Part shown: positions 1 to 64,000 of the stretch, one piece after another
How the letters are laid out: each line of letters begins with the position of its first letter
Numbering within the stretch: position 1 is the stretch's first letter
Source of the DNA: Betaproteobacteria bacterium RIFCSPLOWO2_02_FULL_63_19
GTDB lineage: Bacteria > Pseudomonadota > Gammaproteobacteria > Burkholderiales > SG8-39
Assembly: GCA_001770415.1 (NCBI GenBank)
Contig: MEQX01000107.1
Span: 17,251-81,250 of the forward strand
Direction of reading: 5' to 3'
Length of the DNA stretch: 64,000 bases
Made by a program: the position numbers and the translations under genes
Notes under the pieces: generated by a model
What the model saw: only the letters and a program-made list of their open reading frames with translations
What the model was told of the DNA's origin: nothing
Database searches by the model: none

Positions 1-276
1 GACATCGACCCCCGTCTCGTCCATGTCACGCAGCCTGACCATCGGGTCAACCATCTTGCTGGTGATCATCTGGCGCCAGTTGTTCCAGGCGGTCACGTCC
101 CGCTTGCTGACGCCCGTCAGGTCCGGTATCGCCGTGTTGACCACATGTCCCTGCGAGAACGCCCTGACCTCCGGCTCCACGACATGCGCGTGGAAATCAA
201 TCACGAAAGGGCGACGCGCCCTGCCGCTGCGCCTCGATGCACGTTTCGCCGTTGAGACTTTCGCTGCCGCTGCCAT
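1..276 (-). CDS. Amidohydrolase family 2 protein, N-terminal part (cut by window edge)
   Basis: This is the first 92 codons of a gene that runs off the left edge. After a basic N-terminal stretch of about 22 residues the protein enters a beta strand with the motif VIDFHAHVVEP, whose two histidines (about residues 29 and 31) are the first metal ligands of the ACMSD/amidohydrolase-2 barrel. Such enzymes hydrolyse or decarboxylate ring-derived acids with a bound Zn or Mn ion. The ATG at 276 is preceded by a strong GGAGGTGG ribosome site. It is the last visible gene of the minus-strand run 4932 to 1 that also holds the hydroxylase, hydrolase and dioxygenase, so an aromatic substrate is likely. 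The substrate cannot be told from the N-terminus alone. Confidence 0.8.
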   Translation of the reverse strand, partial: MAAAAKVSTAKRASRRSGRARRPFVIDFHAHVVEPEVRAFSQGHVVNTAIPDLTGVSKRDVTAWNNWRQMITSKMVDPMVRLRDMDETGVDV

Positions 277-344
277 TTCCACCACCTCCGTATCGGTCGC
301 CGGCCCGGTGAGCGGCCGGCAACGTTCAATGCAGTTACCGAACG

Positions 345-1334
345 CTACTTGCTGCCGTCGATCGGAACGAACAGTTCGTCGACGCGCATCGGCGCGGAAA
401 TCAACGATTGTTCGGCCATGTAGGAAACCAGCGCCTCGAGCGTTGCCGTATTCGCGGCAACGCCGTACGGCCACGGATCGCCGCCGAATACCTGGTCGAT
501 TTCGTCCAGATCGGCCGGCAACCAGGGCAACATGTAGCGAAGCGCGCCTGTGTAGCGCATTTTCGCGAGTGCGCGGTCCTTGGACTCGCAGAATGCCCTG
601 TAGAGGCTGGCCGCGATTTCCGGGTGCTTTTCATAGACGTCCCGGCGGATCGCGACCAGGTGCATGATCGGAAAGATGCCGGTACGTGAGTAAAACGCCT
701 TTTCGACCTCGCGGAAATCCGGAAACAGGCGCTGAACGTCCGGGTTATAACGTATTGCCGCCGGCAGCGTCGTGCCTATGATCGCGTCGATTGCCCCTTC
801 GTCCAGAAGCTCGCTCAGCGACTTGCCGCTTCCGTTGGTCTCGATGGGCACACTCTTCAACAGCGGCAGTACGGACGGATTGCCGTGCGCCCCCGGGCTG
901 TTGATGGCCCCCTGGATCCACTGTATCGTCGAGAGATCGACGCCGTATTCATGCTGCAGGTGGCCTCGAATCCATATTGCCGCGGTCATCGTGTACAGCG
1001 GCACCCCGATCCGCTTGCCCTCCAGATCCTTCGGCGTTCTTATCCCTCGCGCCCGGTTGACGGTAATGCATCCGTGCCGGAATACGCGCGACGGGAAGAC
1101 CGGAATCGCGACAAAGGGACACTGGTCCGCGCTCTTGCGGCTGATGAACTCGGAACTCGACATTTCGGCGACGTCGAAATCGAGTTTGCCCGCCATGCGG
1201 TCGAAAATTTCTCGCGGTGAATCAATCACCACGAATTCCAGATTGATTCCCTCGGGTTTTACGTCTCCCGTGTACAGCGCGAGCATGCGGTCGTACAAAC
1301 CGCAGGCAAAGCGCAGGTTCAGACCGCCGGCCAC
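345..1334 (-). CDS. 4,5-dihydroxyphthalate decarboxylase-like protein (periplasmic-binding-protein fold)
   Basis: A 329-residue protein without a signal peptide that begins directly with a binding-protein-like strand (LNLRFACGLYDRMLAL). Length, cytoplasmic start and the segments FDVAEMSSSEFISRK and FPSRVFRHGCI match the family annotated as 4,5-dihydroxyphthalate decarboxylase (Pht5/OphC), which has a type 2 periplasmic-binding-protein fold but decarboxylates a catechol dicarboxylate. The start is a GTG at 1334 behind a strong AAGGAGG site. It lies between the two-cupin dioxygenase and the amidohydrolase on the same strand, with gaps below 100 bases, so the genes are probably one operon. A paralogue is at 45599-46612. 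Many family members are of unproven function, and a binding or sensory role is possible. Confidence 0.75.
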   Translation of the reverse strand: MAGGLNLRFACGLYDRMLALYTGDVKPEGINLEFVVIDSPREIFDRMAGKLDFDVAEMSSSEFISRKSADQCPFVAIPVFPSRVFRHGCITVNRARGIRTPKDLEGKRIGVPLYTMTAAIWIRGHLQHEYGVDLSTIQWIQGAINSPGAHGNPSVLPLLKSVPIETNGSGKSLSELLDEGAIDAIIGTTLPAAIRYNPDVQRLFPDFREVEKAFYSRTGIFPIMHLVAIRRDVYEKHPEIAASLYRAFCESKDRALAKMRYTGALRYMLPWLPADLDEIDQVFGGDPWPYGVAANTATLEALVSYMAEQSLISAPMRVDELFVPIDGSK

Positions 1335-1424
1335 GTTATGCCTCCTTCATGTCAATCCGTAGATATTCGATGCCACATCGTCCCCCCAGGGCCGCATGAA
1401 CGAGAGGGTCCGGGAACGGCGCAC

Positions 1425-2375
1425 TCACTCCTGCCTGCGCCAATTGAATTTCTCCATGACCGGCTCGTCGCTGACGCGCAATACATAGCTCGTCTGCGCC
1501 GCGCGGAAGGTGTGCTTGTGCCAGGATGGCACGACGAACACGTCGCCGCGGCGCCATTCGAATTCGGTCTCCTCGACGATCGACCGCCCGCCGCCTTCAA
1601 TCACCGCGAAAATCGAATTGTCGGTCGCCCGCTCGGTAACCACGGTGCTGCCCGATTCGAGCCGCGTCACGAAGAGCGCCATGCTGTCCAGATACGGCGG
1701 CCCCAGCCGCACTTGTTTCGATCCGGGTGGCGTCATCGAATCAAGGCGCGCCCGAACCGCTGCGAATGGAAAGCGCATCGGAGAGCTCTCGTCGACTTCC
1801 TCCGTGCGCTCCATGCCGCCCGGGAAGGGTTCGAAGAACATGGGTCCCAACAGATGTACCAGCGGCGCGTCGAGGAAGTCAATCCAATAGGCGTTGCCGT
1901 CGCTTTCGTTGCTGTGCCCGTGCCAGCACCAATTGGGCGTCAGCAGCACGTCGCCCGGGACCATCGGGATCTTCTTGCCTTCGACGACCGTGTAGGCCCC
2001 CGGACGCGTATCCACGACCAGCCGCAGCGCGTTCGGGCTGTGGCGGTGACTGCGGGCGGTTTCATTCGCCTTCACCATCTGATAGGCGGCGACCATCGTG
2101 CGCGCGGTCGCGTAACGATCGCCGGCGGCAGGATTGAACAGGATCAGGTTGCGCCGCTCCGCCAGCTCCGTGCCGACGAAGCGGCCCGCCGCATCCATCG
2201 CGGGTCTGGAAAGCGAATATTGCCAATGCGCGGGTACGAACGTTCGCTTCGGCAGCGGCCACAACGATGGCTCGGGCTTGTTCCACCCGGGCCCCATCCC
2301 CGTTGCATGCAGAAGCTCGTAGAGTCTCTCGATGCTCTCTGCGCCGGCGAAACCGGCCTCGCGCACTTGTTCCAT
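1425..2375 (-). CDS. Two-cupin ring-cleavage dioxygenase, gentisate 1,2-dioxygenase-like
   Basis: A 316-residue bicupin. The first cupin has the metal-binding histidines SHRHSP (His110, His112) and WHGHSN (His152, His154); the second, WRRGDVFVVPSWHKH near residue 280, is the usual structural domain. The segment AERRNLILFNPA with an upstream aromatic-rich stretch is typical of gentisate, salicylate and 1-hydroxy-2-naphthoate 1,2-dioxygenases, Fe(II) enzymes that open the ring between the carboxyl carbon and an adjacent hydroxyl carbon. The ATG at 2375 has a GGAGGG site. The next upstream gene encodes a fumarylacetoacetate-hydrolase-family enzyme and the one before it a FAD hydroxylase, which together fit a gentisate branch. 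The exact substrate (gentisate or substituted salicylate) is not determined. Confidence 0.85.
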   Translation of the reverse strand: MEQVREAGFAGAESIERLYELLHATGMGPGWNKPEPSLWPLPKRTFVPAHWQYSLSRPAMDAAGRFVGTELAERRNLILFNPAAGDRYATARTMVAAYQMVKANETARSHRHSPNALRLVVDTRPGAYTVVEGKKIPMVPGDVLLTPNWCWHGHSNESDGNAYWIDFLDAPLVHLLGPMFFEPFPGGMERTEEVDESSPMRFPFAAVRARLDSMTPPGSKQVRLGPPYLDSMALFVTRLESGSTVVTERATDNSIFAVIEGGGRSIVEETEFEWRRGDVFVVPSWHKHTFRAAQTSYVLRVSDEPVMEKFNWRRQE

Positions 2376-2431
2376 TGGCTGCCCTCCGCGCCCGAAACGG
2401 CGGTGTATCCCCGAAACTGGCCCGCCAACGC

Positions 2432-3253
2432 CTATTTGACCTGGACCGTCATCTCCCCAACGTGCTCGATCGCGATGCGCACCCGGTCTCCGCGCTTGAT
2501 CGGGCCGACACCCTCGGGCGTGCCCGTGGCGATGATATCACCGGGGAAAAGCGTCGCGACCTTGGAGGACACCTCGATCATGCCGGGAATGTCCACGATC
2601 AGGTCGCGCGTGTTGGCGTTCTGGCGCAACTCATCGTTGACCCAAAGCTTCGCCTGCAGGCTACCCGGACCGGGAACCTCGTCGGCGGTCGTGATCCACG
2701 GCCCGAACGGGGTGAAGGAGTCAAAGGACTTGCGCATGACGCGCTCCTCGGGTCCCCTGAGGGAGACGTCGATGAGACACGCGTAACCGAAGATATATTC
2801 GAACGCCTGCTCGCGCGATACATTGCGGCCCTTCTTGCCGATCACGATGCCCAGCTCGCATTCGTGATGGATCTCGCGCCCGGGGTATTCCGGCAGGACG
2901 ATCGGATCGCTGGGGCCGCTGAGCGAGGAATTGGCCTTCAGGAAGAATCCGCTCAGATCGGCCCGGCTCTTCGATTTCATCTCCTCGCCGTGCTTGACGT
3001 AATTGACCGGAAACGCGATCAGCTTGTTCGGCCACTCGATCGCAACCTCGAGCCTTACGCGTGCCATGTCGATCTGCCTGCAACGCGGATGGCGGGTGAT
3101 CCCCTGCGTGCGCTTTTCGAAATCGGCGATCAGCGCAACCATCTGCACCGGAGGCCAGGCCCCGAGGTCGATCCCCAGCGGCTCGGTGATGTCGTATGAG
3201 GCGCCATCGATCGTAAGGCCGATGCGCCCGCCGTCAAAGCGAAATAGATGCAT
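2432..3253 (-). CDS. Fumarylacetoacetate hydrolase family protein, probable acylpyruvate hydrolase
   Basis: A 273-residue FAH-family enzyme. The metal site is visible as HHECELGIVIG (Glu131 and Glu133) and LIDVSLRG (Asp162), followed by the conserved ATGTPEGVGP loop near the C-terminus. These enzymes split C-C bonds of acylpyruvates or tautomerise and decarboxylate ring-fission products. Beside a gentisate-type dioxygenase the natural role is hydrolysis of maleylpyruvate or fumarylpyruvate to pyruvate plus maleate or fumarate. The ATG at 3253 follows a GGAGGA site. Gaps to both neighbours are about 57-59 bases, consistent with one transcript. No maleylpyruvate isomerase gene is seen nearby, so the enzyme may act on the cis isomer directly; that is inference. 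Confidence 0.85.
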   Translation of the reverse strand: MHLFRFDGGRIGLTIDGASYDITEPLGIDLGAWPPVQMVALIADFEKRTQGITRHPRCRQIDMARVRLEVAIEWPNKLIAFPVNYVKHGEEMKSKSRADLSGFFLKANSSLSGPSDPIVLPEYPGREIHHECELGIVIGKKGRNVSREQAFEYIFGYACLIDVSLRGPEERVMRKSFDSFTPFGPWITTADEVPGPGSLQAKLWVNDELRQNANTRDLIVDIPGMIEVSSKVATLFPGDIIATGTPEGVGPIKRGDRVRIAIEHVGEMTVQVK

Positions 3254-3312
3254 GAAAATCCTCCAGGTTTATCGTCGGTCTCAAAGCCGGATTGCGTTTT
3301 GCGCGCTCCGGA

Positions 3313-4932
3313 TCAGTGTATCGCCATTCCCCTTACCGCATCGATCAGCGCCAGCGCATCCCCGGGCTGTGCATCGCCGCGCCAGGCCGTGTGCCCATCG
3401 GGGCGCACAAGCACCAGGCGGCGTGCGTAGAGTTCGTTGGCCCGCGCGTGGTCGATGTCGACCACGGACAGGGGCACCCCGCGCCGAGCGGCTGCTTCGA
3501 CGATTCGGTCCGCGCCGGGCGGCCTGGCGCCCATTCGCAGCAATACGAATCCGCGTCCGAAAAGATCCAGAGTCGATTCGCCTTCGCGCAGCCATACGTG
3601 CGGCGCGCGCGACCCCGGCCGCGATGTCTGAATATAGGTCGAGACCTCGTCCGCAGGCGCGGCGGTCCCGTCGGGCACGATGATCGGCGAGCCCTCGTAG
3701 AAGTATCCGAGATGTATGCCGAGCGTAAACCACTCGCGGCGCATCATCTGCGTGTATTCGTGGCCGAACTCCAGGCGCGCTCGATCGCCCTCTGGCCCCG
3801 GCAGGAACAGCTCGGCCACTGGATGCCGCACCCGGGGCGCGAGCATGCGCTCGAGGTTGCCGGTCGCCTCGGTCACGTTTCGAATCCCGACCGGACGCCG
3901 CTCGGCTTCGTACGAGCCAAGCAGACCGGCGCCTCCCCAACCTTTCAGACAGGCTTCGAGCTTCCAGCCAAGATCCACTGCATCCTGTATCCCGGTATTC
4001 ATTCCGAATCCGCCTGTCGGCGAGGTCAGGTGCGCCGCGTCGCCGGCGATGAAGACGCGCCGCGTGCCGTAGTGGTCTGCGACCAGCTGCCGTCGAATCC
4101 ACGGCATGACCGACAGGATTTCGAAACCGAACTCCCGGCCGACGGCGCGGATGATGGCCCTGCGGACCTCATCGTCGGAATAAGTCCGCTGCGTCTGATC
4201 TCCCACCAGCGAAAAGCGCCAGCGGTCCCTGCCGTTGATGGCGACCAGCGTCGACCACGTGCCTTCGGGACCGATGAAAATGAAACGGTAACCGGGAGTC
4301 TTGTCGTGAAGTCGCTCCAGGCCGTCGCGCCGGAAAACGACGTTCGTCGTGTACGTGAGCACCGGACTGCCGCTCATGCCGATGCCGAGCCGCTGCCGCA
4401 CCGTGCTCGCGCCGCCGTCGCAACCCACGACATAGGCAGCCTCGATCAGTTCCTCTGTGCCCGTCTTCAGATCGACCGCCTTCGCACGGACGCCCTCCGC
4501 GTGCTCTTCGAAACCGACCAGTTCCGTCTCGTAGCGCAGCGTCACATGTGGGAACCCGCGAGCGAAGCGCGCGAGCACCGGGTCGAAGAAATCCTGCGGG
4601 CAGCGTTCGCGTTTCTGCGGGCTCTGTTCCGGCGGTGTTTCCTGCCGCGGTGATGGAAAGCGCTCGCGCCCGAACTCGTAGCCGTTCAGCGCGCTCACCC
4701 ATACGCAGTCCTGCGGATAGTCGCGGTTGTAGCCGGCTGCCTCTACCTGCCCGACGATGCCCCAGCGGCGGCAGAACTCCATCGTCCGTACGCCGACGAA
4801 ATCCATCTTCGGCTGGAAGACCGCCCCGTCGCCCTTCTCGATCAACAGGCATTCGATGCCCCGCCAGCCGAGGTCACCGGCGAGCGCAAGGCCCACCGGA
4901 CCTCCTCCGACAATCAATACGGGTGTCTTCAT
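3313..4932 (-). CDS. FAD-dependent aromatic monooxygenase (MhpA/TfdB/PheA type)
   Basis: A 539-residue class A flavoprotein hydroxylase. It has the dinucleotide motif VGGGPVG (residues 8-14), the DG motif VVGCDGGASTVRQRLGI (Asp172-Gly173) and the GD motif VFIAGDAAHLTSPTGG (Gly297-Asp298), in the usual order, followed by a thioredoxin-like C-terminal domain typical of the phenol and 3-(3-hydroxyphenyl)propionate hydroxylases. It would use NAD(P)H and O2 to hydroxylate a phenolic or salicylate-type ring. I chose ATG 4932, directly before the Rossmann strand; the reading frame is open for another 83 codons upstream, but that stretch has no conserved character. It is the first gene of the minus operon, divergent from the enoyl-CoA hydratase at 5197, so the 264-base gap should hold both promoters. 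Confidence 0.88.
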   Translation of the reverse strand: MKTPVLIVGGGPVGLALAGDLGWRGIECLLIEKGDGAVFQPKMDFVGVRTMEFCRRWGIVGQVEAAGYNRDYPQDCVWVSALNGYEFGRERFPSPRQETPPEQSPQKRERCPQDFFDPVLARFARGFPHVTLRYETELVGFEEHAEGVRAKAVDLKTGTEELIEAAYVVGCDGGASTVRQRLGIGMSGSPVLTYTTNVVFRRDGLERLHDKTPGYRFIFIGPEGTWSTLVAINGRDRWRFSLVGDQTQRTYSDDEVRRAIIRAVGREFGFEILSVMPWIRRQLVADHYGTRRVFIAGDAAHLTSPTGGFGMNTGIQDAVDLGWKLEACLKGWGGAGLLGSYEAERRPVGIRNVTEATGNLERMLAPRVRHPVAELFLPGPEGDRARLEFGHEYTQMMRREWFTLGIHLGYFYEGSPIIVPDGTAAPADEVSTYIQTSRPGSRAPHVWLREGESTLDLFGRGFVLLRMGARPPGADRIVEAAARRGVPLSVVDIDHARANELYARRLVLVRPDGHTAWRGDAQPGDALALIDAVRGMAIH

Positions 4933-5196
4933 CGAACGAACCGACCGCGGAAAACGCGCAAGTATAAATGGTCCTACCGCTTTTGAAGACTTTGAAATGG
5001 CGGGTCGAGCAGCCCCATGGACCTCGCGCAAGCCGACAGGGACTGCGCAGTTTTGCAAGCGTAGGTCGCGCTGCACGCACCGAGATATGCGATATGCTCT
5101 GCGTTGGAACGCCGAACCGGGCTTGCTTTGCAGGACGAGCGCCTTTCCGGCCGCACCCATAGTGCTCCAGCAAACTGACATTTTCAGGAGAATCCC

Positions 5197-5931
5197 ATGT
5201 CCGACGATATCCTCACCAAGCGCAACGGCCCGATATTCGAAGTCATTCTCAACCGGCCCGGCGACGGCAACGCCGCGACCGATGCGATGGCGGCCGACCT
5301 GACGCGTATCATCGCCGCGGAATCACAGACATCGCACTTCATCATCCTGCGCGGTGCGGGCAGCGATTTCTGCGTCGGGCGCGCCTCGATGGGCAAACCG
5401 CCCGCGGCGCCGCAGGAGGCGCTGGACCGGCGGCGCGCCTACGATGTCATTTTCGACTGCTACGATGCCTTCCGCGGCTCGCCGGTCCCCGTCGTCGGCG
5501 TGGTCCAGGGCCGCGCGCTCGGCTTCGGCTGCGCACTTGCGGCGCTTTGCGATATCACCATTGCCAGCGACGCGGCGATATTCCAGGTGCCCGAGATGGC
5601 GCACAACATTCTGCCGACCATGGTGATGTCCTCGCTGATCGACCGGGTGCCCAGGAAAGCGCTCGCCTACCTCGTCTACTCGACCGCCGCCATCAGCGCG
5701 CAGCGGGCGCTGTCGATCGGGCTGATCAGCGAAGTCGTCCCGGCTGCCGAACTGGAGGGACAGGTCCAGAAGCTGTGCGAGGCGTTGCTGAAGGAACCGC
5801 GGCCCGCAGTGACGGGGGCAAAGGAATACGCTCGCTCGGCCTTCACGATGGACATCCACGGCGCGGTCGACTTCGCCCGCAACCTGCACGCGACCATCAA
5901 TTCCTCATCGCAGATGCGCAGGGCCAACTGA
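5197..5931 (+). CDS. Enoyl-CoA hydratase/isomerase family protein
   Basis: A 244-residue crotonase-fold protein. The first oxyanion-hole segment is DFCVGRASMG (about 58-67) and the second is ALGFGCALAALCD (about 108-120), with the acidic position in IFQVPEMAHN. It would add water to, isomerise or cleave an acyl-CoA. The ATG at 5197 has an AGGAG site six bases upstream. It is transcribed away from the gentisate-type operon and heads a plus-strand run with a DUF1330 gene, an acyl-CoA ligase and a CoA-transferase-fold pair. The specific acyl-CoA cannot be inferred, and several residues near the active site differ from the classical hydratases, so the reaction type is open. Confidence 0.85.
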   Translation: MSDDILTKRNGPIFEVILNRPGDGNAATDAMAADLTRIIAAESQTSHFIILRGAGSDFCVGRASMGKPPAAPQEALDRRRAYDVIFDCYDAFRGSPVPVVGVVQGRALGFGCALAALCDITIASDAAIFQVPEMAHNILPTMVMSSLIDRVPRKALAYLVYSTAAISAQRALSIGLISEVVPAAELEGQVQKLCEALLKEPRPAVTGAKEYARSAFTMDIHGAVDFARNLHATINSSSQMRRAN

Positions 5932-6048
5932 CCAGGGATTGCGCAGGCATCGGTTCGGGCACGCGATACCCGGCCTGGCTGTCGCTAGGTTCGGTGCAAT
6001 GATGCAATAGCGATCCGAGCTAAGCCCAATCAGCAAAGGAGTAATGCC

Positions 6049-6336
6049 ATGTCCGCTTATGTCATTGCCAATGTCGAAATCACCGATCCAGTTGCGTTTG
6101 GCGAATATTTGAAGGCTGGTCCTGCCACGGTCGCGGCGCACGGCGGAACGTACCTCGCCCGGGGCAGCGCCGTGGAAGTGCTTGAAGGCGACTGGGCGCC
6201 TACACGGCTGACCATTCTCAAGTTCGATGGCATTGCCCAAGCCAAGGCCTGGTACGAATCGCCGGAGTATCGCCCGTTGCGGGAAATCAGGAATAAGGCG
6301 GCGAAATCCAAGATTCTGATCGTTGAAGGAGCGTAG
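6049..6336 (+). CDS. DUF1330 domain protein
   Basis: A 95-residue protein starting at ATG 6049 behind AAGGAG. The whole length matches the DUF1330 ferredoxin-like (dimeric alpha/beta barrel) pattern: MSAYVIANVEITDP at the N-terminus, AAHGGTYLARG in the middle and a C-terminal YRPLREIRNKAAKSK segment that carries the family's conserved YxxLRxxR-like element. Members are small cytoplasmic dimers of unknown function and often sit in catabolic operons. It lies 117 bases after the enoyl-CoA hydratase and 243 bases before the acyl-CoA ligase. A stability or product-binding role is possible but cannot be shown here. Confidence 0.85.
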   Translation: MSAYVIANVEITDPVAFGEYLKAGPATVAAHGGTYLARGSAVEVLEGDWAPTRLTILKFDGIAQAKAWYESPEYRPLREIRNKAAKSKILIVEGA

Positions 6337-6579
6337 ACCGCGGACAAATGTCGGGAACGACCGTGATCAATAACTCTGGATCGAGGCGATTCTTGCCCGT
6401 CTCTTTGCGTGCATCGAATCGTGTGCAATAATCGTTCGCGGAGGATTCCGTGGTCGCCATAACGCGAAAATCGACCACTGCAGTCCGGTTTTCCGAATGC
6501 GCCAGGCGGTCCGCGAACCGTCGGTGTCAATCAAGAGTTACCCGCGCCGCCGCGGCGCGCTTGACATGCGAGGCTACGA

Positions 6580-8151
6580 ATGTTTCTCGGAGATTTGCCG
6601 AGACGCAATGCCCACAGGTATCCGGATCAGATCGGTATCGAGACTGAATCCTGCAAGCTGACGTGGTCGGAGTTAAACGATCGGGTCAATCGGTTGGCGC
6701 AAGGGTTGTCCGCGCTCGGCCTGAAGAAGGGCGACCCGATCGGCATTCTTTCGGCGGCATGCGCGGAAGTGATCGAGACCTACTTCGCGGCGGCCAAACT
6801 CGGACTGGTGCTCGTTCCGATACACAAGGGTCTGGTCGAGCGTGAAGTCTCGTTCATTCTCAACGACGTCGCCGCCAAGGCTATCGTCGTTGCCGAAGAG
6901 GATCTCGACGCCCTTGGAAACTCGCTTGCGTCGGTCGGATCTTTGGTTGTCAGGATCGTACTGGGGACGAACGAAGGATTCCTATCTTACGATCGGGTCG
7001 TCGATCCGTCTTACTGCGAGGAACCGAAGGTCGCGGTCGCCGAAAGCGATCTGTTTGCCGTTCGATACACCAGCGGCACGACCGGCCTGCCCAAAGGCTG
7101 CCCGAGCACGCATCGCGACTGGCTGAGTCGATCGACATATTTCATGGCTCACGTCGCGCATACGCATCATGACCGCGCTCTTCTGTTCGCGCCGCTGTCA
7201 CTGGGGGTGGGCTCGTCGATGCTCATGTCCTACAGTCTGGTCGGGGCGCACATCGTGGTGCGACGCCGATTCGACCCCAACGAATTGCTGCGTACGATCG
7301 AGTCGCGTCGTATCACAACGATGATGATGCCGGTGCCGACGCTGTTCGCCAAATTTCTGGACGAACTCGCCGTCAACGATTTCGATCTGAGCAGCCTGAG
7401 GATAGTCGGTTACGGCGGCGCGGTATTCCCCGTTCCGCTGCTTATATCCACATTGAAAAAATTTCGCTGCGACTTTTTCGGTGTCTATGGAACGCTGGAG
7501 GCTGGAGGGTTCTCGACTTATCTGTTGCCGGAAGATCACCGGCTGGAAGGCTATAGCGGCGCGGAGCGCGAAAAGCGCCTTCGCCGGCTCGCGTCGTGCG
7601 GACGAGAGGCAATTCAGGCCGATGTGCGCATCGTCGATCCACAGGGTCGCGAGGTACCGCGCGGGGAGTTCGGAGAAATGGTCGTGCGTACCGAGGGAAT
7701 GATCACCCAGCACTGGAACCGTCCCGGCGAGATCGACAAGCTGATGCGTGATGGATGGTGCTTCACCGGGGACGGCGCGACGATGGACGAAGACGGCTAT
7801 CTCTACATTTCGGACCGGCTGAAGGATGTCGTCCGTTCGGGGGGCATGAACGTATCTTCGGTCGAGGTGGAGAACATGCTGCTGAACCATCCGCAGGTTG
7901 CGGAAGCCGCGGTCATCGGCGTTAAGGACGCCCGTTGGGGAGAGTCCGTCATCGCGTTCGTGGTCGCCAGGGCGCCGGGCGCGTCCGAATCGGAATTGTC
8001 GGCGTATTGCCGTGAAAGGCTCGCCAATTACAAGGTTCCGAAGCGGTTCGTATTCGTCGAATCACTGCCGAAGAACAGCATGGACAAGGTGCTCAAACGC
8101 AAATTGCGCGAGGATTACGTTGAAGCGATGCAGGCGTCGCCGTCCAGCTGA
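6580..8151 (+). CDS. AMP-forming acyl-CoA ligase (ANL superfamily)
   Basis: A 523-residue adenylate-forming enzyme. The P-loop is YTSGTTGLPKG (residues 163-173), the A5-type segment is FGVYGTLEAGG, the A7/A8 region reads FTGDGATMDEDGYLYISDR followed by KDVVRSGGMNVSS, and the C-terminal lysine motif is PKNSMDKVLKRKL. It activates a carboxylic acid with ATP and attaches it to CoA. The ATG at 6580 begins immediately at the N-terminal domain; the ribosome site is weak. It is followed after about 140 bases by the CoA-transferase-fold pair. Context suggests an aromatic or dicarboxylic substrate for degradation rather than a fatty acid, but selectivity cannot be read from the sequence by eye. Confidence 0.88.
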   Translation: MFLGDLPRRNAHRYPDQIGIETESCKLTWSELNDRVNRLAQGLSALGLKKGDPIGILSAACAEVIETYFAAAKLGLVLVPIHKGLVEREVSFILNDVAAKAIVVAEEDLDALGNSLASVGSLVVRIVLGTNEGFLSYDRVVDPSYCEEPKVAVAESDLFAVRYTSGTTGLPKGCPSTHRDWLSRSTYFMAHVAHTHHDRALLFAPLSLGVGSSMLMSYSLVGAHIVVRRRFDPNELLRTIESRRITTMMMPVPTLFAKFLDELAVNDFDLSSLRIVGYGGAVFPVPLLISTLKKFRCDFFGVYGTLEAGGFSTYLLPEDHRLEGYSGAEREKRLRRLASCGREAIQADVRIVDPQGREVPRGEFGEMVVRTEGMITQHWNRPGEIDKLMRDGWCFTGDGATMDEDGYLYISDRLKDVVRSGGMNVSSVEVENMLLNHPQVAEAAVIGVKDARWGESVIAFVVARAPGASESELSAYCRERLANYKVPKRFVFVESLPKNSMDKVLKRKLREDYVEAMQASPSS

Positions 8152-8294
8152 CTGCCGCGGGAACTGCGGCAAAACGGCAGAACTGCGAGCGACCTTTCCC
8201 GCATCGCGGTCGTCGTCCGAGCGCGCCTGGCGTTCGGAGAATGAACATCGTAAGTGGCGTGTTGTAGCGATCCTAACTGAGGGTGAATTGCACG

Positions 8295-9179
8295 ATGGCA
8301 AACCGAAAGAGCAAACTATGTTCACTGAAGGAGGCACTCGATGGAATTGGCGATGGCGCCAAGATCATGGCCGCCGGCGCGCATTTCAACAACATACCGA
8401 TGGCGCTGGTGCGCGAACTGGTGCGCAAGCGTGTGCGCGGACTCGAACTGATCCCTACCCCCAGTGCGGGACTCTGGGTAGACATGCTGATCGCCGCCGG
8501 GAGTGTATCCACGGTTCACGTCTCCTATATCGGCATGGAGTTTCTCGGACTGGCGCCGAATTTCCGTCGCGCGGCAGAATCGAAGTCCATCGCGATTGAC
8601 GAACGGGACGAACCGACCATATTCCATGGCCTGCGCGCAACCGGGGCCGGGTTGCCGTTCGTCGTGCTGCCGCCGATACATAAAATGACCGATCTTCCGT
8701 CGGTCAACCCCAAGGTCTACAAGGAGATTCAAGATCCGTTTACCGGGGAAACGGCGATCGCGATTCCGCCGCTCTCACCGGATGTGGCGCTGATCCACTT
8801 CGCCAAATGCGACGAATACGGCAATGCCGTCAGCGCCGGTGGACGGCACATGGAGGACATTATCGCGAAGGCATCCAAGCGGGTGATTATCAGCGCGGAA
8901 CAAATCGTAACCACGGATGAGATTTCGGCGACGCCGACGCAGACAACACTGCCTGGCGTGATGGTCGACGCGGTGGTCCACGCCCCCTATGGCTGCTACC
9001 CCGGCACTTGCCCCGGACTCTATGCCTACGACCGCACGCATCTCGAGGAATACTACGAGCTTGCTCGCAAAAACCGGACGCAGGCGTATCTCGACAAGTA
9101 TGTTTATGGCTCTGACGGCGACGCCGCCCTGCTGGCCGCGATTCCCGAGGGGCGACTTGAAAGTCTGCGCATCGTTTGA
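8295..9179 (+). CDS. Class I CoA-transferase-fold protein, subunit A (GctA/IpdA-like)
   Basis: A 294-residue alpha subunit of the family I CoA transferase fold. It opens with the loop GDGAKIMAAGAHFNNIPMAL, which in this family forms the CoA pocket, and contains FAKCDEYGNAVSAG near residue 180, the usual turn before the beta-subunit interface. The ATG at 8295 is preferred over the in-frame GTG at 8283, because GAGGGTG lies at the right distance upstream of it. The partner subunit starts 24 bases after the stop. The pair resembles both glutaconate CoA-transferase and the actinobacterial ring-opening hydrolase IpdAB; see the subunit B entry for why hydrolysis may be more likely than transfer. 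Confidence 0.85.
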   Translation: MANRKSKLCSLKEALDGIGDGAKIMAAGAHFNNIPMALVRELVRKRVRGLELIPTPSAGLWVDMLIAAGSVSTVHVSYIGMEFLGLAPNFRRAAESKSIAIDERDEPTIFHGLRATGAGLPFVVLPPIHKMTDLPSVNPKVYKEIQDPFTGETAIAIPPLSPDVALIHFAKCDEYGNAVSAGGRHMEDIIAKASKRVIISAEQIVTTDEISATPTQTTLPGVMVDAVVHAPYGCYPGTCPGLYAYDRTHLEEYYELARKNRTQAYLDKYVYGSDGDAALLAAIPEGRLESLRIV

Positions 9180-9202
9180 AAGTTTCATCTGGGGAGAAAT
9201 CC

Positions 9203-9979
9203 GTGGAATGCTCGGTTGCTGAATTGATGGCGGTGGCGATGTCGCACGAACTGCGGGACGACGATTTCGCCGCGGTCGGCGCCGCATCGCAGATTCCGGT
9301 GTGCGCGTTGCGCCTGGCGCAAAAAACCCATGCGCCCAATCTTTGGTATCTGTATGGTGGTAGCGGAGCGGTGAATTCCAAGTCCAAGGCCCTGGTCGAA
9401 TCTGCTGCGGACTATCGCAACCTGTTCGGGGCGGAATACCGTGCTCCGCTGATGGACATCATCGATTTCGAGTTCTCCGGCCGGTTCACGCTTTGCTTCT
9501 TCGGTGGAATGCAGATCGACCAGTACGGCAATGTCAATATGGTATGCATCGGCGACTACGAAAAGCCGGTGGTTCGCGGTCCTGGGACCGTGGGCACCGT
9601 ATTCACCAGCTCGTTCCGCAGGGTTGTGCTGTACGTCCAGCATCACAACCCCAGACTCTTCGTTCCAAAGGTCGATTTCTTGAGCGGGCCGGGTTTTCCA
9701 CAGGACGCGGCGATTGAGCGCTACCGTCCGAAATTCTCCGAAGGACCCGTCAGCGTCGTGACGCCGCTAGCAATCATGGATTTCCGCACACCGGATAAGC
9801 GGATGCGTCTGCGTTCAGTGCACCCCGGCCATACCGTGGAAGAGGTGCAGTCCCAGACCGGCTTCGAACTCGTCGTGGATGGAACCGTGCCGAAAACCCC
9901 GGAGCCGACTGCCGAGGAATTGCGGATCATACGCGAGGAGATCGACACGACTGGGGTGCTGCGCCGCCTTATCGAATAG
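9203..9979 (+). CDS. Class I CoA-transferase-fold protein, subunit B (GctB/IpdB-like)
   Basis: A 258-residue beta subunit. The GTG at 9203 is chosen because GGGGAG stands seven bases upstream; the frame is open a little further. Family features are the segments FFGGMQIDQYGNVNM, YVQHHNPRLFVPKVDFLSG and the C-terminal IREEIDTTGVLRRL. In glutaconate CoA-transferase the beta subunit supplies a catalytic glutamate in an ESG motif about residue 54. Here the equivalent stretch reads LWYLYGGSGAVNS (about 48-59), with glycine where the glutamate is expected. The same loss is known in IpdAB, which hydrolyses a ring-derived CoA ester carbon bond instead of moving CoA. The alignment was done from memory and should be confirmed. 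Confidence 0.83.
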   Translation: MECSVAELMAVAMSHELRDDDFAAVGAASQIPVCALRLAQKTHAPNLWYLYGGSGAVNSKSKALVESAADYRNLFGAEYRAPLMDIIDFEFSGRFTLCFFGGMQIDQYGNVNMVCIGDYEKPVVRGPGTVGTVFTSSFRRVVLYVQHHNPRLFVPKVDFLSGPGFPQDAAIERYRPKFSEGPVSVVTPLAIMDFRTPDKRMRLRSVHPGHTVEEVQSQTGFELVVDGTVPKTPEPTAEELRIIREEIDTTGVLRRLIE

Positions 9980-9980
9980 G

Positions 9981-10020
9981 CCGAGCTATCTTCGCGCAAG
10001 CACTGCTGCTCGGTTTTTTT
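9981..10020 (+). terminator. Intrinsic terminator after the CoA-transferase-fold pair
   Basis: A six-base-pair stem, CCGAGC at 9981-9986 and GCTCGG at 10008-10013, is followed directly by seven thymines (10014-10020). It begins two bases after the stop codon of subunit B and ends 25 bases before the ABC binding-protein start, so it separates the CoA operon from the transporter operon. The loop is long (21 bases), which makes it a moderate rather than a perfect terminator. Confidence 0.65.
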
Positions 10021-10044
10021 GGCTGGTTGACAATGGAGGCTCTA

Positions 10045-11136
10045 ATGACGAAATCTCTGGCGGGCATTTGCAATATCTTGCTTCTGACCGGGCTGGCGTG
10101 CGCGCCGGTCTCGGGCCTTGCGAACTCTGGCCACAGCGAGCGGTCGACGGTAAACATTTCGAGTTCGACGGGCGAGGCCATGTTGCTGGCCCAAGCCGGT
10201 TCGGCCGGCAAGCAGCCGATGCGTACGCTGAAAGCGGCCTACGTCACAAGCCTGAGTTTCAGCCCATTGTTCCGTGCGATTGAAAAAGGATATTTCAAAG
10301 ACGAAAACATCGCGATGAAACTGGAATTGGTTCGTTCGGTATCGACAGCTACGGCCTATCTGGGCCGCGGGCAGCTCGATCTGGGTTTCGGCAGCTTCAG
10401 CGATTCCCTGCTGAACGCCATGCTACGCGGCGTCGAGGTCAAGGTCGTGGCCTCGATGTCCTATTACGCAAAGGACCCGGCAGTCCTGGCCTCCGCACCC
10501 ATCCTGGTTCGTAAACAGTTATGGGACTCTGGCGAAATTCGGAAGCTGGCCGACCTGAAAGGGAGAAAGGTCGCTTTCAATTCAAAGGGAGGGATCGTCT
10601 CGTACATCGTGTCAAAGGCACTCGGGCGCTCTGGCCTCACGGTAGACGACCTCGACATCGTTCAGATGCGCTTTCCAGATCAGATGGTTGCGCTCGCCAA
10701 CGGCGCCATTGCCGCGAGCGTACTCGTGGAGCCGCTTGCGACAGCAGCACGTTCCAAGGGCACTGCCGTCGTTCTGGAAAAGAATCCGGCGCCAGGAAGC
10801 ATGGCCACCGTTCTTATATTCGGCAAGAACCTTCTCGTCGACGACGAAGCACCGACGGCAAAGGCGGTGTTGCGCGCGCTGCGCCGGGCCGCGAACGAGC
10901 TGCAATCCCCCGAGGCGATCATGTCCGATGAGAACCTCGCAATCTGGTCCAAATACACCAAGATCCCGGCCCCGACGATCAAGAAGACTGCGCCCTATAT
11001 GTTTGCACGTGATCTCGCGATCGATGTGGATAATCTCTTGGACCAGCAGAACTACCAGTTCAAATCCGGAAACATCGCCAAGGAAATTCCCCTTGACGGC
11101 CTGATAGATAGCCGTTACACAGTTCGCGCCCATTGA
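10045..11136 (+). CDS. ABC transporter substrate-binding protein, NitT/TauT type
   Basis: A 363-residue exported binding protein. The start is ATG 10045, five bases after GGAGG; two in-frame start codons lie further upstream (10027, 10033) but are less well placed. The N-terminus has a short basic stretch and a hydrophobic core ending near LAPVSGLA, a likely Sec signal. The mature part shows the aromatic-sulfonate/nitrate binding fold: AAYVTSLSFSPLFRAIEKGYF, a DLGFGSFSDSLL segment and LADLKGRKVAFNSKGG. Cognate ATPase and permease are at 13416 and 14349, with cupins and a hydrolase between. It most likely captures the small aromatic or carboxylic substrate of those enzymes. Confidence 0.85.
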   Translation: MTKSLAGICNILLLTGLACAPVSGLANSGHSERSTVNISSSTGEAMLLAQAGSAGKQPMRTLKAAYVTSLSFSPLFRAIEKGYFKDENIAMKLELVRSVSTATAYLGRGQLDLGFGSFSDSLLNAMLRGVEVKVVASMSYYAKDPAVLASAPILVRKQLWDSGEIRKLADLKGRKVAFNSKGGIVSYIVSKALGRSGLTVDDLDIVQMRFPDQMVALANGAIAASVLVEPLATAARSKGTAVVLEKNPAPGSMATVLIFGKNLLVDDEAPTAKAVLRALRRAANELQSPEAIMSDENLAIWSKYTKIPAPTIKKTAPYMFARDLAIDVDNLLDQQNYQFKSGNIAKEIPLDGLIDSRYTVRAH

Positions 11137-11211
11137 CCGAAGCGTCGATAGCCCGCAGTGGGGGCTCATCGGCGCTTTGCGGCCTGCGAGTATGTGGCAC
11201 CGAATTGGATT

Positions 11212-11251
11212 GGACGGCGATCGAGTGCCGGACGCGATCTTCTCGCCGTCC
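11212..11251 (+). terminator. Strong hairpin between binding protein and cupin genes (possible attenuator or terminator)
   Basis: A perfect nine-base inverted repeat, GGACGGCGA at 11212-11220 and TCGCCGTCC at 11243-11251, lies in the 167-base gap after the binding-protein gene. It is followed by a broken T-rich run (GTTTCCGTTTTC). It could lower transcription of the downstream genes relative to the abundant binding protein, as is common in ABC operons, or simply protect the upstream mRNA end. Confidence 0.4.
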
Positions 11252-11303
11252 GGCCGTTTCCGTTTTCAGTAGTTTCGACGAGCATTTGACAAGGAGTGCC
11301 AAG

Positions 11304-11813
11304 GTGACGAGTGAGCGAACGGCCCGGCTGGCCGAGATCAACTGTTGGGAAGAAACGTTGCGGCTGCGCGACAGGCAGCGAGAGCTTCGCAAGACGGCTG
11401 TTCAGATCGTCAGGGGCGCCGAGCTTCCGCAGGAAAACAACGCACAAGGGCTGATGCGATGGTACCTGCATCCGGCCATTACAGATACGGTGCTATCGAG
11501 CATGCTTATCTATCAACAGGAACTGCCCCCCGGAGGCCGCTCCGGGATGCTGCAGTTCCAAGGCGGCCAGGTGATCTACATCATCGAGGGCAGAGGGCAC
11601 ACCCTGGTTGACGGCGTGAAACACCCGTGGCAAGCGGAGGATGTCTTGAATCTGCCTTTGAGGAAAGACGGGATAGTTGTCCAGCACGTAAACGACGATC
11701 CGGACCGGCCCGCGAAGTTTCTGGCGGTAGAGCCCAACCTTTTGGAATGCACCGGCGTCGACCGGGGCTGCGGGTTCGAGCAGATCAGTCCTTCGAGCGA
11801 TTACAAGCGCTGA
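11304..11813 (+). CDS. Small cupin protein with degenerate metal site
   Basis: A 169-residue single-cupin protein. The start is GTG 11304, with AAGGAG eight bases upstream; the open frame extends back to 11133 but through non-conserved sequence. The jelly-roll core is clear: GGQVIYIIEGRGHTLVDG followed by EDVLNLPLRKDG and VQHVNDDP. Compared with its paralogue at 11898, two histidines of the first cupin motif are replaced (Leu83 and Phe85) and one of the second is Val126, leaving only His128. It is therefore unlikely to bind iron in the usual way. It probably forms a heteromer with, or regulates, the downstream cupin. It lies within the ABC transporter operon. Function unknown. Confidence 0.75.
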   Translation: MTSERTARLAEINCWEETLRLRDRQRELRKTAVQIVRGAELPQENNAQGLMRWYLHPAITDTVLSSMLIYQQELPPGGRSGMLQFQGGQVIYIIEGRGHTLVDGVKHPWQAEDVLNLPLRKDGIVVQHVNDDPDRPAKFLAVEPNLLECTGVDRGCGFEQISPSSDYKR

Positions 11814-11897
11814 GCCATTTGGTGAAGGGCGTTACGTCCCACACGGTTCGGAATGAGACATTGAAACACGAACGCGGCAAATGAGGAGCGCAGACAC

Positions 11898-12410
11898 ATG
11901 ACCGACATCGACAGGACTCGCACGCGCGAGCGGGGAACCATTGCAGAAACGAACTACGACAAATTCATCCGCAGCCGCAGGGAGTTCGCCGATCGCCAGT
12001 CAACGGGTCCGATCGTCATCAAGCAGTCCGACCGGGAATTCCAAATTACGCGCCAAGGGCGTATTCTCTACTACCTCAACTCGCAAGTGTACAAAGACAC
12101 GCCGCTGCAGGACTGGCGGGTCTTCGTCCACGACATCAAGACTCATTCCGGCAAGCACCGCCACCAGGGCGGATTCGTGATCTACGTCATAGAGGGTAAG
12201 GGCTATTCGGTCGTGGAAGGCGAACGCGTCGATTGGGAAGGCGGAGATCTGCTGCTTCTCCCGATCAGGAAAGGCGGTATCGAACACCAGCATTTCAATC
12301 TGGAGCCGGGCAAGGGCTGTCGCTGGATTGCGTTCTGCTACCTGCCGATCTTCGATCATCTCGCCTCGGAATTCACGCAGATGGAGACGTCTCCGCTGTT
12401 CACTGGCTAA
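11898..12410 (+). CDS. Small cupin protein with intact metal site
   Basis: A 170-residue single-domain cupin homologous over its length to the preceding gene product. The metal-binding motifs are complete: SGKHRHQGG (His87, His89) with FVIYVIEGKG, and GGIEHQHFN (His130, His132). The ATG at 11898 follows GAGGAG. Such small cupins are dioxygenases, isomerases or binding proteins acting on carboxylic acids; the genes around it (alpha/beta hydrolase, ABC importer) suggest a catabolic enzyme that works on the imported compound. The 84-base gap from the first cupin and the shared strand support one operon. I cannot assign a reaction. Confidence 0.8.
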   Translation: MTDIDRTRTRERGTIAETNYDKFIRSRREFADRQSTGPIVIKQSDREFQITRQGRILYYLNSQVYKDTPLQDWRVFVHDIKTHSGKHRHQGGFVIYVIEGKGYSVVEGERVDWEGGDLLLLPIRKGGIEHQHFNLEPGKGCRWIAFCYLPIFDHLASEFTQMETSPLFTG

Positions 12411-12578
12411 ATGGCGCAGATAGTGCTTCGTGTGAGCTGCCCCCAGAATTGGCGCCCATGTGGATTCCTAAGGCGACCAGTCGTGTGACGGCCTGGCAAT
12501 GCGCTGCGTCGGCAAGAAGGACATCACGCGGGCGAGGCCCCGACGGGTAAATCCAAGGAACGCGTTAGGGATCAGTCG

Positions 12579-13415
12579 ATGGAATTTGAATCGCGGACGA
12601 TAAGGGTGGATGGTGCCGATACGCACTATCTGGAGGGCGGCAATTTGGACGGCGAAACGATCGTCCTGATTCACGACGGCGGATTCGGGGCCGACGGTTG
12701 GATGACCTGGAAGCCGATCATGCCGTTGCTCGCGGCGCGTCACCGTTTATTCGCGCCGGACCTGCTGGGTTTTGGCGGCACCCAGAAGATCTACGATTTC
12801 GGCGAAGGCGCGCGCAGCCAGAAGATCAATCACATTGCGCGTTGGATGAATGCACTCGACATTCGCAATGCCCATTTCATCGGTAATTCGCTGGGTGGTA
12901 GCCTCATCCTGTTCGCAGCGATGCGCAGCGACTGGCCGATCCACAAGGGCGTGAGCATATCCGGAACCGGCGGTCCGTTCATGCGCCCGGATCCATACGC
13001 CCCCTTGCGCGATTACGCGCCTGGCAGGGACGCGATGCGGCGTATTGTGGAACTGATGGTAAGCCGTCGGGACGCGGAAATGGACGAACTCGTGGAGGCG
13101 CGTTACCAGCGCTCACTGATTCGCGGCCATTGGGAAAACCTCAGTGCGCCCAGGCTCAGACCACCGGGGCAAAAATCGGCGCGCGATGCGGGGGACGCGA
13201 AGTTCTTCGAAAATCTGGGAAGGATCCGTGCGCCTATGCTCTTTGTTGCCGGAGGCGCCGATGAGTTGCTGGATCCCGGATGGGAATCTCAGTTCACCTC
13301 ACGTATCGCCGGTGCCAAGAGCGTGGTAATCGACGGCGCGCGCCACCAACCCCAGTACGACGCAGCGGAAAAGCTGAGCGATGCAATCGAATCGTTCCTG
13401 CATGGGGATAATTGA
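12579..13415 (+). CDS. Alpha/beta hydrolase, MhpC-like
   Basis: A 278-residue alpha/beta hydrolase. The oxyanion region is LIHDGGFGADGW (about 30-41), the nucleophile elbow is FIGNSLGGSL (Ser near 109), the acid lies in VAGGADELLDP and the catalytic histidine is in DGARHQPQYD near 259. The overall pattern with the GFG loop resembles C-C hydrolases of meta-cleavage products (MhpC, BphD) and related esterases. The ATG at 12579 has only a weak ribosome site. Its TGA stop at 13413-13415 directly abuts the ATG of the ABC ATPase, so translation is probably coupled to the transporter. Substrate unknown; ring-fission product or ester are both reasonable. Confidence 0.85.
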   Translation: MEFESRTIRVDGADTHYLEGGNLDGETIVLIHDGGFGADGWMTWKPIMPLLAARHRLFAPDLLGFGGTQKIYDFGEGARSQKINHIARWMNALDIRNAHFIGNSLGGSLILFAAMRSDWPIHKGVSISGTGGPFMRPDPYAPLRDYAPGRDAMRRIVELMVSRRDAEMDELVEARYQRSLIRGHWENLSAPRLRPPGQKSARDAGDAKFFENLGRIRAPMLFVAGGADELLDPGWESQFTSRIAGAKSVVIDGARHQPQYDAAEKLSDAIESFLHGDN

Positions 13416-14327
13416 ATGAGCGATTCAAAACCCTCGGCTCGGGAAACCGCTGCCTTTGCCGGCTTGGTGAAGGCGGACCTGCGGCCTGACGCGCCGGCAG
13501 CGACGAAGATAGGTGTACGCGGGCTGCGCAAGCGGTTCGCGGTCAAGGGCAGGCCGGTCGACGCGCTCGCAGGTATCGATCTGGATATCCGTACCGGCGA
13601 GTTCTTCTGCGTCGTAGGCCCGAGCGGATGCGGCAAGACGACGCTGTTGCGAATACTCGCTGGCCTCGACACGCAAACCGCGGGCGACATTCGAGTGTCC
13701 AGGGACCAGCCCGTGCAGGCGAGCAATCCGCAAACGTCGGCGGAGAGACCGCTCAACGCGATGATCTTCCAGGAGCAGAGCATTTTTCCCTGGATGAATG
13801 TTCGCGACAACGTGGCCTTCGGATTGAAGGCACGCGGAATACCGAGAAATGAACGATATCGAATCGTAGAGCCTTACGTGCGCAAAGTCGGCCTCGAGGG
13901 ATTCGCGGACGCTTTACCGCATCAACTCTCGGGTGGCATGAAACAACGCGTGTCGATCGCGCGTGCGTTCGCCAACGATCCCGAAATTCTGCTGATGGAT
14001 GAGCCCTTCGCGGCACTCGACGAGCAGACCAAGCTCATTCTGCAGACCGAGTTGATACGCATATGGGAGGAGACCCGTAAGACGGTCGTGTACGTGACCC
14101 ACAGCATAGACGAGGCGATCGTTCTCTCGGACCGGATAATGGTGATGAGCGCACGCCCCGGGCGCATCAAGGAGATCATCGACGTGGCCGACGTGTTTGC
14201 AAGACCGCGACTGGTGGAAACGGTGAAGAGCAGTCCGCAGTACGGCGAGGTGTTCGGTCGTGTCTGGGCGCTGCTTCGCGACGAAGTCGTCGGTCGGCCC
14301 GAGCAACTGCTCTCACACGTAAGATAG
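13416..14327 (+). CDS. ABC transporter ATP-binding protein, nitrate/sulfonate/taurine type
   Basis: A 303-residue ATPase of the SsuB/TauB class. Walker A is GPSGCGKTTLL (68-78), the Q-loop is MIFQEQSIFPWM, the signature is LSGGMKQRVS and Walker B is ILLMDEPFAALDE. The N-terminal 35 residues before the first strand are longer than usual. The start ATG abuts the stop of the alpha/beta hydrolase. The permease gene follows after 21 bases and the binding protein is at 10045, so the three make a complete importer. The C-terminal extension after the ARPGRIKEI segment is normal for this class. Confidence 0.92.
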   Translation: MSDSKPSARETAAFAGLVKADLRPDAPAATKIGVRGLRKRFAVKGRPVDALAGIDLDIRTGEFFCVVGPSGCGKTTLLRILAGLDTQTAGDIRVSRDQPVQASNPQTSAERPLNAMIFQEQSIFPWMNVRDNVAFGLKARGIPRNERYRIVEPYVRKVGLEGFADALPHQLSGGMKQRVSIARAFANDPEILLMDEPFAALDEQTKLILQTELIRIWEETRKTVVYVTHSIDEAIVLSDRIMVMSARPGRIKEIIDVADVFARPRLVETVKSSPQYGEVFGRVWALLRDEVVGRPEQLLSHVR

Positions 14328-14348
14328 TTTGCTTCAGGACGACGAATC

Positions 14349-15161
14349 ATGAGAAATACAACTGTCGACCGGAAACACCGAACGCATATATTGACGCACT
14401 GGTTCAGCAGGTCGAATCGCGACCGATTGTTGTCCGTGCTTTCACCGATGCTGCTCTTGGTTCTGTGGGAAATTTCTGCTCGCGCGAATTGGATCGACAC
14501 CCGTTTCTTCCCGGCACCGACCGAGGTCTTTCGAGCCGCAGGGGTCATGGTAAAGACGGGCGAATTGTGGACAAATCTCTCCGTTAGCCTGGTGCGAATC
14601 GGTATCGGGTTCGTGCTGGGAGCGGTGCCGGGGATCTTGATCGGGCTCGCGATGGGGCTGTTCGGCACGGTACGAGCAATAATCCAGCCGCTTGTCGACG
14701 GCACCTTCCCGATTCCAAAAATCGCCATTCTGCCGCTGATCATGATGATCTTCGGTATCGGAGAGGAATCCAAGTACGTAGTCATCGCGGTTGCGGTCAT
14801 TTACCTTGTCCTGATCAACACCGCAGCGGGCGTGCGCAACATCGAGCAGATCTACCTCGACGTCGGCAAGAACTATCATGCCGGCAAGCTCATGATGTTT
14901 ACCGATGTCGCGTTTCCCGGCGCCCTGCCGATGATCGTAACGGGATTGAAGCTGGGCATGGGCGTTGCGCTGCTGGTCATCGTCGCGGCCGAATTCGTCG
15001 GCGCGAGGAGCGGAATCGGCTACCTGATATGGAGTTCCTGGGAAACTTTCCAGGTCGAGCACATGTATGTCGGATTGCTGGTGAGCGCGCTGCTCGGCTT
15101 TGCCTCGGCGATTCTTCTGAATATTCTCGAGTACGTTATCATTCCGTGGAAACGTCGATAG
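14349..15161 (+). CDS. ABC transporter permease, SsuC/TauC type
   Basis: A 270-residue inner-membrane permease with about six hydrophobic segments, beginning with LLSVLSPMLLLVLWEISA. The cytoplasmic coupling loop (EAA-type) is visible around GVRNIEQIYLDVGKN and the following FPGALPMIVTGLKLG. It pairs with the ATPase immediately upstream and the binding protein at 10045. The ATG at 14349 lies 21 bases after the ATPase stop behind a short AGGA-like site. The gene ends 34 bases before the convergent molybdopterin oxidoreductase. Confidence 0.9.
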   Translation: MRNTTVDRKHRTHILTHWFSRSNRDRLLSVLSPMLLLVLWEISARANWIDTRFFPAPTEVFRAAGVMVKTGELWTNLSVSLVRIGIGFVLGAVPGILIGLAMGLFGTVRAIIQPLVDGTFPIPKIAILPLIMMIFGIGEESKYVVIAVAVIYLVLINTAAGVRNIEQIYLDVGKNYHAGKLMMFTDVAFPGALPMIVTGLKLGMGVALLVIVAAEFVGARSGIGYLIWSSWETFQVEHMYVGLLVSALLGFASAILLNILEYVIIPWKRR

Positions 15162-15195
15162 CGCCGCGGGTCGATGCGTTCGCGTCGCCTCAAGA

Positions 15196-17781
15196 TTACG
15201 CCGGCGTCACCTTGACGCGCACGCAAAGGTCGAGGTTCAGATTGACCGGACTGGAATGCTCCCAGTCCACTTCCAGCAAATCGTTGTAGAAGATGCCCTT
15301 GCCCTTGGCGACCGGCATGCCATCGCCCCAGTGGCCGGCGCAGGCGGCAACGCCGAGCGCCTCGGGATGGATCGCCTGCGAAAGCTTCACCCTTCCCTTG
15401 ACCTTGCTGCCCTGTTCGTTCTCCACCCATATCATGGTCCCGTCAATCAGGCCCATGCGCCTTCCGGTCTCGGCATTGACTGCGATGAAGTAGGAATACG
15501 GATCCAGCTGCGCCGCCTCGTCCAGCCACGGGTTTTCCATGGTGAAGCTGTTGGTGTGTATCGTGTCGCGGTAATAAAAGGCGATCAGGTCGAACCCAGG
15601 CTTGTGCAGGCCGTGCGAACGACACGGCAGGAAATCGGGCAGCGGCTCGTAATACTCGAGCGGGATCTTCAACCCCCTCGGCTCGGCAATCGCGGCGAGT
15701 TTTTCTCCGATCGGAACGAGGAATTCCCAGTAGATCGGCACGCGCACGTCCAGAAACGGCCGCCAGTAGACTTCCTGCGGCTTCTTCGGCCACTTGATGA
15801 CGCCGTGCTGTTTGAACCAGTCCAGCCCGCGTTCGGCGCCGAAGTTGGTCTTCAATTCCGCGTCGCAGATTTCGTCCCAGGTGTAGCGCCGGTCGCGCCG
15901 CAGCCGGAATTCCGGCGCGAGATTCATCGACGCGTTGAGCGCTGCGTTCATGTCCGCGGTGATTCCCAGGCGCGCTGCCAGTTCGAGCAACACGTCCTGG
16001 TAGCGCCGCTGCTCGCCCTCGGGTTCAAGTACAGGCTGCCGGATGGCCCAACACCATTCGCCCATTCCCGCCGGATGGTTGAAAATGAACGGGAAGCTGG
16101 AACGCGAGTCCAGCGACTGCAGGTAGCTGCAATCGGGAAGCACGACGTCGGCGAAGCGAGTGGTTTCGGTTTCGAACAGGTCAAACGAAACCATGAACTT
16201 GTACTGCGCGAGCGAGCGGGCCGCGTTCTCGCGATTGCCGATGCTCATGAGCAGGTTGGTGCCGTAGTTCAGCATCACCTCCGGCCGGTAGGGCAACTCG
16301 AACTTTTCCCACATCCCAGGGCCGTCATCGGAATGAATGAACGGCGAAATCATGCCCAGCGGAATCAGGTCCTGCAGACCGACGCGTTCCGGGAGCCGCG
16401 GATCATCGATGGGCCAAGGCGTGTGGTGGCCCATCCAGATGCCCACTTTCATCAATCCGTCCGGGCCGGGACTGGGCCGGTAGCGCGGTCGGCCGGTTTC
16501 GGGGAAACCCGCACAGGCCGGGTTGAAGCCCAGGCAACCGCCGACGACGTCGCAGGCGCCCACCAATTCGTTCAACAGGTCGATGGCGACGAAGTTGTAC
16601 ACGGAATTCAGGTGGCCCGAGGAGCCGCGGAACGCAATGGCCGCCACGGGTCGAAAAGGCAGCGACACTCCGTCCACGACGATGGTGCTGCCGATACGCG
16701 CTTCGCGTCCGAACTCGGTCGCGAGCCGGCGGATCGTGGCAGCCGGCACGGTGCTGAGCGTCTCGCCCCACTCCGGGGTGAACCGCCTGAGGTGGTCCTT
16801 CAAACGCTGGAACGCGGGCTGGCAGCGCACGCCGGCCACGTCGAAGTCGCCCAGCAGCGCCGCATCGACGGGCTTCACGTCGGTATAGGGCCGCGCGGCG
16901 CCCGCGGCTCCGTCCCACACCAGAGGCTTGCGATGGTCCGGGTCGCGCAGATAGAGCTTGTCCGGACCGATCAGGTAAGGGGCGTTGGTCTTGGCCTGCA
17001 GGTACGGCCCGTCGTAGACGTCCAGTTCGTTCACCAGCACGTTGCACATGGCCAGCGCGAGCGCCGCATCGGTCCCCACGCGCAGCGGCACCCACTCGTT
17101 TGCCTTGGCGGCCGCGAAGTTGCACATCGGGTCGACGACGACCATGCGCATGCCGCGCACGCGTGCATCGGCGACCAGCTTCATGTTGGAGTTCGCGGCA
17201 TGTCCGGCCCCGTGGCCCTTGGACGCCCCGAAATAAATCGCGTAGTTGCAGTAAGGAAAATCCGGAACGACCGACCACGACGCGTGCATCATGCCCGAGA
17301 TCAGATGCGCGCCGTTGCCGCAGTGCAGGCCGCCCCCCGCGCCGGACTGGTTGGGCGTGCCGAACGCCGAGCCGAAGCCTTGAAACGGGATGCGGGCAGC
17401 CTGGACGGTGGTGGTTCTCTGCACCACCACCTTGCGCGGATCTTCGGCGCGGATTTTACTCAACACCGCGGTGATTTCGTCGAGCGCCTCGTCCCAGGTG
17501 ATTTCCTTCCAGCACGGATCTTCGTCAAGGCCTTTCTTCGGATTGGTTCTCCGCAGTGGCCGGGTCAAACGGTTGGGGTCGTAATGCGACATGATGCCGG
17601 AGACGCCCTTGCCGCACAGTCGCCCTTTTCCGACGACGCTGTCCGGATTGCCCTCCACCTTGACCACCACGCCATCGACGCGGTGCGCGAGGATGGAACA
17701 GGTCCCGTAGCACAGCGCGCAGGAGGAAGCGAGCCAGGCGTCGTCGTTTTCGGCCGAAAAATCGGGGTGCGGAAGATTCAT
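15196..17781 (-). CDS. Molybdopterin oxidoreductase, DMSO reductase family
   Basis: A large Mo/W-bis-MGD enzyme of about 861 residues. The N-terminal 4Fe-4S motif is complete: SSCALCYGTCSI gives Cys21, Cys24 and Cys28, and GRLCGKG gives Cys56. The molybdopterin domains follow (YFGASKGHGAGHAAN, VVDPMCNFAAAKANEW, FVSFDLFETETTRFADVVLP), ending in a C-terminal beta-barrel (WVENEQGSKVKGRVKLS). There is no Tat signal, so it is cytoplasmic. I used ATG 17781; an in-frame TTG at 17832 is an alternative. No partner Fe-S or membrane subunit is adjacent, unlike respiratory enzymes. Single-subunit relatives include hydroxytransferases and hydratases acting on aromatics, but the substrate is unknown. Confidence 0.88.
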   Translation of the reverse strand: MNLPHPDFSAENDDAWLASSCALCYGTCSILAHRVDGVVVKVEGNPDSVVGKGRLCGKGVSGIMSHYDPNRLTRPLRRTNPKKGLDEDPCWKEITWDEALDEITAVLSKIRAEDPRKVVVQRTTTVQAARIPFQGFGSAFGTPNQSGAGGGLHCGNGAHLISGMMHASWSVVPDFPYCNYAIYFGASKGHGAGHAANSNMKLVADARVRGMRMVVVDPMCNFAAAKANEWVPLRVGTDAALALAMCNVLVNELDVYDGPYLQAKTNAPYLIGPDKLYLRDPDHRKPLVWDGAAGAARPYTDVKPVDAALLGDFDVAGVRCQPAFQRLKDHLRRFTPEWGETLSTVPAATIRRLATEFGREARIGSTIVVDGVSLPFRPVAAIAFRGSSGHLNSVYNFVAIDLLNELVGACDVVGGCLGFNPACAGFPETGRPRYRPSPGPDGLMKVGIWMGHHTPWPIDDPRLPERVGLQDLIPLGMISPFIHSDDGPGMWEKFELPYRPEVMLNYGTNLLMSIGNRENAARSLAQYKFMVSFDLFETETTRFADVVLPDCSYLQSLDSRSSFPFIFNHPAGMGEWCWAIRQPVLEPEGEQRRYQDVLLELAARLGITADMNAALNASMNLAPEFRLRRDRRYTWDEICDAELKTNFGAERGLDWFKQHGVIKWPKKPQEVYWRPFLDVRVPIYWEFLVPIGEKLAAIAEPRGLKIPLEYYEPLPDFLPCRSHGLHKPGFDLIAFYYRDTIHTNSFTMENPWLDEAAQLDPYSYFIAVNAETGRRMGLIDGTMIWVENEQGSKVKGRVKLSQAIHPEALGVAACAGHWGDGMPVAKGKGIFYNDLLEVDWEHSSPVNLNLDLCVRVKVTPA

Positions 17782-17960
17782 GCCAGGATCCCAGTCGTTC
17801 CCGCCCGAAGCGGATCGGGCGGTTGTTGTCAACCTTGTTACGATTAACGCGTCCGCCGATCCAAGTCAAGCCGCTCGCGCGGCAGGACTACCCGGTGCGC
17901 ACGCTCACCATTATCGCGCCGGGCCGGGGAATCAGTGCTCCCGTCCCGGCCGGCGAATCT

Positions 17961-19094
17961 TCAGTACTTGACCTTGCTGTAGATCTCGTCCCACAAAGCC
18001 TGTTCGAACTTGGCCTTGTCCTTGCCGACTTTTTTCGAAATCTCCATCCACTTCTCGAGATTGGCGATATGGGCCTTGACCACGCGCTCGGCGACTTCCT
18101 TCTTGATGCCCCGCTTTTCGGCCCCGGCGAGGACCGCCGCGACCTCGCCTGCCTTGTGCTTCGCCCACGCCGCCTTGAATTCGGCGTCGCCGTGCTTGAT
18201 CTCGATGTGCTGTTTCTTGACCGCATCATCGACGACCTTGGGTTCGTCGAATAGGGCGCCCTGGATCGTGGCGTTGGCGACTCCCTTGGCCACGCCCCTG
18301 AGATAAATCGCTTTCTGTTCCCGCGTCAGCCCATCCCACATCTTGCGGTTGAACACGAATATGCCGTGCCCATGGAAGCTGCCCTGCGGGTCGTCGATGA
18401 TGTGCCTGACGGAATCCTTGAGACTGAACCCCCGTAGCCAATAGGGAATCGCAATGGCGCAGTCCACCTGGCCGCGCTGCATGGCCGGCGCGATCTCGGT
18501 CGGCGGAATGGCCACCGGGGTGGCGCCAAGCGCCCTGACCCACCGGCCGGCCGAACTGCCGGTCACGCGGATCTTGCGATTGCTGAGATCCGCCAAACCG
18601 GCGATCGGTTTGGCGCATTGCAGCCAATAGGACGATGTCCCGAAACTGCCGAAGTTTATGGCGTTCATCTTGGCGTAGTCCTCGACGCACTCGGGGCAGT
18701 CCAGAATGTGGGTTTCGTTTCCCGCGCCGGCCGCCTGGACCGGATCTTCGGCGAACGCAATCAGGTCGGGAACCAGGTTGACGTGGGGCAGCGCGCTGAT
18801 CTGAAACGTCGGCACGATAAAGCCGCCGTCGGCGATTCCGTCGCGTATCCCGTCCAGGGTCGCCCGCGCGCCGAGCAAGCTGCCACCGGCGAAAATCCGC
18901 CAGGTAATTGCTCCGTTGGTCTTTTCTGTTACGTATTTGGCGAAAGGCGGCACGGCGAGTCTGGGAACGTCGGACTTGGGCGGCGTGAACGTGGCGTACT
19001 TGAACTCCTTGGCCGCCGAAAAATTCGTGCCCAACACCGACAGGGCGAACGACAACGCGACCGCGTGAAGCGGTGAAAATCTCATGCGTTTCAT
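17961..19094 (-). CDS. dctP: TRAP transporter periplasmic binding protein (system A)
   Basis: A 377-residue DctP-family protein with a clear signal peptide (KRMR then a hydrophobic core ending near FSAAKEF). The mature protein carries the family arginine segment LADLSNRKIRVTGSSAG and the loop IAPAMQRGQVDCAI. ATG 19094 is chosen because GAGGAG stands just upstream; the frame is open for a further 30 codons. It is the last gene of the minus-strand order lone Mo-hydroxylase, dctQ, dctM, dctP. The three transporter genes form a complete TRAP system that uses the sodium gradient to import an organic acid. The protein is not closely similar to the other three TRAP binding proteins in the window. 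Confidence 0.9.
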   Translation of the reverse strand: MKRMRFSPLHAVALSFALSVLGTNFSAAKEFKYATFTPPKSDVPRLAVPPFAKYVTEKTNGAITWRIFAGGSLLGARATLDGIRDGIADGGFIVPTFQISALPHVNLVPDLIAFAEDPVQAAGAGNETHILDCPECVEDYAKMNAINFGSFGTSSYWLQCAKPIAGLADLSNRKIRVTGSSAGRWVRALGATPVAIPPTEIAPAMQRGQVDCAIAIPYWLRGFSLKDSVRHIIDDPQGSFHGHGIFVFNRKMWDGLTREQKAIYLRGVAKGVANATIQGALFDEPKVVDDAVKKQHIEIKHGDAEFKAAWAKHKAGEVAAVLAGAEKRGIKKEVAERVVKAHIANLEKWMEISKKVGKDKAKFEQALWDEIYSKVKY

Positions 19095-19184
19095 CGGGAT
19101 ATCTCCTCTGTTTGGCAAGGCCGGTATTCCAGCAAAGGCATATGACCACACGCCCGATAATGCTATAGCAATCGCCCCCCGCAT

Positions 19185-20492
19185 TCAATTCATCAGACCC
19201 GGCAGATAGAGGCTGATCTGGGGAAAGGCGATCAACAGCGTCACTACCACCACCTCGGTCGCCAGAAACCACGATACGCCCCTGAAGATGGTTTCGAGGG
19301 GGACCTCCTTGCCGACGATGGTCTTGACCGCGTACACGCACAGCCCGACCGGAGGCGTCATCAGGCCGATCTCGATGTATTTGATCACCAGGACGCCGAA
19401 CCAGATGAGATCGAGGTCGAGCGCCTCGAACATCGGCAGCAGTACCGGCAGCGTAAGCAGCATCAATCCCAGCGGATCGAGGAACATGCCGAGAACCACG
19501 TAGATGAGCGACGCGCCGATGACCAGGAGAAGCGGATCCAGCGCAATATCCTGCATCGCCGCGGTTAGATAGATGGGCAACGCGCTGAGGACCATGAACT
19601 TGGTCAGCAGAATGGCGCCGACCGCGATGAAGAAGATAGTCGCGGTGTTTTCGGTGGCTTCCAGCAAACTGGTCTTGAACACCTCCCATGTCATCTGCCT
19701 CTTCAGCACGGCGACGACGAACGCAAGAAACGAACCCAGGGCGCCCGCCTCCGTCGGCGTCACGATGCCCGTGTAGATGCCCCCCATGACGCCCAGGATA
19801 AGGACCGGCAGCGGCCAGATATTCAGCAGCGCAGCGCGCTTTTCCGCCCTGCTGACCTGCTCGACGAACCGCGGCGCCAGCCCCGGGTTGATCTTGCAGC
19901 GTATGACGATCATCCCGCCGTAGAGGACCGCCGTGAGCACCCCGGGAAGAATGCCGGCGATGAACAGCTTGGATATCGATTGTTCGGCGAACACCCCGTA
20001 AAGAACGAACAGTATGCTGGGCGGAATGAGCGATCCGAGGGTCCCGGCGCACGCGCAGACCCCCGTCGCCAGGCCGGGATCGTATTTGTATCGCTGCATT
20101 TCGGGTATCGCGATGCGCCCCATTGCGACGGCCGTGGCGAGCGAGGATCCGGACGCCGCGGCAAACACGGCGCAGGCGAAATTGGTGGCCACCGCCAGCC
20201 CGCCCGGCAGAAAGCCGAGCCACAGCCGCGCCGCGCGGTAGAGCGAATTGGTCATTCCCGAGTGATAGGCGAAGGTCCCCATCAGAAGAAACATCGGGAT
20301 CGCCGACAGGCTCCAATGCGCCGAGAAATCGTAGGGAAGCGAACCGATCATGCCGAACGCCGCATCGAGGCCGATGATCTCGACGGTGCCGACGAAGGCC
20401 ACCGCGCCGAGCGCCAAGCCGATCGGCACCCGCGCCGCGATCAGCACCAGGATGACGACGATTCCGAAAGTACCGACGGCAATGCTGGACAA
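19185..20492 (-). CDS. dctM: TRAP transporter large permease (system A)
   Basis: A 435-residue DctM protein with about 12 hydrophobic segments. Family landmarks include IPMFLLMGTFAYHSGMT, ATAVAMGRIAIPEM, IPPSILFVLYGVF and the C-terminal MTPPVGLCVYAVK with FPQISLYLPGLMN. The start is TTG 20492: a very strong GGGGGAG stands three bases before it and no better ATG exists nearby. It couples tightly to dctQ (23-base gap). The C-terminus is closely similar to the truncated dctM stump at 52696-52881, more so than to the dctM genes of systems B and C. Confidence 0.92.
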   Translation of the reverse strand: MSSIAVGTFGIVVILVLIAARVPIGLALGAVAFVGTVEIIGLDAAFGMIGSLPYDFSAHWSLSAIPMFLLMGTFAYHSGMTNSLYRAARLWLGFLPGGLAVATNFACAVFAAASGSSLATAVAMGRIAIPEMQRYKYDPGLATGVCACAGTLGSLIPPSILFVLYGVFAEQSISKLFIAGILPGVLTAVLYGGMIVIRCKINPGLAPRFVEQVSRAEKRAALLNIWPLPVLILGVMGGIYTGIVTPTEAGALGSFLAFVVAVLKRQMTWEVFKTSLLEATENTATIFFIAVGAILLTKFMVLSALPIYLTAAMQDIALDPLLLVIGASLIYVVLGMFLDPLGLMLLTLPVLLPMFEALDLDLIWFGVLVIKYIEIGLMTPPVGLCVYAVKTIVGKEVPLETIFRGVSWFLATEVVVVTLLIAFPQISLYLPGLMN

Positions 20493-20515
20493 CGTCTCCC
20501 CCTAGGCGCGCTCAG

Positions 20516-21034
20516 TCACGCATCACGGGAACCATCACGAAGCGAGGCCAGCGCGGCCATGCTCCGGATGGTCTGGAGCAGCGCATAGATCCCCATGACC
20601 GCGAAACCGATCGGCAGGAACCACCTTCCCGGCCAGATGTAGACGAAGATCTTCATGGCCTCCAGGTGCTCCATTTCGACTGATTTATGGTAGGCCTCGA
20701 TTCCGGTACGCCAGGTGAACAGGGCGACATAGACGATCATCAGTATGCCGGTCGCGGTATCCAGGATCAGGCGCGGGCGTTGTCTCAAATTCTGCGTAAA
20801 TAGTTCCGCCACGATATGCGAGTTGTTGCGTTGGATGTAGGCCAGCGGCAGGTAAATGAGGCCGACCATGTAGTAGTGGGCGACGATTTCCATCGTGCCG
20901 TCCAACGGAGAACTGAACAGATAGCGACCCGAGACGTCGAGAACGACGTGGACAGTCATCAGGACAAGCGTCGACGCTGCGGCGAATACGAGAACGTTGG
21001 TAAAACCCGCCAAGAATCGACTGAACCGCGTCAT
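20516..21034 (-). CDS. dctQ: TRAP transporter small permease (system A)
   Basis: A 172-residue DctQ protein with four hydrophobic segments (LVFAAASTLVLMTVHVVLDV, YYMVGLIYLPLAYI, ILMIVYVALFTW, FLPIGFAVMGIYALL). The ATG at 21034 is supported by GGGGGAG upstream and overlaps the stop of the Mo-hydroxylase gene by four bases (ATGA), so the two are translationally coupled. It forms the membrane complex with the DctM encoded next. Confidence 0.9.
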   Translation of the reverse strand: MTRFSRFLAGFTNVLVFAAASTLVLMTVHVVLDVSGRYLFSSPLDGTMEIVAHYYMVGLIYLPLAYIQRNNSHIVAELFTQNLRQRPRLILDTATGILMIVYVALFTWRTGIEAYHKSVEMEHLEAMKIFVYIWPGRWFLPIGFAVMGIYALLQTIRSMAALASLRDGSRDA

Positions 21035-23397
21035 GCACTCCCCCCGGTCGAACGCCTGCGCGCGTGGATCGCGCGCCACACGCGGTCGGGCGTAGCTGGC
21101 ATGTCCAGCCGCGTAATGCCGAGCGGCGCGAGCGCATCGAGGATGGCATTCATCATCGTCGCCAGAGAACCCGTGGTGCCCGCCTCGCCACCGCCTTTGA
21201 CGCCGAGCGGGTTGCCCTGCGTGATGACCTCGTTGCTTTCCACTATGAATGACGGGAAACCGTCGGCGCGCGGCATGCCGTAATCCATGAACGTGCCGGC
21301 GAGAATCTGCCCGTGCTCGTCCTGCACGACGTGCTCCGAGAGCACCTGGCCCACGCCCTGAACGATGCCGCCGTGCGCCTGCCCGTGTACGATCAGCGGA
21401 TTGACCATGCGGCCGACGTCGTCCACACAGGCATAGCCCACGATCTCGATCACGCCGGTCTCGGGATCGATTTCGACTTCGGCGACGGCACAGCCGTTGG
21501 GATAGGCCGGAATGCGCCCGACGAATTTAGCATCGCCCGAAAGCGGACCGCCAAGTTCCTCGGGAACCTTGCCCTGTACCGCCGCGCGCGCGGCCTCGAA
21601 CAGGGTCACCGTGCGGTCGGTCCCGCTGACGGTAAAGCGCCCCGGGCGACCCGAGTCATTTTCGAACTGGATATCGCTTGGCGCCGCCTCCAGCAGATGC
21701 GCGGCGATCTTCTTGCCCTTTTCGATGATCTGCTCCGAGGCGCCGACCATGACGAAACCGCCGAGCCTCAGCGACCGGTCCGAATGCGTGCCGCCGCCCT
21801 CCAAGACGATATCCGAATCCCCGGTGATGATGTTGACGTCTTCGCTGGGCACGCCGAGCCATGATTCGATCACCTGGGCGAAACTGGTTTCATGTCCCTG
21901 CCCTCCCGATTGGGTGCCGATAATCACGTCGATCTTGTCCGCATCGGTGCGCACCAGGACCTGCGATCGCTCAATCGGTGCGCCAACCGGAGTCTCGATG
22001 TAATTGGCGAGCCCGATTCCGCGCAACTTGCCGCGGCGCTTGGCCTGCTCGCGGCGCGCGGGGAATCCGCTCCAATCGGCCAATTCCCTGCAGCGATCCA
22101 TGTTCTTTTCGAATTCGCCGCAGTCGTAGGTCAGTCCGCCGGGGGTCGTGTGCGGAAAGGCGCCGATCAGGTTGCGCCGACGCAACTCGATGCGGTCGAT
22201 GCCCATCTTCGCGGCGGCAAGGTCGATCAGCCTTTCCATCGCCAGCATCGCCTGCGGCCGGCCCGCGCCGCGGTAGTTCACCGAAGGCAGCGTGTTGGAA
22301 AGTATGCCGTAGACGCGTAGCGCCAGGCGCGGCGTCTTGTAGACCGTCGTCGCGATGCGCGAGCCGTTGACCGGCGGAACATAGGACACGCAATTGCCGC
22401 CGCAATTCGAATAGAGCGTCTCCCGCAGCGCCAGGAACCTGCCATCGCTGTCGAGCGCGAGCGCGGCATCGATCACCACGTCACGCGCCTGATAATCGGA
22501 GAGGAACGCCTCGGACCGGTCGCTCGTCCACTTGACCGGACGGCCGAGCTTCTTCGCGGCCCACATCGCAAGCAGGTACTCCGGATACAGGTGCGAGCGC
22601 GGACCGAAGCCGCCCCCCGTGTCGCCGGTGACCACGTGCACATTGGAGGGGTCGCACGAGAAGACGATCGCTGCATTCGTCTTCAGCCGGTGCACGCCCT
22701 GCGAACCGACTTCGATGTGGTAGCGCCCCTCGCGCGTGTACTCGGCGACGCAGGCGCGCGGTTCCATCTGCGCGTTGGCGACGCGGTTGAATCGAAACTC
22801 CTCTTCGACCACGAATGCGGCCGTACGGAATGCCTCCTCGGCCGCTGCGCAGTCGCCGTTTTCGCCCTCGAACGCGATATTGCCCGGGAGTTCGTCCCAG
22901 ACGGTGGGCGCGTCCGGCTTCATCGCGTCCTGGCCGCGGATCACTGCCGGCAGCACATCGTATTCGACGTCGATCAACTCCGCGGCGTCGCGTGCGCGAT
23001 GCGCCGTATCGGCGACCACCCAGGCCACGATCTCGCCGATGTGATGCACCTTGTCGCGCACCAGCGGGATGTTCGGCGCCGCAAATGCCGCGCTGCCGTC
23101 GCCCCGGGTAAAGCACGGGACTCTCCAGTCCTCCGGCTTGACCGTCATCGGCCCGTGCGGAATCCCCTTGAGTCCGTCGGCTGCGTAGTCTTCCCCAGTC
23201 AGCACAGCGAGCACCGCGGGAGCAGCCTTTGCAGCCGTGACGTCGATACGTTTCAGCCGTGCGTGCGCATGGGGCGCGCGCAGCGCGTAGGCGTAGACCT
23301 GATCGTCAAGCCGGACGTCGCCTGCGTAGCGCCCCGCCCCCGTCAACAACCTTCCGTCTTCGCGGCGCGGCAGATGCGCCCCAATTCCAGTGTCCAC
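21031..23397 (-). CDS. Xanthine dehydrogenase family molybdenum-binding subunit (form II CoxL-like), lone large subunit
   Basis: A 788-residue Mo-hydroxylase large subunit. Landmarks are RREDGRLLTGAGRYAGD at the N-terminus, TGGGFGPRS (about 260-268), the active-site loop NYRGAGRPQAM, which is the form II signature and not the CO dehydrogenase AYxCSFR, and the catalytic glutamate in VKGGGEAGTTG (Glu about 738). GTG 23397 is chosen over the TTG at 23442 because GGGAGG lies just before it. Such subunits normally work with a 2Fe-2S and a FAD subunit, neither of which is adjacent here; instead dctQ follows with a four-base overlap. Partners may come from elsewhere or from the 41668-43067 genes. 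Confidence 0.87.
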   Translation of the reverse strand: MDTGIGAHLPRREDGRLLTGAGRYAGDVRLDDQVYAYALRAPHAHARLKRIDVTAAKAAPAVLAVLTGEDYAADGLKGIPHGPMTVKPEDWRVPCFTRGDGSAAFAAPNIPLVRDKVHHIGEIVAWVVADTAHRARDAAELIDVEYDVLPAVIRGQDAMKPDAPTVWDELPGNIAFEGENGDCAAAEEAFRTAAFVVEEEFRFNRVANAQMEPRACVAEYTREGRYHIEVGSQGVHRLKTNAAIVFSCDPSNVHVVTGDTGGGFGPRSHLYPEYLLAMWAAKKLGRPVKWTSDRSEAFLSDYQARDVVIDAALALDSDGRFLALRETLYSNCGGNCVSYVPPVNGSRIATTVYKTPRLALRVYGILSNTLPSVNYRGAGRPQAMLAMERLIDLAAAKMGIDRIELRRRNLIGAFPHTTPGGLTYDCGEFEKNMDRCRELADWSGFPARREQAKRRGKLRGIGLANYIETPVGAPIERSQVLVRTDADKIDVIIGTQSGGQGHETSFAQVIESWLGVPSEDVNIITGDSDIVLEGGGTHSDRSLRLGGFVMVGASEQIIEKGKKIAAHLLEAAPSDIQFENDSGRPGRFTVSGTDRTVTLFEAARAAVQGKVPEELGGPLSGDAKFVGRIPAYPNGCAVAEVEIDPETGVIEIVGYACVDDVGRMVNPLIVHGQAHGGIVQGVGQVLSEHVVQDEHGQILAGTFMDYGMPRADGFPSFIVESNEVITQGNPLGVKGGGEAGTTGSLATMMNAILDALAPLGITRLDMPATPDRVWRAIHARRRSTGGSA

Positions 23398-23809
23398 GAT
23401 GGCCCTCCCGATTGATCCAGTACTGCCCGCCGCCAGTGCCAACCCCGCCCGTCATTGCGCCGCCATCGACACTCGCTAAACGGCTCTGTGCGGCCTCGCT
23501 GCCCGCCGCGATGCGGATCGCAACCGGTCGCGGCTCAGCGAAACCCGACGAGAGCCTCGGCGGGCACTGAGTGGAGCTGTCGGCAGATTATATTGGAATT
23601 AGGTGCGACGGCTGCTTGCCCCCTCGCGAATTGACGTGGTAATTTCCCCCACAGCAGAGGGACCTGCCATAAGCGTCGGCTGACAAGGCCCCGATAAGAA
23701 GAAATGAACGTGTCGCGCAAGGCAGTCTGTGCGCGGCCGGTGCCGATGCACGGCGCGGACCGGCTCTTTGACTCGGTGCGTTGCTATTCGTCCCAATAGA
23801 GGAGGAGTC
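23398..23809 (+). other. Divergent intergenic region, no gene seen
   Basis: This 412-base gap separates the minus-strand Mo-hydroxylase/TRAP A operon from the plus-strand TRAP B operon and should carry promoters for both. I see no convincing coding signal, no long inverted repeat and no complete -35/-10 pair. An AT-rich spot (TATATT at 23589-23594) stands out against the high-GC background. Confidence 0.4.
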
Positions 23810-24832
23810 ATGTTCACCAAGACGCCTTATAGGTTGGTCGGTGCCGGTTGCCTCGTAGCCGCGCTGCTGAGCGCCCCAGCGGTTTCCCTAGGTGCAGAAG
23901 TCATCAAATTCGGCATGTTCACCCCGCCTAAGACGACGCTGATGGTTAAGGGGCTCATCCCGTTTCTCGAACAGGTTTCCAAGGAAAGCGAAGGGGCGTT
24001 CAAGTACAAGGGGTTCTGGGGCGGCTCGATCATGCGCAATCCCGCGAAGCAGTACGAAGTGCTGATCGCGGGTCTGCAGGACGGCGCGATGATACTGCCG
24101 AGCTACACGCAGGCGCTGTTTCCCGATTTTTCGCTGTTCGCCCTGCCTAATCTGTTCCGGAGCGGCGAGGAGGCCTCGATCGCGATGTGGCGCTTGCACG
24201 AGAAAGGCCTGCTCGGCGGGCTGGACAAGATGCACGTCATGGCGATCTTCTCGAACGGCAACAGCGCGTTTCACGTCTCCAAGAAGCTCGTTTCGGTAGA
24301 AGACCTTAAGGGACTCAAGATACGCTCGGCGGGGCCGGAAGAAGCCGACGTCATCAAGGCGATGGGCGCGGTACCGGTGGGCATGAGCATCAATCAGGTC
24401 GCTGAAGGGGTCAGCCGCGGTGTCGTGGATGGCACGCTTTCAGGCTGGGAAGCCATACGCTCGTTTCGCATCGAGCCGCTGATCGTCTCGAGCGTCGACA
24501 TGAACTTCGGCACGCGCTCGCTGATGCTCGTGCTCAACCGCAAAGTCTACGATCGTCTGCCGCAGCAGGCGAAGGATGCGCTGGCGAAGTACGAGGGCGA
24601 GAAGCTGAGCCGCAAGATCGGGAAGAACTACGACGATGCCAACGAGAAGGTCATTAGTAGGGCCATCAAGAATCCGAAGAAGAACATCGTCCATGGAGAC
24701 AAGGCGACGCTCGCGAGGGTGGCAAAGATGTTCAAGCCGTTTCACGAGGCCTGGATCAAGGCGCATAAGGACGGCCAGAAGAAATACGATGCGCTGCAGC
24801 AGATCCTCGCCGAGTTGCGCAAAGGTAGCTGA
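23810..24832 (+). CDS. dctP: TRAP transporter periplasmic binding protein (system B)
   Basis: A 340-residue DctP-family protein. ATG 23810 follows the strong site GGAGGAG; the signal peptide core is LVGAGCLVAALLSAPAVSLG. The mature part carries IKFGMFTPPKTTLMVKG, QDGAMILPSYTQALFPDFS and the arginine motif DLKGLKIRSAGPEEADVIK. These segments are shared with the two binding proteins at 28782 and 33750, so B, C and the solitary copy belong to one subfamily. dctQ follows after 27 bases, dctM after that, then a UbiD decarboxylase, which suggests the imported substrate is an aromatic carboxylate. Confidence 0.92.
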   Translation: MFTKTPYRLVGAGCLVAALLSAPAVSLGAEVIKFGMFTPPKTTLMVKGLIPFLEQVSKESEGAFKYKGFWGGSIMRNPAKQYEVLIAGLQDGAMILPSYTQALFPDFSLFALPNLFRSGEEASIAMWRLHEKGLLGGLDKMHVMAIFSNGNSAFHVSKKLVSVEDLKGLKIRSAGPEEADVIKAMGAVPVGMSINQVAEGVSRGVVDGTLSGWEAIRSFRIEPLIVSSVDMNFGTRSLMLVLNRKVYDRLPQQAKDALAKYEGEKLSRKIGKNYDDANEKVISRAIKNPKKNIVHGDKATLARVAKMFKPFHEAWIKAHKDGQKKYDALQQILAELRKGS

Positions 24833-24859
24833 GAACGGAATAAGCGCAAGCGGCGAGCG

Positions 24860-25405
24860 GTGAAGGTCTTCGATTCCGGGAAACTGCTCGCCCGGCCGAG
24901 CACCGCCGTTGCGCTGCTCGGCGCAGCGGGCGTATTGCTGGTCGCGCTGGCCGTGATCACCGACGTGCTCATGAGGTGGCTGTTCAATCTGCCTATTCTG
25001 GCCGTCGATGACCTAGGCCGCTACGTCATGGCCGTCGTGGTGTCGAGTTTCTTTCCGGCAGGCCTGGCGCGCGACCAGTTCGTCACCATCCGTTTTCTTG
25101 GCAAAGGGCTCGGTGTGCGCGCGAGACTCTGGCTCGATTGTTTCGGCGCAATCGCCACGCTGCTCGCGTTCGCGATATTCGCATGGCGCATATTCGACTA
25201 CGCCATCGAGGTATCGCGGAGCGGACTCGCCACCACGGTCCTCGAACTGCCGCAGGGACCCTGGTGGTGGCTGGTGGCGACCTTATTCGCAGTTTGCGTT
25301 CCGATCCAGGTGGTGGTAGTGATCGAACGCCTCGCCCGGGCGATCAGCGGTGCGCCTCCGGACGCGGCGGCCGGTGGCGAGCAGCAGGCCGAATCGGTCG
25401 CCTGA
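24860..25405 (+). CDS. dctQ: TRAP transporter small permease (system B)
   Basis: A 181-residue DctQ protein with four hydrophobic segments and the motif VVVSSFFPAGLARDQFVTIR, shared with the system C small permease. The start is GTG 24860 with only a weak ribosome site. It sits between dctP and dctM with short gaps and completes the TRAP membrane complex. Confidence 0.9.
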   Translation: MKVFDSGKLLARPSTAVALLGAAGVLLVALAVITDVLMRWLFNLPILAVDDLGRYVMAVVVSSFFPAGLARDQFVTIRFLGKGLGVRARLWLDCFGAIATLLAFAIFAWRIFDYAIEVSRSGLATTVLELPQGPWWWLVATLFAVCVPIQVVVVIERLARAISGAPPDAAAGGEQQAESVA

Positions 25406-25433
25406 CGGGCAGTCGCAACACTATGCCGTGAAC

Positions 25434-26747
25434 ATGGATCCCACGTTACTCGCGATCATCGGCATCGCCGGCATGCTCGCGCTGATCGCGATGCACGTAC
25501 CGATCGGTATCGCGATGGCGCTCGCCGGGCTCGCTGGCGTCGCGTACATGGAGGGCCTGGACACCGCGCTCGCGATGTTCTCGGCCGCGCCCACCAACGT
25601 GCTGACCAATCCCGAGTTGGCCGCCATTCCGATGTTCCTGCTCATGGGAAGCTTCGCCGCGGCCGCCGGCCTATCGCGCGACCTCTACCGGCTGTTTCAC
25701 GCGCTGATGGGCCATTATCGCGGAGGCCTCGCGATGGCGACCATCGGCGGGTGCGGCGGTTTCGGTGCGGTGTGCGGCTCCTCGATCGCGACCGCCGCCA
25801 CCTTCGTGCGTATTGCGCTGCCTGAGATGCGCGCGCGCGGCTACGCGCCGACGCTCTCGACCGGATGCATTGCCGCGGGCGGGACGCTCGGCATCCTGAT
25901 ACCACCGTCCAATCTGATGCTTCTGTACGGCGTGCTCACGGAACAGTTCGTCATCGCGCTGTTCACCGCCGCTGTCGTTCCCGGACTGCTGTCGATATTG
26001 ATCTACCTCATCGCGATTGGCATCGTCGTGCGTGTCCGGCCCAGCCTCGGCCCGGCCGGACCGCGCATGCCCTGGAGCGAGCGCCTTGTGGTCGCGCGCG
26101 AGTGCTGGGGCGTATTGACGCTCGCCACCGTGGTGAGCGGGGGTATTTATGGCGGTATCTTCACAGTGCTCGAAGCAGCCGCGGTCGGGAGCATTTTCGC
26201 GTTTCTGTTCGCGCTGTTCCGGGGCGTATTGACGCGCAAGGTGACGCGACAGGTACTCGCTGATACTGCGGCGAGTACCGGGCTCATCTACGTGATCATC
26301 TTCGGCGCCAATATCTTCACCTTCTTCATCACCCTCACCCAGATGCCAGACATCCTGGTACGCAATATTGAGGCGCTGAACCTGGCTCCCTGGGCGGTAA
26401 TATTTGTGCTGATGGTCATTTACATCATATTGGGATGCATCTTCGAGACGGTTTCGGCGATGATCATCACGCTGCCCGTCGTGTTCCCGCTGATCGTGGG
26501 ACTTGGATTCGACCCGATCTGGTGGGGCGTGATCAACATCATGGTGATCGAGATCGGGCAGACCACGCCGCCAATCGGCATTATTCCGTTCGTGCTGCAC
26601 GGGATGGCGCCCGATGTGCCGCTGAAAACGATATTCACGGGCATCATTCCTTTCTTCGTCGCCGACCTGATTCGGCTTGCCATCGTTGCAACGCTGCCGA
26701 TTCTTGCTCTATGGCTGCCGGGAAAACTGGGATTACTGATTGGCTGA
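25434..26747 (+). CDS. dctM: TRAP transporter large permease (system B)
   Basis: A 437-residue DctM protein with about 12 hydrophobic segments. It carries IPMFLLMGSFAAAAGLSRDL, LIPPSNLMLLYGVLTEQ, VFPLIVGLGFDPIWWG and the C-terminal IGQTTPPIGIIPFVLHGM, all nearly repeated in system C. ATG 25434 begins with MDPTLLAIIG, matching the system C protein MDPILIAILG, which decides against the longer open frame starting at 25350. A UbiD gene follows after 215 bases on the same strand. Confidence 0.92.
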   Translation: MDPTLLAIIGIAGMLALIAMHVPIGIAMALAGLAGVAYMEGLDTALAMFSAAPTNVLTNPELAAIPMFLLMGSFAAAAGLSRDLYRLFHALMGHYRGGLAMATIGGCGGFGAVCGSSIATAATFVRIALPEMRARGYAPTLSTGCIAAGGTLGILIPPSNLMLLYGVLTEQFVIALFTAAVVPGLLSILIYLIAIGIVVRVRPSLGPAGPRMPWSERLVVARECWGVLTLATVVSGGIYGGIFTVLEAAAVGSIFAFLFALFRGVLTRKVTRQVLADTAASTGLIYVIIFGANIFTFFITLTQMPDILVRNIEALNLAPWAVIFVLMVIYIILGCIFETVSAMIITLPVVFPLIVGLGFDPIWWGVINIMVIEIGQTTPPIGIIPFVLHGMAPDVPLKTIFTGIIPFFVADLIRLAIVATLPILALWLPGKLGLLIG

Positions 26748-26962
26748 AGAGGAAGACCCAGGATGGCCGCTTCCGCAATCCGTGTGCACGCCGAACAGGA
26801 AGTCGGGGCGTGCTGGCAACATCTGTTACGCTGGGCTCCATCAGTCCGCGGCGCGAACGAACTTGTATCGAATGGGAACTGACCAGGCCCGATGATTCAT
26901 GACGCGAAGTCACCGCAGCGGAAACCGCGGTACCGGCAAACCAGGCATAGGAGGACATTGAC

Positions 26963-28573
26963 ATGGGAAAGATGAGTGCTGCTGCGACAAAGATCGATCT
27001 GGAGAAATTCCGGCTGCGCCGGTTCGTCGAGCGGATGGTCGAGATGGGCGAGATGGATGTTCGCGACGAGCCCGTTGCGCTCACGCGCCTATCCGAGATC
27101 ATCGAGGGCACCCCGAAGGGCGTGCTGTTCCGCAAAGCCGGCCCGGAGCAGGTCGAAATCGCTGCGAAGGTATTGGGGGGGCGAGCGCGTATCGCCGCCG
27201 CTTTCGACACCACTGTCGACAAGTTCGGCGACGAATACCACAAGCGCATGGCCACGCCGCAGGAGGTCGTCGAGATCCCGTCCGGCGACGCACCGGTGCA
27301 TGAAGTCGTGATGACCGGCAAGGACGTTGATTTGACGAAGCTTCCATTCCATCCGCAGCACGAATTCGACGGCAGCTGCTATCTCTCATCAGGTATCGAC
27401 TACACCATTGATCCGGAAACCGGGCGCACCAATGTCGGCAGCCGGCGCCTGTCATTGCGCAATCGCAACACGACCGGCACCAACGTCACCGCCCCCTCGG
27501 ACCTGAAGCGCATCTACCAGGGCTGCGTCAAGCGGGGCGAGAAGCTGCCGATCACCTTCACTATAGGCAGCCACCCGCTGGACATGTTCGCGGCCACCTC
27601 GCGCAGGCCCGGCGACGAGATCAGCCTCGTCGCCCAGTTTCGCGGCGAACCGGCGGCGGTCGTCAAGAGCATTACCAACGACATCCTGGTTCCGGCCGAC
27701 GCGGAAGCGACCCTGGAAGGGTATCTGGACGAGAATGGCTACGTCGAGCTCGAGGGGCCCTTCGGCGAGTTTTTCGGCTACTACGGCGCAATCCACAAGG
27801 ACCCGGTATTCCACTGCACGGCCATCACCATGCGGCGCGACGCGATGTACCAGACGCTGCTGCACGGGTCGGCATTCTCCCTGGATCAAAGCGACGGGGC
27901 GGTGATGAGCGCGATGCGCACCGAAGCCGAAGCGATGAAGATTCTGCGCGCGACCGTGCGCGAGCCGATCGCCGTGCATATGCGCGAAACCTCGGGCGGG
28001 TCGTGCACCCTGCTCGTGTCCATGCGCCAGCGCATCGTGGGCGAGGCGCGCAGCGCGATTGCCGCGCTGTTCGGCGGCATGCTGCGCCTGAAGCACATCA
28101 TGGTGTTCGACGAGGATATCGACGTCTTCAACGACAAGCAGGTCGGGTGGGCGTTAGGCACGCGCTTCCAGGCGGACCGGGACCTGATCGTGCTGCAGGG
28201 CATGATGGGCATGTCCCAGGACCCCTCGCTCGACGGGCGGCGAACCGGCGCCAAGGCGGGTTTCGACTGCACCCGGCCATTCGGATGCGACGGACAGATT
28301 CCGTTCACCCGCTGCGCCGCCAAGGTCTTCAAGCCGTCTGCCAAGTTCAAGTCGGTCGAGGAGGCACTCCGGTCCGAACCGATGTATTACGCGCAGATCG
28401 TCGAAGCGCTCGGCAGCGACGACGGCCGCGATGTTGCCTGCGCACTGGATGAATTGCGCCAGGCCGGAGGACTTGGGCGCGACCGCGACGGGCGCTACCA
28501 CCTGATGTCCGCGAAGCCCGGCACCACTGGGATCGTCGGGGAGCTGTATCACGATCCGAACGTGGGCACTTAA
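26963..28573 (+). CDS. UbiD family decarboxylase (paired with TRAP B)
   Basis: A 536-residue prenylated-FMN-dependent decarboxylase. Key residues known from fungal Fdc1 are all recognisable: the Asn/Arg pair in TNVGSRRLSL (equivalents of Asn168 and Arg173) and the two glutamates in LEGPFGEFFGYYG (Glu277 and Glu282 equivalents). The C-terminal domain and the RFQADRDLIVLQG segment are normal for the family. ATG 26963 follows TAGGAGG at good distance. Position behind TRAP system B suggests that it decarboxylates the imported acid or its CoA ester. It is of the same subgroup as the UbiD at 35099. UbiX is not in the window. Confidence 0.92.
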   Translation: MGKMSAAATKIDLEKFRLRRFVERMVEMGEMDVRDEPVALTRLSEIIEGTPKGVLFRKAGPEQVEIAAKVLGGRARIAAAFDTTVDKFGDEYHKRMATPQEVVEIPSGDAPVHEVVMTGKDVDLTKLPFHPQHEFDGSCYLSSGIDYTIDPETGRTNVGSRRLSLRNRNTTGTNVTAPSDLKRIYQGCVKRGEKLPITFTIGSHPLDMFAATSRRPGDEISLVAQFRGEPAAVVKSITNDILVPADAEATLEGYLDENGYVELEGPFGEFFGYYGAIHKDPVFHCTAITMRRDAMYQTLLHGSAFSLDQSDGAVMSAMRTEAEAMKILRATVREPIAVHMRETSGGSCTLLVSMRQRIVGEARSAIAALFGGMLRLKHIMVFDEDIDVFNDKQVGWALGTRFQADRDLIVLQGMMGMSQDPSLDGRRTGAKAGFDCTRPFGCDGQIPFTRCAAKVFKPSAKFKSVEEALRSEPMYYAQIVEALGSDDGRDVACALDELRQAGGLGRDRDGRYHLMSAKPGTTGIVGELYHDPNVGT

Positions 28574-28601
28574 GCGCCGGAGCGGTTAATCAGTGCGCTG
28601 T

Positions 28602-28638
28602 GCGTCCCTATCACCCGGCCATCATCCCCAACACCGTC
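28602..28638 (-). pseudogene. Stump of a dctM 3-prime end
   Basis: These 37 bases match the end of the intact system C dctM plus its immediate downstream sequence (31818-31854) at all but two positions. On the minus strand they still read T-V-L-G-M-M-A-G followed by TGA (stop at 28611-28613). The match stops exactly at 28638, where an IS630-type transposase fragment begins. This is the remaining tail of a deleted dctM that once followed the dctP at 28782. Confidence 0.75.
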
Positions 28639-28779
28639 TTTTTCGTCCTTGCTGGGCACGAACTCATCGGGGCGCAGGCCCTGCCACTGCTTGGCGTACA
28701 GATCGAGGATGCGAGCGGCCTAGATTGCGAAATCCGGGTCGCGCGGGAAGATCCACGTGCGGTGCCACAAGGAGCGAAT
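28639..28779 (-). pseudogene. IS630-family transposase fragment
   Basis: In one minus-strand frame about 47 codons translate to a typical internal part of an IS630-type DDE transposase: WHRTWIFPRDPDFAI, then an in-frame TAG stop at 28720-28722, then AARILDLYAKQWQGLRP and DEFVPSKDEK. The DEK segment holds the second catalytic acidic position region of these enzymes. Both ends of the element are missing: the fragment starts against the stop codon of the dctP gene and ends abruptly at the dctM stump. I assign the family from recall of the pattern; a database search would confirm it. Confidence 0.65.
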
Positions 28780-28781
28780 GC

Positions 28782-29798
28782 TTAGATGCCCTTGCGGTAT
28801 TCGGCGATGAACCGCCGGAGGGCTTGGTACTTCTTCGCTCCGTCCTTCGTTTTCGCGATCCATTCATCGTGGAAGGGATGGAACTTCTTGGCCTGCACCG
28901 CAATTTGCTCATCCGTAAGGGTGAACACGACTCGATTGGGATCTTCTCGTGCCCGTCTGCGCAATTGATCGCCCTCTTCCTGATTGAGCCGTCCCAGTCG
29001 GCGGCTTAGGGAGAGGCCGCTGTTCTTGTTGAGGGCCTGTTTGGCCTTGGCCGGCAGAACATCATAGACCTTCTTGGTAATTCCAATGAAGAATCCGCGG
29101 ACGCCGAACGGGTAATCGATATGAGTCCGGACCAGCGGCATGATCTTGAACGCATCGAGGGCCTGCCAGCCGGCCAGAGTGCCCTGAATAACGCCGCTGC
29201 TGAGCGACTGGGCGATCTGCGTGATAGACATCCCGACCGGAATTCCGCCCATCGCCTTGATCATCGCCGACTCTCCGGGGCCGGCCGCGCGCACCTTCAA
29301 GCCCCTCATCGCCTCCACCGAGGCGAGCTTTTCCCTGAAATGCATGCCGCCGTTGTCGTTGGTGTAGACGGTCGCGACATAGACCTTGTCCAGGCCCCTC
29401 AGAAGTCCGGCGTCGTACATTTTCCAGCCGACGTATGAGGCTTCCTCGGCGTCCCTGAACAGGAAGGGAAGTGCGAACAGGGAAAAATCTGGGAACAGCT
29501 TGGCGGTATAGCTGGGCAGGATGGGCGAGGCATCCTGGATGCCGTTCATCATCCCCTCGAACTGCTTTCTCGGGCTGCGGATGAGTTGGCCGCCCCAGAA
29601 TTCCTTGAACACGAGCGTTCCCCCGGAATCCTTTTCCACCTGCCTCATCCATTTCTTGTACTCCAGAACCGAGCGGATATTCGCCGGTGCGTGCGATCCC
29701 ATCCTGATGAAGGCCTGCGCCGAAACCTCACCCGCCGAAAAGGTCAGACCCGCGCCTATCATGCCGACGCACGCAATGAATGCCATTGACTTACGCAT
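28782..29798 (-). CDS. dctP: TRAP transporter periplasmic binding protein, solitary duplicate
   Basis: A 338-residue DctP-family protein with signal peptide (MRKSMAFIACVGMIGAGLTF, cleavage near VSAQA). It has IRSPRKQFEGMMNGIQDASP, SYTAKLFPDFSLFALP and the arginine motif RGLKVRAAGPGESAMIKAM. ATG 29798 is preceded by GGAGAC. The protein is alignable without gaps to the system C binding protein at 33750-34766 and most residues are identical. It no longer has its own dctQ and dctM; the next minus-strand sequence is a transposase fragment joined to a dctM stump. It could serve the system C membrane proteins with a changed specificity. Confidence 0.9.
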   Translation of the reverse strand: MRKSMAFIACVGMIGAGLTFSAGEVSAQAFIRMGSHAPANIRSVLEYKKWMRQVEKDSGGTLVFKEFWGGQLIRSPRKQFEGMMNGIQDASPILPSYTAKLFPDFSLFALPFLFRDAEEASYVGWKMYDAGLLRGLDKVYVATVYTNDNGGMHFREKLASVEAMRGLKVRAAGPGESAMIKAMGGIPVGMSITQIAQSLSSGVIQGTLAGWQALDAFKIMPLVRTHIDYPFGVRGFFIGITKKVYDVLPAKAKQALNKNSGLSLSRRLGRLNQEEGDQLRRRAREDPNRVVFTLTDEQIAVQAKKFHPFHDEWIAKTKDGAKKYQALRRFIAEYRKGI

Positions 29799-29954
29799 TT
29801 GCTGTCTCCTCCGGAATCTACGGTTGAAAGATTCGTGACTCACACAATGCTCGTCGCTATCCACGTCTTAACGGTCGTACTTGGCAGACCGTAAAGAACC
29901 CGGGGCCCGACCAAACGAGCTTACGCTGCACAGGAATGATGATCAACCCGGTGT
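28782..29954 (-). repeat. Duplicated dctP unit, copy 1
   Basis: From the dctP stop codon to 156 bases upstream of its start, this unit pairs with 33750-34922. Both are 1173 bases, so there is no net insertion or deletion. Conserved upstream blocks include CTACGGTTGAAAGATTCGTG, AGAACCCGGGGCCCG (from 29896) and AATGATGATCAACCCGGTGT (29935-29954), each at the same distance from the start codon as in copy 2. Conservation of the leader suggests a shared promoter or operator. Confidence 0.8.
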
Positions 29955-30087
29955 GCGGAGCTCACAGCGACACATTCCAAAAGGACAAAAACCAACCGGA
30001 CCCCAAAGCAAGGATGACCCGGGGCACGCCCCGATCCGGCCGGTGAACATGTCCCGCTCCAACGGCGCCCGGAACTTCAAGCGCGCG

Positions 30088-31779
30088 CTATCCGTGACCG
30101 GGAACGACCGGCAGGAGCAAGTGCGACGGAAATTCGGGTTTGTGATAGATCGTGTGCCGCGTTTCGCGGCTCGCCGAGAGGTGGTTCGACAGCCGGTAAA
30201 TGTAACTCGTGCCCTCCCAGGGCGCGTCCTGCGCTTTCACCACGAGTTGCAGCCGGTGAGCGGCTTTGAAGACATAAGACGTATCACAAATCTCGATCGC
30301 ATACTCGTAGACCCTTCCCGGGTCGACGGGAATGGCGCCGGTATGAGGGTGATAAGGCTTGTAGGGCTTCGATCGGCTTTGATCGAGTTCCCGGTGTGAG
30401 GCCTTGAGCCAGCCGATCGAGACTCTCGTCTCCGTCCCGTCCGCATCGACGTCGTTGATCTCGACGATCCAGTTCGTATCCGCGCTGCTGATCGCGGCGA
30501 ACAGGTACAGCGCAATCGGGCCAGTAACCTCGGTATCCGCGGCAAGCGCTTCGGTCGCGTATCTGAGCGAGGGCACCTTTCCTCCGGGCTGCAGCCCGAC
30601 CGCGTTGGTGAACCCGTCTGGCCGCTCATTCCACCCGGGCAATTCATCTTTCAACCGGCCCTGGGCGCCCAGATACAGTCTTGTCCAGTGGGTTCTCGCC
30701 AGCGGCCACTCGTTTTCGTGACGCCATTGATTCGATCCCTGCACCAGGATCGTTATGGGCGGTTCGTCCATGACGCCGGTATCGATGCCCTTCAGCCAGT
30801 GGTCATACCATCTCAATACGATATCGTGATTTTCATGCCACGGACGGCTGAAACCGACTCCGGATTCCGGCACCGTGATCATCAGCTTCCTGGGCGCGTT
30901 GATCTGGCCGTACGCGCTGAACGCGCCCGGCAGATGAATATACGGCGCGCTCCAGCGCGAAAGCAGGTGGCACGGAATATTGATCTTGCCGAACTTGCTG
31001 CAGGCGGACCTCTCCCAGTAGTAGGGTCCGTCGAAGGGATGGATCAGCACGTCGAACAAATGCGGATTCTTCTGCGGCCACCTCAGCGTCTTGTACAGCC
31101 TCGGATGGCACCTGACGTCCGGGTCATCCAGCAGGTTCTCGACGATCGCCTTCAATTCCGCCGGGGGAAGATCTGCCCGCTTGGCGCTGTTGACGACCAG
31201 GCTCGAATCCCACCAGGTCGCGAGGAACGACAGGTGCAAAATGCCGCCGTGATACGCCCAGTGGCGGTACATGTCGGTTGCGGCATCGACCGGGAAAATG
31301 GCTTTCAGGTGCGGCGGGTTCTGGGCGGCGACCAGCAGCTGGATCATGCCGAAATACGACATCCCGAGCATGCCGACGTTGCCGTCGCACCATGGCTGCT
31401 TCGCGATCCATTCCACGAGGTCGTAGCCGTCCTGCTGCTCCTTGCCAGTGAATACGCCGTAGCTTCCTTCCGATGCTCCGGTGCCTCGGGCCTCCGCGAT
31501 GACGTGCGCGTAGCCGCGGGAGACGAAATATTCGGTGTCCCCCGCTTCGATCCCGCCGTTGCCGAGGTCCCTGTCGGTGGGATATTCGAAGATCGGAAGC
31601 TTCTGCACGTCCTTCCCATAGGGGGAAATGCCAAGCAATGCGGGAACCTTGACGTTTGCGTCCGGACGATAAATGTCCACGGCAACGCGCACTCCGTCGC
31701 GCATGCCGACGAAAACATCCTTTTCGGTATTCACCCGGTGCTGCGGTCGCGATACCAGTTCGTGCCAGTCCTTGTTCAT
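30088..31779 (-). CDS. CocE/NonD family hydrolase
   Basis: A 563-residue alpha/beta hydrolase of the X-Pro dipeptidyl-peptidase/cocaine esterase family. The nucleophile elbow is LGMSYFGMIQL (Ser near 128), preceded by the family's DxRGTGASEG element in IAEARGTGASEGS; the C-terminal half is the jelly-roll XPP domain (VTGPIALYLFAAISSADTN). ATG 31779 follows GGAGGAG; the frame is open further upstream but only as a shadow of dctM. It lies 47 bases behind dctM of system C and is probably co-transcribed with it. Likely activity is hydrolysis of an ester or amide; no signal peptide is seen, so it acts on imported substrate. Confidence 0.88.
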   Translation of the reverse strand: MNKDWHELVSRPQHRVNTEKDVFVGMRDGVRVAVDIYRPDANVKVPALLGISPYGKDVQKLPIFEYPTDRDLGNGGIEAGDTEYFVSRGYAHVIAEARGTGASEGSYGVFTGKEQQDGYDLVEWIAKQPWCDGNVGMLGMSYFGMIQLLVAAQNPPHLKAIFPVDAATDMYRHWAYHGGILHLSFLATWWDSSLVVNSAKRADLPPAELKAIVENLLDDPDVRCHPRLYKTLRWPQKNPHLFDVLIHPFDGPYYWERSACSKFGKINIPCHLLSRWSAPYIHLPGAFSAYGQINAPRKLMITVPESGVGFSRPWHENHDIVLRWYDHWLKGIDTGVMDEPPITILVQGSNQWRHENEWPLARTHWTRLYLGAQGRLKDELPGWNERPDGFTNAVGLQPGGKVPSLRYATEALAADTEVTGPIALYLFAAISSADTNWIVEINDVDADGTETRVSIGWLKASHRELDQSRSKPYKPYHPHTGAIPVDPGRVYEYAIEICDTSYVFKAAHRLQLVVKAQDAPWEGTSYIYRLSNHLSASRETRHTIYHKPEFPSHLLLPVVPGHG

Positions 31780-31826
31780 CGCTCCTCCGGTACCAGTGAT
31801 CTGCAAGGGTGCCGCGCGCGTCCCCA

Positions 31827-33140
31827 TCACTCGGCCATCATCCCCAACACCGTCGGCAACCACAACGCAAGGATGGGGAACAGCGCGATGATCGTCAGTC
31901 GCGTCAGGTCCGCGAAAAAGAACGGGATGATGCCGATGAAAATCGTCTTCAACGATATGTCCGGTCTCATTCCGTGCAGCACGAACGGGATGATGCCGAT
32001 CGGCGGTGTGGTCTGGCCGATTTCGATGACCATGATATTGATGACTCCCCACCAGATCGGGTCGAAGCCCAGGCCGACGATCAACGGAAAGACGACGGGC
32101 AGCGTGATGATCATCGCGGCTACGGTTTCGAATATGCTGCCCAGGATGATGTACATCACCAGCAGCACGAAGATGACCATCCCCGGCGACAGACCCGCCG
32201 CCTGGATCTGCCTCACCAGAAGATCCGGCATCTGCGTGAGGGTGATGAAGAAGGTGAAAATGCTGGCGCCGAAGATGATGATGTAGATCAGCCCGGTGGT
32301 AGCAGCGGTTTCCGAGAGCACCCTGGCCATCACCCCGCGGGTCAACCGGCCTCTGAAATAGGCGAAAAAAAACGCGAAAATGCAGCCGACCGCCGCCGCC
32401 TCGAGTATGGTAAACAGTCCGCCGTAGATGCCGCCGCTGACCACGATGGCAAGGGTCACCACGCCCCAACAGTCCCGGGCCACCCGCGCTCGCTCGCGCC
32501 AGGGTATGCGCGGCCCCGGCGGACCGGAGTCCGGCCTGAATCGGACGTACAGCGCCACCGTAACGAAATAGATGGCCAGGCAGATGAGCCCGGGTATGAC
32601 GGCGGCGGCAAACAGCGCGACGACGAACTGCTCCGTAAGCACCGCATAGAGCACCATCAGGTTCGACGGCGGGATCAGAATGCCCAGCGTACCACCAGCG
32701 GCGATGCAGCCCGCCGCGAGGCTCGGGCGGTAGCGGCGCTCGAGCATCTCCGGCAAAGCGATACGCATGAACGTCGATGCGGTCGCCAGCGAGGATCCGC
32801 ACACCGCACCGAACCCGCCGCAGCCGCCGATGGTCGCCATGGCGAGGCCGCCGCGGTAATGGCCGACCAGCGCATGGAACAGGCGGTAGAGATCGCCCGA
32901 CAATCCGGCGGCCGCGGCGAAACTGCCCATCAGCAGGAACATCGGGATGGCCCCGAGCGTCTGGGTGGTCAACACCTGCGTCGGCGCGGTGGCGAACATC
33001 TTGATCGCGGGTCCCGGACCGAGCAGCGCCGAGACGCCGAAGAATCCGGCGATCGCCATCGCAATGCCGATCGGAAAATGCAGCGCGATCAGCAGCAGCA
33101 TGCCGCAGATTCCGAGTATCGCGATGAGTATTGGGTCCAT
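31827..33140 (-). CDS. dctM: TRAP transporter large permease (system C)
   Basis: A 437-residue DctM protein of the same length and subgroup as system B (IPMFLLMGSFAAAAGLSGDL, IPPSNLMVLYAVLTEQ, VFPLIVGLGFDPIWWG, IGQTTPPIGIIPFVLHGM). About 12 hydrophobic segments. ATG 33140 lacks an obvious ribosome site, as does the system B gene. It lies between dctQ and the CocE-type hydrolase. Its last codons and downstream bases are repeated as a stump at 28602-28638. Confidence 0.92.
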   Translation of the reverse strand: MDPILIAILGICGMLLLIALHFPIGIAMAIAGFFGVSALLGPGPAIKMFATAPTQVLTTQTLGAIPMFLLMGSFAAAAGLSGDLYRLFHALVGHYRGGLAMATIGGCGGFGAVCGSSLATASTFMRIALPEMLERRYRPSLAAGCIAAGGTLGILIPPSNLMVLYAVLTEQFVVALFAAAVIPGLICLAIYFVTVALYVRFRPDSGPPGPRIPWRERARVARDCWGVVTLAIVVSGGIYGGLFTILEAAAVGCIFAFFFAYFRGRLTRGVMARVLSETAATTGLIYIIIFGASIFTFFITLTQMPDLLVRQIQAAGLSPGMVIFVLLVMYIILGSIFETVAAMIITLPVVFPLIVGLGFDPIWWGVINIMVIEIGQTTPPIGIIPFVLHGMRPDISLKTIFIGIIPFFFADLTRLTIIALFPILALWLPTVLGMMAE

Positions 33141-33171
33141 GTCAGTGCGTCGTCGGTGCGCGATGGCGCGG

Positions 33172-33723
33172 TTAGCCGCCCGTCTCCGCCCCCTTGCCCT
33201 CGCGCGCCTCGTAGGCCGGTTGACGGCCTTTGACGGCGCGAACCACGGCGTCGATCAGCACCGCGGCCTGAAGAGGCACGCAGATCACGATCACCGCGGT
33301 GACCACCCACCACCAGGGCGCCTGCGGCAGTTCGAGCACCGTGGTCGCAAGCCCCGTGAGCGTGACGTCGTAGAGCGTGAAGCGGAAGAATTGCCACGCC
33401 AGAAGGACGAAGACGAACAGCGTGCCGGTCCCCCCCGCCACCTCCAGCCAGCACCCTGCGCGCGCGCCCAGTGCCTTGCCCAGAAACCGGATGGTCACGA
33501 AGTGCCCGCCGACCAGACCGACCGGGAAAAAGCTCGATACGACGACCGCCAACATGAGGGTGTTGAGGTCATCGACGCCGATAATGGGGGAGTTGAACAG
33601 CCACCGCATCAGCACGTCGACCGTCATCGCCGCGGCGATCAGCATGATGCCGATGGCGCCGACGAGCGCGATCCGGTTCGTCAGGGGGCCGAGCAGCCTC
33701 CGGGCGTCGAACGGCATCCTCAT
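33172..33723 (-). CDS. dctQ: TRAP transporter small permease (system C)
   Basis: A 183-residue DctQ protein with four hydrophobic segments; VVVSSFFPVGLVGGHFVTIR and GLATTVLELPQAPWWW are nearly identical to the system B protein. ATG 33723 lies 26 bases after the dctP stop. A second in-frame ATG is two codons further in. It completes TRAP system C with the flanking genes. Confidence 0.9.
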   Translation of the reverse strand: MRMPFDARRLLGPLTNRIALVGAIGIMLIAAAMTVDVLMRWLFNSPIIGVDDLNTLMLAVVVSSFFPVGLVGGHFVTIRFLGKALGARAGCWLEVAGGTGTLFVFVLLAWQFFRFTLYDVTLTGLATTVLELPQAPWWWVVTAVIVICVPLQAAVLIDAVVRAVKGRQPAYEAREGKGAETGG

Positions 33724-33749
33724 GTCACGGTCCGCACGGGCCGTGGGCC

Positions 33750-34766
33750 TTACTTACCTTTGCGGTATCCCGCGATCAACCCTTGGAGGGCCTGGTACTT
33801 CTTCGCTCCGTCCTTCGTTTTCGCGATCCATTCATCGTGGAAGTGCTGGAACTTCTTGGCCTGCACCGCAATTTGCTCATCCGTAAGGGTGAACACGACA
33901 CGATTGGGATCTTCTCCGGCCCTTTTGCGCAGCCTGTCGCCCACGCCCTGGTTGCTTCGGCCCAGCCGACGGCTTTCGGTAAGACCACTGTTCTTGTCGA
34001 TGGCCTGCTTGGCCTTCTCCGGAAGAGCGTCATAGACCGTCTTGGTGATCCCCAGGAAGAATGAGCGGACGCCGAACGGGTAATCGATATGGGTGCGAAT
34101 CAGCGGCATGATCTTGAACGGTACCAGAGCCGACCAGCCCGCCAGCGTGCCCTGGATGACGCCGCTGTTGAGCGACTGGGCGACCTGAGTGATACCCATT
34201 CCGACCGGAACGCCGCCCATCGCCTTGACGATCGCTGACTCGCCGGGACCGGCCGCGCGCACCTTCAAGCCCCTCATGGCCTCGACCGAGGCGAGCTTCT
34301 CCGTAAAATGCATGCCGCCATTGTCGTTGGTGTAGACCGCCGCGACATAGACCTTGTCCAGACCCCTCAGAAGTCCGGCCTCGTACATCTTCCATGAGAC
34401 GTACGAGGATTCCTCCGCGTCCTTGAACAGAAATGGCAGCGTGAACACCGAGAAATCCGGGAACAGCTTGGCGGTATAGCTGGGCAATATGGGCGAGGCA
34501 TCCTGGATGCCATTCATCATTCCCTCGAACTGCTTTCTCGGGCTGCGGATGAGTTGGCCGCCCCAGAATTCCTTGAACACGAGGGTCCCCCCGGCATCTT
34601 TTTCCACCCGACTCATCCATTTCTTAACTTGTCGAACCGGATGGCCGTTCGGCGGCGAGTGCGATCCTATCCTGAGGACGGCCTGCGCCGACGCCTCACC
34701 CGCCGAGAAGGCCAGACCGGCGCCGATCACGCAGACACCCGCAATGCTTGCCAATGATTTGCGCAT
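33750..34766 (-). CDS. dctP: TRAP transporter periplasmic binding protein (system C)
   Basis: A 338-residue DctP-family protein with signal peptide (MRKSLASIAGVCVIGAGLAF, cleavage near ASAQA) and the motif RGLKVRAAGPGESAIVKAM. ATG 34766 has GGAGAC upstream; the open frame continues 46 codons further but into the leader that is conserved as non-coding sequence in copy 1. It is the near twin of the gene at 28782. Differences cluster in the first 25 mature residues and in the C-terminal helices, regions that may alter substrate or membrane-partner recognition. Confidence 0.92.
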   Translation of the reverse strand: MRKSLASIAGVCVIGAGLAFSAGEASAQAVLRIGSHSPPNGHPVRQVKKWMSRVEKDAGGTLVFKEFWGGQLIRSPRKQFEGMMNGIQDASPILPSYTAKLFPDFSVFTLPFLFKDAEESSYVSWKMYEAGLLRGLDKVYVAAVYTNDNGGMHFTEKLASVEAMRGLKVRAAGPGESAIVKAMGGVPVGMGITQVAQSLNSGVIQGTLAGWSALVPFKIMPLIRTHIDYPFGVRSFFLGITKTVYDALPEKAKQAIDKNSGLTESRRLGRSNQGVGDRLRKRAGEDPNRVVFTLTDEQIAVQAKKFQHFHDEWIAKTKDGAKKYQALQGLIAGYRKGK

Positions 34767-34922
34767 TTGCAGTCTCCTCCGGAATCTACGGTTGAAAGAT
34801 TCGTGAACCATGCAACATTCGTCGGTATCTACGCTTACAAGGTCGTTTCTGGCGGACCGTGAAGAACCCGGGGCCCGGGTTGACAACCTTACCCTGCGCA
34901 GCAATGATGATCAACCCGGTGT
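33750..34922 (-). repeat. Duplicated dctP unit, copy 2
   Basis: Partner of 28782-29954, equal in length (1173 bases) and colinear through gene and leader. This copy keeps the downstream dctQ, dctM and hydrolase genes, so it is probably the parental arrangement. Confidence 0.8.
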
Positions 34923-35098
34923 CCGTGATTCGCAATGAGACTCATCCGCAAGCGATAAGAGATCCATCGGCCCCCAAGCCGGGAAGGGCCGCCGATGCGC
35001 TGCGATCAGACGTTTGAACTTGCAGGGAATCGCGCACGGTGAAGCGCCGATCGCGCCGCGCCGCGCGGCCAGAAGCAGGGAAACCGCTCGGGTTTCGC
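34767..35098 (-). promoter_or_regulatory. Leader of the TRAP C operon with a 15-base palindrome
   Basis: A 332-base gap between the UbiD stop and dctP. It contains a perfect palindrome ACCCGGGGCCCGGGT at 34866-34880, 100 bases upstream of the dctP start; copy 1 keeps its left two thirds at the same distance. A second conserved block, AATGATGATCAACCCGGTGT (34903-34922), includes the small palindrome TGATCA. These are candidate operator sites for a regulator that controls both dctP copies. No gene is seen in the gap and no convincing minus-strand -35/-10 pair could be picked out. Confidence 0.4.
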
Positions 35099-36637
35099 TC
35101 AGACGGCAGCTGAATTCAAGAGCATATAACGGCCATCGCTCTTGTCCCGATCGAGCACGCCATCACCGCCCAGCGCCTCCAGTTCGAGGACGATTTCACG
35201 CCCGTCGTCGGTGCCGGTGGCAGCCATCAGTTCCTCGAAATACTTCGGCCCGCTGGCGAGGGCCTCGCGCACCGACGCATAGCGCTTTCCTTCATACCGG
35301 GCGGGTTCCGGCACGGTCGACTCGAGCCGGCCCGCCGAACCGAACTGCAGCGTCAGATCGAAGCCCGCCTTCGCGCCGACGCTCGCACCGTACAGTGACG
35401 GGTCGAGCGGCAAGGTGCGGAATCCGCTCTGCACCACCAGATCGCGGTCGGGCTGGAACCGCGTTCCGAGCGCCCAATCCATCTGCTCGTCGGAAAAAAT
35501 ATCGATGTCCGGATCGACGACGAACACGTTCTTGACGTTGGCCGCCGAGCCGAAGGTCGCAGCGATCGCGTTGCGCGCCTCGCCCGGCACCCGCTGGCGC
35601 ATCGCGATGCGCACGTTATAGACGCCACCGGTCGCCGTCGAAGCGCTCACTGCGATCGGCTCGCGGATCGCGGTCTGCAGCGCCCGCCAGACCAGCATCT
35701 CGGTCCTCAATCCACACAACTGCGCCGTGTCGGTGCGGCTCATCGTGCGGCCGCTGATCGACAAGGTCTGGAAAATCGCGTCACGGCGCCGCGTGATCGC
35801 TGTGACGCGAAACACCGGATTGGTCTTGACGCCGCCGTAGTAGCCGAGGAACTCACCAAAGGGACCTTCGGGTTCTGCGTAGCCCTTCGCGTCGAGATAG
35901 CCTTCAATCACCCATTCGGCGTCGGCCGGAACCCGGATATCGTTTGTGATCCCCTTGACCACCGGCAGCGGCGCGCCCCGCAGCGATGACAGCAGTCCGA
36001 GTTCGTCCACCGGCAAGCGCATGGTCGCGCCAAAGTAGTCGATCGGGTGAGCGCCGACCACGACGCTCAACGGCAGCGATTCGCGCCGTTCGAGACTGGC
36101 CATTAGGATCGCGCGCAGGTCGCTCGGGGCGACGAGATCGACGCCCGTTTCGGCGCGACCGCGGAGCATCAGCCGCCGCAGCCCGACGTTGGTCCAGCCG
36201 TTCGCTTTGTCGATCGTGAAATCCATCGCGCCGGAAATGTAGAGCCCGCCGTCGCATCCATGCTGGAGATGGACCGGCAGCTTGGTGAGGTCCGCATCGG
36301 CGCCGCTCGATACCATCCGCTGCACCGGCGCGTCGTCGCGGTGAACCTCGACGAGTTCGGGCCTGTTCTGCAGACGCGAGAGCACCTCGGGCAGCAGTGT
36401 GCGCGGCGTAACCCCGAAAGCGTGCGCCATTCGCGCGCGGCTGCCCATCACGTTGCCGGCGAGCGGGACACGCTCCGCACCGGCCTGCCGGAACAGCACC
36501 GCCTTCGCGTTGCCCTCCAGAATGCCGCCGACATCGGCGAGCTTCGTCGCTTCTTCGCGAACCTCGATCTCGCCGAGCGACGCCAGGCCGCCGAGGAAAG
36601 TCTTCAGCCGGAAGCGATCGTAGTCCAAACTGGCCAC
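35099..36637 (-). CDS. UbiD family decarboxylase (next to TRAP C)
   Basis: A 512-residue prFMN-dependent decarboxylase of the same subgroup as the one at 26963. Conserved positions are the Asn/Arg pair in TNVGLRRLML and the glutamates in PEGPFGEFLGYYGG. The start is GTG 36637 with AGGAG five bases ahead; it shares one base with the stop codon of the upstream Bug gene, so the two are translationally coupled. Upstream genes in the same direction are acyl-CoA ligase, enoyl-CoA hydratase and MaoC hydratase; downstream is TRAP system C. Likely role is decarboxylation of an aromatic or enoyl carboxylate. Confidence 0.92.
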   Translation of the reverse strand: MASLDYDRFRLKTFLGGLASLGEIEVREEATKLADVGGILEGNAKAVLFRQAGAERVPLAGNVMGSRARMAHAFGVTPRTLLPEVLSRLQNRPELVEVHRDDAPVQRMVSSGADADLTKLPVHLQHGCDGGLYISGAMDFTIDKANGWTNVGLRRLMLRGRAETGVDLVAPSDLRAILMASLERRESLPLSVVVGAHPIDYFGATMRLPVDELGLLSSLRGAPLPVVKGITNDIRVPADAEWVIEGYLDAKGYAEPEGPFGEFLGYYGGVKTNPVFRVTAITRRRDAIFQTLSISGRTMSRTDTAQLCGLRTEMLVWRALQTAIREPIAVSASTATGGVYNVRIAMRQRVPGEARNAIAATFGSAANVKNVFVVDPDIDIFSDEQMDWALGTRFQPDRDLVVQSGFRTLPLDPSLYGASVGAKAGFDLTLQFGSAGRLESTVPEPARYEGKRYASVREALASGPKYFEELMAATGTDDGREIVLELEALGGDGVLDRDKSDGRYMLLNSAAV

Positions 36638-37620
36638 TATTGCTCCTTCTTGATCCCCACTTTCCTGGCCAAATCCCTGACCATGGTCAGTTCGTTCTTG
36701 AGTCTTACGCCCAATCGCGCGGAGTCTTCGTACAGTATCTTGAAGCCCATCGTTTCGAGCCTCTGAACGTTGTTCGGATTGGTCATCGCACGCTCAAACG
36801 CAGGCGTCAGTTTCGCCATGACATCCTTTGGCAGGTTCGCCGGCCCGAATACCGCGAAGAAGACCTCCAGGTTTGACCGCGGGTAGCCTTTGCTCGCGAA
36901 CGTCGGAACCTGCGGAAACTTCTTCAACTCGCTGGTCACCGCAAGCGCGCGGAATTTGCCGGCCTTGACATTGCCCTCGACCGCCGGCCACACGAGCGAG
37001 GTGCAGTCGATATGCCCGCCGAGCAAGCCCGTGATGATGGGACCGGTTCCTCGCGCGTATGCAACGCGGTTGATGTTCGCGCCGGAGTCGATTTTCAGCA
37101 GCTCGAGGTTGAAATGCGTGTGGCTGCCGACGCCAATGATGCCGCAGTTGATTGTACCGGGCGCCTTTTTCGCCGCGTCCAGAAGCTGCTCCAGGCTCTT
37201 CCACCGGGATTTCGCGTTCACGACGATGGCCAGCGGGTTGGTCACCAGAGTGGCGACCGGGGTGAAATCACGCAGCGAGTCATACGAAACATTCGGGTTG
37301 ACGACCGTCGCCGTCGTAACCACTGATGCGTGGAACAACCCGAGCGTGTAGCCGTCGGGACTTGATTTCGCCACGAAATCACCACCGACGATCCCGCCGG
37401 CGCCCGGTTTGTTCTCGACGATGACCTCGGTATTCATCTCTTTGCGCAGCGGTTCCGCGGCCAGAAACCGGGCAAGCGCATCTGCACCGGAGCCTGGCCC
37501 AAGCGCAACGACCAGCTTTATCAGTTTGTTCGGATACGGCTCCTGAGCCGAGGTAGCGCCGGACAATACGGCGAGAACCAGAATGCATGCGGTCAGTACG
37601 CTGTTTCGTTTCGTCAACAT
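36637..37620 (-). CDS. Bug/TctC family periplasmic binding protein
   Basis: A 327-residue tripartite-tricarboxylate-type receptor with signal peptide (core VLTACILVLAVLSGATSA, cleavage near AQE). Family segments are YPNKLIKLVVALGPGSGADA, VIVENKPGAGGIVGGDFV and SPDGYTLG. No TctA/TctB permease is adjacent; the fused TctA-TctB at 46644 could be the membrane partner. ATG 37620 follows GGAAGGAG. It sits between the acyl-CoA ligase (101-base gap) and the UbiD gene. Confidence 0.9.
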   Translation of the reverse strand: MLTKRNSVLTACILVLAVLSGATSAQEPYPNKLIKLVVALGPGSGADALARFLAAEPLRKEMNTEVIVENKPGAGGIVGGDFVAKSSPDGYTLGLFHASVVTTATVVNPNVSYDSLRDFTPVATLVTNPLAIVVNAKSRWKSLEQLLDAAKKAPGTINCGIIGVGSHTHFNLELLKIDSGANINRVAYARGTGPIITGLLGGHIDCTSLVWPAVEGNVKAGKFRALAVTSELKKFPQVPTFASKGYPRSNLEVFFAVFGPANLPKDVMAKLTPAFERAMTNPNNVQRLETMGFKILYEDSARLGVRLKNELTMVRDLARKVGIKKEQ

Positions 37621-37721
37621 GAAATGACTCCTTCCACCAATGTGTTGTCACCTGATCGGGCCTGTGACCGAAGGCTTCGCCTCTTATCCTTTCTGTAGAT
37701 CTGACCCATGCGTATTCGACG

Positions 37722-39614
37722 TCACTCCCAGCGCACCACGTAGTGCGTCGCGTAGGCTTTCATGACCTCGCGAATCCGTGATTCTATCGCGTCGCGTGCT
37801 GCCGGCGCGGGCGCCGACACGCTCAGCGTCACCAGAGTTCCGGCAGCCGCGTCGGGGCCGACTCCGACGGAGACGACCGGTGCCGGGCCGAGCGCCGCGC
37901 TCAGCGCTCTTGCGTAAGCCCTGCGTGCTGCGTCCCGGCGCAATCGGACCTTGTCCGGCTTGCCGGCATCGGTGAGCGGCATCGCATCCAGAATGTTGAT
38001 CTCCTTGGGCGCCGCGGCCTGCTCCGCGACGCGTTCCCGCGCGAAAGCGACAAGTTCGCTGGCCGATACGGCAGCGCCCTCGACCAATTGCACGTAGGCC
38101 ACCGGCAGTTCGCCCGCATGGGAATCGGGCTGGCCCACCGCTGCGACCAGCACGACGTCGCGATGCATGCGCAGGGCCTCCTCGATGCTCGAAGGGTCGA
38201 CGTTGTGGCCGCCGCGGATGATCACATCCTTGGCGCGGCCGGTGATCCACAGATAGCCGTCAGCATCGATGCGGCCGAGATCGCCCGAATTGAACCAGCC
38301 GTCGGCCATGAAAGCGCCGTCGTTGTATGCGGGATCGACGTAGCCCGGGGTCACGCTGGGTCCGCCGACCAGCACCGCACCGATTTCATCGACCGCGCAT
38401 TCGCGCTCCAAGGCGCCGTCGGCGCCGAGTCTTACCGTCCGAATCCGCGCATAAGGCAATCGCAGTCCGGCCGAGCCGAATCTCGGATCGCCATCGCGTG
38501 GCCCCTGCGCCACATTCTGTGTGTACTCGGTGGCGCCGTAGGTAAGCAGGACGCGCACACCGGTCAAACGGGTGATTTCGCGCGCCACTCCGGCCGGCAG
38601 CGAAGTCGAGCCGGTGGACATGATCGGCCGCAGCGAGCTCAGGTCCTCGCCGCGCGGCGGATTCTTCGCCAGCACCGACAGGGTCGTCGGCACCCCAGAC
38701 AACACCGAAATGCGAAACTTCTCGACAAATTTCCAGTAATTCAATATGAAGCGCTTGTCGCGCGCGCCCAACGGCGACGGGATGACGATGCTCATCGCAC
38801 CGGCGATGGCCATGACACCGCGGCCGAAAAAACCCGCGATGTGGAACATCGGATAATCCGCGAAAATCACGTCTTCCGGCGTATGCGCCATGACGATGCT
38901 GTTGGCCCAACTCTTGTAGCAGAAGCCGCGATGGGTCAACTTCACCAGCTTCGGCGACGCGGTAGTCCCACCAGAGTGCACGTAGGCCGCGATGTCGTCC
39001 GGAGCTGCCTTCCTGCTGAACTCGAAGCGCTCACCGGGATGCTCTGACGCGAGGTCCTCGAAATCCTCGCCGCAACGCTCGGCCCGCGGATGGCCTCGCA
39101 CCGAGAGCACGCGCACCGATGCCGGAAGCTCGCCTCGAATCGCCTCGATGTTTTCCCAGATCCCGAAGCCCGGTGTCGGCCCGAGCGCGACCACCACCCT
39201 GGCCTTCGAAGAACGCACGAGTTCGACCAGCTGCGTCGGCTTGAGCATCCAGTTGACGCAACAGGCGACCCCCGCGGCGAGCGCACCCAGCATCACGACG
39301 TAATGCTGCGGTGTGGTCGGCAGCAGGTACAGAACCGCGTCCCTCGGCCCGACTCCCAATGAATGAAAAAGGTTGGCAGCCTGCGTGAACCGATACCGAA
39401 GGTCGCCGTAGCTGACCGACACGCATTCGCCCTCCGGGTCCCCGCCTTCGACGTAGCGGAGCGCGATCTTTTGCGGGTCGAAGGCGCAGCCGCGGGCGAT
39501 CCAATCGTTCAGGTTCCCCGACCCGATGCGCCGCTCCAGCGGCACGCGCTCCAACTCCTCGATATCGCGCAGATTGCGCAACGGCGCGAGGGATTCAGGC
39601 AGGCGCACGTTCAT
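37722..39614 (-). CDS. AMP-forming acyl-CoA ligase
   Basis: A 630-residue ANL-superfamily enzyme. The P-loop is VHSGGTTASPKLVKL (212-226), with GGTT in place of the more usual SGTT. Later motifs are YGATEYTQN, GWFNSGDLGRIDADGYLWI and GRAKDVIIRGGHNVDP; the catalytic lysine is in LTDAGKPDKVRL. The length, about 90 residues above the usual, comes from an N-terminal extension and a C-terminal tail after the lysine domain. ATG 39614 lies directly after the stop of the enoyl-CoA hydratase. With the hydratases upstream it would activate and then degrade the side chain or ring of an organic acid. Confidence 0.9.
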   Translation of the reverse strand: MNVRLPESLAPLRNLRDIEELERVPLERRIGSGNLNDWIARGCAFDPQKIALRYVEGGDPEGECVSVSYGDLRYRFTQAANLFHSLGVGPRDAVLYLLPTTPQHYVVMLGALAAGVACCVNWMLKPTQLVELVRSSKARVVVALGPTPGFGIWENIEAIRGELPASVRVLSVRGHPRAERCGEDFEDLASEHPGERFEFSRKAAPDDIAAYVHSGGTTASPKLVKLTHRGFCYKSWANSIVMAHTPEDVIFADYPMFHIAGFFGRGVMAIAGAMSIVIPSPLGARDKRFILNYWKFVEKFRISVLSGVPTTLSVLAKNPPRGEDLSSLRPIMSTGSTSLPAGVAREITRLTGVRVLLTYGATEYTQNVAQGPRDGDPRFGSAGLRLPYARIRTVRLGADGALERECAVDEIGAVLVGGPSVTPGYVDPAYNDGAFMADGWFNSGDLGRIDADGYLWITGRAKDVIIRGGHNVDPSSIEEALRMHRDVVLVAAVGQPDSHAGELPVAYVQLVEGAAVSASELVAFARERVAEQAAAPKEINILDAMPLTDAGKPDKVRLRRDAARRAYARALSAALGPAPVVSVGVGPDAAAGTLVTLSVSAPAPAARDAIESRIREVMKAYATHYVVRWE

Positions 39615-40400
39615 TCAGGACTCCGGATACCAGTCCGGCTTGCGCTTTTCCCGAAAAGCGGCACGCCCCTCTTGGGCTTCGGCAGATGCATGCGCGCGGT
39701 CAAAGCCGCCCTGCAGTTCCGCAAGCAGGTCACGGGTGACCGGCAGCCCTTCGACCCGCCCGATCACAGCTTTGAGTTCAGCCAGGGCCCCCGGCGCGCC
39801 GAGCAGCAGATCGTCGATGATCGTCGCCAGTGCAGCCTCCGTCCCGCCGGGCTCGGTGGCCCTATGCACCAATCCCATGCGCAGGGCGTCGTCGAGCGAA
39901 AACCGTTCGCCGGTCTGCGCAAAGCGCCGCAGGACCCGCGCACCGATCGCACGCACGAAAACGGGAACCAGCGGCGCAGGCGCGAAGCCGAGGCGCACCT
40001 CGGGGATCGAAAAGAATGCGTCGCGCTCGGCCAGCACGATGTCGCAGCAGGCGGCAACTGCGGCGCCACCTCCGATACAGCCTCCACGCACGACGGCGAC
40101 GGTCGGTTTGGGAAGGCGATCCAGCGCAAGGCAGACGTCGACAAGGCCGGTACGGGGATTGCCCGCGGACCCGTGCCCGGAACTCGCTGCGGCCTTCAGG
40201 TCCGCGCCGACACAGAAGTGCCTTCCTTTCGCGCGCAGCAGGACGACGCGCACGCCGGCATCGGCGCCGAGCCGCGCGAACGCCGCGGCGAGTTCATCGA
40301 GCATGTCGGCATCGTAGGCATTGCCGTGCTCCGGACGGTTCAGCGTGACGGTCGCGACGCCACGCTTGTCGACCTCGACGCGCACGGTTTCGCCGTTCAT
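39615..40400 (-). CDS. Enoyl-CoA hydratase/isomerase family protein
   Basis: A 261-residue crotonase-fold protein with oxyanion segments HFCVGADLKA (61-70) and GGCIGGGAAVAACCD, and FSIPEVRLGFAP holding the second catalytic glutamate position. ATG 40400 overlaps the stop of the MaoC-type gene by four bases (ATGA), and its own stop abuts the ligase start, so three genes are translated in close coupling. The open frame extends 25 codons upstream inside the neighbour and is rejected as start. Substrate unknown; hydration or ring hydrolysis of an acyl-CoA is expected. Confidence 0.9.
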   Translation of the reverse strand: MNGETVRVEVDKRGVATVTLNRPEHGNAYDADMLDELAAAFARLGADAGVRVVLLRAKGRHFCVGADLKAAASSGHGSAGNPRTGLVDVCLALDRLPKPTVAVVRGGCIGGGAAVAACCDIVLAERDAFFSIPEVRLGFAPAPLVPVFVRAIGARVLRRFAQTGERFSLDDALRMGLVHRATEPGGTEAALATIIDDLLLGAPGALAELKAVIGRVEGLPVTRDLLAELQGGFDRAHASAEAQEGRAAFREKRKPDWYPES

Positions 40401-41269
40401 TGATCCCTGCCGCGCCTGAGTCGCAGCACGCCGTTGTTCAACGCCACTTCGCCACGCTCTACCGTGCGGCAGCAAAACAACGCTTCGTCTCCCGTCAGCC
40501 AGATTTCGGTGCGCAGCGTCTCGCCGGGGAATACGGGGCGTTCGAAGCGGGCTTCCATCCCGGAGAAACGATCGGTGCAGTAGCCCGCAACGCAGCGCAT
40601 CAGCGCATGCGCTGCGACGCCGAAGCTTGCCGCGCCGTGGAGCAAAGGACGTGCAAACCCGGCCGCCCGAGCGCGCCGAGGGTCGACGTGAATGGGATTG
40701 GTATCGCCGTTGAGCTGAAACAGCAGCGCCAGATTGGGGGGTGTCGGCAGATCACAGGTGATGTCCGGTTTTCCCGCGGGGATCGCCCTCGGCTTCGGCG
40801 CGGTATCCGGCCTGCCGCCGAAACCGCCATGCTTGCGCGCGAGCGTACTGGTGCGGATCGTCGCCAGCCTAGTGCCCGAGCGGTCGAACAACCCCCGCTC
40901 GAACCCGATGATGGCGGCACTGCCTGGTCCCTTGTCGATGATTCCGCTGACCCGTGCGCGGCTGACGAGTTCGCCTTCGACAGGCAAGGGACGATGGACA
41001 TCGAGGCCGAGGGCCGATGCGACCACCATGCCCGCGTCGATGCCGTATTCCGGATCGGTAAGACGCCCCATCCAACCAAGGGTGCTCGCCATCGTCGGGA
41101 ATGCTTGCAGCTCGCGTCCCTGCACGTACTTCATCTGCGCCTCGTCCGTCGGGTCCATGCCGATGCCGATGCTCAGCGCATAAAGAATGGTGTCGTTCCG
41201 CGTGAAGCGTACGACGATCTCTCCCGAGTCGTACGCCATGATCTTTTCGTAGTTCAGCGTCACCACCAC
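40397..41269 (-). CDS. MaoC-type (R)-specific enoyl-CoA hydratase, double hotdog
   Basis: A 290-residue protein with two hotdog domains, like peroxisomal hydratase 2 and related bacterial enzymes. The hydratase 2 motif is in the second domain: LNGDTNPIHVDPRRARAAGF with Asp189 and His194, followed by LLHG. It hydrates trans-2-enoyl-CoA to the (R)-3-hydroxyacyl-CoA. Three consecutive GTG codons stand at 41269-41261 behind GGGGAGG; the first is used here, although the third has the better spacing. It is the first gene of the minus-strand operon that continues to UbiD at 35099. Confidence 0.88.
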   Translation of the reverse strand: MVVTLNYEKIMAYDSGEIVVRFTRNDTILYALSIGIGMDPTDEAQMKYVQGRELQAFPTMASTLGWMGRLTDPEYGIDAGMVVASALGLDVHRPLPVEGELVSRARVSGIIDKGPGSAAIIGFERGLFDRSGTRLATIRTSTLARKHGGFGGRPDTAPKPRAIPAGKPDITCDLPTPPNLALLFQLNGDTNPIHVDPRRARAAGFARPLLHGAASFGVAAHALMRCVAGYCTDRFSGMEARFERPVFPGETLRTEIWLTGDEALFCCRTVERGEVALNNGVLRLRRGRDQ

Positions 41270-41667
41270 CTCCCCGACATGTCATGCGTTCGGCGCCCGC
41301 CGGCGTGAAGCGGTGCGCGCGGGTTCAAGCGCAGCGAACGGCCGCGCGGCAAGGGTTCTCATCCTAGAGTCTTTCCATCGCGCGCCGCAAGCCCGGCCAT
41401 TCGCAACCGGCGCGCGCGTCGCCGTAGTCGATCCAGGAGAACTTCCGTGAGCGGATATTCCGGCCTTACGGAACCGGCAGCCCAAGAAAATCCAACGCCG
41501 GCAAATGCTAAAATCGCGCCTGTTGTACGCGTTCGAATGCCGTGGAACCGACGGTGACTCGCCTTCTCGCGGGTTGAATCGGAATCGCCGCGATCGTGCG
41601 GCAGCGAGACTAGCTGGCTGTCCTGAACCCCGGGCACATGAGCCGGCAAACAAGCGTTGGAGCATCG
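41270..41667 (+). other. Divergent intergenic region, no gene seen
   Basis: This 398-base gap lies between the minus-strand MaoC operon and the plus-strand three-subunit Mo-hydroxylase operon and should contain both promoters. Open frames in it have no recognisable protein character. An AT-richer patch near 41500-41515 (CTAAAAT) is a weak -10 candidate for the plus strand without a matching -35 element. Confidence 0.4.
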
Positions 41668-42576
41668 ATGACCTACCTGAGAAGACTGCCGAAGTTCGAA
41701 TACGTCGGCCCTCGGACCCTGACCGAGGTCTGCAGCCTGATTTCAGGCGGCGCCCCGGACGACGCGATGCTGCTCGCAGGCGGCACGGACGCCATTCTGC
41801 AAATGCGGCGGCGCGAGCGGGTACCCCGCCGCGTCATCGGGCTCAAAGGCGTGGCCGAGCTCGATTTCGTGCGCGAGCAGGCCGACGGCGGTCTTTCAAT
41901 CGGGGCCATGACGACGCTGCACTCGCTGTTGTCGGCGCCGGCAATTCGCCAGCGCTATGCGATCCTGCACGAAACGGCCGCGCAGATCGGCGGGCCCGAA
42001 CTGCGCAACATTGCGACAATAGGTGGAAACATCGCAGGCGCGCTCCCCTGTGCCGATCTGCCCCCGGCGCTGATGACCCTGGATGCGCAAATCAAGCTCA
42101 GCAGCCACCGCGGCGAACGCTGGATGCCTCTGCGAGACTTCTTTCCGGAGTTCGGACGGACCGTCGCGCAGGATGACGAGTTGCTCTCGGAGATCAAGCT
42201 GCCCCGGCCGGCCCCCTACAGCGCGGGGACCTACCTGAAGTTCCATGATCGCCAGTCGATGGACATGACGGTCGTCGGCGTAGGCGCGTTCGTGGTGCTC
42301 GATGACGATGGCCGGACCGTACGCGAGTTGAGACTGGCGTATGCCAACGGCGCTCCGACCGTGTTTCGCGCAATGAAGGCGGAAGCTGTTTTGTGCGGTC
42401 AATTGTTTGGCGAGAAAGTGCTCGACGCGGTGGCCGAGGCCGCGTGTTCCGAGTCCAGTCCCAGGACGTCGTGGCGAGCCAATGCGGGGTATCGCCTGTC
42501 GCTGATCCGCGCCCTGACCAAGCGCGCCATACGGCGCTCCTGGCAGAGCGCGTCGTCGCAGAAGGGAACGAAGTGA
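41668..42576 (+). CDS. Molybdenum hydroxylase FAD-binding (medium) subunit
   Basis: A 302-residue CoxM/HcrB-type subunit. FAD contacts are the MLLAGGTDAILQMRR loop near residue 40 and the TIGGNIAGALPCAD segment near 115. The C-terminal CO-dehydrogenase flavoprotein domain follows. ATG 41668 with GGAG at the correct distance is preferred over ATG 41638. The insert that carries an extra 4Fe-4S cluster in 4-hydroxybenzoyl-CoA reductase is not seen, so electrons probably flow outward to an oxidant rather than inward from ferredoxin. Its TGA overlaps the next start. Confidence 0.9.
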   Translation: MTYLRRLPKFEYVGPRTLTEVCSLISGGAPDDAMLLAGGTDAILQMRRRERVPRRVIGLKGVAELDFVREQADGGLSIGAMTTLHSLLSAPAIRQRYAILHETAAQIGGPELRNIATIGGNIAGALPCADLPPALMTLDAQIKLSSHRGERWMPLRDFFPEFGRTVAQDDELLSEIKLPRPAPYSAGTYLKFHDRQSMDMTVVGVGAFVVLDDDGRTVRELRLAYANGAPTVFRAMKAEAVLCGQLFGEKVLDAVAEAACSESSPRTSWRANAGYRLSLIRALTKRAIRRSWQSASSQKGTK

Positions 42577-43067
42577 TGAACGACCTCGTCGATGTTTCAC
42601 TGCAGGTAAATGGCGTGCGTTACGACGTTGCCATTCGGCCATGGCGGACGCTGCTCGAGGTGCTGCGCGAAACCCTGGGCATGACGGGAACCAAACGCTC
42701 CTGCGGCGAAGGGCAATGCGGGACCTGCTCGGTCCTCATCGACGGCGAGGTGGTCAACGCCTGTCTCTACCTGGCGATCGAGGCCCAAGGCAAGGAAATC
42801 GAGACCATCGAGGGCCGCCCCGAAGGCGAACCGGTACTGCAGCAAATTCAGCGCTCATTCGCTGAAAAAGGGGCCGTGCAATGCGGTTTCTGCACGCCCG
42901 GAATGGTGATCGCGACCAAGGCGCTGCTCGGCGACAACCCGCAACCGAGCGAGGACGAGATTCGCGAGGCCCTGGTCGGACACCTGTGCCGATGCACAGG
43001 CTACGTCCAGATCGTCGAAGCCATCCAGGACGCCGCAAGCCGGCTGGCGCGGGAGCGACTGAGATGA
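42576..43067 (+). CDS. Molybdenum hydroxylase 2Fe-2S (small) subunit
   Basis: A 163-residue subunit with both clusters: Cys43, Cys48, Cys51 and Cys63 (SCGEGQCGTCSV, then NAC) for the plant-type cluster and Cys103, Cys106, Cys138 and Cys140 (QCGFCTPGM, LCRCTGY) for the second. It relays electrons from the Mo centre to FAD. Its ATG shares one base with the stop of the FAD subunit and its stop overlaps the large subunit start (ATGA), typical for a stoichiometric complex. Confidence 0.93.
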   Translation: MNDLVDVSLQVNGVRYDVAIRPWRTLLEVLRETLGMTGTKRSCGEGQCGTCSVLIDGEVVNACLYLAIEAQGKEIETIEGRPEGEPVLQQIQRSFAEKGAVQCGFCTPGMVIATKALLGDNPQPSEDEIREALVGHLCRCTGYVQIVEAIQDAASRLARERLR

Positions 43068-45382
43068 GCGCGGAAATCCGACACGAATTCCAGGTCATCG
43101 GCAAACCGACGCCGAAGAAGGACGCGCCGCTGAAGGCCGCCGGCCGGGCCGAGTTCGCCGACGACATCAACATGGCCGGGATGCTGCACGGCAAGCTGCT
43201 GCGCAGTCCGCACCCGCACGCCCGCATCCTCAGCATCGACGCGAGCCGCGCCGCCGCGCTGCCGGGCGTGCGCGCGGTAATCACCGGCAAGGACTTCCCC
43301 GGCGTCCGCTACGGCAACCTGCCGCGCACGCGCGACTACCTGCCGCTCGCGATCGACACCGTTCGCTACATCGGCGAGGAGGTGGCGGCGGTGGCGGCGA
43401 TCGACGAGGACACCGCCGAGGAGGCGCTCGATCTGGTGCAGGTCGAGTACGAAGTGCTGCCGGCGGTATTCGATCCCGAAGAAGCCATGAAGCCCGGCGC
43501 GCCGCAGTTGCACGCGCCGGCCCCGGGCAACATATCGGCGCATACCGAGTCCGAGTTCGGCAATGTGGAAGCGGCTTTCGCCGAAGCCGCTTACATACGC
43601 GAGGACATGTTCGAAACCCACGCGGTCAAGCAGGGCATGCTGGAACCGCACGCCTGCGTCGGCGTGTGGGATTCGTTCGGCAAGGCAACGCTTTGGTCCT
43701 GCAAGATGAGCCCTTATACGGTGTGGCGCCAGCTCGCGATGGGGCTGGACATGAAGCCGGGCGACATCCGCGTCGTCCAGACCTATGTCGGCGGCGGATT
43801 TTCCGGCGGCAAGCAGGAGGCCATGCCGATGGATTTCTGCGCGCTGATGCTCTCGAAGAAGACCGGCCGGCCGGTGAAGTTCGTGCACACGATGGAGGAA
43901 GTCCTGACCATCGGCCACCTGCGCCACCCGATGAAGATCTGGCTGCGCACCGGAACGACGAAGGACGGCCGCATCGTCGCACAGCACTGCAAGCTGCTGG
44001 CCAACGGCGGCGCCTACTCGAGCATCGGCGGGTTCAGCATATTCCTCGCCGGAGCCATGCTCAACCTGCCGTACCGGGTGCCGAACATGAGGTTCGAATC
44101 CAATCGCGTCTACACCAACAACGGCTTTTGCGGCGCGCTGCGCGGGCACACGGTGGTGCAGATGTGTTTCGCGCGCGATTCGCAGCTGGAACTGATCGCC
44201 GCGGACCTCGGAATCGATCCGCTCGAGATCCGTCACCGCAACGCGATACAGGAAGGCGACGTGACGGCCAACGGCTTTCGCATCGGTACATTCGCTTTCG
44301 ACGAGTGCATCAAGCGCGTCGCCGAGATGTCCGGCTGGCATGAAAAGCGCGGCAAGCTGCCCAAGTACCGCGGAATCGGCTTCGGCTGCGGAGCACACCT
44401 GTCCGGAGCGCGGCTGATGGGTCATTCGGCGTCGGCGGCGGAAATCCGCATGTTGGAAGACGGCACGGTGCACTTGACCACGGGTTCGACCGACGTCGGC
44501 CAGGGCGTCGAAACCGTGATGTCGATGATCGCCGCCGAGGTGCTCGGGATCGAGGTGGATGATGTCACCTATCTGAAGGTCGACAGCGCGGCGACGCCGC
44601 TTGATCCGGGCACGTTCGGCTCGCGGGTGACGCTGTTCACCGGAAATGCCGTCAAGCAGGCCGCCGAGGAAGTCTGTCGGCAGCTGGCCGAGATCGCAGG
44701 CGAACGCATGGGCGTGGATCCGCAGGATCTGATATTCCGCCGGCGCGAGATCGTCAACCACAAGGATGAAAAGCAGCGCGTTTCGTTAAAGGAGATCGTG
44801 CGCTGGGGAATGTTTCAGCAGGGGAAAGTCATCAGCGGGCGCGGCACCTACGGCGCAAGCGAGGAGAAGATCGATTTCCGTACCGGCCAGGGCAACCTCT
44901 CGCCGGCGTACAACCCGACCGCCTGCGCCGTGGAAGTGGAAGTCGATCCGGAAACCGGCCGCGTAACCATGGTCGGCTTGTGGGGAGCGGACGACAGCGG
45001 CACGCCGTTGAACCCGCTGGCCGTCAAGGGTCAGGTCATCGGCGCGGCCGTCATGTCGATCGGTCATGCGCTCTGGGAGAATCTGATCCGGATCGACGGC
45101 AAGGTCATGAATCCGTCGTTGCGCGACTACAAGATGCCGCAGGCGACGGACCTGCCGAAGCTGGCCAACTTCGAGCACAGCAACGTCATCACCTGGGAGC
45201 CGGAAGGCCCGTTCGGCGCCAAGGAAGCCGGTCAGGGCGCCGGAACCGGGGTGGTCGCGGCGATCGCCAACGCGATCCACGATGCAACGGGCGTCCGGCT
45301 CACGCGCCTGCCCTTCACGCCGGAAAGCATACTGGCGGGCATCGAGGAACTGAAGGAGAAAGAGGCCGTTACCGAGTCGTAG
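43064..45382 (+). CDS. Molybdenum hydroxylase large subunit (HcrA/XDH type)
   Basis: A 772-residue molybdopterin-binding subunit, close in length to HcrA of 4-hydroxybenzoyl-CoA reductase. It has TYVGGGFSGGKQEAMP, the loop GFCGALRGHTVVQM, TTGSTDVGQGVETVMS and the catalytic glutamate in FGAKEAGQGAGTG. ATG 43064 overlaps the small subunit by four bases. With the two preceding genes it makes a full alpha-beta-gamma enzyme that hydroxylates, or in CoA-reductase relatives dehydroxylates, an aromatic or heteroaromatic ring. A CoA-thioester substrate fits the setting but is not proven. Confidence 0.92.
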   Translation: MSAEIRHEFQVIGKPTPKKDAPLKAAGRAEFADDINMAGMLHGKLLRSPHPHARILSIDASRAAALPGVRAVITGKDFPGVRYGNLPRTRDYLPLAIDTVRYIGEEVAAVAAIDEDTAEEALDLVQVEYEVLPAVFDPEEAMKPGAPQLHAPAPGNISAHTESEFGNVEAAFAEAAYIREDMFETHAVKQGMLEPHACVGVWDSFGKATLWSCKMSPYTVWRQLAMGLDMKPGDIRVVQTYVGGGFSGGKQEAMPMDFCALMLSKKTGRPVKFVHTMEEVLTIGHLRHPMKIWLRTGTTKDGRIVAQHCKLLANGGAYSSIGGFSIFLAGAMLNLPYRVPNMRFESNRVYTNNGFCGALRGHTVVQMCFARDSQLELIAADLGIDPLEIRHRNAIQEGDVTANGFRIGTFAFDECIKRVAEMSGWHEKRGKLPKYRGIGFGCGAHLSGARLMGHSASAAEIRMLEDGTVHLTTGSTDVGQGVETVMSMIAAEVLGIEVDDVTYLKVDSAATPLDPGTFGSRVTLFTGNAVKQAAEEVCRQLAEIAGERMGVDPQDLIFRRREIVNHKDEKQRVSLKEIVRWGMFQQGKVISGRGTYGASEEKIDFRTGQGNLSPAYNPTACAVEVEVDPETGRVTMVGLWGADDSGTPLNPLAVKGQVIGAAVMSIGHALWENLIRIDGKVMNPSLRDYKMPQATDLPKLANFEHSNVITWEPEGPFGAKEAGQGAGTGVVAAIANAIHDATGVRLTRLPFTPESILAGIEELKEKEAVTES

Positions 45383-45421
45383 TACCAAGTTGTCGTGTTC
45401 CTCGGACAGAGGTATCGAAAT

Positions 45422-45577
45422 ATGTACCGCGCACAATTCCAGGCACTGGTAACGGGGCACGACGAGTTCGACCGACAGCACCGCCAACTGATATCGCTGC
45501 TGGACCAGCTCGCGGCGGTGCAAGATGCCAATGCGGCTAACAACATGGCGCGGGAGCTAATTGAGCCGGCCGTATAG
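45422..45577 (+). pseudogene. Hemerythrin-like fragment
   Basis: A 51-codon frame from ATG 45422. It contains GHDEFDRQHRQLISLLDQLA, which resembles the first helix of bacteriohemerythrins (G-x-x-x-x-D-x-Q-H-x-x-L), where the aspartate region and histidine bind the di-iron oxygen site. Full proteins have about 130 residues with further HxxxE and HxxxH motifs; none follow, since the frame stops at 45577 just before the next gene. It is probably a truncated relic or a mini-protein. The match is short, so the call is tentative. Confidence 0.4.
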
Positions 45578-45598
45578 GACAACGACGGGAGGAAGGCG

Positions 45599-46612
45599 AT
45601 GGGCATCGATGACGCATCGAAGATCCAGGCGAGCAGGGGTACGACAAACGGTGTCGCCGAGGCTCGACTGAACCTGCGGCTGGCCATTGCCGACTACGAC
45701 CGTATTCGGCCGCTGATCGATGGCCGGGTGCGTGCGGACGGATTCGACCTGGCGGTCACCACGGACGACATCGTCCAGTTCTGCGTACGCCCGGTCTATG
45801 AGGAATTCGACGTTGCCGAGATGTCGATGTCGTGGTACATCGCCGCGCGCGCCCGGGGCGAACCGTGCGTCGCGCTGCCGGTTTTTCCGCTGCGCATGGC
45901 CGTGCTCGGCTACCTCTACTGCCACACGGATGCCCCCTACACGCATCCGCGCGAGCTGGTCGGCAAGCGCATCGCGACACCGGCATTCCGTTACACCGTC
46001 AACGTCTGGCTGCGAGGCATACTCCGAGACCATTATGGCCTTGCGGCCGAGCAAATGACATGGGTGACCAACGAAGCGGAAACCAACCAGTACGTCATTC
46101 CACGCGGCATCAATGTCATCGTGGTACCGGACAAGCCGATAGGCCAGTTGCTTGTCGACGGCGAAGTGGATGCAATCATGTCGCCAACCCCGCCGCCCGA
46201 GTTCCGGCGCGGCGACCCGAGAATCCGTCGCCTGTTTAGGAACGCGCGCAGCGAATCGGCGGCTTATTTCCGCAAGACCGGCATCTATCCGATCACGCAC
46301 ACGGTCGTGGTGCATCAGCAACTGGCGCGCGAAAAGCCCTGGGCGGCAGCCGAACTGGTGCGAGCTTTCCGGGCTTCGCAGGCGCTGTGCGACGCGTATT
46401 ACCAGCAAGACCCGAAACGACTCAGTCTGCCGGGTGCGGCGTTCATCGTGGAAGAAGAGCGCCGCGACTATGGCGCCAATCCTTGGTCGCACGGGCTCGC
46501 CGGTAACCGCGAAACCGTCGAGACCTTCATCCGCTACGCGCACGAGCAAGGGTATATCGATCGGCCGATCCCGATCGAGGAGTTTTTCGCCGACGGTACA
46601 CTGACCGTCTAG
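45599..46612 (+). CDS. 4,5-dihydroxyphthalate decarboxylase-like protein (second copy)
   Basis: A 337-residue paralogue of the protein at 345-1334, again with no signal peptide after a polar 25-residue N-terminus. Shared landmarks are EEFDVAEMSMSWYI, ALPVFPLRM, VGKRIATPAFRYTVNVW and a C-terminal NPWSHGLAGNRETVE segment. ATG 45599 follows GGGAGGAAGG. It stands between the Mo-hydroxylase genes and the fused TctA-TctB permease. As for the first copy, decarboxylation of a dihydroxyphthalate-like acid is the family annotation, but a soluble binding function cannot be excluded. Confidence 0.75.
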   Translation: MGIDDASKIQASRGTTNGVAEARLNLRLAIADYDRIRPLIDGRVRADGFDLAVTTDDIVQFCVRPVYEEFDVAEMSMSWYIAARARGEPCVALPVFPLRMAVLGYLYCHTDAPYTHPRELVGKRIATPAFRYTVNVWLRGILRDHYGLAAEQMTWVTNEAETNQYVIPRGINVIVVPDKPIGQLLVDGEVDAIMSPTPPPEFRRGDPRIRRLFRNARSESAAYFRKTGIYPITHTVVVHQQLAREKPWAAAELVRAFRASQALCDAYYQQDPKRLSLPGAAFIVEEERRDYGANPWSHGLAGNRETVETFIRYAHEQGYIDRPIPIEEFFADGTLTV

Positions 46613-46643
46613 CCTTTCGGCCAAAGCGCACAGACGCCTGAGA

Positions 46644-48716
46644 ATGGAAGTCCACATGATCGAGGCGGCCGGCGCCGCTTTCGTCGCGTTGATGGATCCG
46701 TTCCGGATCACGATGCTGTTCACCGGCGTTGTCATGGGGCTGGTGCTCGGAATTCTGCCCGGCATCGGGGGGCTTGCGGGCACCGCTTTGCTGTTGCCGT
46801 TCACCTTCAACATGGATCCCTACGCCGCAATGGCGCTGCTGCTCGGACTGGGCGCGACGACCGCGACCGGTGATCCGATTCCGGCAATCCTGTTCGGCGT
46901 GCCGGGCGGCGTCGGCTCGGCGGCGACGGTCCTCGACGGACTGCCGATGGCCAAGCGCGGCGAGGCGGGTCGTGCGTTGTCGGCAGCCTATATGTCGTCG
47001 TTGATGGGGGGTATATTCGGCGCGGCTCTGCTGGCCATCTGCATTCCGGTATTGCGCCCGATCATGCTCCACATCGGCTCTCCAGAGCTGCTCGCATTCG
47101 CGGTTCTTGGTATTTCAACGGTTGCAGTGCTTTCCGGCAATGCGCCCCTGCGCGGACTGGTCGCAGGTTGCCTGGGTCTGATGATCGCCATGGTCGGGTT
47201 ATCGTTGCAGACCGCGACAGAACGCTGGACGCTCGAAACGCTTTATTTGTGGGAAGGCCTTCCTCTGGTGCCGATCGCGCTTGGGGTGTTCGCGCTACCG
47301 GAGCTCGCCGACCTGGCGATCAACCGGATGTCCATCGCTGCCGGCGCCAAACAGGTGCAGACCAGCTATGAAAGCATGTTGCAAGGCGCCCGGGACTGCT
47401 TCGATCACTGGTGGTTGGTCCTGCGCTGCTCGTGGATAGGAGCGTTTCTGGGTGCCGTCCCGGGACTCGGCGCGTCGATCATCGACTGGATCGCCTACGG
47501 ACATGCGCTGCGCACCGAAAAGGGCGCCCAGGAGCACTTCGGCAAAGGCGACGTGCGCGGTGTCATCGCCGCTGAAAGCTCGAACAACGCCAAGGAGGGC
47601 GGCGCGCTGGTGCCGACGATCGCGTTCGGGGTACCGGGATCGGCGACCATGGCGATTCTCCTGGGCGCCTTCATGATCCACGGTCTTGTGCCGGGACCCG
47701 ACATGCTCGGCAAGAATCTGAACGTCACCTATGCCATGGTCTGGTCGGTGGCCATCGCCAACGTGCTCGGCGCCGGGCTGTGCTACCTGTTCAGCAGCCA
47801 ATTCGCCAAGGTCGCCACGTTGCGCTACACGCTGATATTGCCTTCGGTGCTGGGCATCATATTCATCGGCGCATTTCAGGGTTCCCGCCAGTGGGGCGAT
47901 TTGTGGGTACTGCTCCTCTTCGGCGTGCTCGGCTGGACGATGAAACAATTGAAATGGCCTCGTCCACCGCTGATTCTCGGGGTCGTTCTCGGCGAGGCCG
48001 TCGAACGCTATCTGTTCATCTCGATCGAGGGTTTTGGCGCCGGCTGGCTGACTCGCCCGGTCGTCATCGTCGTTCTCGCGATCGCGGCGCTCGGCGTCAT
48101 CCGGCCGTTCCTGCAGGACGTGCGCATCCACGGCGGTCTGAAGAAGATGCTGACCGGGTTCGGCGCGCCGAATTTCAGGCTTTCGCACCTGTTCCACCTG
48201 TTCCTGCTGCTGCTGCTCGGCACCATGGTATGGGACGCATTGGCCTGGAACTTCAGCGCCAAGATCGTGCCGCTGATCGTCGGTGGCGTGGGCTTCGCTT
48301 GTTGCGCGATCAGCCTGTTCAACGACGCCTGCCGTGCCCCGGAAGCGCAGGCCGATATCGGACTCGAGGCGGCCGCGCTACGCCGCGTCGAAAAGAAGAT
48401 CCACATGGACATGGATTCGGGAACCGCGCATCTGCCTGTCCGCGTGGTCGTTCAGCGCGCCGCGCTGTTCTTCGGCTGGTTGCTCGCCTTTATGGGCTCG
48501 ATGTGGGTCTTCGGGCTGATTCCGACGGTGCCGATCTTTGTCGTGGCGATCATGCGAATCGAAGGCAGGGAGCCCTGGAGGCTGGTGCTTGCACAGGCGG
48601 CCGGTCTGACCGTATTCGTCTGGGGACTTTTCGATCGTTTGCTGTCCATGCCTTGGCCACCGACGCTGATCGGCGCCTGGATTCCAGCGCTGAAGGGGAT
48701 CATCCCGTCGATCTGA
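46644..48716 (+). CDS. Fused TctA-TctB tripartite tricarboxylate transporter permease
   Basis: A 690-residue membrane protein. Residues 1 to about 500 are a complete TctA: the N-terminal LGILPGIGGLAGTALLLPF and the repeated GAVPGLGASIIDWIAYG plus FGVPGSATMAILLGAFM are the family signatures. From about 515 onward there are four further hydrophobic segments (HLFLLLLLGTMVWDALA, IVPLIVGGVGFACCAIS, RAALFFGWLLAFMGSMW, VLAQAAGLTVFVWGLF) in the TctB pattern, so the small and large permeases are one chain. ATG 46644 or 46656 may be the start. The periplasmic receptor is probably one of the Bug proteins nearby (48806, convergent). Confidence 0.88.
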   Translation: MEVHMIEAAGAAFVALMDPFRITMLFTGVVMGLVLGILPGIGGLAGTALLLPFTFNMDPYAAMALLLGLGATTATGDPIPAILFGVPGGVGSAATVLDGLPMAKRGEAGRALSAAYMSSLMGGIFGAALLAICIPVLRPIMLHIGSPELLAFAVLGISTVAVLSGNAPLRGLVAGCLGLMIAMVGLSLQTATERWTLETLYLWEGLPLVPIALGVFALPELADLAINRMSIAAGAKQVQTSYESMLQGARDCFDHWWLVLRCSWIGAFLGAVPGLGASIIDWIAYGHALRTEKGAQEHFGKGDVRGVIAAESSNNAKEGGALVPTIAFGVPGSATMAILLGAFMIHGLVPGPDMLGKNLNVTYAMVWSVAIANVLGAGLCYLFSSQFAKVATLRYTLILPSVLGIIFIGAFQGSRQWGDLWVLLLFGVLGWTMKQLKWPRPPLILGVVLGEAVERYLFISIEGFGAGWLTRPVVIVVLAIAALGVIRPFLQDVRIHGGLKKMLTGFGAPNFRLSHLFHLFLLLLLGTMVWDALAWNFSAKIVPLIVGGVGFACCAISLFNDACRAPEAQADIGLEAAALRRVEKKIHMDMDSGTAHLPVRVVVQRAALFFGWLLAFMGSMWVFGLIPTVPIFVVAIMRIEGREPWRLVLAQAAGLTVFVWGLFDRLLSMPWPPTLIGAWIPALKGIIPSI

Positions 48717-48805
48717 CGAGGCGTGGCGCGTCCTCGGGCGTGCCGCCGACGAAACCCGCTGCACGCCCGGTCCACCGGCGTCATGCACCTGTCCATACCT
48801 CCCCG

Positions 48806-49846
48806 CTACTTCATCGGCGGCGTCACCACCTGCTTCACCTTTTCTACGATGCTTTTCGGGGTACGCGCGAATTCCCCCCACATCTTGTCGACGACTTCAC
48901 CCGGCGCGGGCTGAATGTCGATATGCGTCTTCTTCGCGTCGGCGAGGAACGCGGGATCCTGCATCGTCGCCATGAACGCCTTGCGCAGGGCATCGACGCG
49001 GGCCTTCGGCACATCGGGCGGCAGCACGTAAGCCCGCCCGAGCGCCTGAACGCCGAAGATGAGGTTGAACAGCTTGCGTTGTTCGTCAGTCTTGATGAAG
49101 TCATCGACGTGGGGAATGCCACCCAGCTCGGCGCTGCGTTCACCGCTCAACTGGATGATCGGAAAGAACTCGCCCGACTGCACTTCCTGCCGCCAGAACG
49201 ACTTGACGGTCGACCAGGGGAGCCCGCAGATACCAAATACTTCGCCGCGCTGCATTGCACTCTTTACGCTCGCCGAACCCTTGTACCCCGAGAGGATCTT
49301 GATCTTGGCGCCCAGCAGGTTCTTGACCGCCAGCGCCGACTTCATCAGCGGACCTGTGGCCCCCGTGGCGCCGAACACGGTTTCCTTCTTCTGCAAGTCT
49401 GCGAAGGTCTTGATGCCGGCCCCCTTGGATACGCCGCAGACCGCGACGCTCTTTTCCATGTTGCCGACCCACACCATCCTGGCGGTATCGAATTTCGCCC
49501 GCTTGTTGCCGAAAATCGGTTCGAGCGGCACGTTCTGCGTGAAAATCCCCATCACAGTGCCGTCTTTGGGCGCAATGTTGAATAGCCAGTTCGCCGAGAC
49601 GACCCCGCTGGCTCCGGGCATGTTCTGCACCAGCATGTCCGGGTTGCCGGGAATATGCCGCCCCATGTGACGAATCACGACGCGGGAATAGACGTCGAAT
49701 CCGGTGCCGGCTTGGTGACCGACGACGATGGTGACGGTCTTTCCCTTGTAGAAATCCGAGACCTCGTCGGCCATGGCGGCGTGCATGAGCGAAGTGGACG
49801 CTATGAAAGCGGCGATTGCGCCGCCAATCAGAGTTTTTCGTGACAT
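48806..49846 (-). CDS. Bug/TctC family periplasmic binding protein
   Basis: A 346-residue receptor with signal peptide (GGAIAAFIASTSLMHAAMA, cleavage near ADE). The segment GKTVTIVVGHQAGTGFDVYS followed by NMPGASGVVSANWLF is the family ligand-binding region; this variant (FYKGK) is the longer tricarboxylate-transport type with a GATGATGPLM loop. ATG 49846 follows GGAGGTT. It converges on the TctA-TctB fusion, its plausible partner, and is followed in the upstream direction by an amidohydrolase gene 62 bases away. Confidence 0.9.
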   Translation of the reverse strand: MSRKTLIGGAIAAFIASTSLMHAAMADEVSDFYKGKTVTIVVGHQAGTGFDVYSRVVIRHMGRHIPGNPDMLVQNMPGASGVVSANWLFNIAPKDGTVMGIFTQNVPLEPIFGNKRAKFDTARMVWVGNMEKSVAVCGVSKGAGIKTFADLQKKETVFGATGATGPLMKSALAVKNLLGAKIKILSGYKGSASVKSAMQRGEVFGICGLPWSTVKSFWRQEVQSGEFFPIIQLSGERSAELGGIPHVDDFIKTDEQRKLFNLIFGVQALGRAYVLPPDVPKARVDALRKAFMATMQDPAFLADAKKTHIDIQPAPGEVVDKMWGEFARTPKSIVEKVKQVVTPPMK

Positions 49847-49908
49847 TGAACCTCCTCCATTTCAATTCGCAGCCCGGCGAGCCTAAGCGCTGGCTCGGTG
49901 AGTGTCAA

Positions 49909-50781
49909 TCAGGTGAGGCCGAGCCCCAATGCTCGAATCGCGTTCTGCTTCAGGATCAGGTCGTACGTCTCGGGTTTGAAACCGGCCTCGCGGAAGCTCG
50001 CGATCCACCGGTCCGGCGCGATCAGCGGATAGTCGGATCCGAACAGCAGCTTGGTCCTGAGTTGACCGTTGCCGTACTGCACGAGCTGGGGCGGGAAGTA
50101 CTTCGGCAACCAGCCGGAAAGGTCGATGTAGACGTTGGGTTTGTGCAGGGCGATGGACAGGGCTTCGTCCTGCCATGGCCATGAAGGGTGCGCGATGATG
50201 ATGGTCATGTCGGGGAAATCGACCGCGACGTCGTCGATATGCATCGGGTTCGAGTACTTCAGGCGCAGGCCGCCGCCGGCGCGCATACCCGTGCCGATGC
50301 CCGAATGCCCGCTGTGGAATATCGCCGGTAGCTTGTGCTCGGCGATCACCTCGTAGAGCTTGTAGGCCATCCGCTCGTTCGGAAAGAATCCCTGCGTAGT
50401 GGGATGAAACTTGAAGCCCTTGATGACGCCGCCCGCGATGAGTTCGCGCGCCTCGCGAACACCCATCCGGCCCTTGTGCGGGTCCACCGAGGCGAACGCG
50501 ATCATCATGTCGCTGTTTTCCGCGGCCGCGTCGGCAACCTCCTGATTCGAGATTCGGCGGCTGCCGATTTCGTGCTCGGTGTCCACCGTGAACATCACCA
50601 GGCCGATCTTGCGCTCACGGTAGTAGGCGATCGTCTCGGCAATGCTCGGGCGTTTGCCGTCGACCTTGAAATACGCGTTCGCCGCCGCCTCGTAGGCCTG
50701 CCACACCTCGTCGCTCGGCTGGCGGCAAGACACCGTGGCGTGCGTGTGGACGTCGATCGCGATCAGTTCGTCAAGTTTCAC
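49909..50781 (-). CDS. Amidohydrolase family 2 protein (ACMSD-like)
   Basis: A 290-residue metal-dependent hydrolase or decarboxylase. It begins KLDELIAIDVHTHATV with His12 and His14 as metal ligands; FHSGHSGIGTG, IIAHPSWPWQ and the aspartate in LLFGSDYPL complete the site. This fold includes gamma-resorcylate, 5-carboxyvanillate and aminocarboxymuconate semialdehyde decarboxylases. GTG 50781 with GGAGAC in front is preferred over the open frame start at 50841. It lies 49 bases downstream of the feruloyl-CoA-synthetase-like gene and is probably in its transcript, so a vanillate- or resorcylate-type substrate is possible. Confidence 0.88.
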   Translation of the reverse strand: MKLDELIAIDVHTHATVSCRQPSDEVWQAYEAAANAYFKVDGKRPSIAETIAYYRERKIGLVMFTVDTEHEIGSRRISNQEVADAAAENSDMMIAFASVDPHKGRMGVREARELIAGGVIKGFKFHPTTQGFFPNERMAYKLYEVIAEHKLPAIFHSGHSGIGTGMRAGGGLRLKYSNPMHIDDVAVDFPDMTIIIAHPSWPWQDEALSIALHKPNVYIDLSGWLPKYFPPQLVQYGNGQLRTKLLFGSDYPLIAPDRWIASFREAGFKPETYDLILKQNAIRALGLGLT

Positions 50782-50830
50782 GGCAGGTCTCCGAGGCGGG
50801 ATGGATCGTATTGTATGGGGTCGCCGCGGT

Positions 50831-52699
50831 TCAGACGGCAACGATCAATCCGGCAGCGCTGCCGGCATAGACGGCGTCCACCAGCGCCGCTCGATTGGAA
50901 AGTACCGCGCGCTGGTTGATCGAACCCTTGTCGGTCATCTCGCCATGGTCGATTGACGGTCCCTCCGCCAGGAGCAGCAGACGTGTAACACGGTTGGAGC
51001 TGCCGGTCGCGCGCGCCGCGAAGTCGTCCAGCCGGCGCTTGAACTCGGCTCGGAGGGCCGGATGCACGATAACGTCGTCTTGGGCGATGCCCTCGCCTCC
51101 GACGAATGCCCGGCATGCGCCGCGGTCGGGGAACGCGAGGACCGCGAGCGCATCGCGCCCGGGCCCTGCGATCACCACGTCGTGCAGCAGCGGCGCGAAA
51201 TGGTCGAGCGCCGCCGAGCGCAGCGGACCGAGGGCGACCCAGGTTCCGGTCGAGAGCTTGAAGTCCTCGGCAATGCGTCCGTCGAAGATCAGCCCCCGAT
51301 TGACGTCCTTCGAATCGGCAAAACGCAGCGCGTCGCCGATGCAGTAGAAACCGTCCTCGTCGAACGCCCGGGCGGTAAGCTCCGGATCCCGCCAGTACCC
51401 CGGCGTGATATTCGGGCCGCGATAACGCGCCTCCCATTTGTCCTCGAACGGCACGAGCTTCATCTCCACGCCGCGCGCCGGGACGCCGACATTGCCCGCG
51501 CCTACCATGGTGTGGCCGGCCGCCATCGCGAACGGCGCGGTCTCCGTCGAGCCGAGTCCGCTCAGCACCAGGACGCGCTCGCCGCAGGTCCGGTACGCGA
51601 TCTGATCCAGCGCGTCCCAGGTGTCCGGAGACATGCCCGCGCCCGCGTACCAGAGGAGCCCGAGATCCCGGAAGAAATTGCGTGCGAGCGCCGGATCGGC
51701 GTGCAGGTAGGGCAGCAGCGCCGCATAGCCCTTGGGCACGTTGAAATACCAGGTCGGAGACACTTCGCGCAGGTTGCGCACCGTGGCCTCGATCGCGCCG
51801 GGCAACGGCCTGCCATCGTCGATGTACAGGGTCCCGCCATGGTGCAGGACGAAGTTGAAATTGTGATTGCCGCCCGCGGTGTGGTTCCACGGGGACCAGT
51901 CGAGCACCACCGGAGGCGCATCATTGAGATAGGCGAAGTGGGCGCCGATCATCGCCACGTTGGAACAGATCATCCTCTGGGTGTTGATGACCGCCTTGGG
52001 CACGCCGGTCGAGCCGGAAGTAAACAGGAACTTCGCAATGGTTTCGGGCCCGATGCGCGCGTGCGCGCCGTCGACTTCGCTGCCCACTTCCGAACCGAGC
52101 AGTTGGGTGAAGGGCGTCGCCGGCCGGCCCTCGGGTGCGTTGTGCGACACCACGAGTTCCACGCCGCCCGGCAGCGCGGCGGCAATGGCGCGGGCAAAAG
52201 GCCCGGCGTCCTCGACGAAGACGAGGCCCGGGTCGAGCAGGCCGAATATGTGACGAAGCCTGCCAAAGTCAGCCGAAACGAGGGAGTACGCGGGCGATAC
52301 CGGTGCATAGGGGATGCCCGAGTACAGGGCCGCGGTGCCCAGCAGCGCGTGATCGATGCTGTTGCCCGAAAGAATGACCACCGGCCGCTCGGCCGACAGG
52401 CCCCTGGCGCGCAGCGCCGCCGCTATGCGCCGCACCGTGTCGCGCGCCTCGCCGTAGCAAAGGCGCCGCCAGCCGCCGAGCGCGTCGCGGGCTGCAAGCC
52501 ACACCCGATCGGGCGCGGTGCGCGACCAATGCTCCAGCCGATCGGTGATGCGCACGGGGTAATCGCCCAGAGGGGCGAGATTGCTTACGCGAAGCGAACC
52601 GTCTGCGCACTGTTCGACGGCGGCGCGGCACTCACCCAGGCGCACCGGCCGGATCGGAATGGGGTTGCCGGATGAATTTGTCACCGGCGCGCTTCTCAT
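50831..52699 (-). CDS. Feruloyl-CoA synthetase-like acid:CoA ligase
   Basis: A 622-residue ANL-superfamily enzyme whose length and order of motifs match the feruloyl-CoA synthetase (Fcs) family. The P-loop is FTSGSTGVPKAVINTQ, then DWSPWNHTAGGNHNFNF, LSGLGSTETAPFA and the C-terminal GRIAEDFKLSTGTWV with MTDKGSINQRAVL. It would activate ferulate or coumarate for the hydratase-lyase encoded at 55722. I chose ATG 52699, which overlaps the stop codon of a dctM stump (ATGA), rather than ATG 52720; either is possible. The ancestral order was therefore a TRAP transporter followed by the ligase. Confidence 0.85.
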   Translation of the reverse strand: MRSAPVTNSSGNPIPIRPVRLGECRAAVEQCADGSLRVSNLAPLGDYPVRITDRLEHWSRTAPDRVWLAARDALGGWRRLCYGEARDTVRRIAAALRARGLSAERPVVILSGNSIDHALLGTAALYSGIPYAPVSPAYSLVSADFGRLRHIFGLLDPGLVFVEDAGPFARAIAAALPGGVELVVSHNAPEGRPATPFTQLLGSEVGSEVDGAHARIGPETIAKFLFTSGSTGVPKAVINTQRMICSNVAMIGAHFAYLNDAPPVVLDWSPWNHTAGGNHNFNFVLHHGGTLYIDDGRPLPGAIEATVRNLREVSPTWYFNVPKGYAALLPYLHADPALARNFFRDLGLLWYAGAGMSPDTWDALDQIAYRTCGERVLVLSGLGSTETAPFAMAAGHTMVGAGNVGVPARGVEMKLVPFEDKWEARYRGPNITPGYWRDPELTARAFDEDGFYCIGDALRFADSKDVNRGLIFDGRIAEDFKLSTGTWVALGPLRSAALDHFAPLLHDVVIAGPGRDALAVLAFPDRGACRAFVGGEGIAQDDVIVHPALRAEFKRRLDDFAARATGSSNRVTRLLLLAEGPSIDHGEMTDKGSINQRAVLSNRAALVDAVYAGSAAGLIVAV

Positions 52700-52881
52700 C
52701 CCATCGTGTTGGGAAGCCATAGCGATATCTGCGGAAACGCGATGATCAGCGTCATGATGACGACCTCGCAGGCGAGGAACCAGAGGCAGCCGCGGAAAAT
52801 GTCGTGCAGCGGGACGCTCTCGCCGACGACGGCGTCGACGACGTAGACATTGAATCCGACCGGCGGCGGCTGCATCGGCAC
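52696..52881 (-). pseudogene. Truncated dctM, C-terminal 60 codons
   Basis: The frame reads PPPVGFNVYVVDAVVGESVP, then HDIFRGCLWFLACEVVIM and FPQISLWLPNTMG before its stop, the normal C-terminal end of a TRAP large permease. It is most like the system A protein (PPVGLCVYAV, FPQISLYLPGLMN). Everything upstream is missing: a stop codon lies just before 52881 and 41 bases away the sulfatase gene begins on the other strand. A GTG at 52881 could start a 61-residue peptide, but a functional product is improbable. The stop overlaps the ligase start, so it may now act only as its leader. Confidence 0.8.
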
Positions 52882-52883
52882 AT

Positions 52884-52889
52884 TATAAT
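52884..52889 (+). promoter_or_regulatory. Possible -10 element of the sulfatase-family gene
   Basis: A perfect TATAAT stands 33 bases upstream of the ATG at 52922 in an otherwise GC-rich region. No recognisable -35 hexamer is found 16-18 bases further upstream, so the call is tentative. Confidence 0.25.
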
Positions 52890-52921
52890 TTCAGCGACAA
52901 GATTCGAGGGAAAGCAAACTG

Positions 52922-54487
52922 ATGAGTGCGGTGCGCAACGTGCTTTTCATCATGTGTGATCAGTTGCGCGCCGATCATCTTTCATGCTACGGCCATCCCG
53001 CGCTGGAGACGCCGAATATCGACGCGCTCGCCGCGCGTGGGGTGAAGTTCGACCGCGCCTACGCCTCCTCGCCGGTCTGCGGGCCTTCGCGCATGTCCTT
53101 CTACACCGGGCGTTCGGTGACCAGCCACGGCGCGACCTGGAACCGCGTGCCGCTGTCGCTGCGCGAGCTGACACTAGGCGACTATCTCGCTGCGGCCGGC
53201 CGCCGGGCGGTTCTGGCGGGCAAGACCCACGTGCTTGCGGACTTGCATGGATTCGAGCGTTTCGGCATTGAGCTGGAATCGGAGCGCGGCCTGCTCATGC
53301 GCGAAGGCGGTTTCGTCCCGATCGACCGCTATGACGGCCATTCCCCGCCCGGGAGCGAAAGCGGATACCCCGCCTACCTGAGAGAGCGCGGCTATGTGAG
53401 TGACGATCCGTGGACCGATTTCGTGATCGCCACCGAGGATGATCGAGGCAGGATCTACAGCGGCTGGCAGATGCGCAACGTCCACCTTCCGGCACGGGTG
53501 AAGGAGGAGGACTCGGAAACCGCCTACATGACGCGCAAGGCGATCGAGTTCATACGCGGGCGGGGAAACGAACCGTGGGTGCTGCACCTGTCTCTGGTGA
53601 AGCCCCATTGGCCTTACGTGGCGCCGGCGCCCTACCACGCGTTGTACGCGCCGGGCGATGCGCTGCCCGTCAGACGCTCAGCCGTCGAACGCGAGCGGCC
53701 GCATCCGGTGCACGGCGCATTTCAGCAACATCAGTGGTGCCGCAGTTTTGCGCGCGACGAGGTGATCGAGCGCGTGCGGCCGGTCTACATGGGATTGGTA
53801 AAGCAGGTGGACGACCACATCGGCAGGCTGGTCGGCGCGCTCGAGCAGCTCGGACGGTTCGAGGACACGCTGGTCATCTTCACTTCCGACCACGGCGAGT
53901 TCGGCGGCGATCACTGGCTCGGCGAGAAGGAACTCTTCTTCGAGGAGGCTGCGCGAATTCCGCTGGTGCTGGTCGACCCCGACGCGCGCGCCGATGCGAC
54001 CCGTGGGAGCACCGACATGCGCTTTGTCGAAGCAATCGACGTGCTTCCCACGATACTCGACGCGCTGGGCGTACCGGGAGCGCACCACCTGGTCGAAGGC
54101 CGCTCGCTGCTGCCGCTCGCGCGCTCAGCCGATCCCGGACGCTGGCGTGATCTGGTGGTATCGGAACTGGACTATTCGTTCAACGAGGCGCGCCGGCTGC
54201 TGGGGCGGCACCCCGGCGATTGCCACGGCTGGATGGTGCGCACGGAACGCTGGAAATACATCCACTGGCAGGGATTCCGGCCGCAGCTATTCGACCTCGA
54301 GCACGATCCGTACGAGTTCATCGATCTGGGCGGGGACACGCGCTGTGAACCGCAACTGCGCGGGATGCGCGAACGCCTGCTGCAGTGGATGAGCGAGAGA
54401 AAGCTGCGCACGACATTGAGCGACGAAGAGGTCGAGGCGGGCACCAACGCCGCCGCGAAGCACGGCATCCATATCGGCGTTTGGTAG
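52922..54487 (+). CDS. Sulfatase/phosphonate monoester hydrolase family protein
   Basis: A 521-residue alkaline-phosphatase-superfamily hydrolase. The formylglycine motif is SSPVCGPSRMSFYTGR, with Cys53 and Arg57 (C-x-P-S-R); metal ligands are Asp13 in MCDQLRADH and the Asp-His pair in FTSDHGEFGG. The cysteine must be oxidised to formylglycine by a maturase, which is not in the window. No signal peptide, so it is cytoplasmic, as are the bacterial arylsulfatase/phosphonate monoester hydrolases of similar length. It might remove sulfate from a sulfated phenolic acid. It starts divergently from the dctM stump and converges on a Bug gene. Confidence 0.88.
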   Translation: MSAVRNVLFIMCDQLRADHLSCYGHPALETPNIDALAARGVKFDRAYASSPVCGPSRMSFYTGRSVTSHGATWNRVPLSLRELTLGDYLAAAGRRAVLAGKTHVLADLHGFERFGIELESERGLLMREGGFVPIDRYDGHSPPGSESGYPAYLRERGYVSDDPWTDFVIATEDDRGRIYSGWQMRNVHLPARVKEEDSETAYMTRKAIEFIRGRGNEPWVLHLSLVKPHWPYVAPAPYHALYAPGDALPVRRSAVERERPHPVHGAFQQHQWCRSFARDEVIERVRPVYMGLVKQVDDHIGRLVGALEQLGRFEDTLVIFTSDHGEFGGDHWLGEKELFFEEAARIPLVLVDPDARADATRGSTDMRFVEAIDVLPTILDALGVPGAHHLVEGRSLLPLARSADPGRWRDLVVSELDYSFNEARRLLGRHPGDCHGWMVRTERWKYIHWQGFRPQLFDLEHDPYEFIDLGGDTRCEPQLRGMRERLLQWMSERKLRTTLSDEEVEAGTNAAAKHGIHIGVW

Positions 54488-54494
54488 GCGGGCA

Positions 54495-54514
54495 GGCGCG
54501 CGGCCGCGCGCGCC
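54495..54514. terminator. GC-rich hairpin between convergent genes
   Basis: A perfect eight-base stem GGCGCGCG/CGCGCGCC with a GCCG loop lies eight bases after the sulfatase stop and 18 bases before the end of the convergent Bug gene. It has no T-run on either side, so it may be a Rho-type pause or an mRNA-stabilising hairpin serving both genes. Confidence 0.45.
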
Positions 54515-54532
54515 GGATTGCGAATCAGCCGG

Positions 54533-55495
54533 TCAATTGCCGCGGAATCCTGAAGCCTTGATCACCGGCCCCCACTGGTCGTAATCGGCCTTCATGATGC
54601 GGGCCAGTTCGGCCGGTCCGTATCCGGTCGGCTCGAGCCCGATCTGTGCCAGGCGCTTGTTGACCGCGTCATCGTGGATCGCGGCGATTGCCGCCTTTGA
54701 CAGCCGCGCGATCGTGGCTTGCGAAATCCCGGCGGGAGCGAACATGGCGTACCACGGAATGGCGGACATTTCGTATCCCGCTTCCTTGAACGTTGCCACG
54801 TCGGGAAACGCCGCGGCCCGCTTGTCCCCGGACACCACGAGCAGCCTCGCCTTGCCTGCCCTGGCGATCGACCCGATGTCCGCGGCAACAGTGCTCGCCG
54901 CCGCGATCTCCCCGGCTGCGAGCGCATGCAGCACGTTCGCCGACCCCTTGTACGGAACGTGGGTCAGCTCGATACCGGCGGTCCGGGCGAACATCACGCC
55001 AAGGAAATGCGGAATGCTGCCGGCCGCCGCAGACGCATAAAAGCCCCATTTGGTGTCCTTCTTCACGAGCGCCACATATTCGGCCAATGTCTTCGCTGGC
55101 ACTTTGGCCGAGACGCCGAACCCGAGCTGGAAATTCGACAGATGCGCGACCGGCACGAAGTCTTTGAAGGGGTCGTAGCGCAGGTTGCCGAACGAGTGCG
55201 GGAAGATCGACATCGTTGCGACCGGCGTGATGAGCAAGGTACTGCCGTCCGGCGTGGCTGCTTTGACGAGTTCGTTAGCGATGCGTCCGCCGGCGCCTGG
55301 CTTGTTCTCTACGATCACCGGCTGGGCGAGGGACTGGCGCATGTGGTCGGCGACGACGCGCGACAGGATATCGCTTGCCGCGCCGGCGGGATAGCCGAGC
55401 ATGATCTTGATGGTGCCCTGCTGCGCCCGGACGTTGAATGAAAGCGTGGTTGCCGCTATCGCCGCCAGAGCGAACAGCGTACGTGTGGTCTTCAT
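54533..55495 (-). CDS. Bug/TctC family periplasmic binding protein
   Basis: A 320-residue receptor with signal peptide (FALAAIAATTLSFNVRA, cleavage near AQQG). Family segments are IKIMLGYPAGAASDILSRVV, VIVENKPGAGGRIANELVKA and DGSTLLITPV. ATG 55495 is followed directly by the basic MKTTRT. It stands alone between the sulfatase and the hydratase-lyase gene; its membrane partner is not adjacent. A hydroxycinnamate or phenolic acid ligand is possible from context only. Confidence 0.9.
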   Translation of the reverse strand: MKTTRTLFALAAIAATTLSFNVRAQQGTIKIMLGYPAGAASDILSRVVADHMRQSLAQPVIVENKPGAGGRIANELVKAATPDGSTLLITPVATMSIFPHSFGNLRYDPFKDFVPVAHLSNFQLGFGVSAKVPAKTLAEYVALVKKDTKWGFYASAAAGSIPHFLGVMFARTAGIELTHVPYKGSANVLHALAAGEIAAASTVAADIGSIARAGKARLLVVSGDKRAAAFPDVATFKEAGYEMSAIPWYAMFAPAGISQATIARLSKAAIAAIHDDAVNKRLAQIGLEPTGYGPAELARIMKADYDQWGPVIKASGFRGN

Positions 55496-55721
55496 CGCGT
55501 CCCCCCCTCGTGAAAGCGTGACCCAATCGTAACACCAGTGAGGGTCGTTCCGGAACCGGTCGCGCCGGCGCGGCGCGCGAACCCCGGAAGACCGTGTGCA
55601 AACTGGCCATCGGCCCGTCCGGCGGGTAATCTGAAGCCGTGCGCGAGGGGAAGAGCGCGATACCGGCTAACCGGTCCAATGAGTTCCGGCACAGGCCGAA
55701 TTTCAACCACTGGAGAAGAGC

Positions 55722-56588
55722 ATGTCAGAGATCAAGGCAAGCGCGGGCAAGTCCGGGAGTGCGGAACCCTGGGGCAACAACGTCCTGGTCGAATTCGAGG
55801 ACGGCATCGCGTGGGTATACCTGAACCGTCCCGATAAGCGTAACGCGATGAGTCCCGCGCTTTGCAGCGAAATGGTCTCCGTCCTGGACGCGCTGGAGAC
55901 CGATTCCCGCTGTGGCGTGCTGGTGCTGACCGGAAATGGCGAGGCGTTCTCGGCCGGAATGGACCTGAAGGAGTACTTCCGCGAAACCGACGGCGGGCAG
56001 CACGTCGACAAGATGCGCGTCTACCGTACTGCCAGCCAGTTTCACTGGCGCATACTGATGCAGTACTACAAGCCGACGATCGCCATGGTCAACGGCTGGT
56101 GCTTCGGCGGCGCGTTCACGCCGCTGATCTCGTGCGACCTCGCGATCGCCGCCGAAGACGCGGTGTTCGGGGTGTCCGAGATCAACTGGGGGATCATCCC
56201 AGGCGGCAACGTCACCAAGTCGCTGTTCAGCGTCATGGGCCGGCGCGATGCCCTGTACTACATCATGACGGGGCAGACGTTCACCGGCGCCAAGGCCGCG
56301 CAGATGGGAATCGTCAACGAGGCCGTTCCCAGAGACCGGCTGCGCAGTCGCACCAAGGAGATCGCGCTCGTGCTGCTCGAAAAGAATCCGACGGTGTTGC
56401 GGCAGGCGAAGGTGGCGGCCAAGTACATCGAGGAGATGTCATGGGATCTCGCGAACGACTACCTCACCGCGAAGAACGAGCAGGCCATACTCATCGATCC
56501 CGAACGCGGTCGTGAAAAAGGACTGCAGGGGTTTCTCGACGACAAGCGCTACCGCCCGGGGCTGGAGAACTACCGCAAGGACGGCTGA
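55722..56588 (+). CDS. p-Hydroxycinnamoyl-CoA hydratase/lyase
   Basis: A 288-residue crotonase-fold enzyme that I recognise as HCHL (Ech, enoyl-CoA hydratase/aldolase of ferulate catabolism). Long diagnostic stretches are present: WVYLNRPDKRNAMSP, SAGMDLKEYFRETD, PTIAMVNGWCFGG, SEINWGIIPGGN, ALYYIMTGQTF and FLDDKRYRPGLENY. Catalytic positions of the Pseudomonas enzyme are kept: Glu153 (Glu143), Tyr85 (Tyr75) and Tyr247 (Tyr239). It converts feruloyl-CoA to vanillin and acetyl-CoA. ATG 55722 follows GGAGAAG. The matching synthetase is at 50831-52699 on the other strand. A vanillin dehydrogenase is not seen. Confidence 0.9.
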   Translation: MSEIKASAGKSGSAEPWGNNVLVEFEDGIAWVYLNRPDKRNAMSPALCSEMVSVLDALETDSRCGVLVLTGNGEAFSAGMDLKEYFRETDGGQHVDKMRVYRTASQFHWRILMQYYKPTIAMVNGWCFGGAFTPLISCDLAIAAEDAVFGVSEINWGIIPGGNVTKSLFSVMGRRDALYYIMTGQTFTGAKAAQMGIVNEAVPRDRLRSRTKEIALVLLEKNPTVLRQAKVAAKYIEEMSWDLANDYLTAKNEQAILIDPERGREKGLQGFLDDKRYRPGLENYRKDG

Positions 56589-56615
56589 TCGCCCGACGGC
56601 CTGAGCGCCGCCGCA

Positions 56616-56732
56616 CTACCCGCCGACGTGAAACGGCCCGCGCGGCGCCGTGTGCAGGCTCTCGGCGCCGTCCCGGGTAACCACGAAGTCAGTGTAGGTG
56701 CCACGGACGTCGATTCCGATTTTCGACGTCAT
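56616..56732 (-). pseudogene. N-terminal stump of a hydantoinase/oxoprolinase subunit A gene
   Basis: A 38-codon frame with an intact start (ATG 56732 behind GGAGAA) reads MTSKIGIDVRGTYTDFVVTR and then DGAESLHTAP before a TAG stop. The IGIDVGGTFTDxV pattern is the phosphate-binding N-terminus of HyuA/OplA-type ATPases, which are about 700 residues long. The first glycine of GGT is replaced by arginine here, and the rest of the gene is gone. It lies downstream of the thiolase on the same strand. Confidence 0.65.
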
Positions 56733-56841
56733 CTGCTTTCTCCGGTGGTAAATATCGCGCGGAACATGTTGTCATATGGCCTGGACGGCTTTGCGCGCTG
56801 CGGGCGCAATGGCCGTTCTTGGCATACGGTGGAGAAGAAGC

Positions 56842-58047
56842 CTACGCGTCGCGCACCTCGAGAACCACCGCCATCGCGGTGTCCCCGGCGGCACAGCCGG
56901 TGAATAGCCCGCAACCGCCGCCGCGCATGGCGAGCTCCTCGATCAACTCGATGATCGCGCGCGTTCCCATGGGCGCCTGCGGGTGGCCCCAGACCAGCGA
57001 GCAGCCATAGTTGTTCATGGTCATGCGATCGACGCCGGTCTGGCGCGAGAAGTAAACGTCGTTCACCGCGAAAGGGTTGTGTGTCTTGATTGCTGCCAGG
57101 TCGCCGAATGTGCGACCTGCCTGTTCAAGGGCGCGCCATGCGGCAGGTACCGCGGCCTCGGGCATGTGCGCAAGCGCCGCGCGGGCCAAGCCGAATCCCA
57201 GCAGCCGTATCGCGATTTTCGAATTTGCCGACAATTCCCGCGCCTTGTCACGGCTGGTGAGCACGATGGCCGCATTGCCGTCCGCCGGATGGGTCTGGCC
57301 GCCGAACGTGACCGTACCGCCTTCGATGACCGGCTTCAATTTCGCCAGACCCTCCGGCGTCGACGTCGATATGCCTTCGTCGCCCTCCAGCGTGGCGATC
57401 GACTTTCTTAAATTCGGTGCCGGCACGTCGAACGGCAGGGTCATGAAGCGCTTGAGAAAGGCCGAGCCATCCTTGAGCGAGTCGCGGTACTGCTGTTCGC
57501 GGCGCAGCACCACCTCATGCTGTTCGGCCGTCGTGATGCCGTGCATGGCCGCGACATTCTCGGCGGTCTTCAGCATGGAATGGCCGCCCTGCGGGTCGCA
57601 GCCGAAGTTGTCCATCACCCAATCCTCGGCCACGCCGGTGCCACCGGGGCCGCGCGGGTTGGGATAGTACAGGTGCGGCCCGTTCGAGGTCCGGTCGCAG
57701 GTAACCACGAGCGTGGTACCTGCCATGCCCACTTCGATTTCCTGGGCCCCTGCGAGCAGTGTGCGAACGCCGGTGGCACAGGCCTGCATCAGCGTCGGGC
57801 CGCCCGCCTGTCCCGCGCCGATCATGCCCATCAGCCAAGGCAGACCATAGAAGGAATATTTATGCGGCACCGAAAAGCCGAGTACGCCGTAGTCGAAACA
57901 CTTCGGATCGATATTGCGTTTCGCCAGTTCCTGCCGCGCGACGTGCGCGGCAAATTCGATGCTGTGCAGATTGGCGAAGCTGCCCTGCCAGCGGGTGAAG
58001 GGCGTGCTCCAGTAGGCCCCATAGGGGATTTCAGCTTTGTAAATCAT
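56842..58047 (-). CDS. Thiolase family protein (acetyl-CoA acetyltransferase/SCP-2-like)
   Basis: A 401-residue thiolase. The nucleophile is Cys90 in MQACATGVRTL, the first histidine is in IKTHNPFAVND, the second in WGHPQAPMGTR, and the C-terminal cysteine loop is GGGCGLFTGCAAGDTAM. The THNPFA in place of the common NEAFA motif places it among the thiolase-like lipid-transfer (SCP-x) group. It cleaves or forms a 3-ketoacyl-CoA bond. ATG 58047 has AGGAGC in front and overlaps the stop of the broken MaoC gene (ATGA), preserving the usual MaoC-thiolase order. It would serve beta-oxidation-like steps of side chains. Confidence 0.9.
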   Translation of the reverse strand: MIYKAEIPYGAYWSTPFTRWQGSFANLHSIEFAAHVARQELAKRNIDPKCFDYGVLGFSVPHKYSFYGLPWLMGMIGAGQAGGPTLMQACATGVRTLLAGAQEIEVGMAGTTLVVTCDRTSNGPHLYYPNPRGPGGTGVAEDWVMDNFGCDPQGGHSMLKTAENVAAMHGITTAEQHEVVLRREQQYRDSLKDGSAFLKRFMTLPFDVPAPNLRKSIATLEGDEGISTSTPEGLAKLKPVIEGGTVTFGGQTHPADGNAAIVLTSRDKARELSANSKIAIRLLGFGLARAALAHMPEAAVPAAWRALEQAGRTFGDLAAIKTHNPFAVNDVYFSRQTGVDRMTMNNYGCSLVWGHPQAPMGTRAIIELIEELAMRGGGCGLFTGCAAGDTAMAVVLEVRDA

Positions 58048-58246
58048 TTCGGTTTGCTCCTAGTAGAGAGGGCCAGCGTCGCCGTGCCCGATTGAATAGT
58101 CTCGCCCTTGCAGTTCTGCGCGGCGATTACCAGGCCGACCAGTTTTCGCCGGCTTCCTCGCGCTTGCCGGCAATCTTGCCGACGCAGGTGATGACATCGC
58201 CGGGAAACGCCATGCCGACGAAACGAAGCGTCTCCCCAAACGGTAT
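58044..58246 (-). pseudogene. Broken MaoC-like hydratase, C-terminal part with frameshift
   Basis: The minus strand first reads IPFGETLRFVGMAFPGDVIT and then GKIAGKREEAGEN in one frame, and after the base run at 58143-58146 (AAAA on the coding strand) LVGLVIAAQNCKGETIQSG and TATLALSTRSK in another. Joined across a one-base loss, this is the normal end of a MaoC-type hotdog dehydratase (PGD loop, then N-x-x-G-E strand). The N-terminal part is absent; a stop codon precedes the first residue. Its TGA overlaps the thiolase start, so the pair was once an operon. A sequencing error in the AAAA run could explain the shift but not the missing front. Confidence 0.7.
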
Positions 58247-58591
58247 TCAGCCCGACGGCACGGAGAATTATCGAGTAACTACTGGGCAATCTACGCCGCG
58301 GCAGTATCGAAGGCAACACACCGTCCGGGGCTCCCGTCAGGGACCCCGGGGTTCGTAGCAGTAACGTCCGGCGATGTCGGGTGTGGTAAGTCAACGCGCC
58401 CGCCGCGCTCGTACCGCATTCCAAGCGCCAGTCCCGCAGGCGGCGGTCGAGCAGCCTTCCCGCCATCGTGCCTGGCGCCAAGATGCCGAGATAGCACAAT
58501 ATGCGCCCGATGACCTGGGTCAGAGAATTCGATAACTGTTACGATACGGTGGTCCGTGCATAGGAAAAAGCGAATCGGACGAGGACAGCGA
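58247..58591. other. Region without recognisable gene
   Basis: About 345 bases between the MaoC stump and a doubtful small frame. I find no conserved protein in any of six frames. It probably contains decayed sequence left by the deletion that removed the front of maoC. A G/C-rich dyad near 58321-58353 (around CCCCGGGG) is visible. Confidence 0.35.
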
Positions 58592-58999
58592 ATGACGGGA
58601 AATCGGCACATCGCCATCACCACAGAGGATCTGCTCGTCGCGGGCGGGCCGACGAAACGAGCATCTGGGGCCAAGGAGGTCGCTCACGGCAACGAGGAAC
58701 CGGCGCGCGAGACCTATCTCACTGATGGCTGTATCGAGCCCGCGGTGGCGTGCTGCAAGCGTACCGCGCCGAACCCTGAACCGCGTCGCCAGGGCTATGG
58801 GCTCGACCGTCTCGGCGCGCAGGTCAAAGACACGGACGCGGCGCAAGCGCGGGCGATGAACATCGGCGCCGCGACCCGGCCGCCGGCCAGGGTGGATCTC
58901 GCGAATCTCAGCGGTCGTATCTTCTTCGAGAGGGAATGCGTCCTCGCCGGGGTGCAGTTCGATCTTCCGGACAAGATCCTGCAGGTCGCGTCTGCATGA
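58592..58999 (+). CDS. Hypothetical protein, doubtful
   Basis: A 135-codon frame with ATG 58592 behind GAGGA and a stop that overlaps the ABC ATPase start by four bases (ATGA), which is the usual arrangement for a real upstream partner. The product (for example RVDLANLSGRIFFERECVLA) is rich in Arg and Ala, has no hydrophobic segment and matches no family that I recognise. It may be a degraded gene or a chance frame. Confidence 0.3.
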   Translation: MTGNRHIAITTEDLLVAGGPTKRASGAKEVAHGNEEPARETYLTDGCIEPAVACCKRTAPNPEPRRQGYGLDRLGAQVKDTDAAQARAMNIGAATRPPARVDLANLSGRIFFERECVLAGVQFDLPDKILQVASA

Positions 59000-59766
59000 A
59001 CGAAATCGCCCTCGAAGCCACCGGCATCAAGAAGGTCTACACGAAGAACGGCCGGTCGCTCGAAATCCTCGATGTGCCGAGCTTCCGCGTTCGCGAGCGG
59101 GAGTTCATCACCGTTATCGGCCCGAGCGGCTGCGGCAAGAGCACCTTCCTGCACATCATGGGGGGATTCATCGAGGCCCAGGCGGGCAGCATCCAGATCT
59201 ACGGCAAGAAGGTCGATGGTCCGGGGCCCGACCGCGGCATGATGTTCCAGGAGTTCGCACTGTTTCCCTGGCGCACGGTGGCCGGAAACGTCGCGTGGGG
59301 CCTGGAAGCCCAGGGCGTGGCAAGAGCCCGGATTGACGAGGTCGTGCTCGAGCAACTCGACATGACCGGCCTCAGGGACTTCGCGCATCACTACCCGGCC
59401 GAACTCTCGGGCGGAATGAAGCAGCGCGTCGCGCTGGCGCGGGTGCTCGCGTTCGATCCCAAGGTGCTGCTGATGGACGAGCCGTTCGGCGCGCTCGACG
59501 CCCAGACGCGCGAGGCGATGCAGGATGAACTCATGCGTCTGTGGGAGCGTACGCACAAGACCATCGTGTTCGTCACCCACGACATCGAGGAGGCGGTATA
59601 CCTCGGCGACCGCGTCGTCGTGCTGACCGCGCGGCCCGGGCGCATCCGGGAAGTAGTACAGATCGACCTGCCTCGGCCGCGCACACTGGAGGTCAAGAAG
59701 TCGATACGCTGCCACGAGTATCGCAACTACATCTGGGACCTGATCCGCAGCGAATCGGCACGCTAG
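58996..59766 (+). CDS. ABC transporter ATP-binding protein, nitrate/sulfonate/taurine type, orphan
   Basis: A 256-residue ATPase. Walker A is GPSGCGKSTF (42-51), the Q-loop is MMFQEFALFPWR, the signature is LSGGMKQRVAL and Walker B is VLLMDEPFGALD; the H-loop is VFVTHDIEEAV. ATG 58996 starts right at the first strand. No permease is adjacent in either direction. The binding protein that runs off the right window edge (63172) is of the matching NitT/TauT class and may belong to it, with the permease beyond the window. Confidence 0.9.
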   Translation: MNEIALEATGIKKVYTKNGRSLEILDVPSFRVREREFITVIGPSGCGKSTFLHIMGGFIEAQAGSIQIYGKKVDGPGPDRGMMFQEFALFPWRTVAGNVAWGLEAQGVARARIDEVVLEQLDMTGLRDFAHHYPAELSGGMKQRVALARVLAFDPKVLLMDEPFGALDAQTREAMQDELMRLWERTHKTIVFVTHDIEEAVYLGDRVVVLTARPGRIREVVQIDLPRPRTLEVKKSIRCHEYRNYIWDLIRSESAR

Positions 59767-59959
59767 GCGGTCTTTGCCAAAAGCGCGATGTTGCCTTGCA
59801 GATCCGGTGGGGCGAGAGATGCGTGGAGTCGACCATCGGGTCGAACGAGCCATCATGGTGCACGCGCGGACGACGATATCGGTCAAAGCAAGACCGCGAG
59901 CCGAAAGGGTTCCGCTGTGTGCCGACGGCTCGCGGAGCGCGTCGGGACGCGCGCTCGCG

Positions 59960-59989
59960 TTGACACACACGACGGCTGGCGTCGATACT
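59960..59989 (+). promoter_or_regulatory. Candidate sigma-70 promoter for the tandem UbiD genes
   Basis: TTGACA at 59960-59965 and GATACT at 59984-59989 are separated by 18 bases. The -35 hexamer is perfect and the -10 matches TATAAT in four of six positions. It lies 39 bases upstream of the ATG at 60028, in the 261-base gap after the ABC ATPase gene. Confidence 0.45.
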
Positions 59990-60027
59990 TTTCAATTCGG
60001 GCACATTCCCAAGCACAGGGGCACAGC

Positions 60028-61623
60028 ATGGAAATCGCGTCGCAGGAAGTGCGGAAGATGGCGGCCGTCGAACCGGGACCAAGCCTGCGGAGCTGGATCG
60101 CGCAGTTAGAGGCGTGCGGCCAGCTGCGGCGAGTTCGCGCAGAAGTCGACTGGAACCTCGAGATCGGCGCGGTCACGCGCGTCAACCTCGGACTCGGCGG
60201 GCCGGCATTGCTGTTCGAAAACATCCGGGGCTACCACGACACGCGCTGCACCCGGTTGATGACCTCGGGGCTCGGCAACCGGACCCAGATGTGTCTGCTA
60301 TTGGGCTTGGAGGCGTGCACGTCCGACAGGGCCATCGTGCGCCACCTCAAGGACACCTACCGCAGGGGCGTGCCGCCGGTACTGGTCGACGACGGGCCGG
60401 TCATGCGCCACGTCATCAAGGGCAACGACATCGACCTCGATCAGTTCCCGGTGCCGAAGTGGCACCATCTCGACGGCGGACGTTACATCGACACGTTCTG
60501 CGGCGTGGTGACCAAGGACCCCGAGACCGGTCAAACCAACATTGGCCTGTACCGCGGCCAGTTGCTGGACCGCAATCACGTCGGCAAGCTGATGATCGCG
60601 ACCCAACACTGGGGCACGCACTTCGCCCGGGCGAGGGCGCAGGCGAGGCCGATGCCGGTCGCGGTCGTACACGGCTGGCACGACGCGCTGCCTTTCTGCG
60701 CCGGCAGCCCGTTCCCGAAGAACGTGTCCGAGTACGACATGATGGGCGCGATCCTCGGCACCCCCGTCGAGCTGGTTCGATGCGCGACGGTGGACCTGGA
60801 GGTACCCGCCAACGCGGAGATCGTGGTCGAAGGCTACGTGCATCCGGATGCCGACGGGTGGCAGATGGAGGGACCGTTCGCCGAGTATCCGGGCTACGCC
60901 GGCGGCACGCCCTCGCCCAAGCCGGTGCTCGAGGTGACGTGCATCGCGTATCGCGACGATCCGATCCTGCGCGGCACGCTGGAAGGGGCGCGGCCGGGCT
61001 TCCCGAGCGAGGATTCGATCCTGTGCGCCTATTCATGGTCGGCGATCGCCTGGAACATTCTGGAGGACTCCGGCGTCGGCGGCGTGACCGACGTTTGGAT
61101 GCCGCCGGTCTCCACTGGCACCAACATCGTGGTGCAGATCCAGAAGCGCTACCGCGGCCATGCCCAGCAGATCGCCAATGCGCTCTGGGGCACCGGCGCC
61201 GGCCAGTGGTTCTTCAAGAACGTCATGGTGGTCGAGGAGGACATCGATATCCGCGATCCGATAGCGCTTGACTGGGCCTTCGCCTTCCGGGTTAACGCGG
61301 GCGAGGGCCAGCTGCTCACTTTCGGCCCGACTTTCGGCTCGGTGCTCGACCCGTCCACACCGCGGTCGAAAGCCAATCCCGCGAAGTACGGCACGGGCTG
61401 CTGGACGCGCGTGTTGATCGACGCCACACGCAACTGGGAATTCGATCCCAACCCGGCGTGGGGCAACCGCCGCTATCCTCCGGTCAACACGCTCGAGCCG
61501 GAGCTCGAGGAGCGGATCAAGGCGCGCTGGAGCGAGTACGGGATCGGCATCGACTACCTGTCCGAGGCACAGCGCGAACTGCTCACTTTCCGCGAACTGA
61601 AGCAGCGATTCAGCGAGATCTGA
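60028..61623 (+). CDS. UbiD family decarboxylase, first of a tandem pair
   Basis: A 531-residue UbiD-family protein. The Asn/Arg pair is in TNIGLYRGQLLDR, the glutamates are in MEGPFAEYPGYAGG (EGPFAE in place of EGPFGE), and metal-binding histidine candidates are in IATQHWGTHFARA. It is of a different subgroup from the UbiD proteins at 26963 and 35099 and has a longer C-terminal tail rich in charged residues. ATG 60028 is used; the open frame extends 80 codons upstream through non-conserved sequence. One base separates its stop from the next UbiD start, so the two are very probably translated together and may form a heteromer. Confidence 0.9.
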   Translation: MEIASQEVRKMAAVEPGPSLRSWIAQLEACGQLRRVRAEVDWNLEIGAVTRVNLGLGGPALLFENIRGYHDTRCTRLMTSGLGNRTQMCLLLGLEACTSDRAIVRHLKDTYRRGVPPVLVDDGPVMRHVIKGNDIDLDQFPVPKWHHLDGGRYIDTFCGVVTKDPETGQTNIGLYRGQLLDRNHVGKLMIATQHWGTHFARARAQARPMPVAVVHGWHDALPFCAGSPFPKNVSEYDMMGAILGTPVELVRCATVDLEVPANAEIVVEGYVHPDADGWQMEGPFAEYPGYAGGTPSPKPVLEVTCIAYRDDPILRGTLEGARPGFPSEDSILCAYSWSAIAWNILEDSGVGGVTDVWMPPVSTGTNIVVQIQKRYRGHAQQIANALWGTGAGQWFFKNVMVVEEDIDIRDPIALDWAFAFRVNAGEGQLLTFGPTFGSVLDPSTPRSKANPAKYGTGCWTRVLIDATRNWEFDPNPAWGNRRYPPVNTLEPELEERIKARWSEYGIGIDYLSEAQRELLTFRELKQRFSEI

Positions 61624-61624
61624 A

Positions 61625-63061
61625 GTGGGTTACCGGGACCTGCGGGATTTTCTGGTCGCACTCGAGGGCCGCGGCAGGCTGCGCCGTATCGCGCAGCCGG
61701 TTGATCGCTCATGGGAACTCGCCTGCATCGCGCGATGGCTGTACCAGGCGGTACCGGAGCGAGAACGCTTCGGACTGCTGTTCGAGAACGCCGGCGCGAT
61801 GCCTGTCGTGACGGCGGCAATAGGCGCCTCGCGCGAGACGTACGCACTCGCGCTCGACACCACACCCGAGGGCATCATCCCCGCGTGGGTCCGGGCACTC
61901 TCGCACCCGATCCCTCCCGTGCGCGTGGCGCAGGCTCCCTGCCAGGAGATCGTGCTGACTGGCCGCTCCGCAAGCCTCGACCTGCTCCCCATCCCGATAT
62001 GGACGCCGGGCAAGGATGTCGCTCCCTACCTCACCACGCTGACCATCACCCGGGACGCCGACGCCGGCTTTCAGAACTGCGCGGTGTACCGCAGCATGGT
62101 GCTCGACGAGCGGCGCGTCGTCGTCAACCTGAATCCCGGCCGCCACGGCTGGCGCTGTGTCGAATCGTATCTGCGCCGCGGCCTGCCGGCGCCCATTACG
62201 TGGGTGATCGCGACCGAACCCGCGGTGCACTGTGCCGCCGTCGCCAACGTGCCCTATGGCGTCGACGAAGTCTCGATCGCCGGCGGCCTCAAGGGCACCC
62301 CGGTGGAAACGGTCAAGGCGCGCACCATCGATCTCGCGGTACCCGCGCACGCCGAGATCGTCATCGAGGGCGAGATCCGACCGGACGATCGCGCGCGTGA
62401 AGGTCCGTTCGGCGAGTTCGCGGGATATATGAGCCAGGCGGTCGAGCGGCCGGTCGCGACCATCACCGCCATCACGCACCGCCGCGACCCGCTCTATTAC
62501 GGCTACATCAGCCAGTTTCCCCCGAGCGAAAGCACCACCCTTCAGAGCCTCGGGAACTGTGGTCTGGTGCTCAAGCAGCTGCACGATCTCGGCCACGCCA
62601 GCGTGCGCGACGTGCACATAGACCTCACCTACGGCGGCTTGCTCGCACACGGTGTGATCGCCATGCGGCCGCAGTACCCGGGCCATGCGCGCCAAATCGG
62701 ACGCATCGTCGCCGACACCACACTGCTAAAGCGGGTGACGGTCGTGGACGAGGACATAGACATCCGCGATGCACAGCATCTCGACTGGGCGCTGAACGCC
62801 CGCTACGATCCGGCGCGCGATACCGTCCTAGTGTCCGGCACTTTCAGTCCGGCGGACATGGATCCGGCCGTGCGGAGTGAGGGCCGCGAAGCGGCGGGCA
62901 GCAAGATCGTGATCGACGCGACGGAGAAATCGGGCGCGCCGCCGTTCTCGCTGCCTTCGCGCGAGTTGATGGATAAGGCGCTGGAGAGCTGGCGCGCGGC
63001 GGGCCTGCCACCTATCGAGGTGCCGCGCCGCGTGGATCTCGCGCTCGCGCGCAAGAAGTAA
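61625..63061 (+). CDS. UbiD family decarboxylase, second of a tandem pair
   Basis: A 478-residue UbiD-family protein starting at GTG 61625, one base after the stop of the first. The Asn/Arg pair is in QNCAVYRSMVLDERR and the glutamates are in REGPFGEFAGYM, so all four prFMN-site positions known from Fdc1 are kept. It has the classic length of E. coli UbiD-type proteins (about 490). Two adjacent UbiD-like subunits are known from phenylphosphate carboxylase, where both are part of one complex. The gene ends 110 bases before a convergent ABC binding-protein gene. Confidence 0.9.
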   Translation: MGYRDLRDFLVALEGRGRLRRIAQPVDRSWELACIARWLYQAVPERERFGLLFENAGAMPVVTAAIGASRETYALALDTTPEGIIPAWVRALSHPIPPVRVAQAPCQEIVLTGRSASLDLLPIPIWTPGKDVAPYLTTLTITRDADAGFQNCAVYRSMVLDERRVVVNLNPGRHGWRCVESYLRRGLPAPITWVIATEPAVHCAAVANVPYGVDEVSIAGGLKGTPVETVKARTIDLAVPAHAEIVIEGEIRPDDRAREGPFGEFAGYMSQAVERPVATITAITHRRDPLYYGYISQFPPSESTTLQSLGNCGLVLKQLHDLGHASVRDVHIDLTYGGLLAHGVIAMRPQYPGHARQIGRIVADTTLLKRVTVVDEDIDIRDAQHLDWALNARYDPARDTVLVSGTFSPADMDPAVRSEGREAAGSKIVIDATEKSGAPPFSLPSRELMDKALESWRAAGLPPIEVPRRVDLALARKK

Positions 63062-63140
63062 CACCAGTCACCGGACGCACCGCCGCCGCCGCGCGCCGCC
63101 GATCGGGATCCGATCCGCGGCTAATCGGGCAGGCGATGCG

Positions 63141-63163
63141 CGCCAGGAGGATGCCCCCTGGCG
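63141..63163. terminator. Hairpin between convergent genes
   Basis: CGCCAGG at 63141-63147 pairs with CCTGGCG at 63157-63163 across a nine-base loop. It lies in the 110-base gap between the second tandem UbiD gene and the convergent ABC binding protein, close to the end of the latter. There is no T-run, so it is only a possible terminator. Confidence 0.35.
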
Positions 63164-63171
63164 GCTTCGAG

Positions 63172-64000
63172 TTAGCGCGGCAGATAGCTCAGGTCGACCA
63201 TGTCCTCGACCTTCACCGACTTCTCCAACCATCCCAGCTTGCCCTGCATGAATACGGCGAGCTTCTTCAGGCTCTCGACGTCGACGCGTGCGCCGGGATC
63301 GCGCTTCCAGTCGGAATTCTTCAGGTAGACGGCGAGCGGCGTGCGCACGAAGCCGGCCTTATGGAGATCGGTCTTCGCCTGCCGGGTGTTCTGCAGGTAA
63401 TACTTGGTGACGGCGACGTAATCGGCGAGAAACGCGCGCACGGCGTCGGGGTGGGCCTTGAGGAATTTCTCGCCGAACCAGATGTCAAGCAGCTCGTGAT
63501 CGTATCCCACCGCTTCGACGGCGGTGAACAGCTTGCGCAGTCCGCCTTTTGCGACTTCGGCGGAATAGAACGGTTCGACGAACGTGCCGGCATCGACCTT
63601 GCCGCTGCGCACCGCCTCGCCCATCGCGGGGAATCCCAGCGGAACCACCTTGGTGTCGACGTCGGGCGTCAGGCCCGCGTTCAGCAGCCCGGCGCGTGCC
63701 CACAGGTCCGTTGCGGTCTTGATGCCGACCACGCCTAAGGTGCGCCCCTTGAGGTCCTTGACCGACTTGACCGGCCCGCCGTCCTTTGCCATGTACGTGG
63801 TGCTGAAGTGCTCGCTTCCGGCGGCTTCCAGGCAGATGCTGGCCAGGATCTTCATGTCGACGCCCTGCGATCGCGCGAAGATCACCGCTAGGCCGGGCGC
63901 CGTTCCGCCATCGAGTTCGCCCGCCAGGTAGGCCTGGAACCGCTGCGGATTGGCCCGGAACAGAATCTGCTTGAGCTGATATTTCTTGCCCTGGTTCGGG
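63172..64000 (-). CDS. ABC transporter substrate-binding protein, NitT/TauT type (5-prime end beyond window)
   Basis: The C-terminal 276 codons of a binding protein; the frame is open to the right edge with no start there. Family segments are LFRANPQRFQAYLAGELDGG, VKDLKGRTLGVVGIKTATDL, VDAGTFVEPFYSAEVA and FLADYVAVTKYYL. The signal peptide and first strands lie outside. It is of the same class as the protein at 10045 and could use the orphan ATPase at 58996. The convergent neighbour is the second UbiD gene. Confidence 0.88.
   Translation of the reverse strand, partial: PNQGKKYQLKQILFRANPQRFQAYLAGELDGGTAPGLAVIFARSQGVDMKILASICLEAAGSEHFSTTYMAKDGGPVKSVKDLKGRTLGVVGIKTATDLWARAGLLNAGLTPDVDTKVVPLGFPAMGEAVRSGKVDAGTFVEPFYSAEVAKGGLRKLFTAVEAVGYDHELLDIWFGEKFLKAHPDAVRAFLADYVAVTKYYLQNTRQAKTDLHKAGFVRTPLAVYLKNSDWKRDPGARVDVESLKKLAVFMQGKLGWLEKSVKVEDMVDLSYLPR

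Follow-up and report, generated by a model that had tools for sequence, protein, structure and literature searches.

The closest described binding proteins are of two kinds. TarP, an aromatic-acid binder of Rhodopseudomonas palustris, is a TRAP binding protein, and redundancy among aromatic-acid uptake systems has been described (PMC3610893). Orphan binding proteins have precedents too, above all in the related TTT family, with Bug/TctC of Bordetella as the example (PMC5812351). The locus described here resembles the latter in that a binding-protein gene stands without adjacent permease genes. However, the Bug/TctC proteins belong to PF03401 and are massively expanded, whereas here we see a single TRAP-type case in which the remains of the lost permease are visible. 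With TarP and other PF03480 proteins the orphan shares the profile and a conserved arginine (R170 here), a likeness at family level only; it differs from TarP-type DctP systems in lacking its own dctQM.

The locus lies in a stretch of 64,000 nucleotides, referred to as the window, from a 4.65-Mb betaproteobacterial genome assembled in 116 contigs. The order on the minus strand is UbiD-family decarboxylase, dctP, dctQ, dctM, CocE/NonD hydrolase, second dctP, transposase piece and dctM end, with the following features:

28602–28638, minus strand: relic of dctM, comprising the last 8 codons and stop (TVLGMMAG*) and 9 bp downstream; matches 31818–31854.
28636–28779, minus strand: internal piece of an IS630 transposase, terminating just past the first catalytic Asp (DEK); identified by a tblastn match to the Polaromonas JS666 IS630 and by DNA match to an intact IS of a same-genus genome, G001.
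28782–29798, minus strand: orphan dctP (copy 1), a TRAP solute-binding protein of 338 aa; PF03480, intact open reading frame.
29799–29957, minus strand: leader of the orphan dctP, homologous to the leader of the complete operon and carrying the ribosome-binding-site-like GGAGGAGA; within the 1,177-bp alignment.
30088–31779, minus strand: CocE/NonD-family hydrolase, sited between the two TRAP copies; TIGR00976, 331 bits (cut-off 66).
31827–33140, minus strand: dctM belonging to system C, the complete operon; PF06808, 275 bits.
33172–33723, minus strand: dctQ of system C; PF04290, 48 bits.
33750–34766, minus strand: dctP of system C, copy 2; PF03480, 93.8 bits.
34767–34925, minus strand: system C leader, shown by DNA alignment to be a homologue of the orphan's leader.
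36637–35099, minus strand: UbiD-family decarboxylase, by family profile.

The complete dctPQM of system C spans 34766–31827 on the minus strand. A search with Rfam gave no RNA element in 28500–35150. Two related TRAP operons of the window, at 23729–28573 and 31827–36637, face in opposite orientation and differ in gene order; their dctM products are 76% identical, and each operon includes a UbiD-family decarboxylase. A third TRAP system (B; 18159–21079, minus strand), with dctQ and dctM ahead of dctP, adjoins a molybdenum hydroxylase gene.

In a pairwise DNA alignment, the two dctP units (28781–29957 and 33749–34925) are 1,177 bp each and 84.5% identical, a leader of ∼160 bp included. The coding parts, both of 1,017 bp, align without any indel and specify proteins with 82% identity (277/338); the only gaps are two compensating ones in the leaders. 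Over the ∼40 bp preceding the start codon (29799–29838 and 34767–34806) the copies differ at a single position, fewer than in the remaining leader, and this stretch is possibly a regulatory or translational element. A promoter scan of the copy 1 leader recognised no promoter upstream of the orphan. Homology resumes at the dctM end, where 35 of 37 positions are identical (E 3e-10 in the window, 1.5e-9 genome-wide); no other significant match to this tail was found across the 4.65-Mb genome. Since the operon leader and the end of dctM are both represented, in the correct order and on the correct strand, neither chance nor the copying of dctP by itself would account for the resemblance, although the dctM part of this evidence is only 37 bp long, which counts against the explanation we favour. 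A derivation of the tail from TRAP system A (25350–26747) was rejected, as the end of system A gives no DNA match.

Apart from this 37-bp end, dctQ and dctM are missing near copy 1, and the piece between copy 1 and the dctM tail, when compared with dctQM of the complete operon, scored no higher than shuffled sequence. The preliminary description had proposed that the operon was duplicated, with dctP units and leaders aligning without net indels, and that dctQ and almost all of dctM were then lost to leave an orphan binding protein; all of these points are borne out.

The sequence between dctP and the dctM tail runs from ∼28779 to 28636 (144 bp) and corresponds to a middle section of an IS630-family transposase. 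Its reading frame, SIRSLWHRTWIFPRDPDFAI*AARILDLYAKQWQGLRPDEFVPSKDEK, contains one in-frame stop (TAG) and small indels. A tblastn comparison with the Polaromonas JS666 IS630 transposase gave 64% protein identity over all 51 residues (E 1e-12), and the Dietzia transposase gave 59% (E 3e-11). An intact element in G001 is 1,282 bp long with 39-bp terminal inverted repeats and a transposase frame carrying DDE_3; it matches the piece with 73% DNA identity (E 1.5e-18; protein E 3e-16). The piece, about 50 residues and short, reached no Pfam or NCBIfam profile on its own. Relative to the G001 element it covers positions ∼532–678, about a tenth of the length; both ends of the element, with the terminal inverted repeats, are absent, and the DDE triad is incomplete, with the first Asp (DEK) only. 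Thus, while the piece has the internal transposase sequence of the family up to that residue, its small size, lack of ends and internal stop codon mean that it cannot be active. Judged from its sequence, it is a true IS630 relic, inactive and with both ends lost. No further significant copy of the element was detected in the genome. The genome's only DDE_3 (IS630-like) profile match lies on contig C56 (48050–48388, locus L050), in an open frame of 147 aa with part of the domain.

The matches to transposases confirm the IS630 origin given in the preliminary description, and the piece does meet the last codons of dctM as stated there. The exact joint placed at 28638/28639, however, cannot be kept, because the triplet GAC (28636–28638) is common to the IS piece and the dctM tail and leaves the joint ambiguous over 3 bp. 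One or two bases overlap at the left joint. Duplication, loss of dctQM and an IS630-derived piece were all upheld, but since both ends of the IS are gone, a single insertion followed by one adjacent deletion, as proposed, does not suffice. The microhomology at the joints points to end-joining, and two or more deletions, or else a single filler event, would be needed.

The orphan reading frame is open. By the Nei–Gojobori method, dN against copy 2 is 0.10 and dS 0.44, a ratio of ∼0.23, although such a ratio between two copies cannot alone assign constraint to copy 1 and some divergence may be hidden by gene conversion. When the outgroup is the protein of system A or that of G001, unique changes in copies 1 and 2 number 11 and 15 or 11 and 12, indicating no excess rate in copy 1. 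Taken together, the open frame, the low ratio and the equal rates fit continued constraint on both copies, and the orphan is probably not decaying but maintained. Divergence is unevenly distributed along the gene. Codons 285–324 (28827–28946 and 33795–33914) show 3 differences in 120 bp, compared with 150 in 894 elsewhere (0/300 permutations as extreme), and identical synonymous codons are clustered (permutation p ∼0.001). From this tract and the clustering, gene conversion appears the likeliest source of the near-identical 3′ stretch. Amino-acid changes, on the other hand, are concentrated in residues 30–47, where 11 of 18 differ (again 0/300 permutations as extreme).

The history that we consider probable as a whole begins with duplication of the entire dctPQM operon in the same orientation, together with the leader and several bases beyond dctM, as homology at both ends shows. 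One copy then lost dctQ, along with the whole of dctM except its final 8 codons, and the 144-bp internal IS630 piece now occupies their place. Most likely an IS630 element inserted into the QM part and was subsequently trimmed by deletions on both sides, with end-joining, which would account for the loss of both IS ends and the 1–3 bp of microhomology. The remaining dctP, intact and, as far as the pair of copies can tell, constrained, most likely encodes a second binding protein which, if it works, would do so through the adjacent, closely related system C permease. The same missing ends and microhomology are also expected if IS630 never inserted here and a dctQM deletion was repaired by end-joining with a transposase scrap from elsewhere. 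One event would then explain the whole structure, but the genome holds no source copy of the element, and an IS that inserts and is then followed by deletion at its flank is a frequent route; we regard such a capture as unlikely. Still harder to favour is the separate acquisition of two related operons in place of duplication. The dS of ∼0.44 is not recent and a third operon related to them (A) sits close by in the opposite orientation, yet each dctP copy has the other as its closest relative found (82% identity versus 46% or less), and the two stand 5 kb apart in the same orientation. An assembly error behind the arrangement is possible. The searches turned up no relative with this locus, and none with an intact second operon or an intermediate; beyond this genome the closest DctP is ∼40% identical. 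Two scans of the genome collection returned a single distant relative, a betaproteobacterial MAG with intact dctPQM, and a plasmid search only relatives of ∼30%.

The orphan could alternatively be a functionless leftover in which gene conversion has maintained the likeness to its twin. The low-divergence tract at codons 285–324 and the clustered synonymous codons are what this would produce, but no frameshift or stop has arisen despite the dS, over most of the gene replacement changes are much less frequent than synonymous ones, and both copies evolve at equal rates, so that we find this reading doubtful.

Assignment of the orphan to the DctP family is clear (PF03480, 95.3 bits against a gathering score of 23.4), and with the cognate dctQ and dctM absent beside it, it is an orphan of that family and not a complete TRAP system. 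Among the 34 DctP genes of the genome, most lie no more than a few kb from a gene of the DctM family, as judged by eye from the lists; leaving aside genes at contig ends, the orphan and one gene on contig C64 clearly depart from this. The latter (C64:8280–9110) has no DctM-family match on its contig.

R170 of the orphan is invariant among four relatives and lies within a GLKVRAAGP motif. It would correspond, by motif and not by structure, to Arg147 of SiaP, the conserved arginine of TRAP binding proteins, which has a carboxylate-binding role (PMC3610893). The neighbouring UbiD-family decarboxylase genes suggest an aromatic carboxylate as substrate, as in TarP-type binders. Asn10 of Haemophilus SiaP contacts the ligand (PMC4089482), and the changed N-terminal segment of the orphan (residues 30–47) corresponds by position, and by analogy only, to the segment containing Asn10 and may line the pocket; a structure prediction for DctP1 from three sequences had a mean pLDDT of 34.7, too low to support any conclusion. 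It is plausible that the orphan acts as an alternative receptor for the adjacent system C permease and may widen its range, and the constraint, together with the clustering of changes in a possibly pocket-lining segment, gives this indirect support. A more specific proposal, which we offer tentatively and think less likely to be right than wrong, is that changes in the N-terminal part of the pocket shifted the ligand range of this second receptor while conversion keeps the C-terminal part matched to the system C binding protein, one TRAP permease serving two.

The arrangement is a well-preserved case of ordinary operon duplication and decay, and the orphan receptor left by it is probably maintained. 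It provides a readable example of how an orphan binding protein originates, since remains of both the lost permease and the mobile element can still be seen. Provided that the orphan is in use, it would be a test of whether two binding proteins can share a single TRAP permease.
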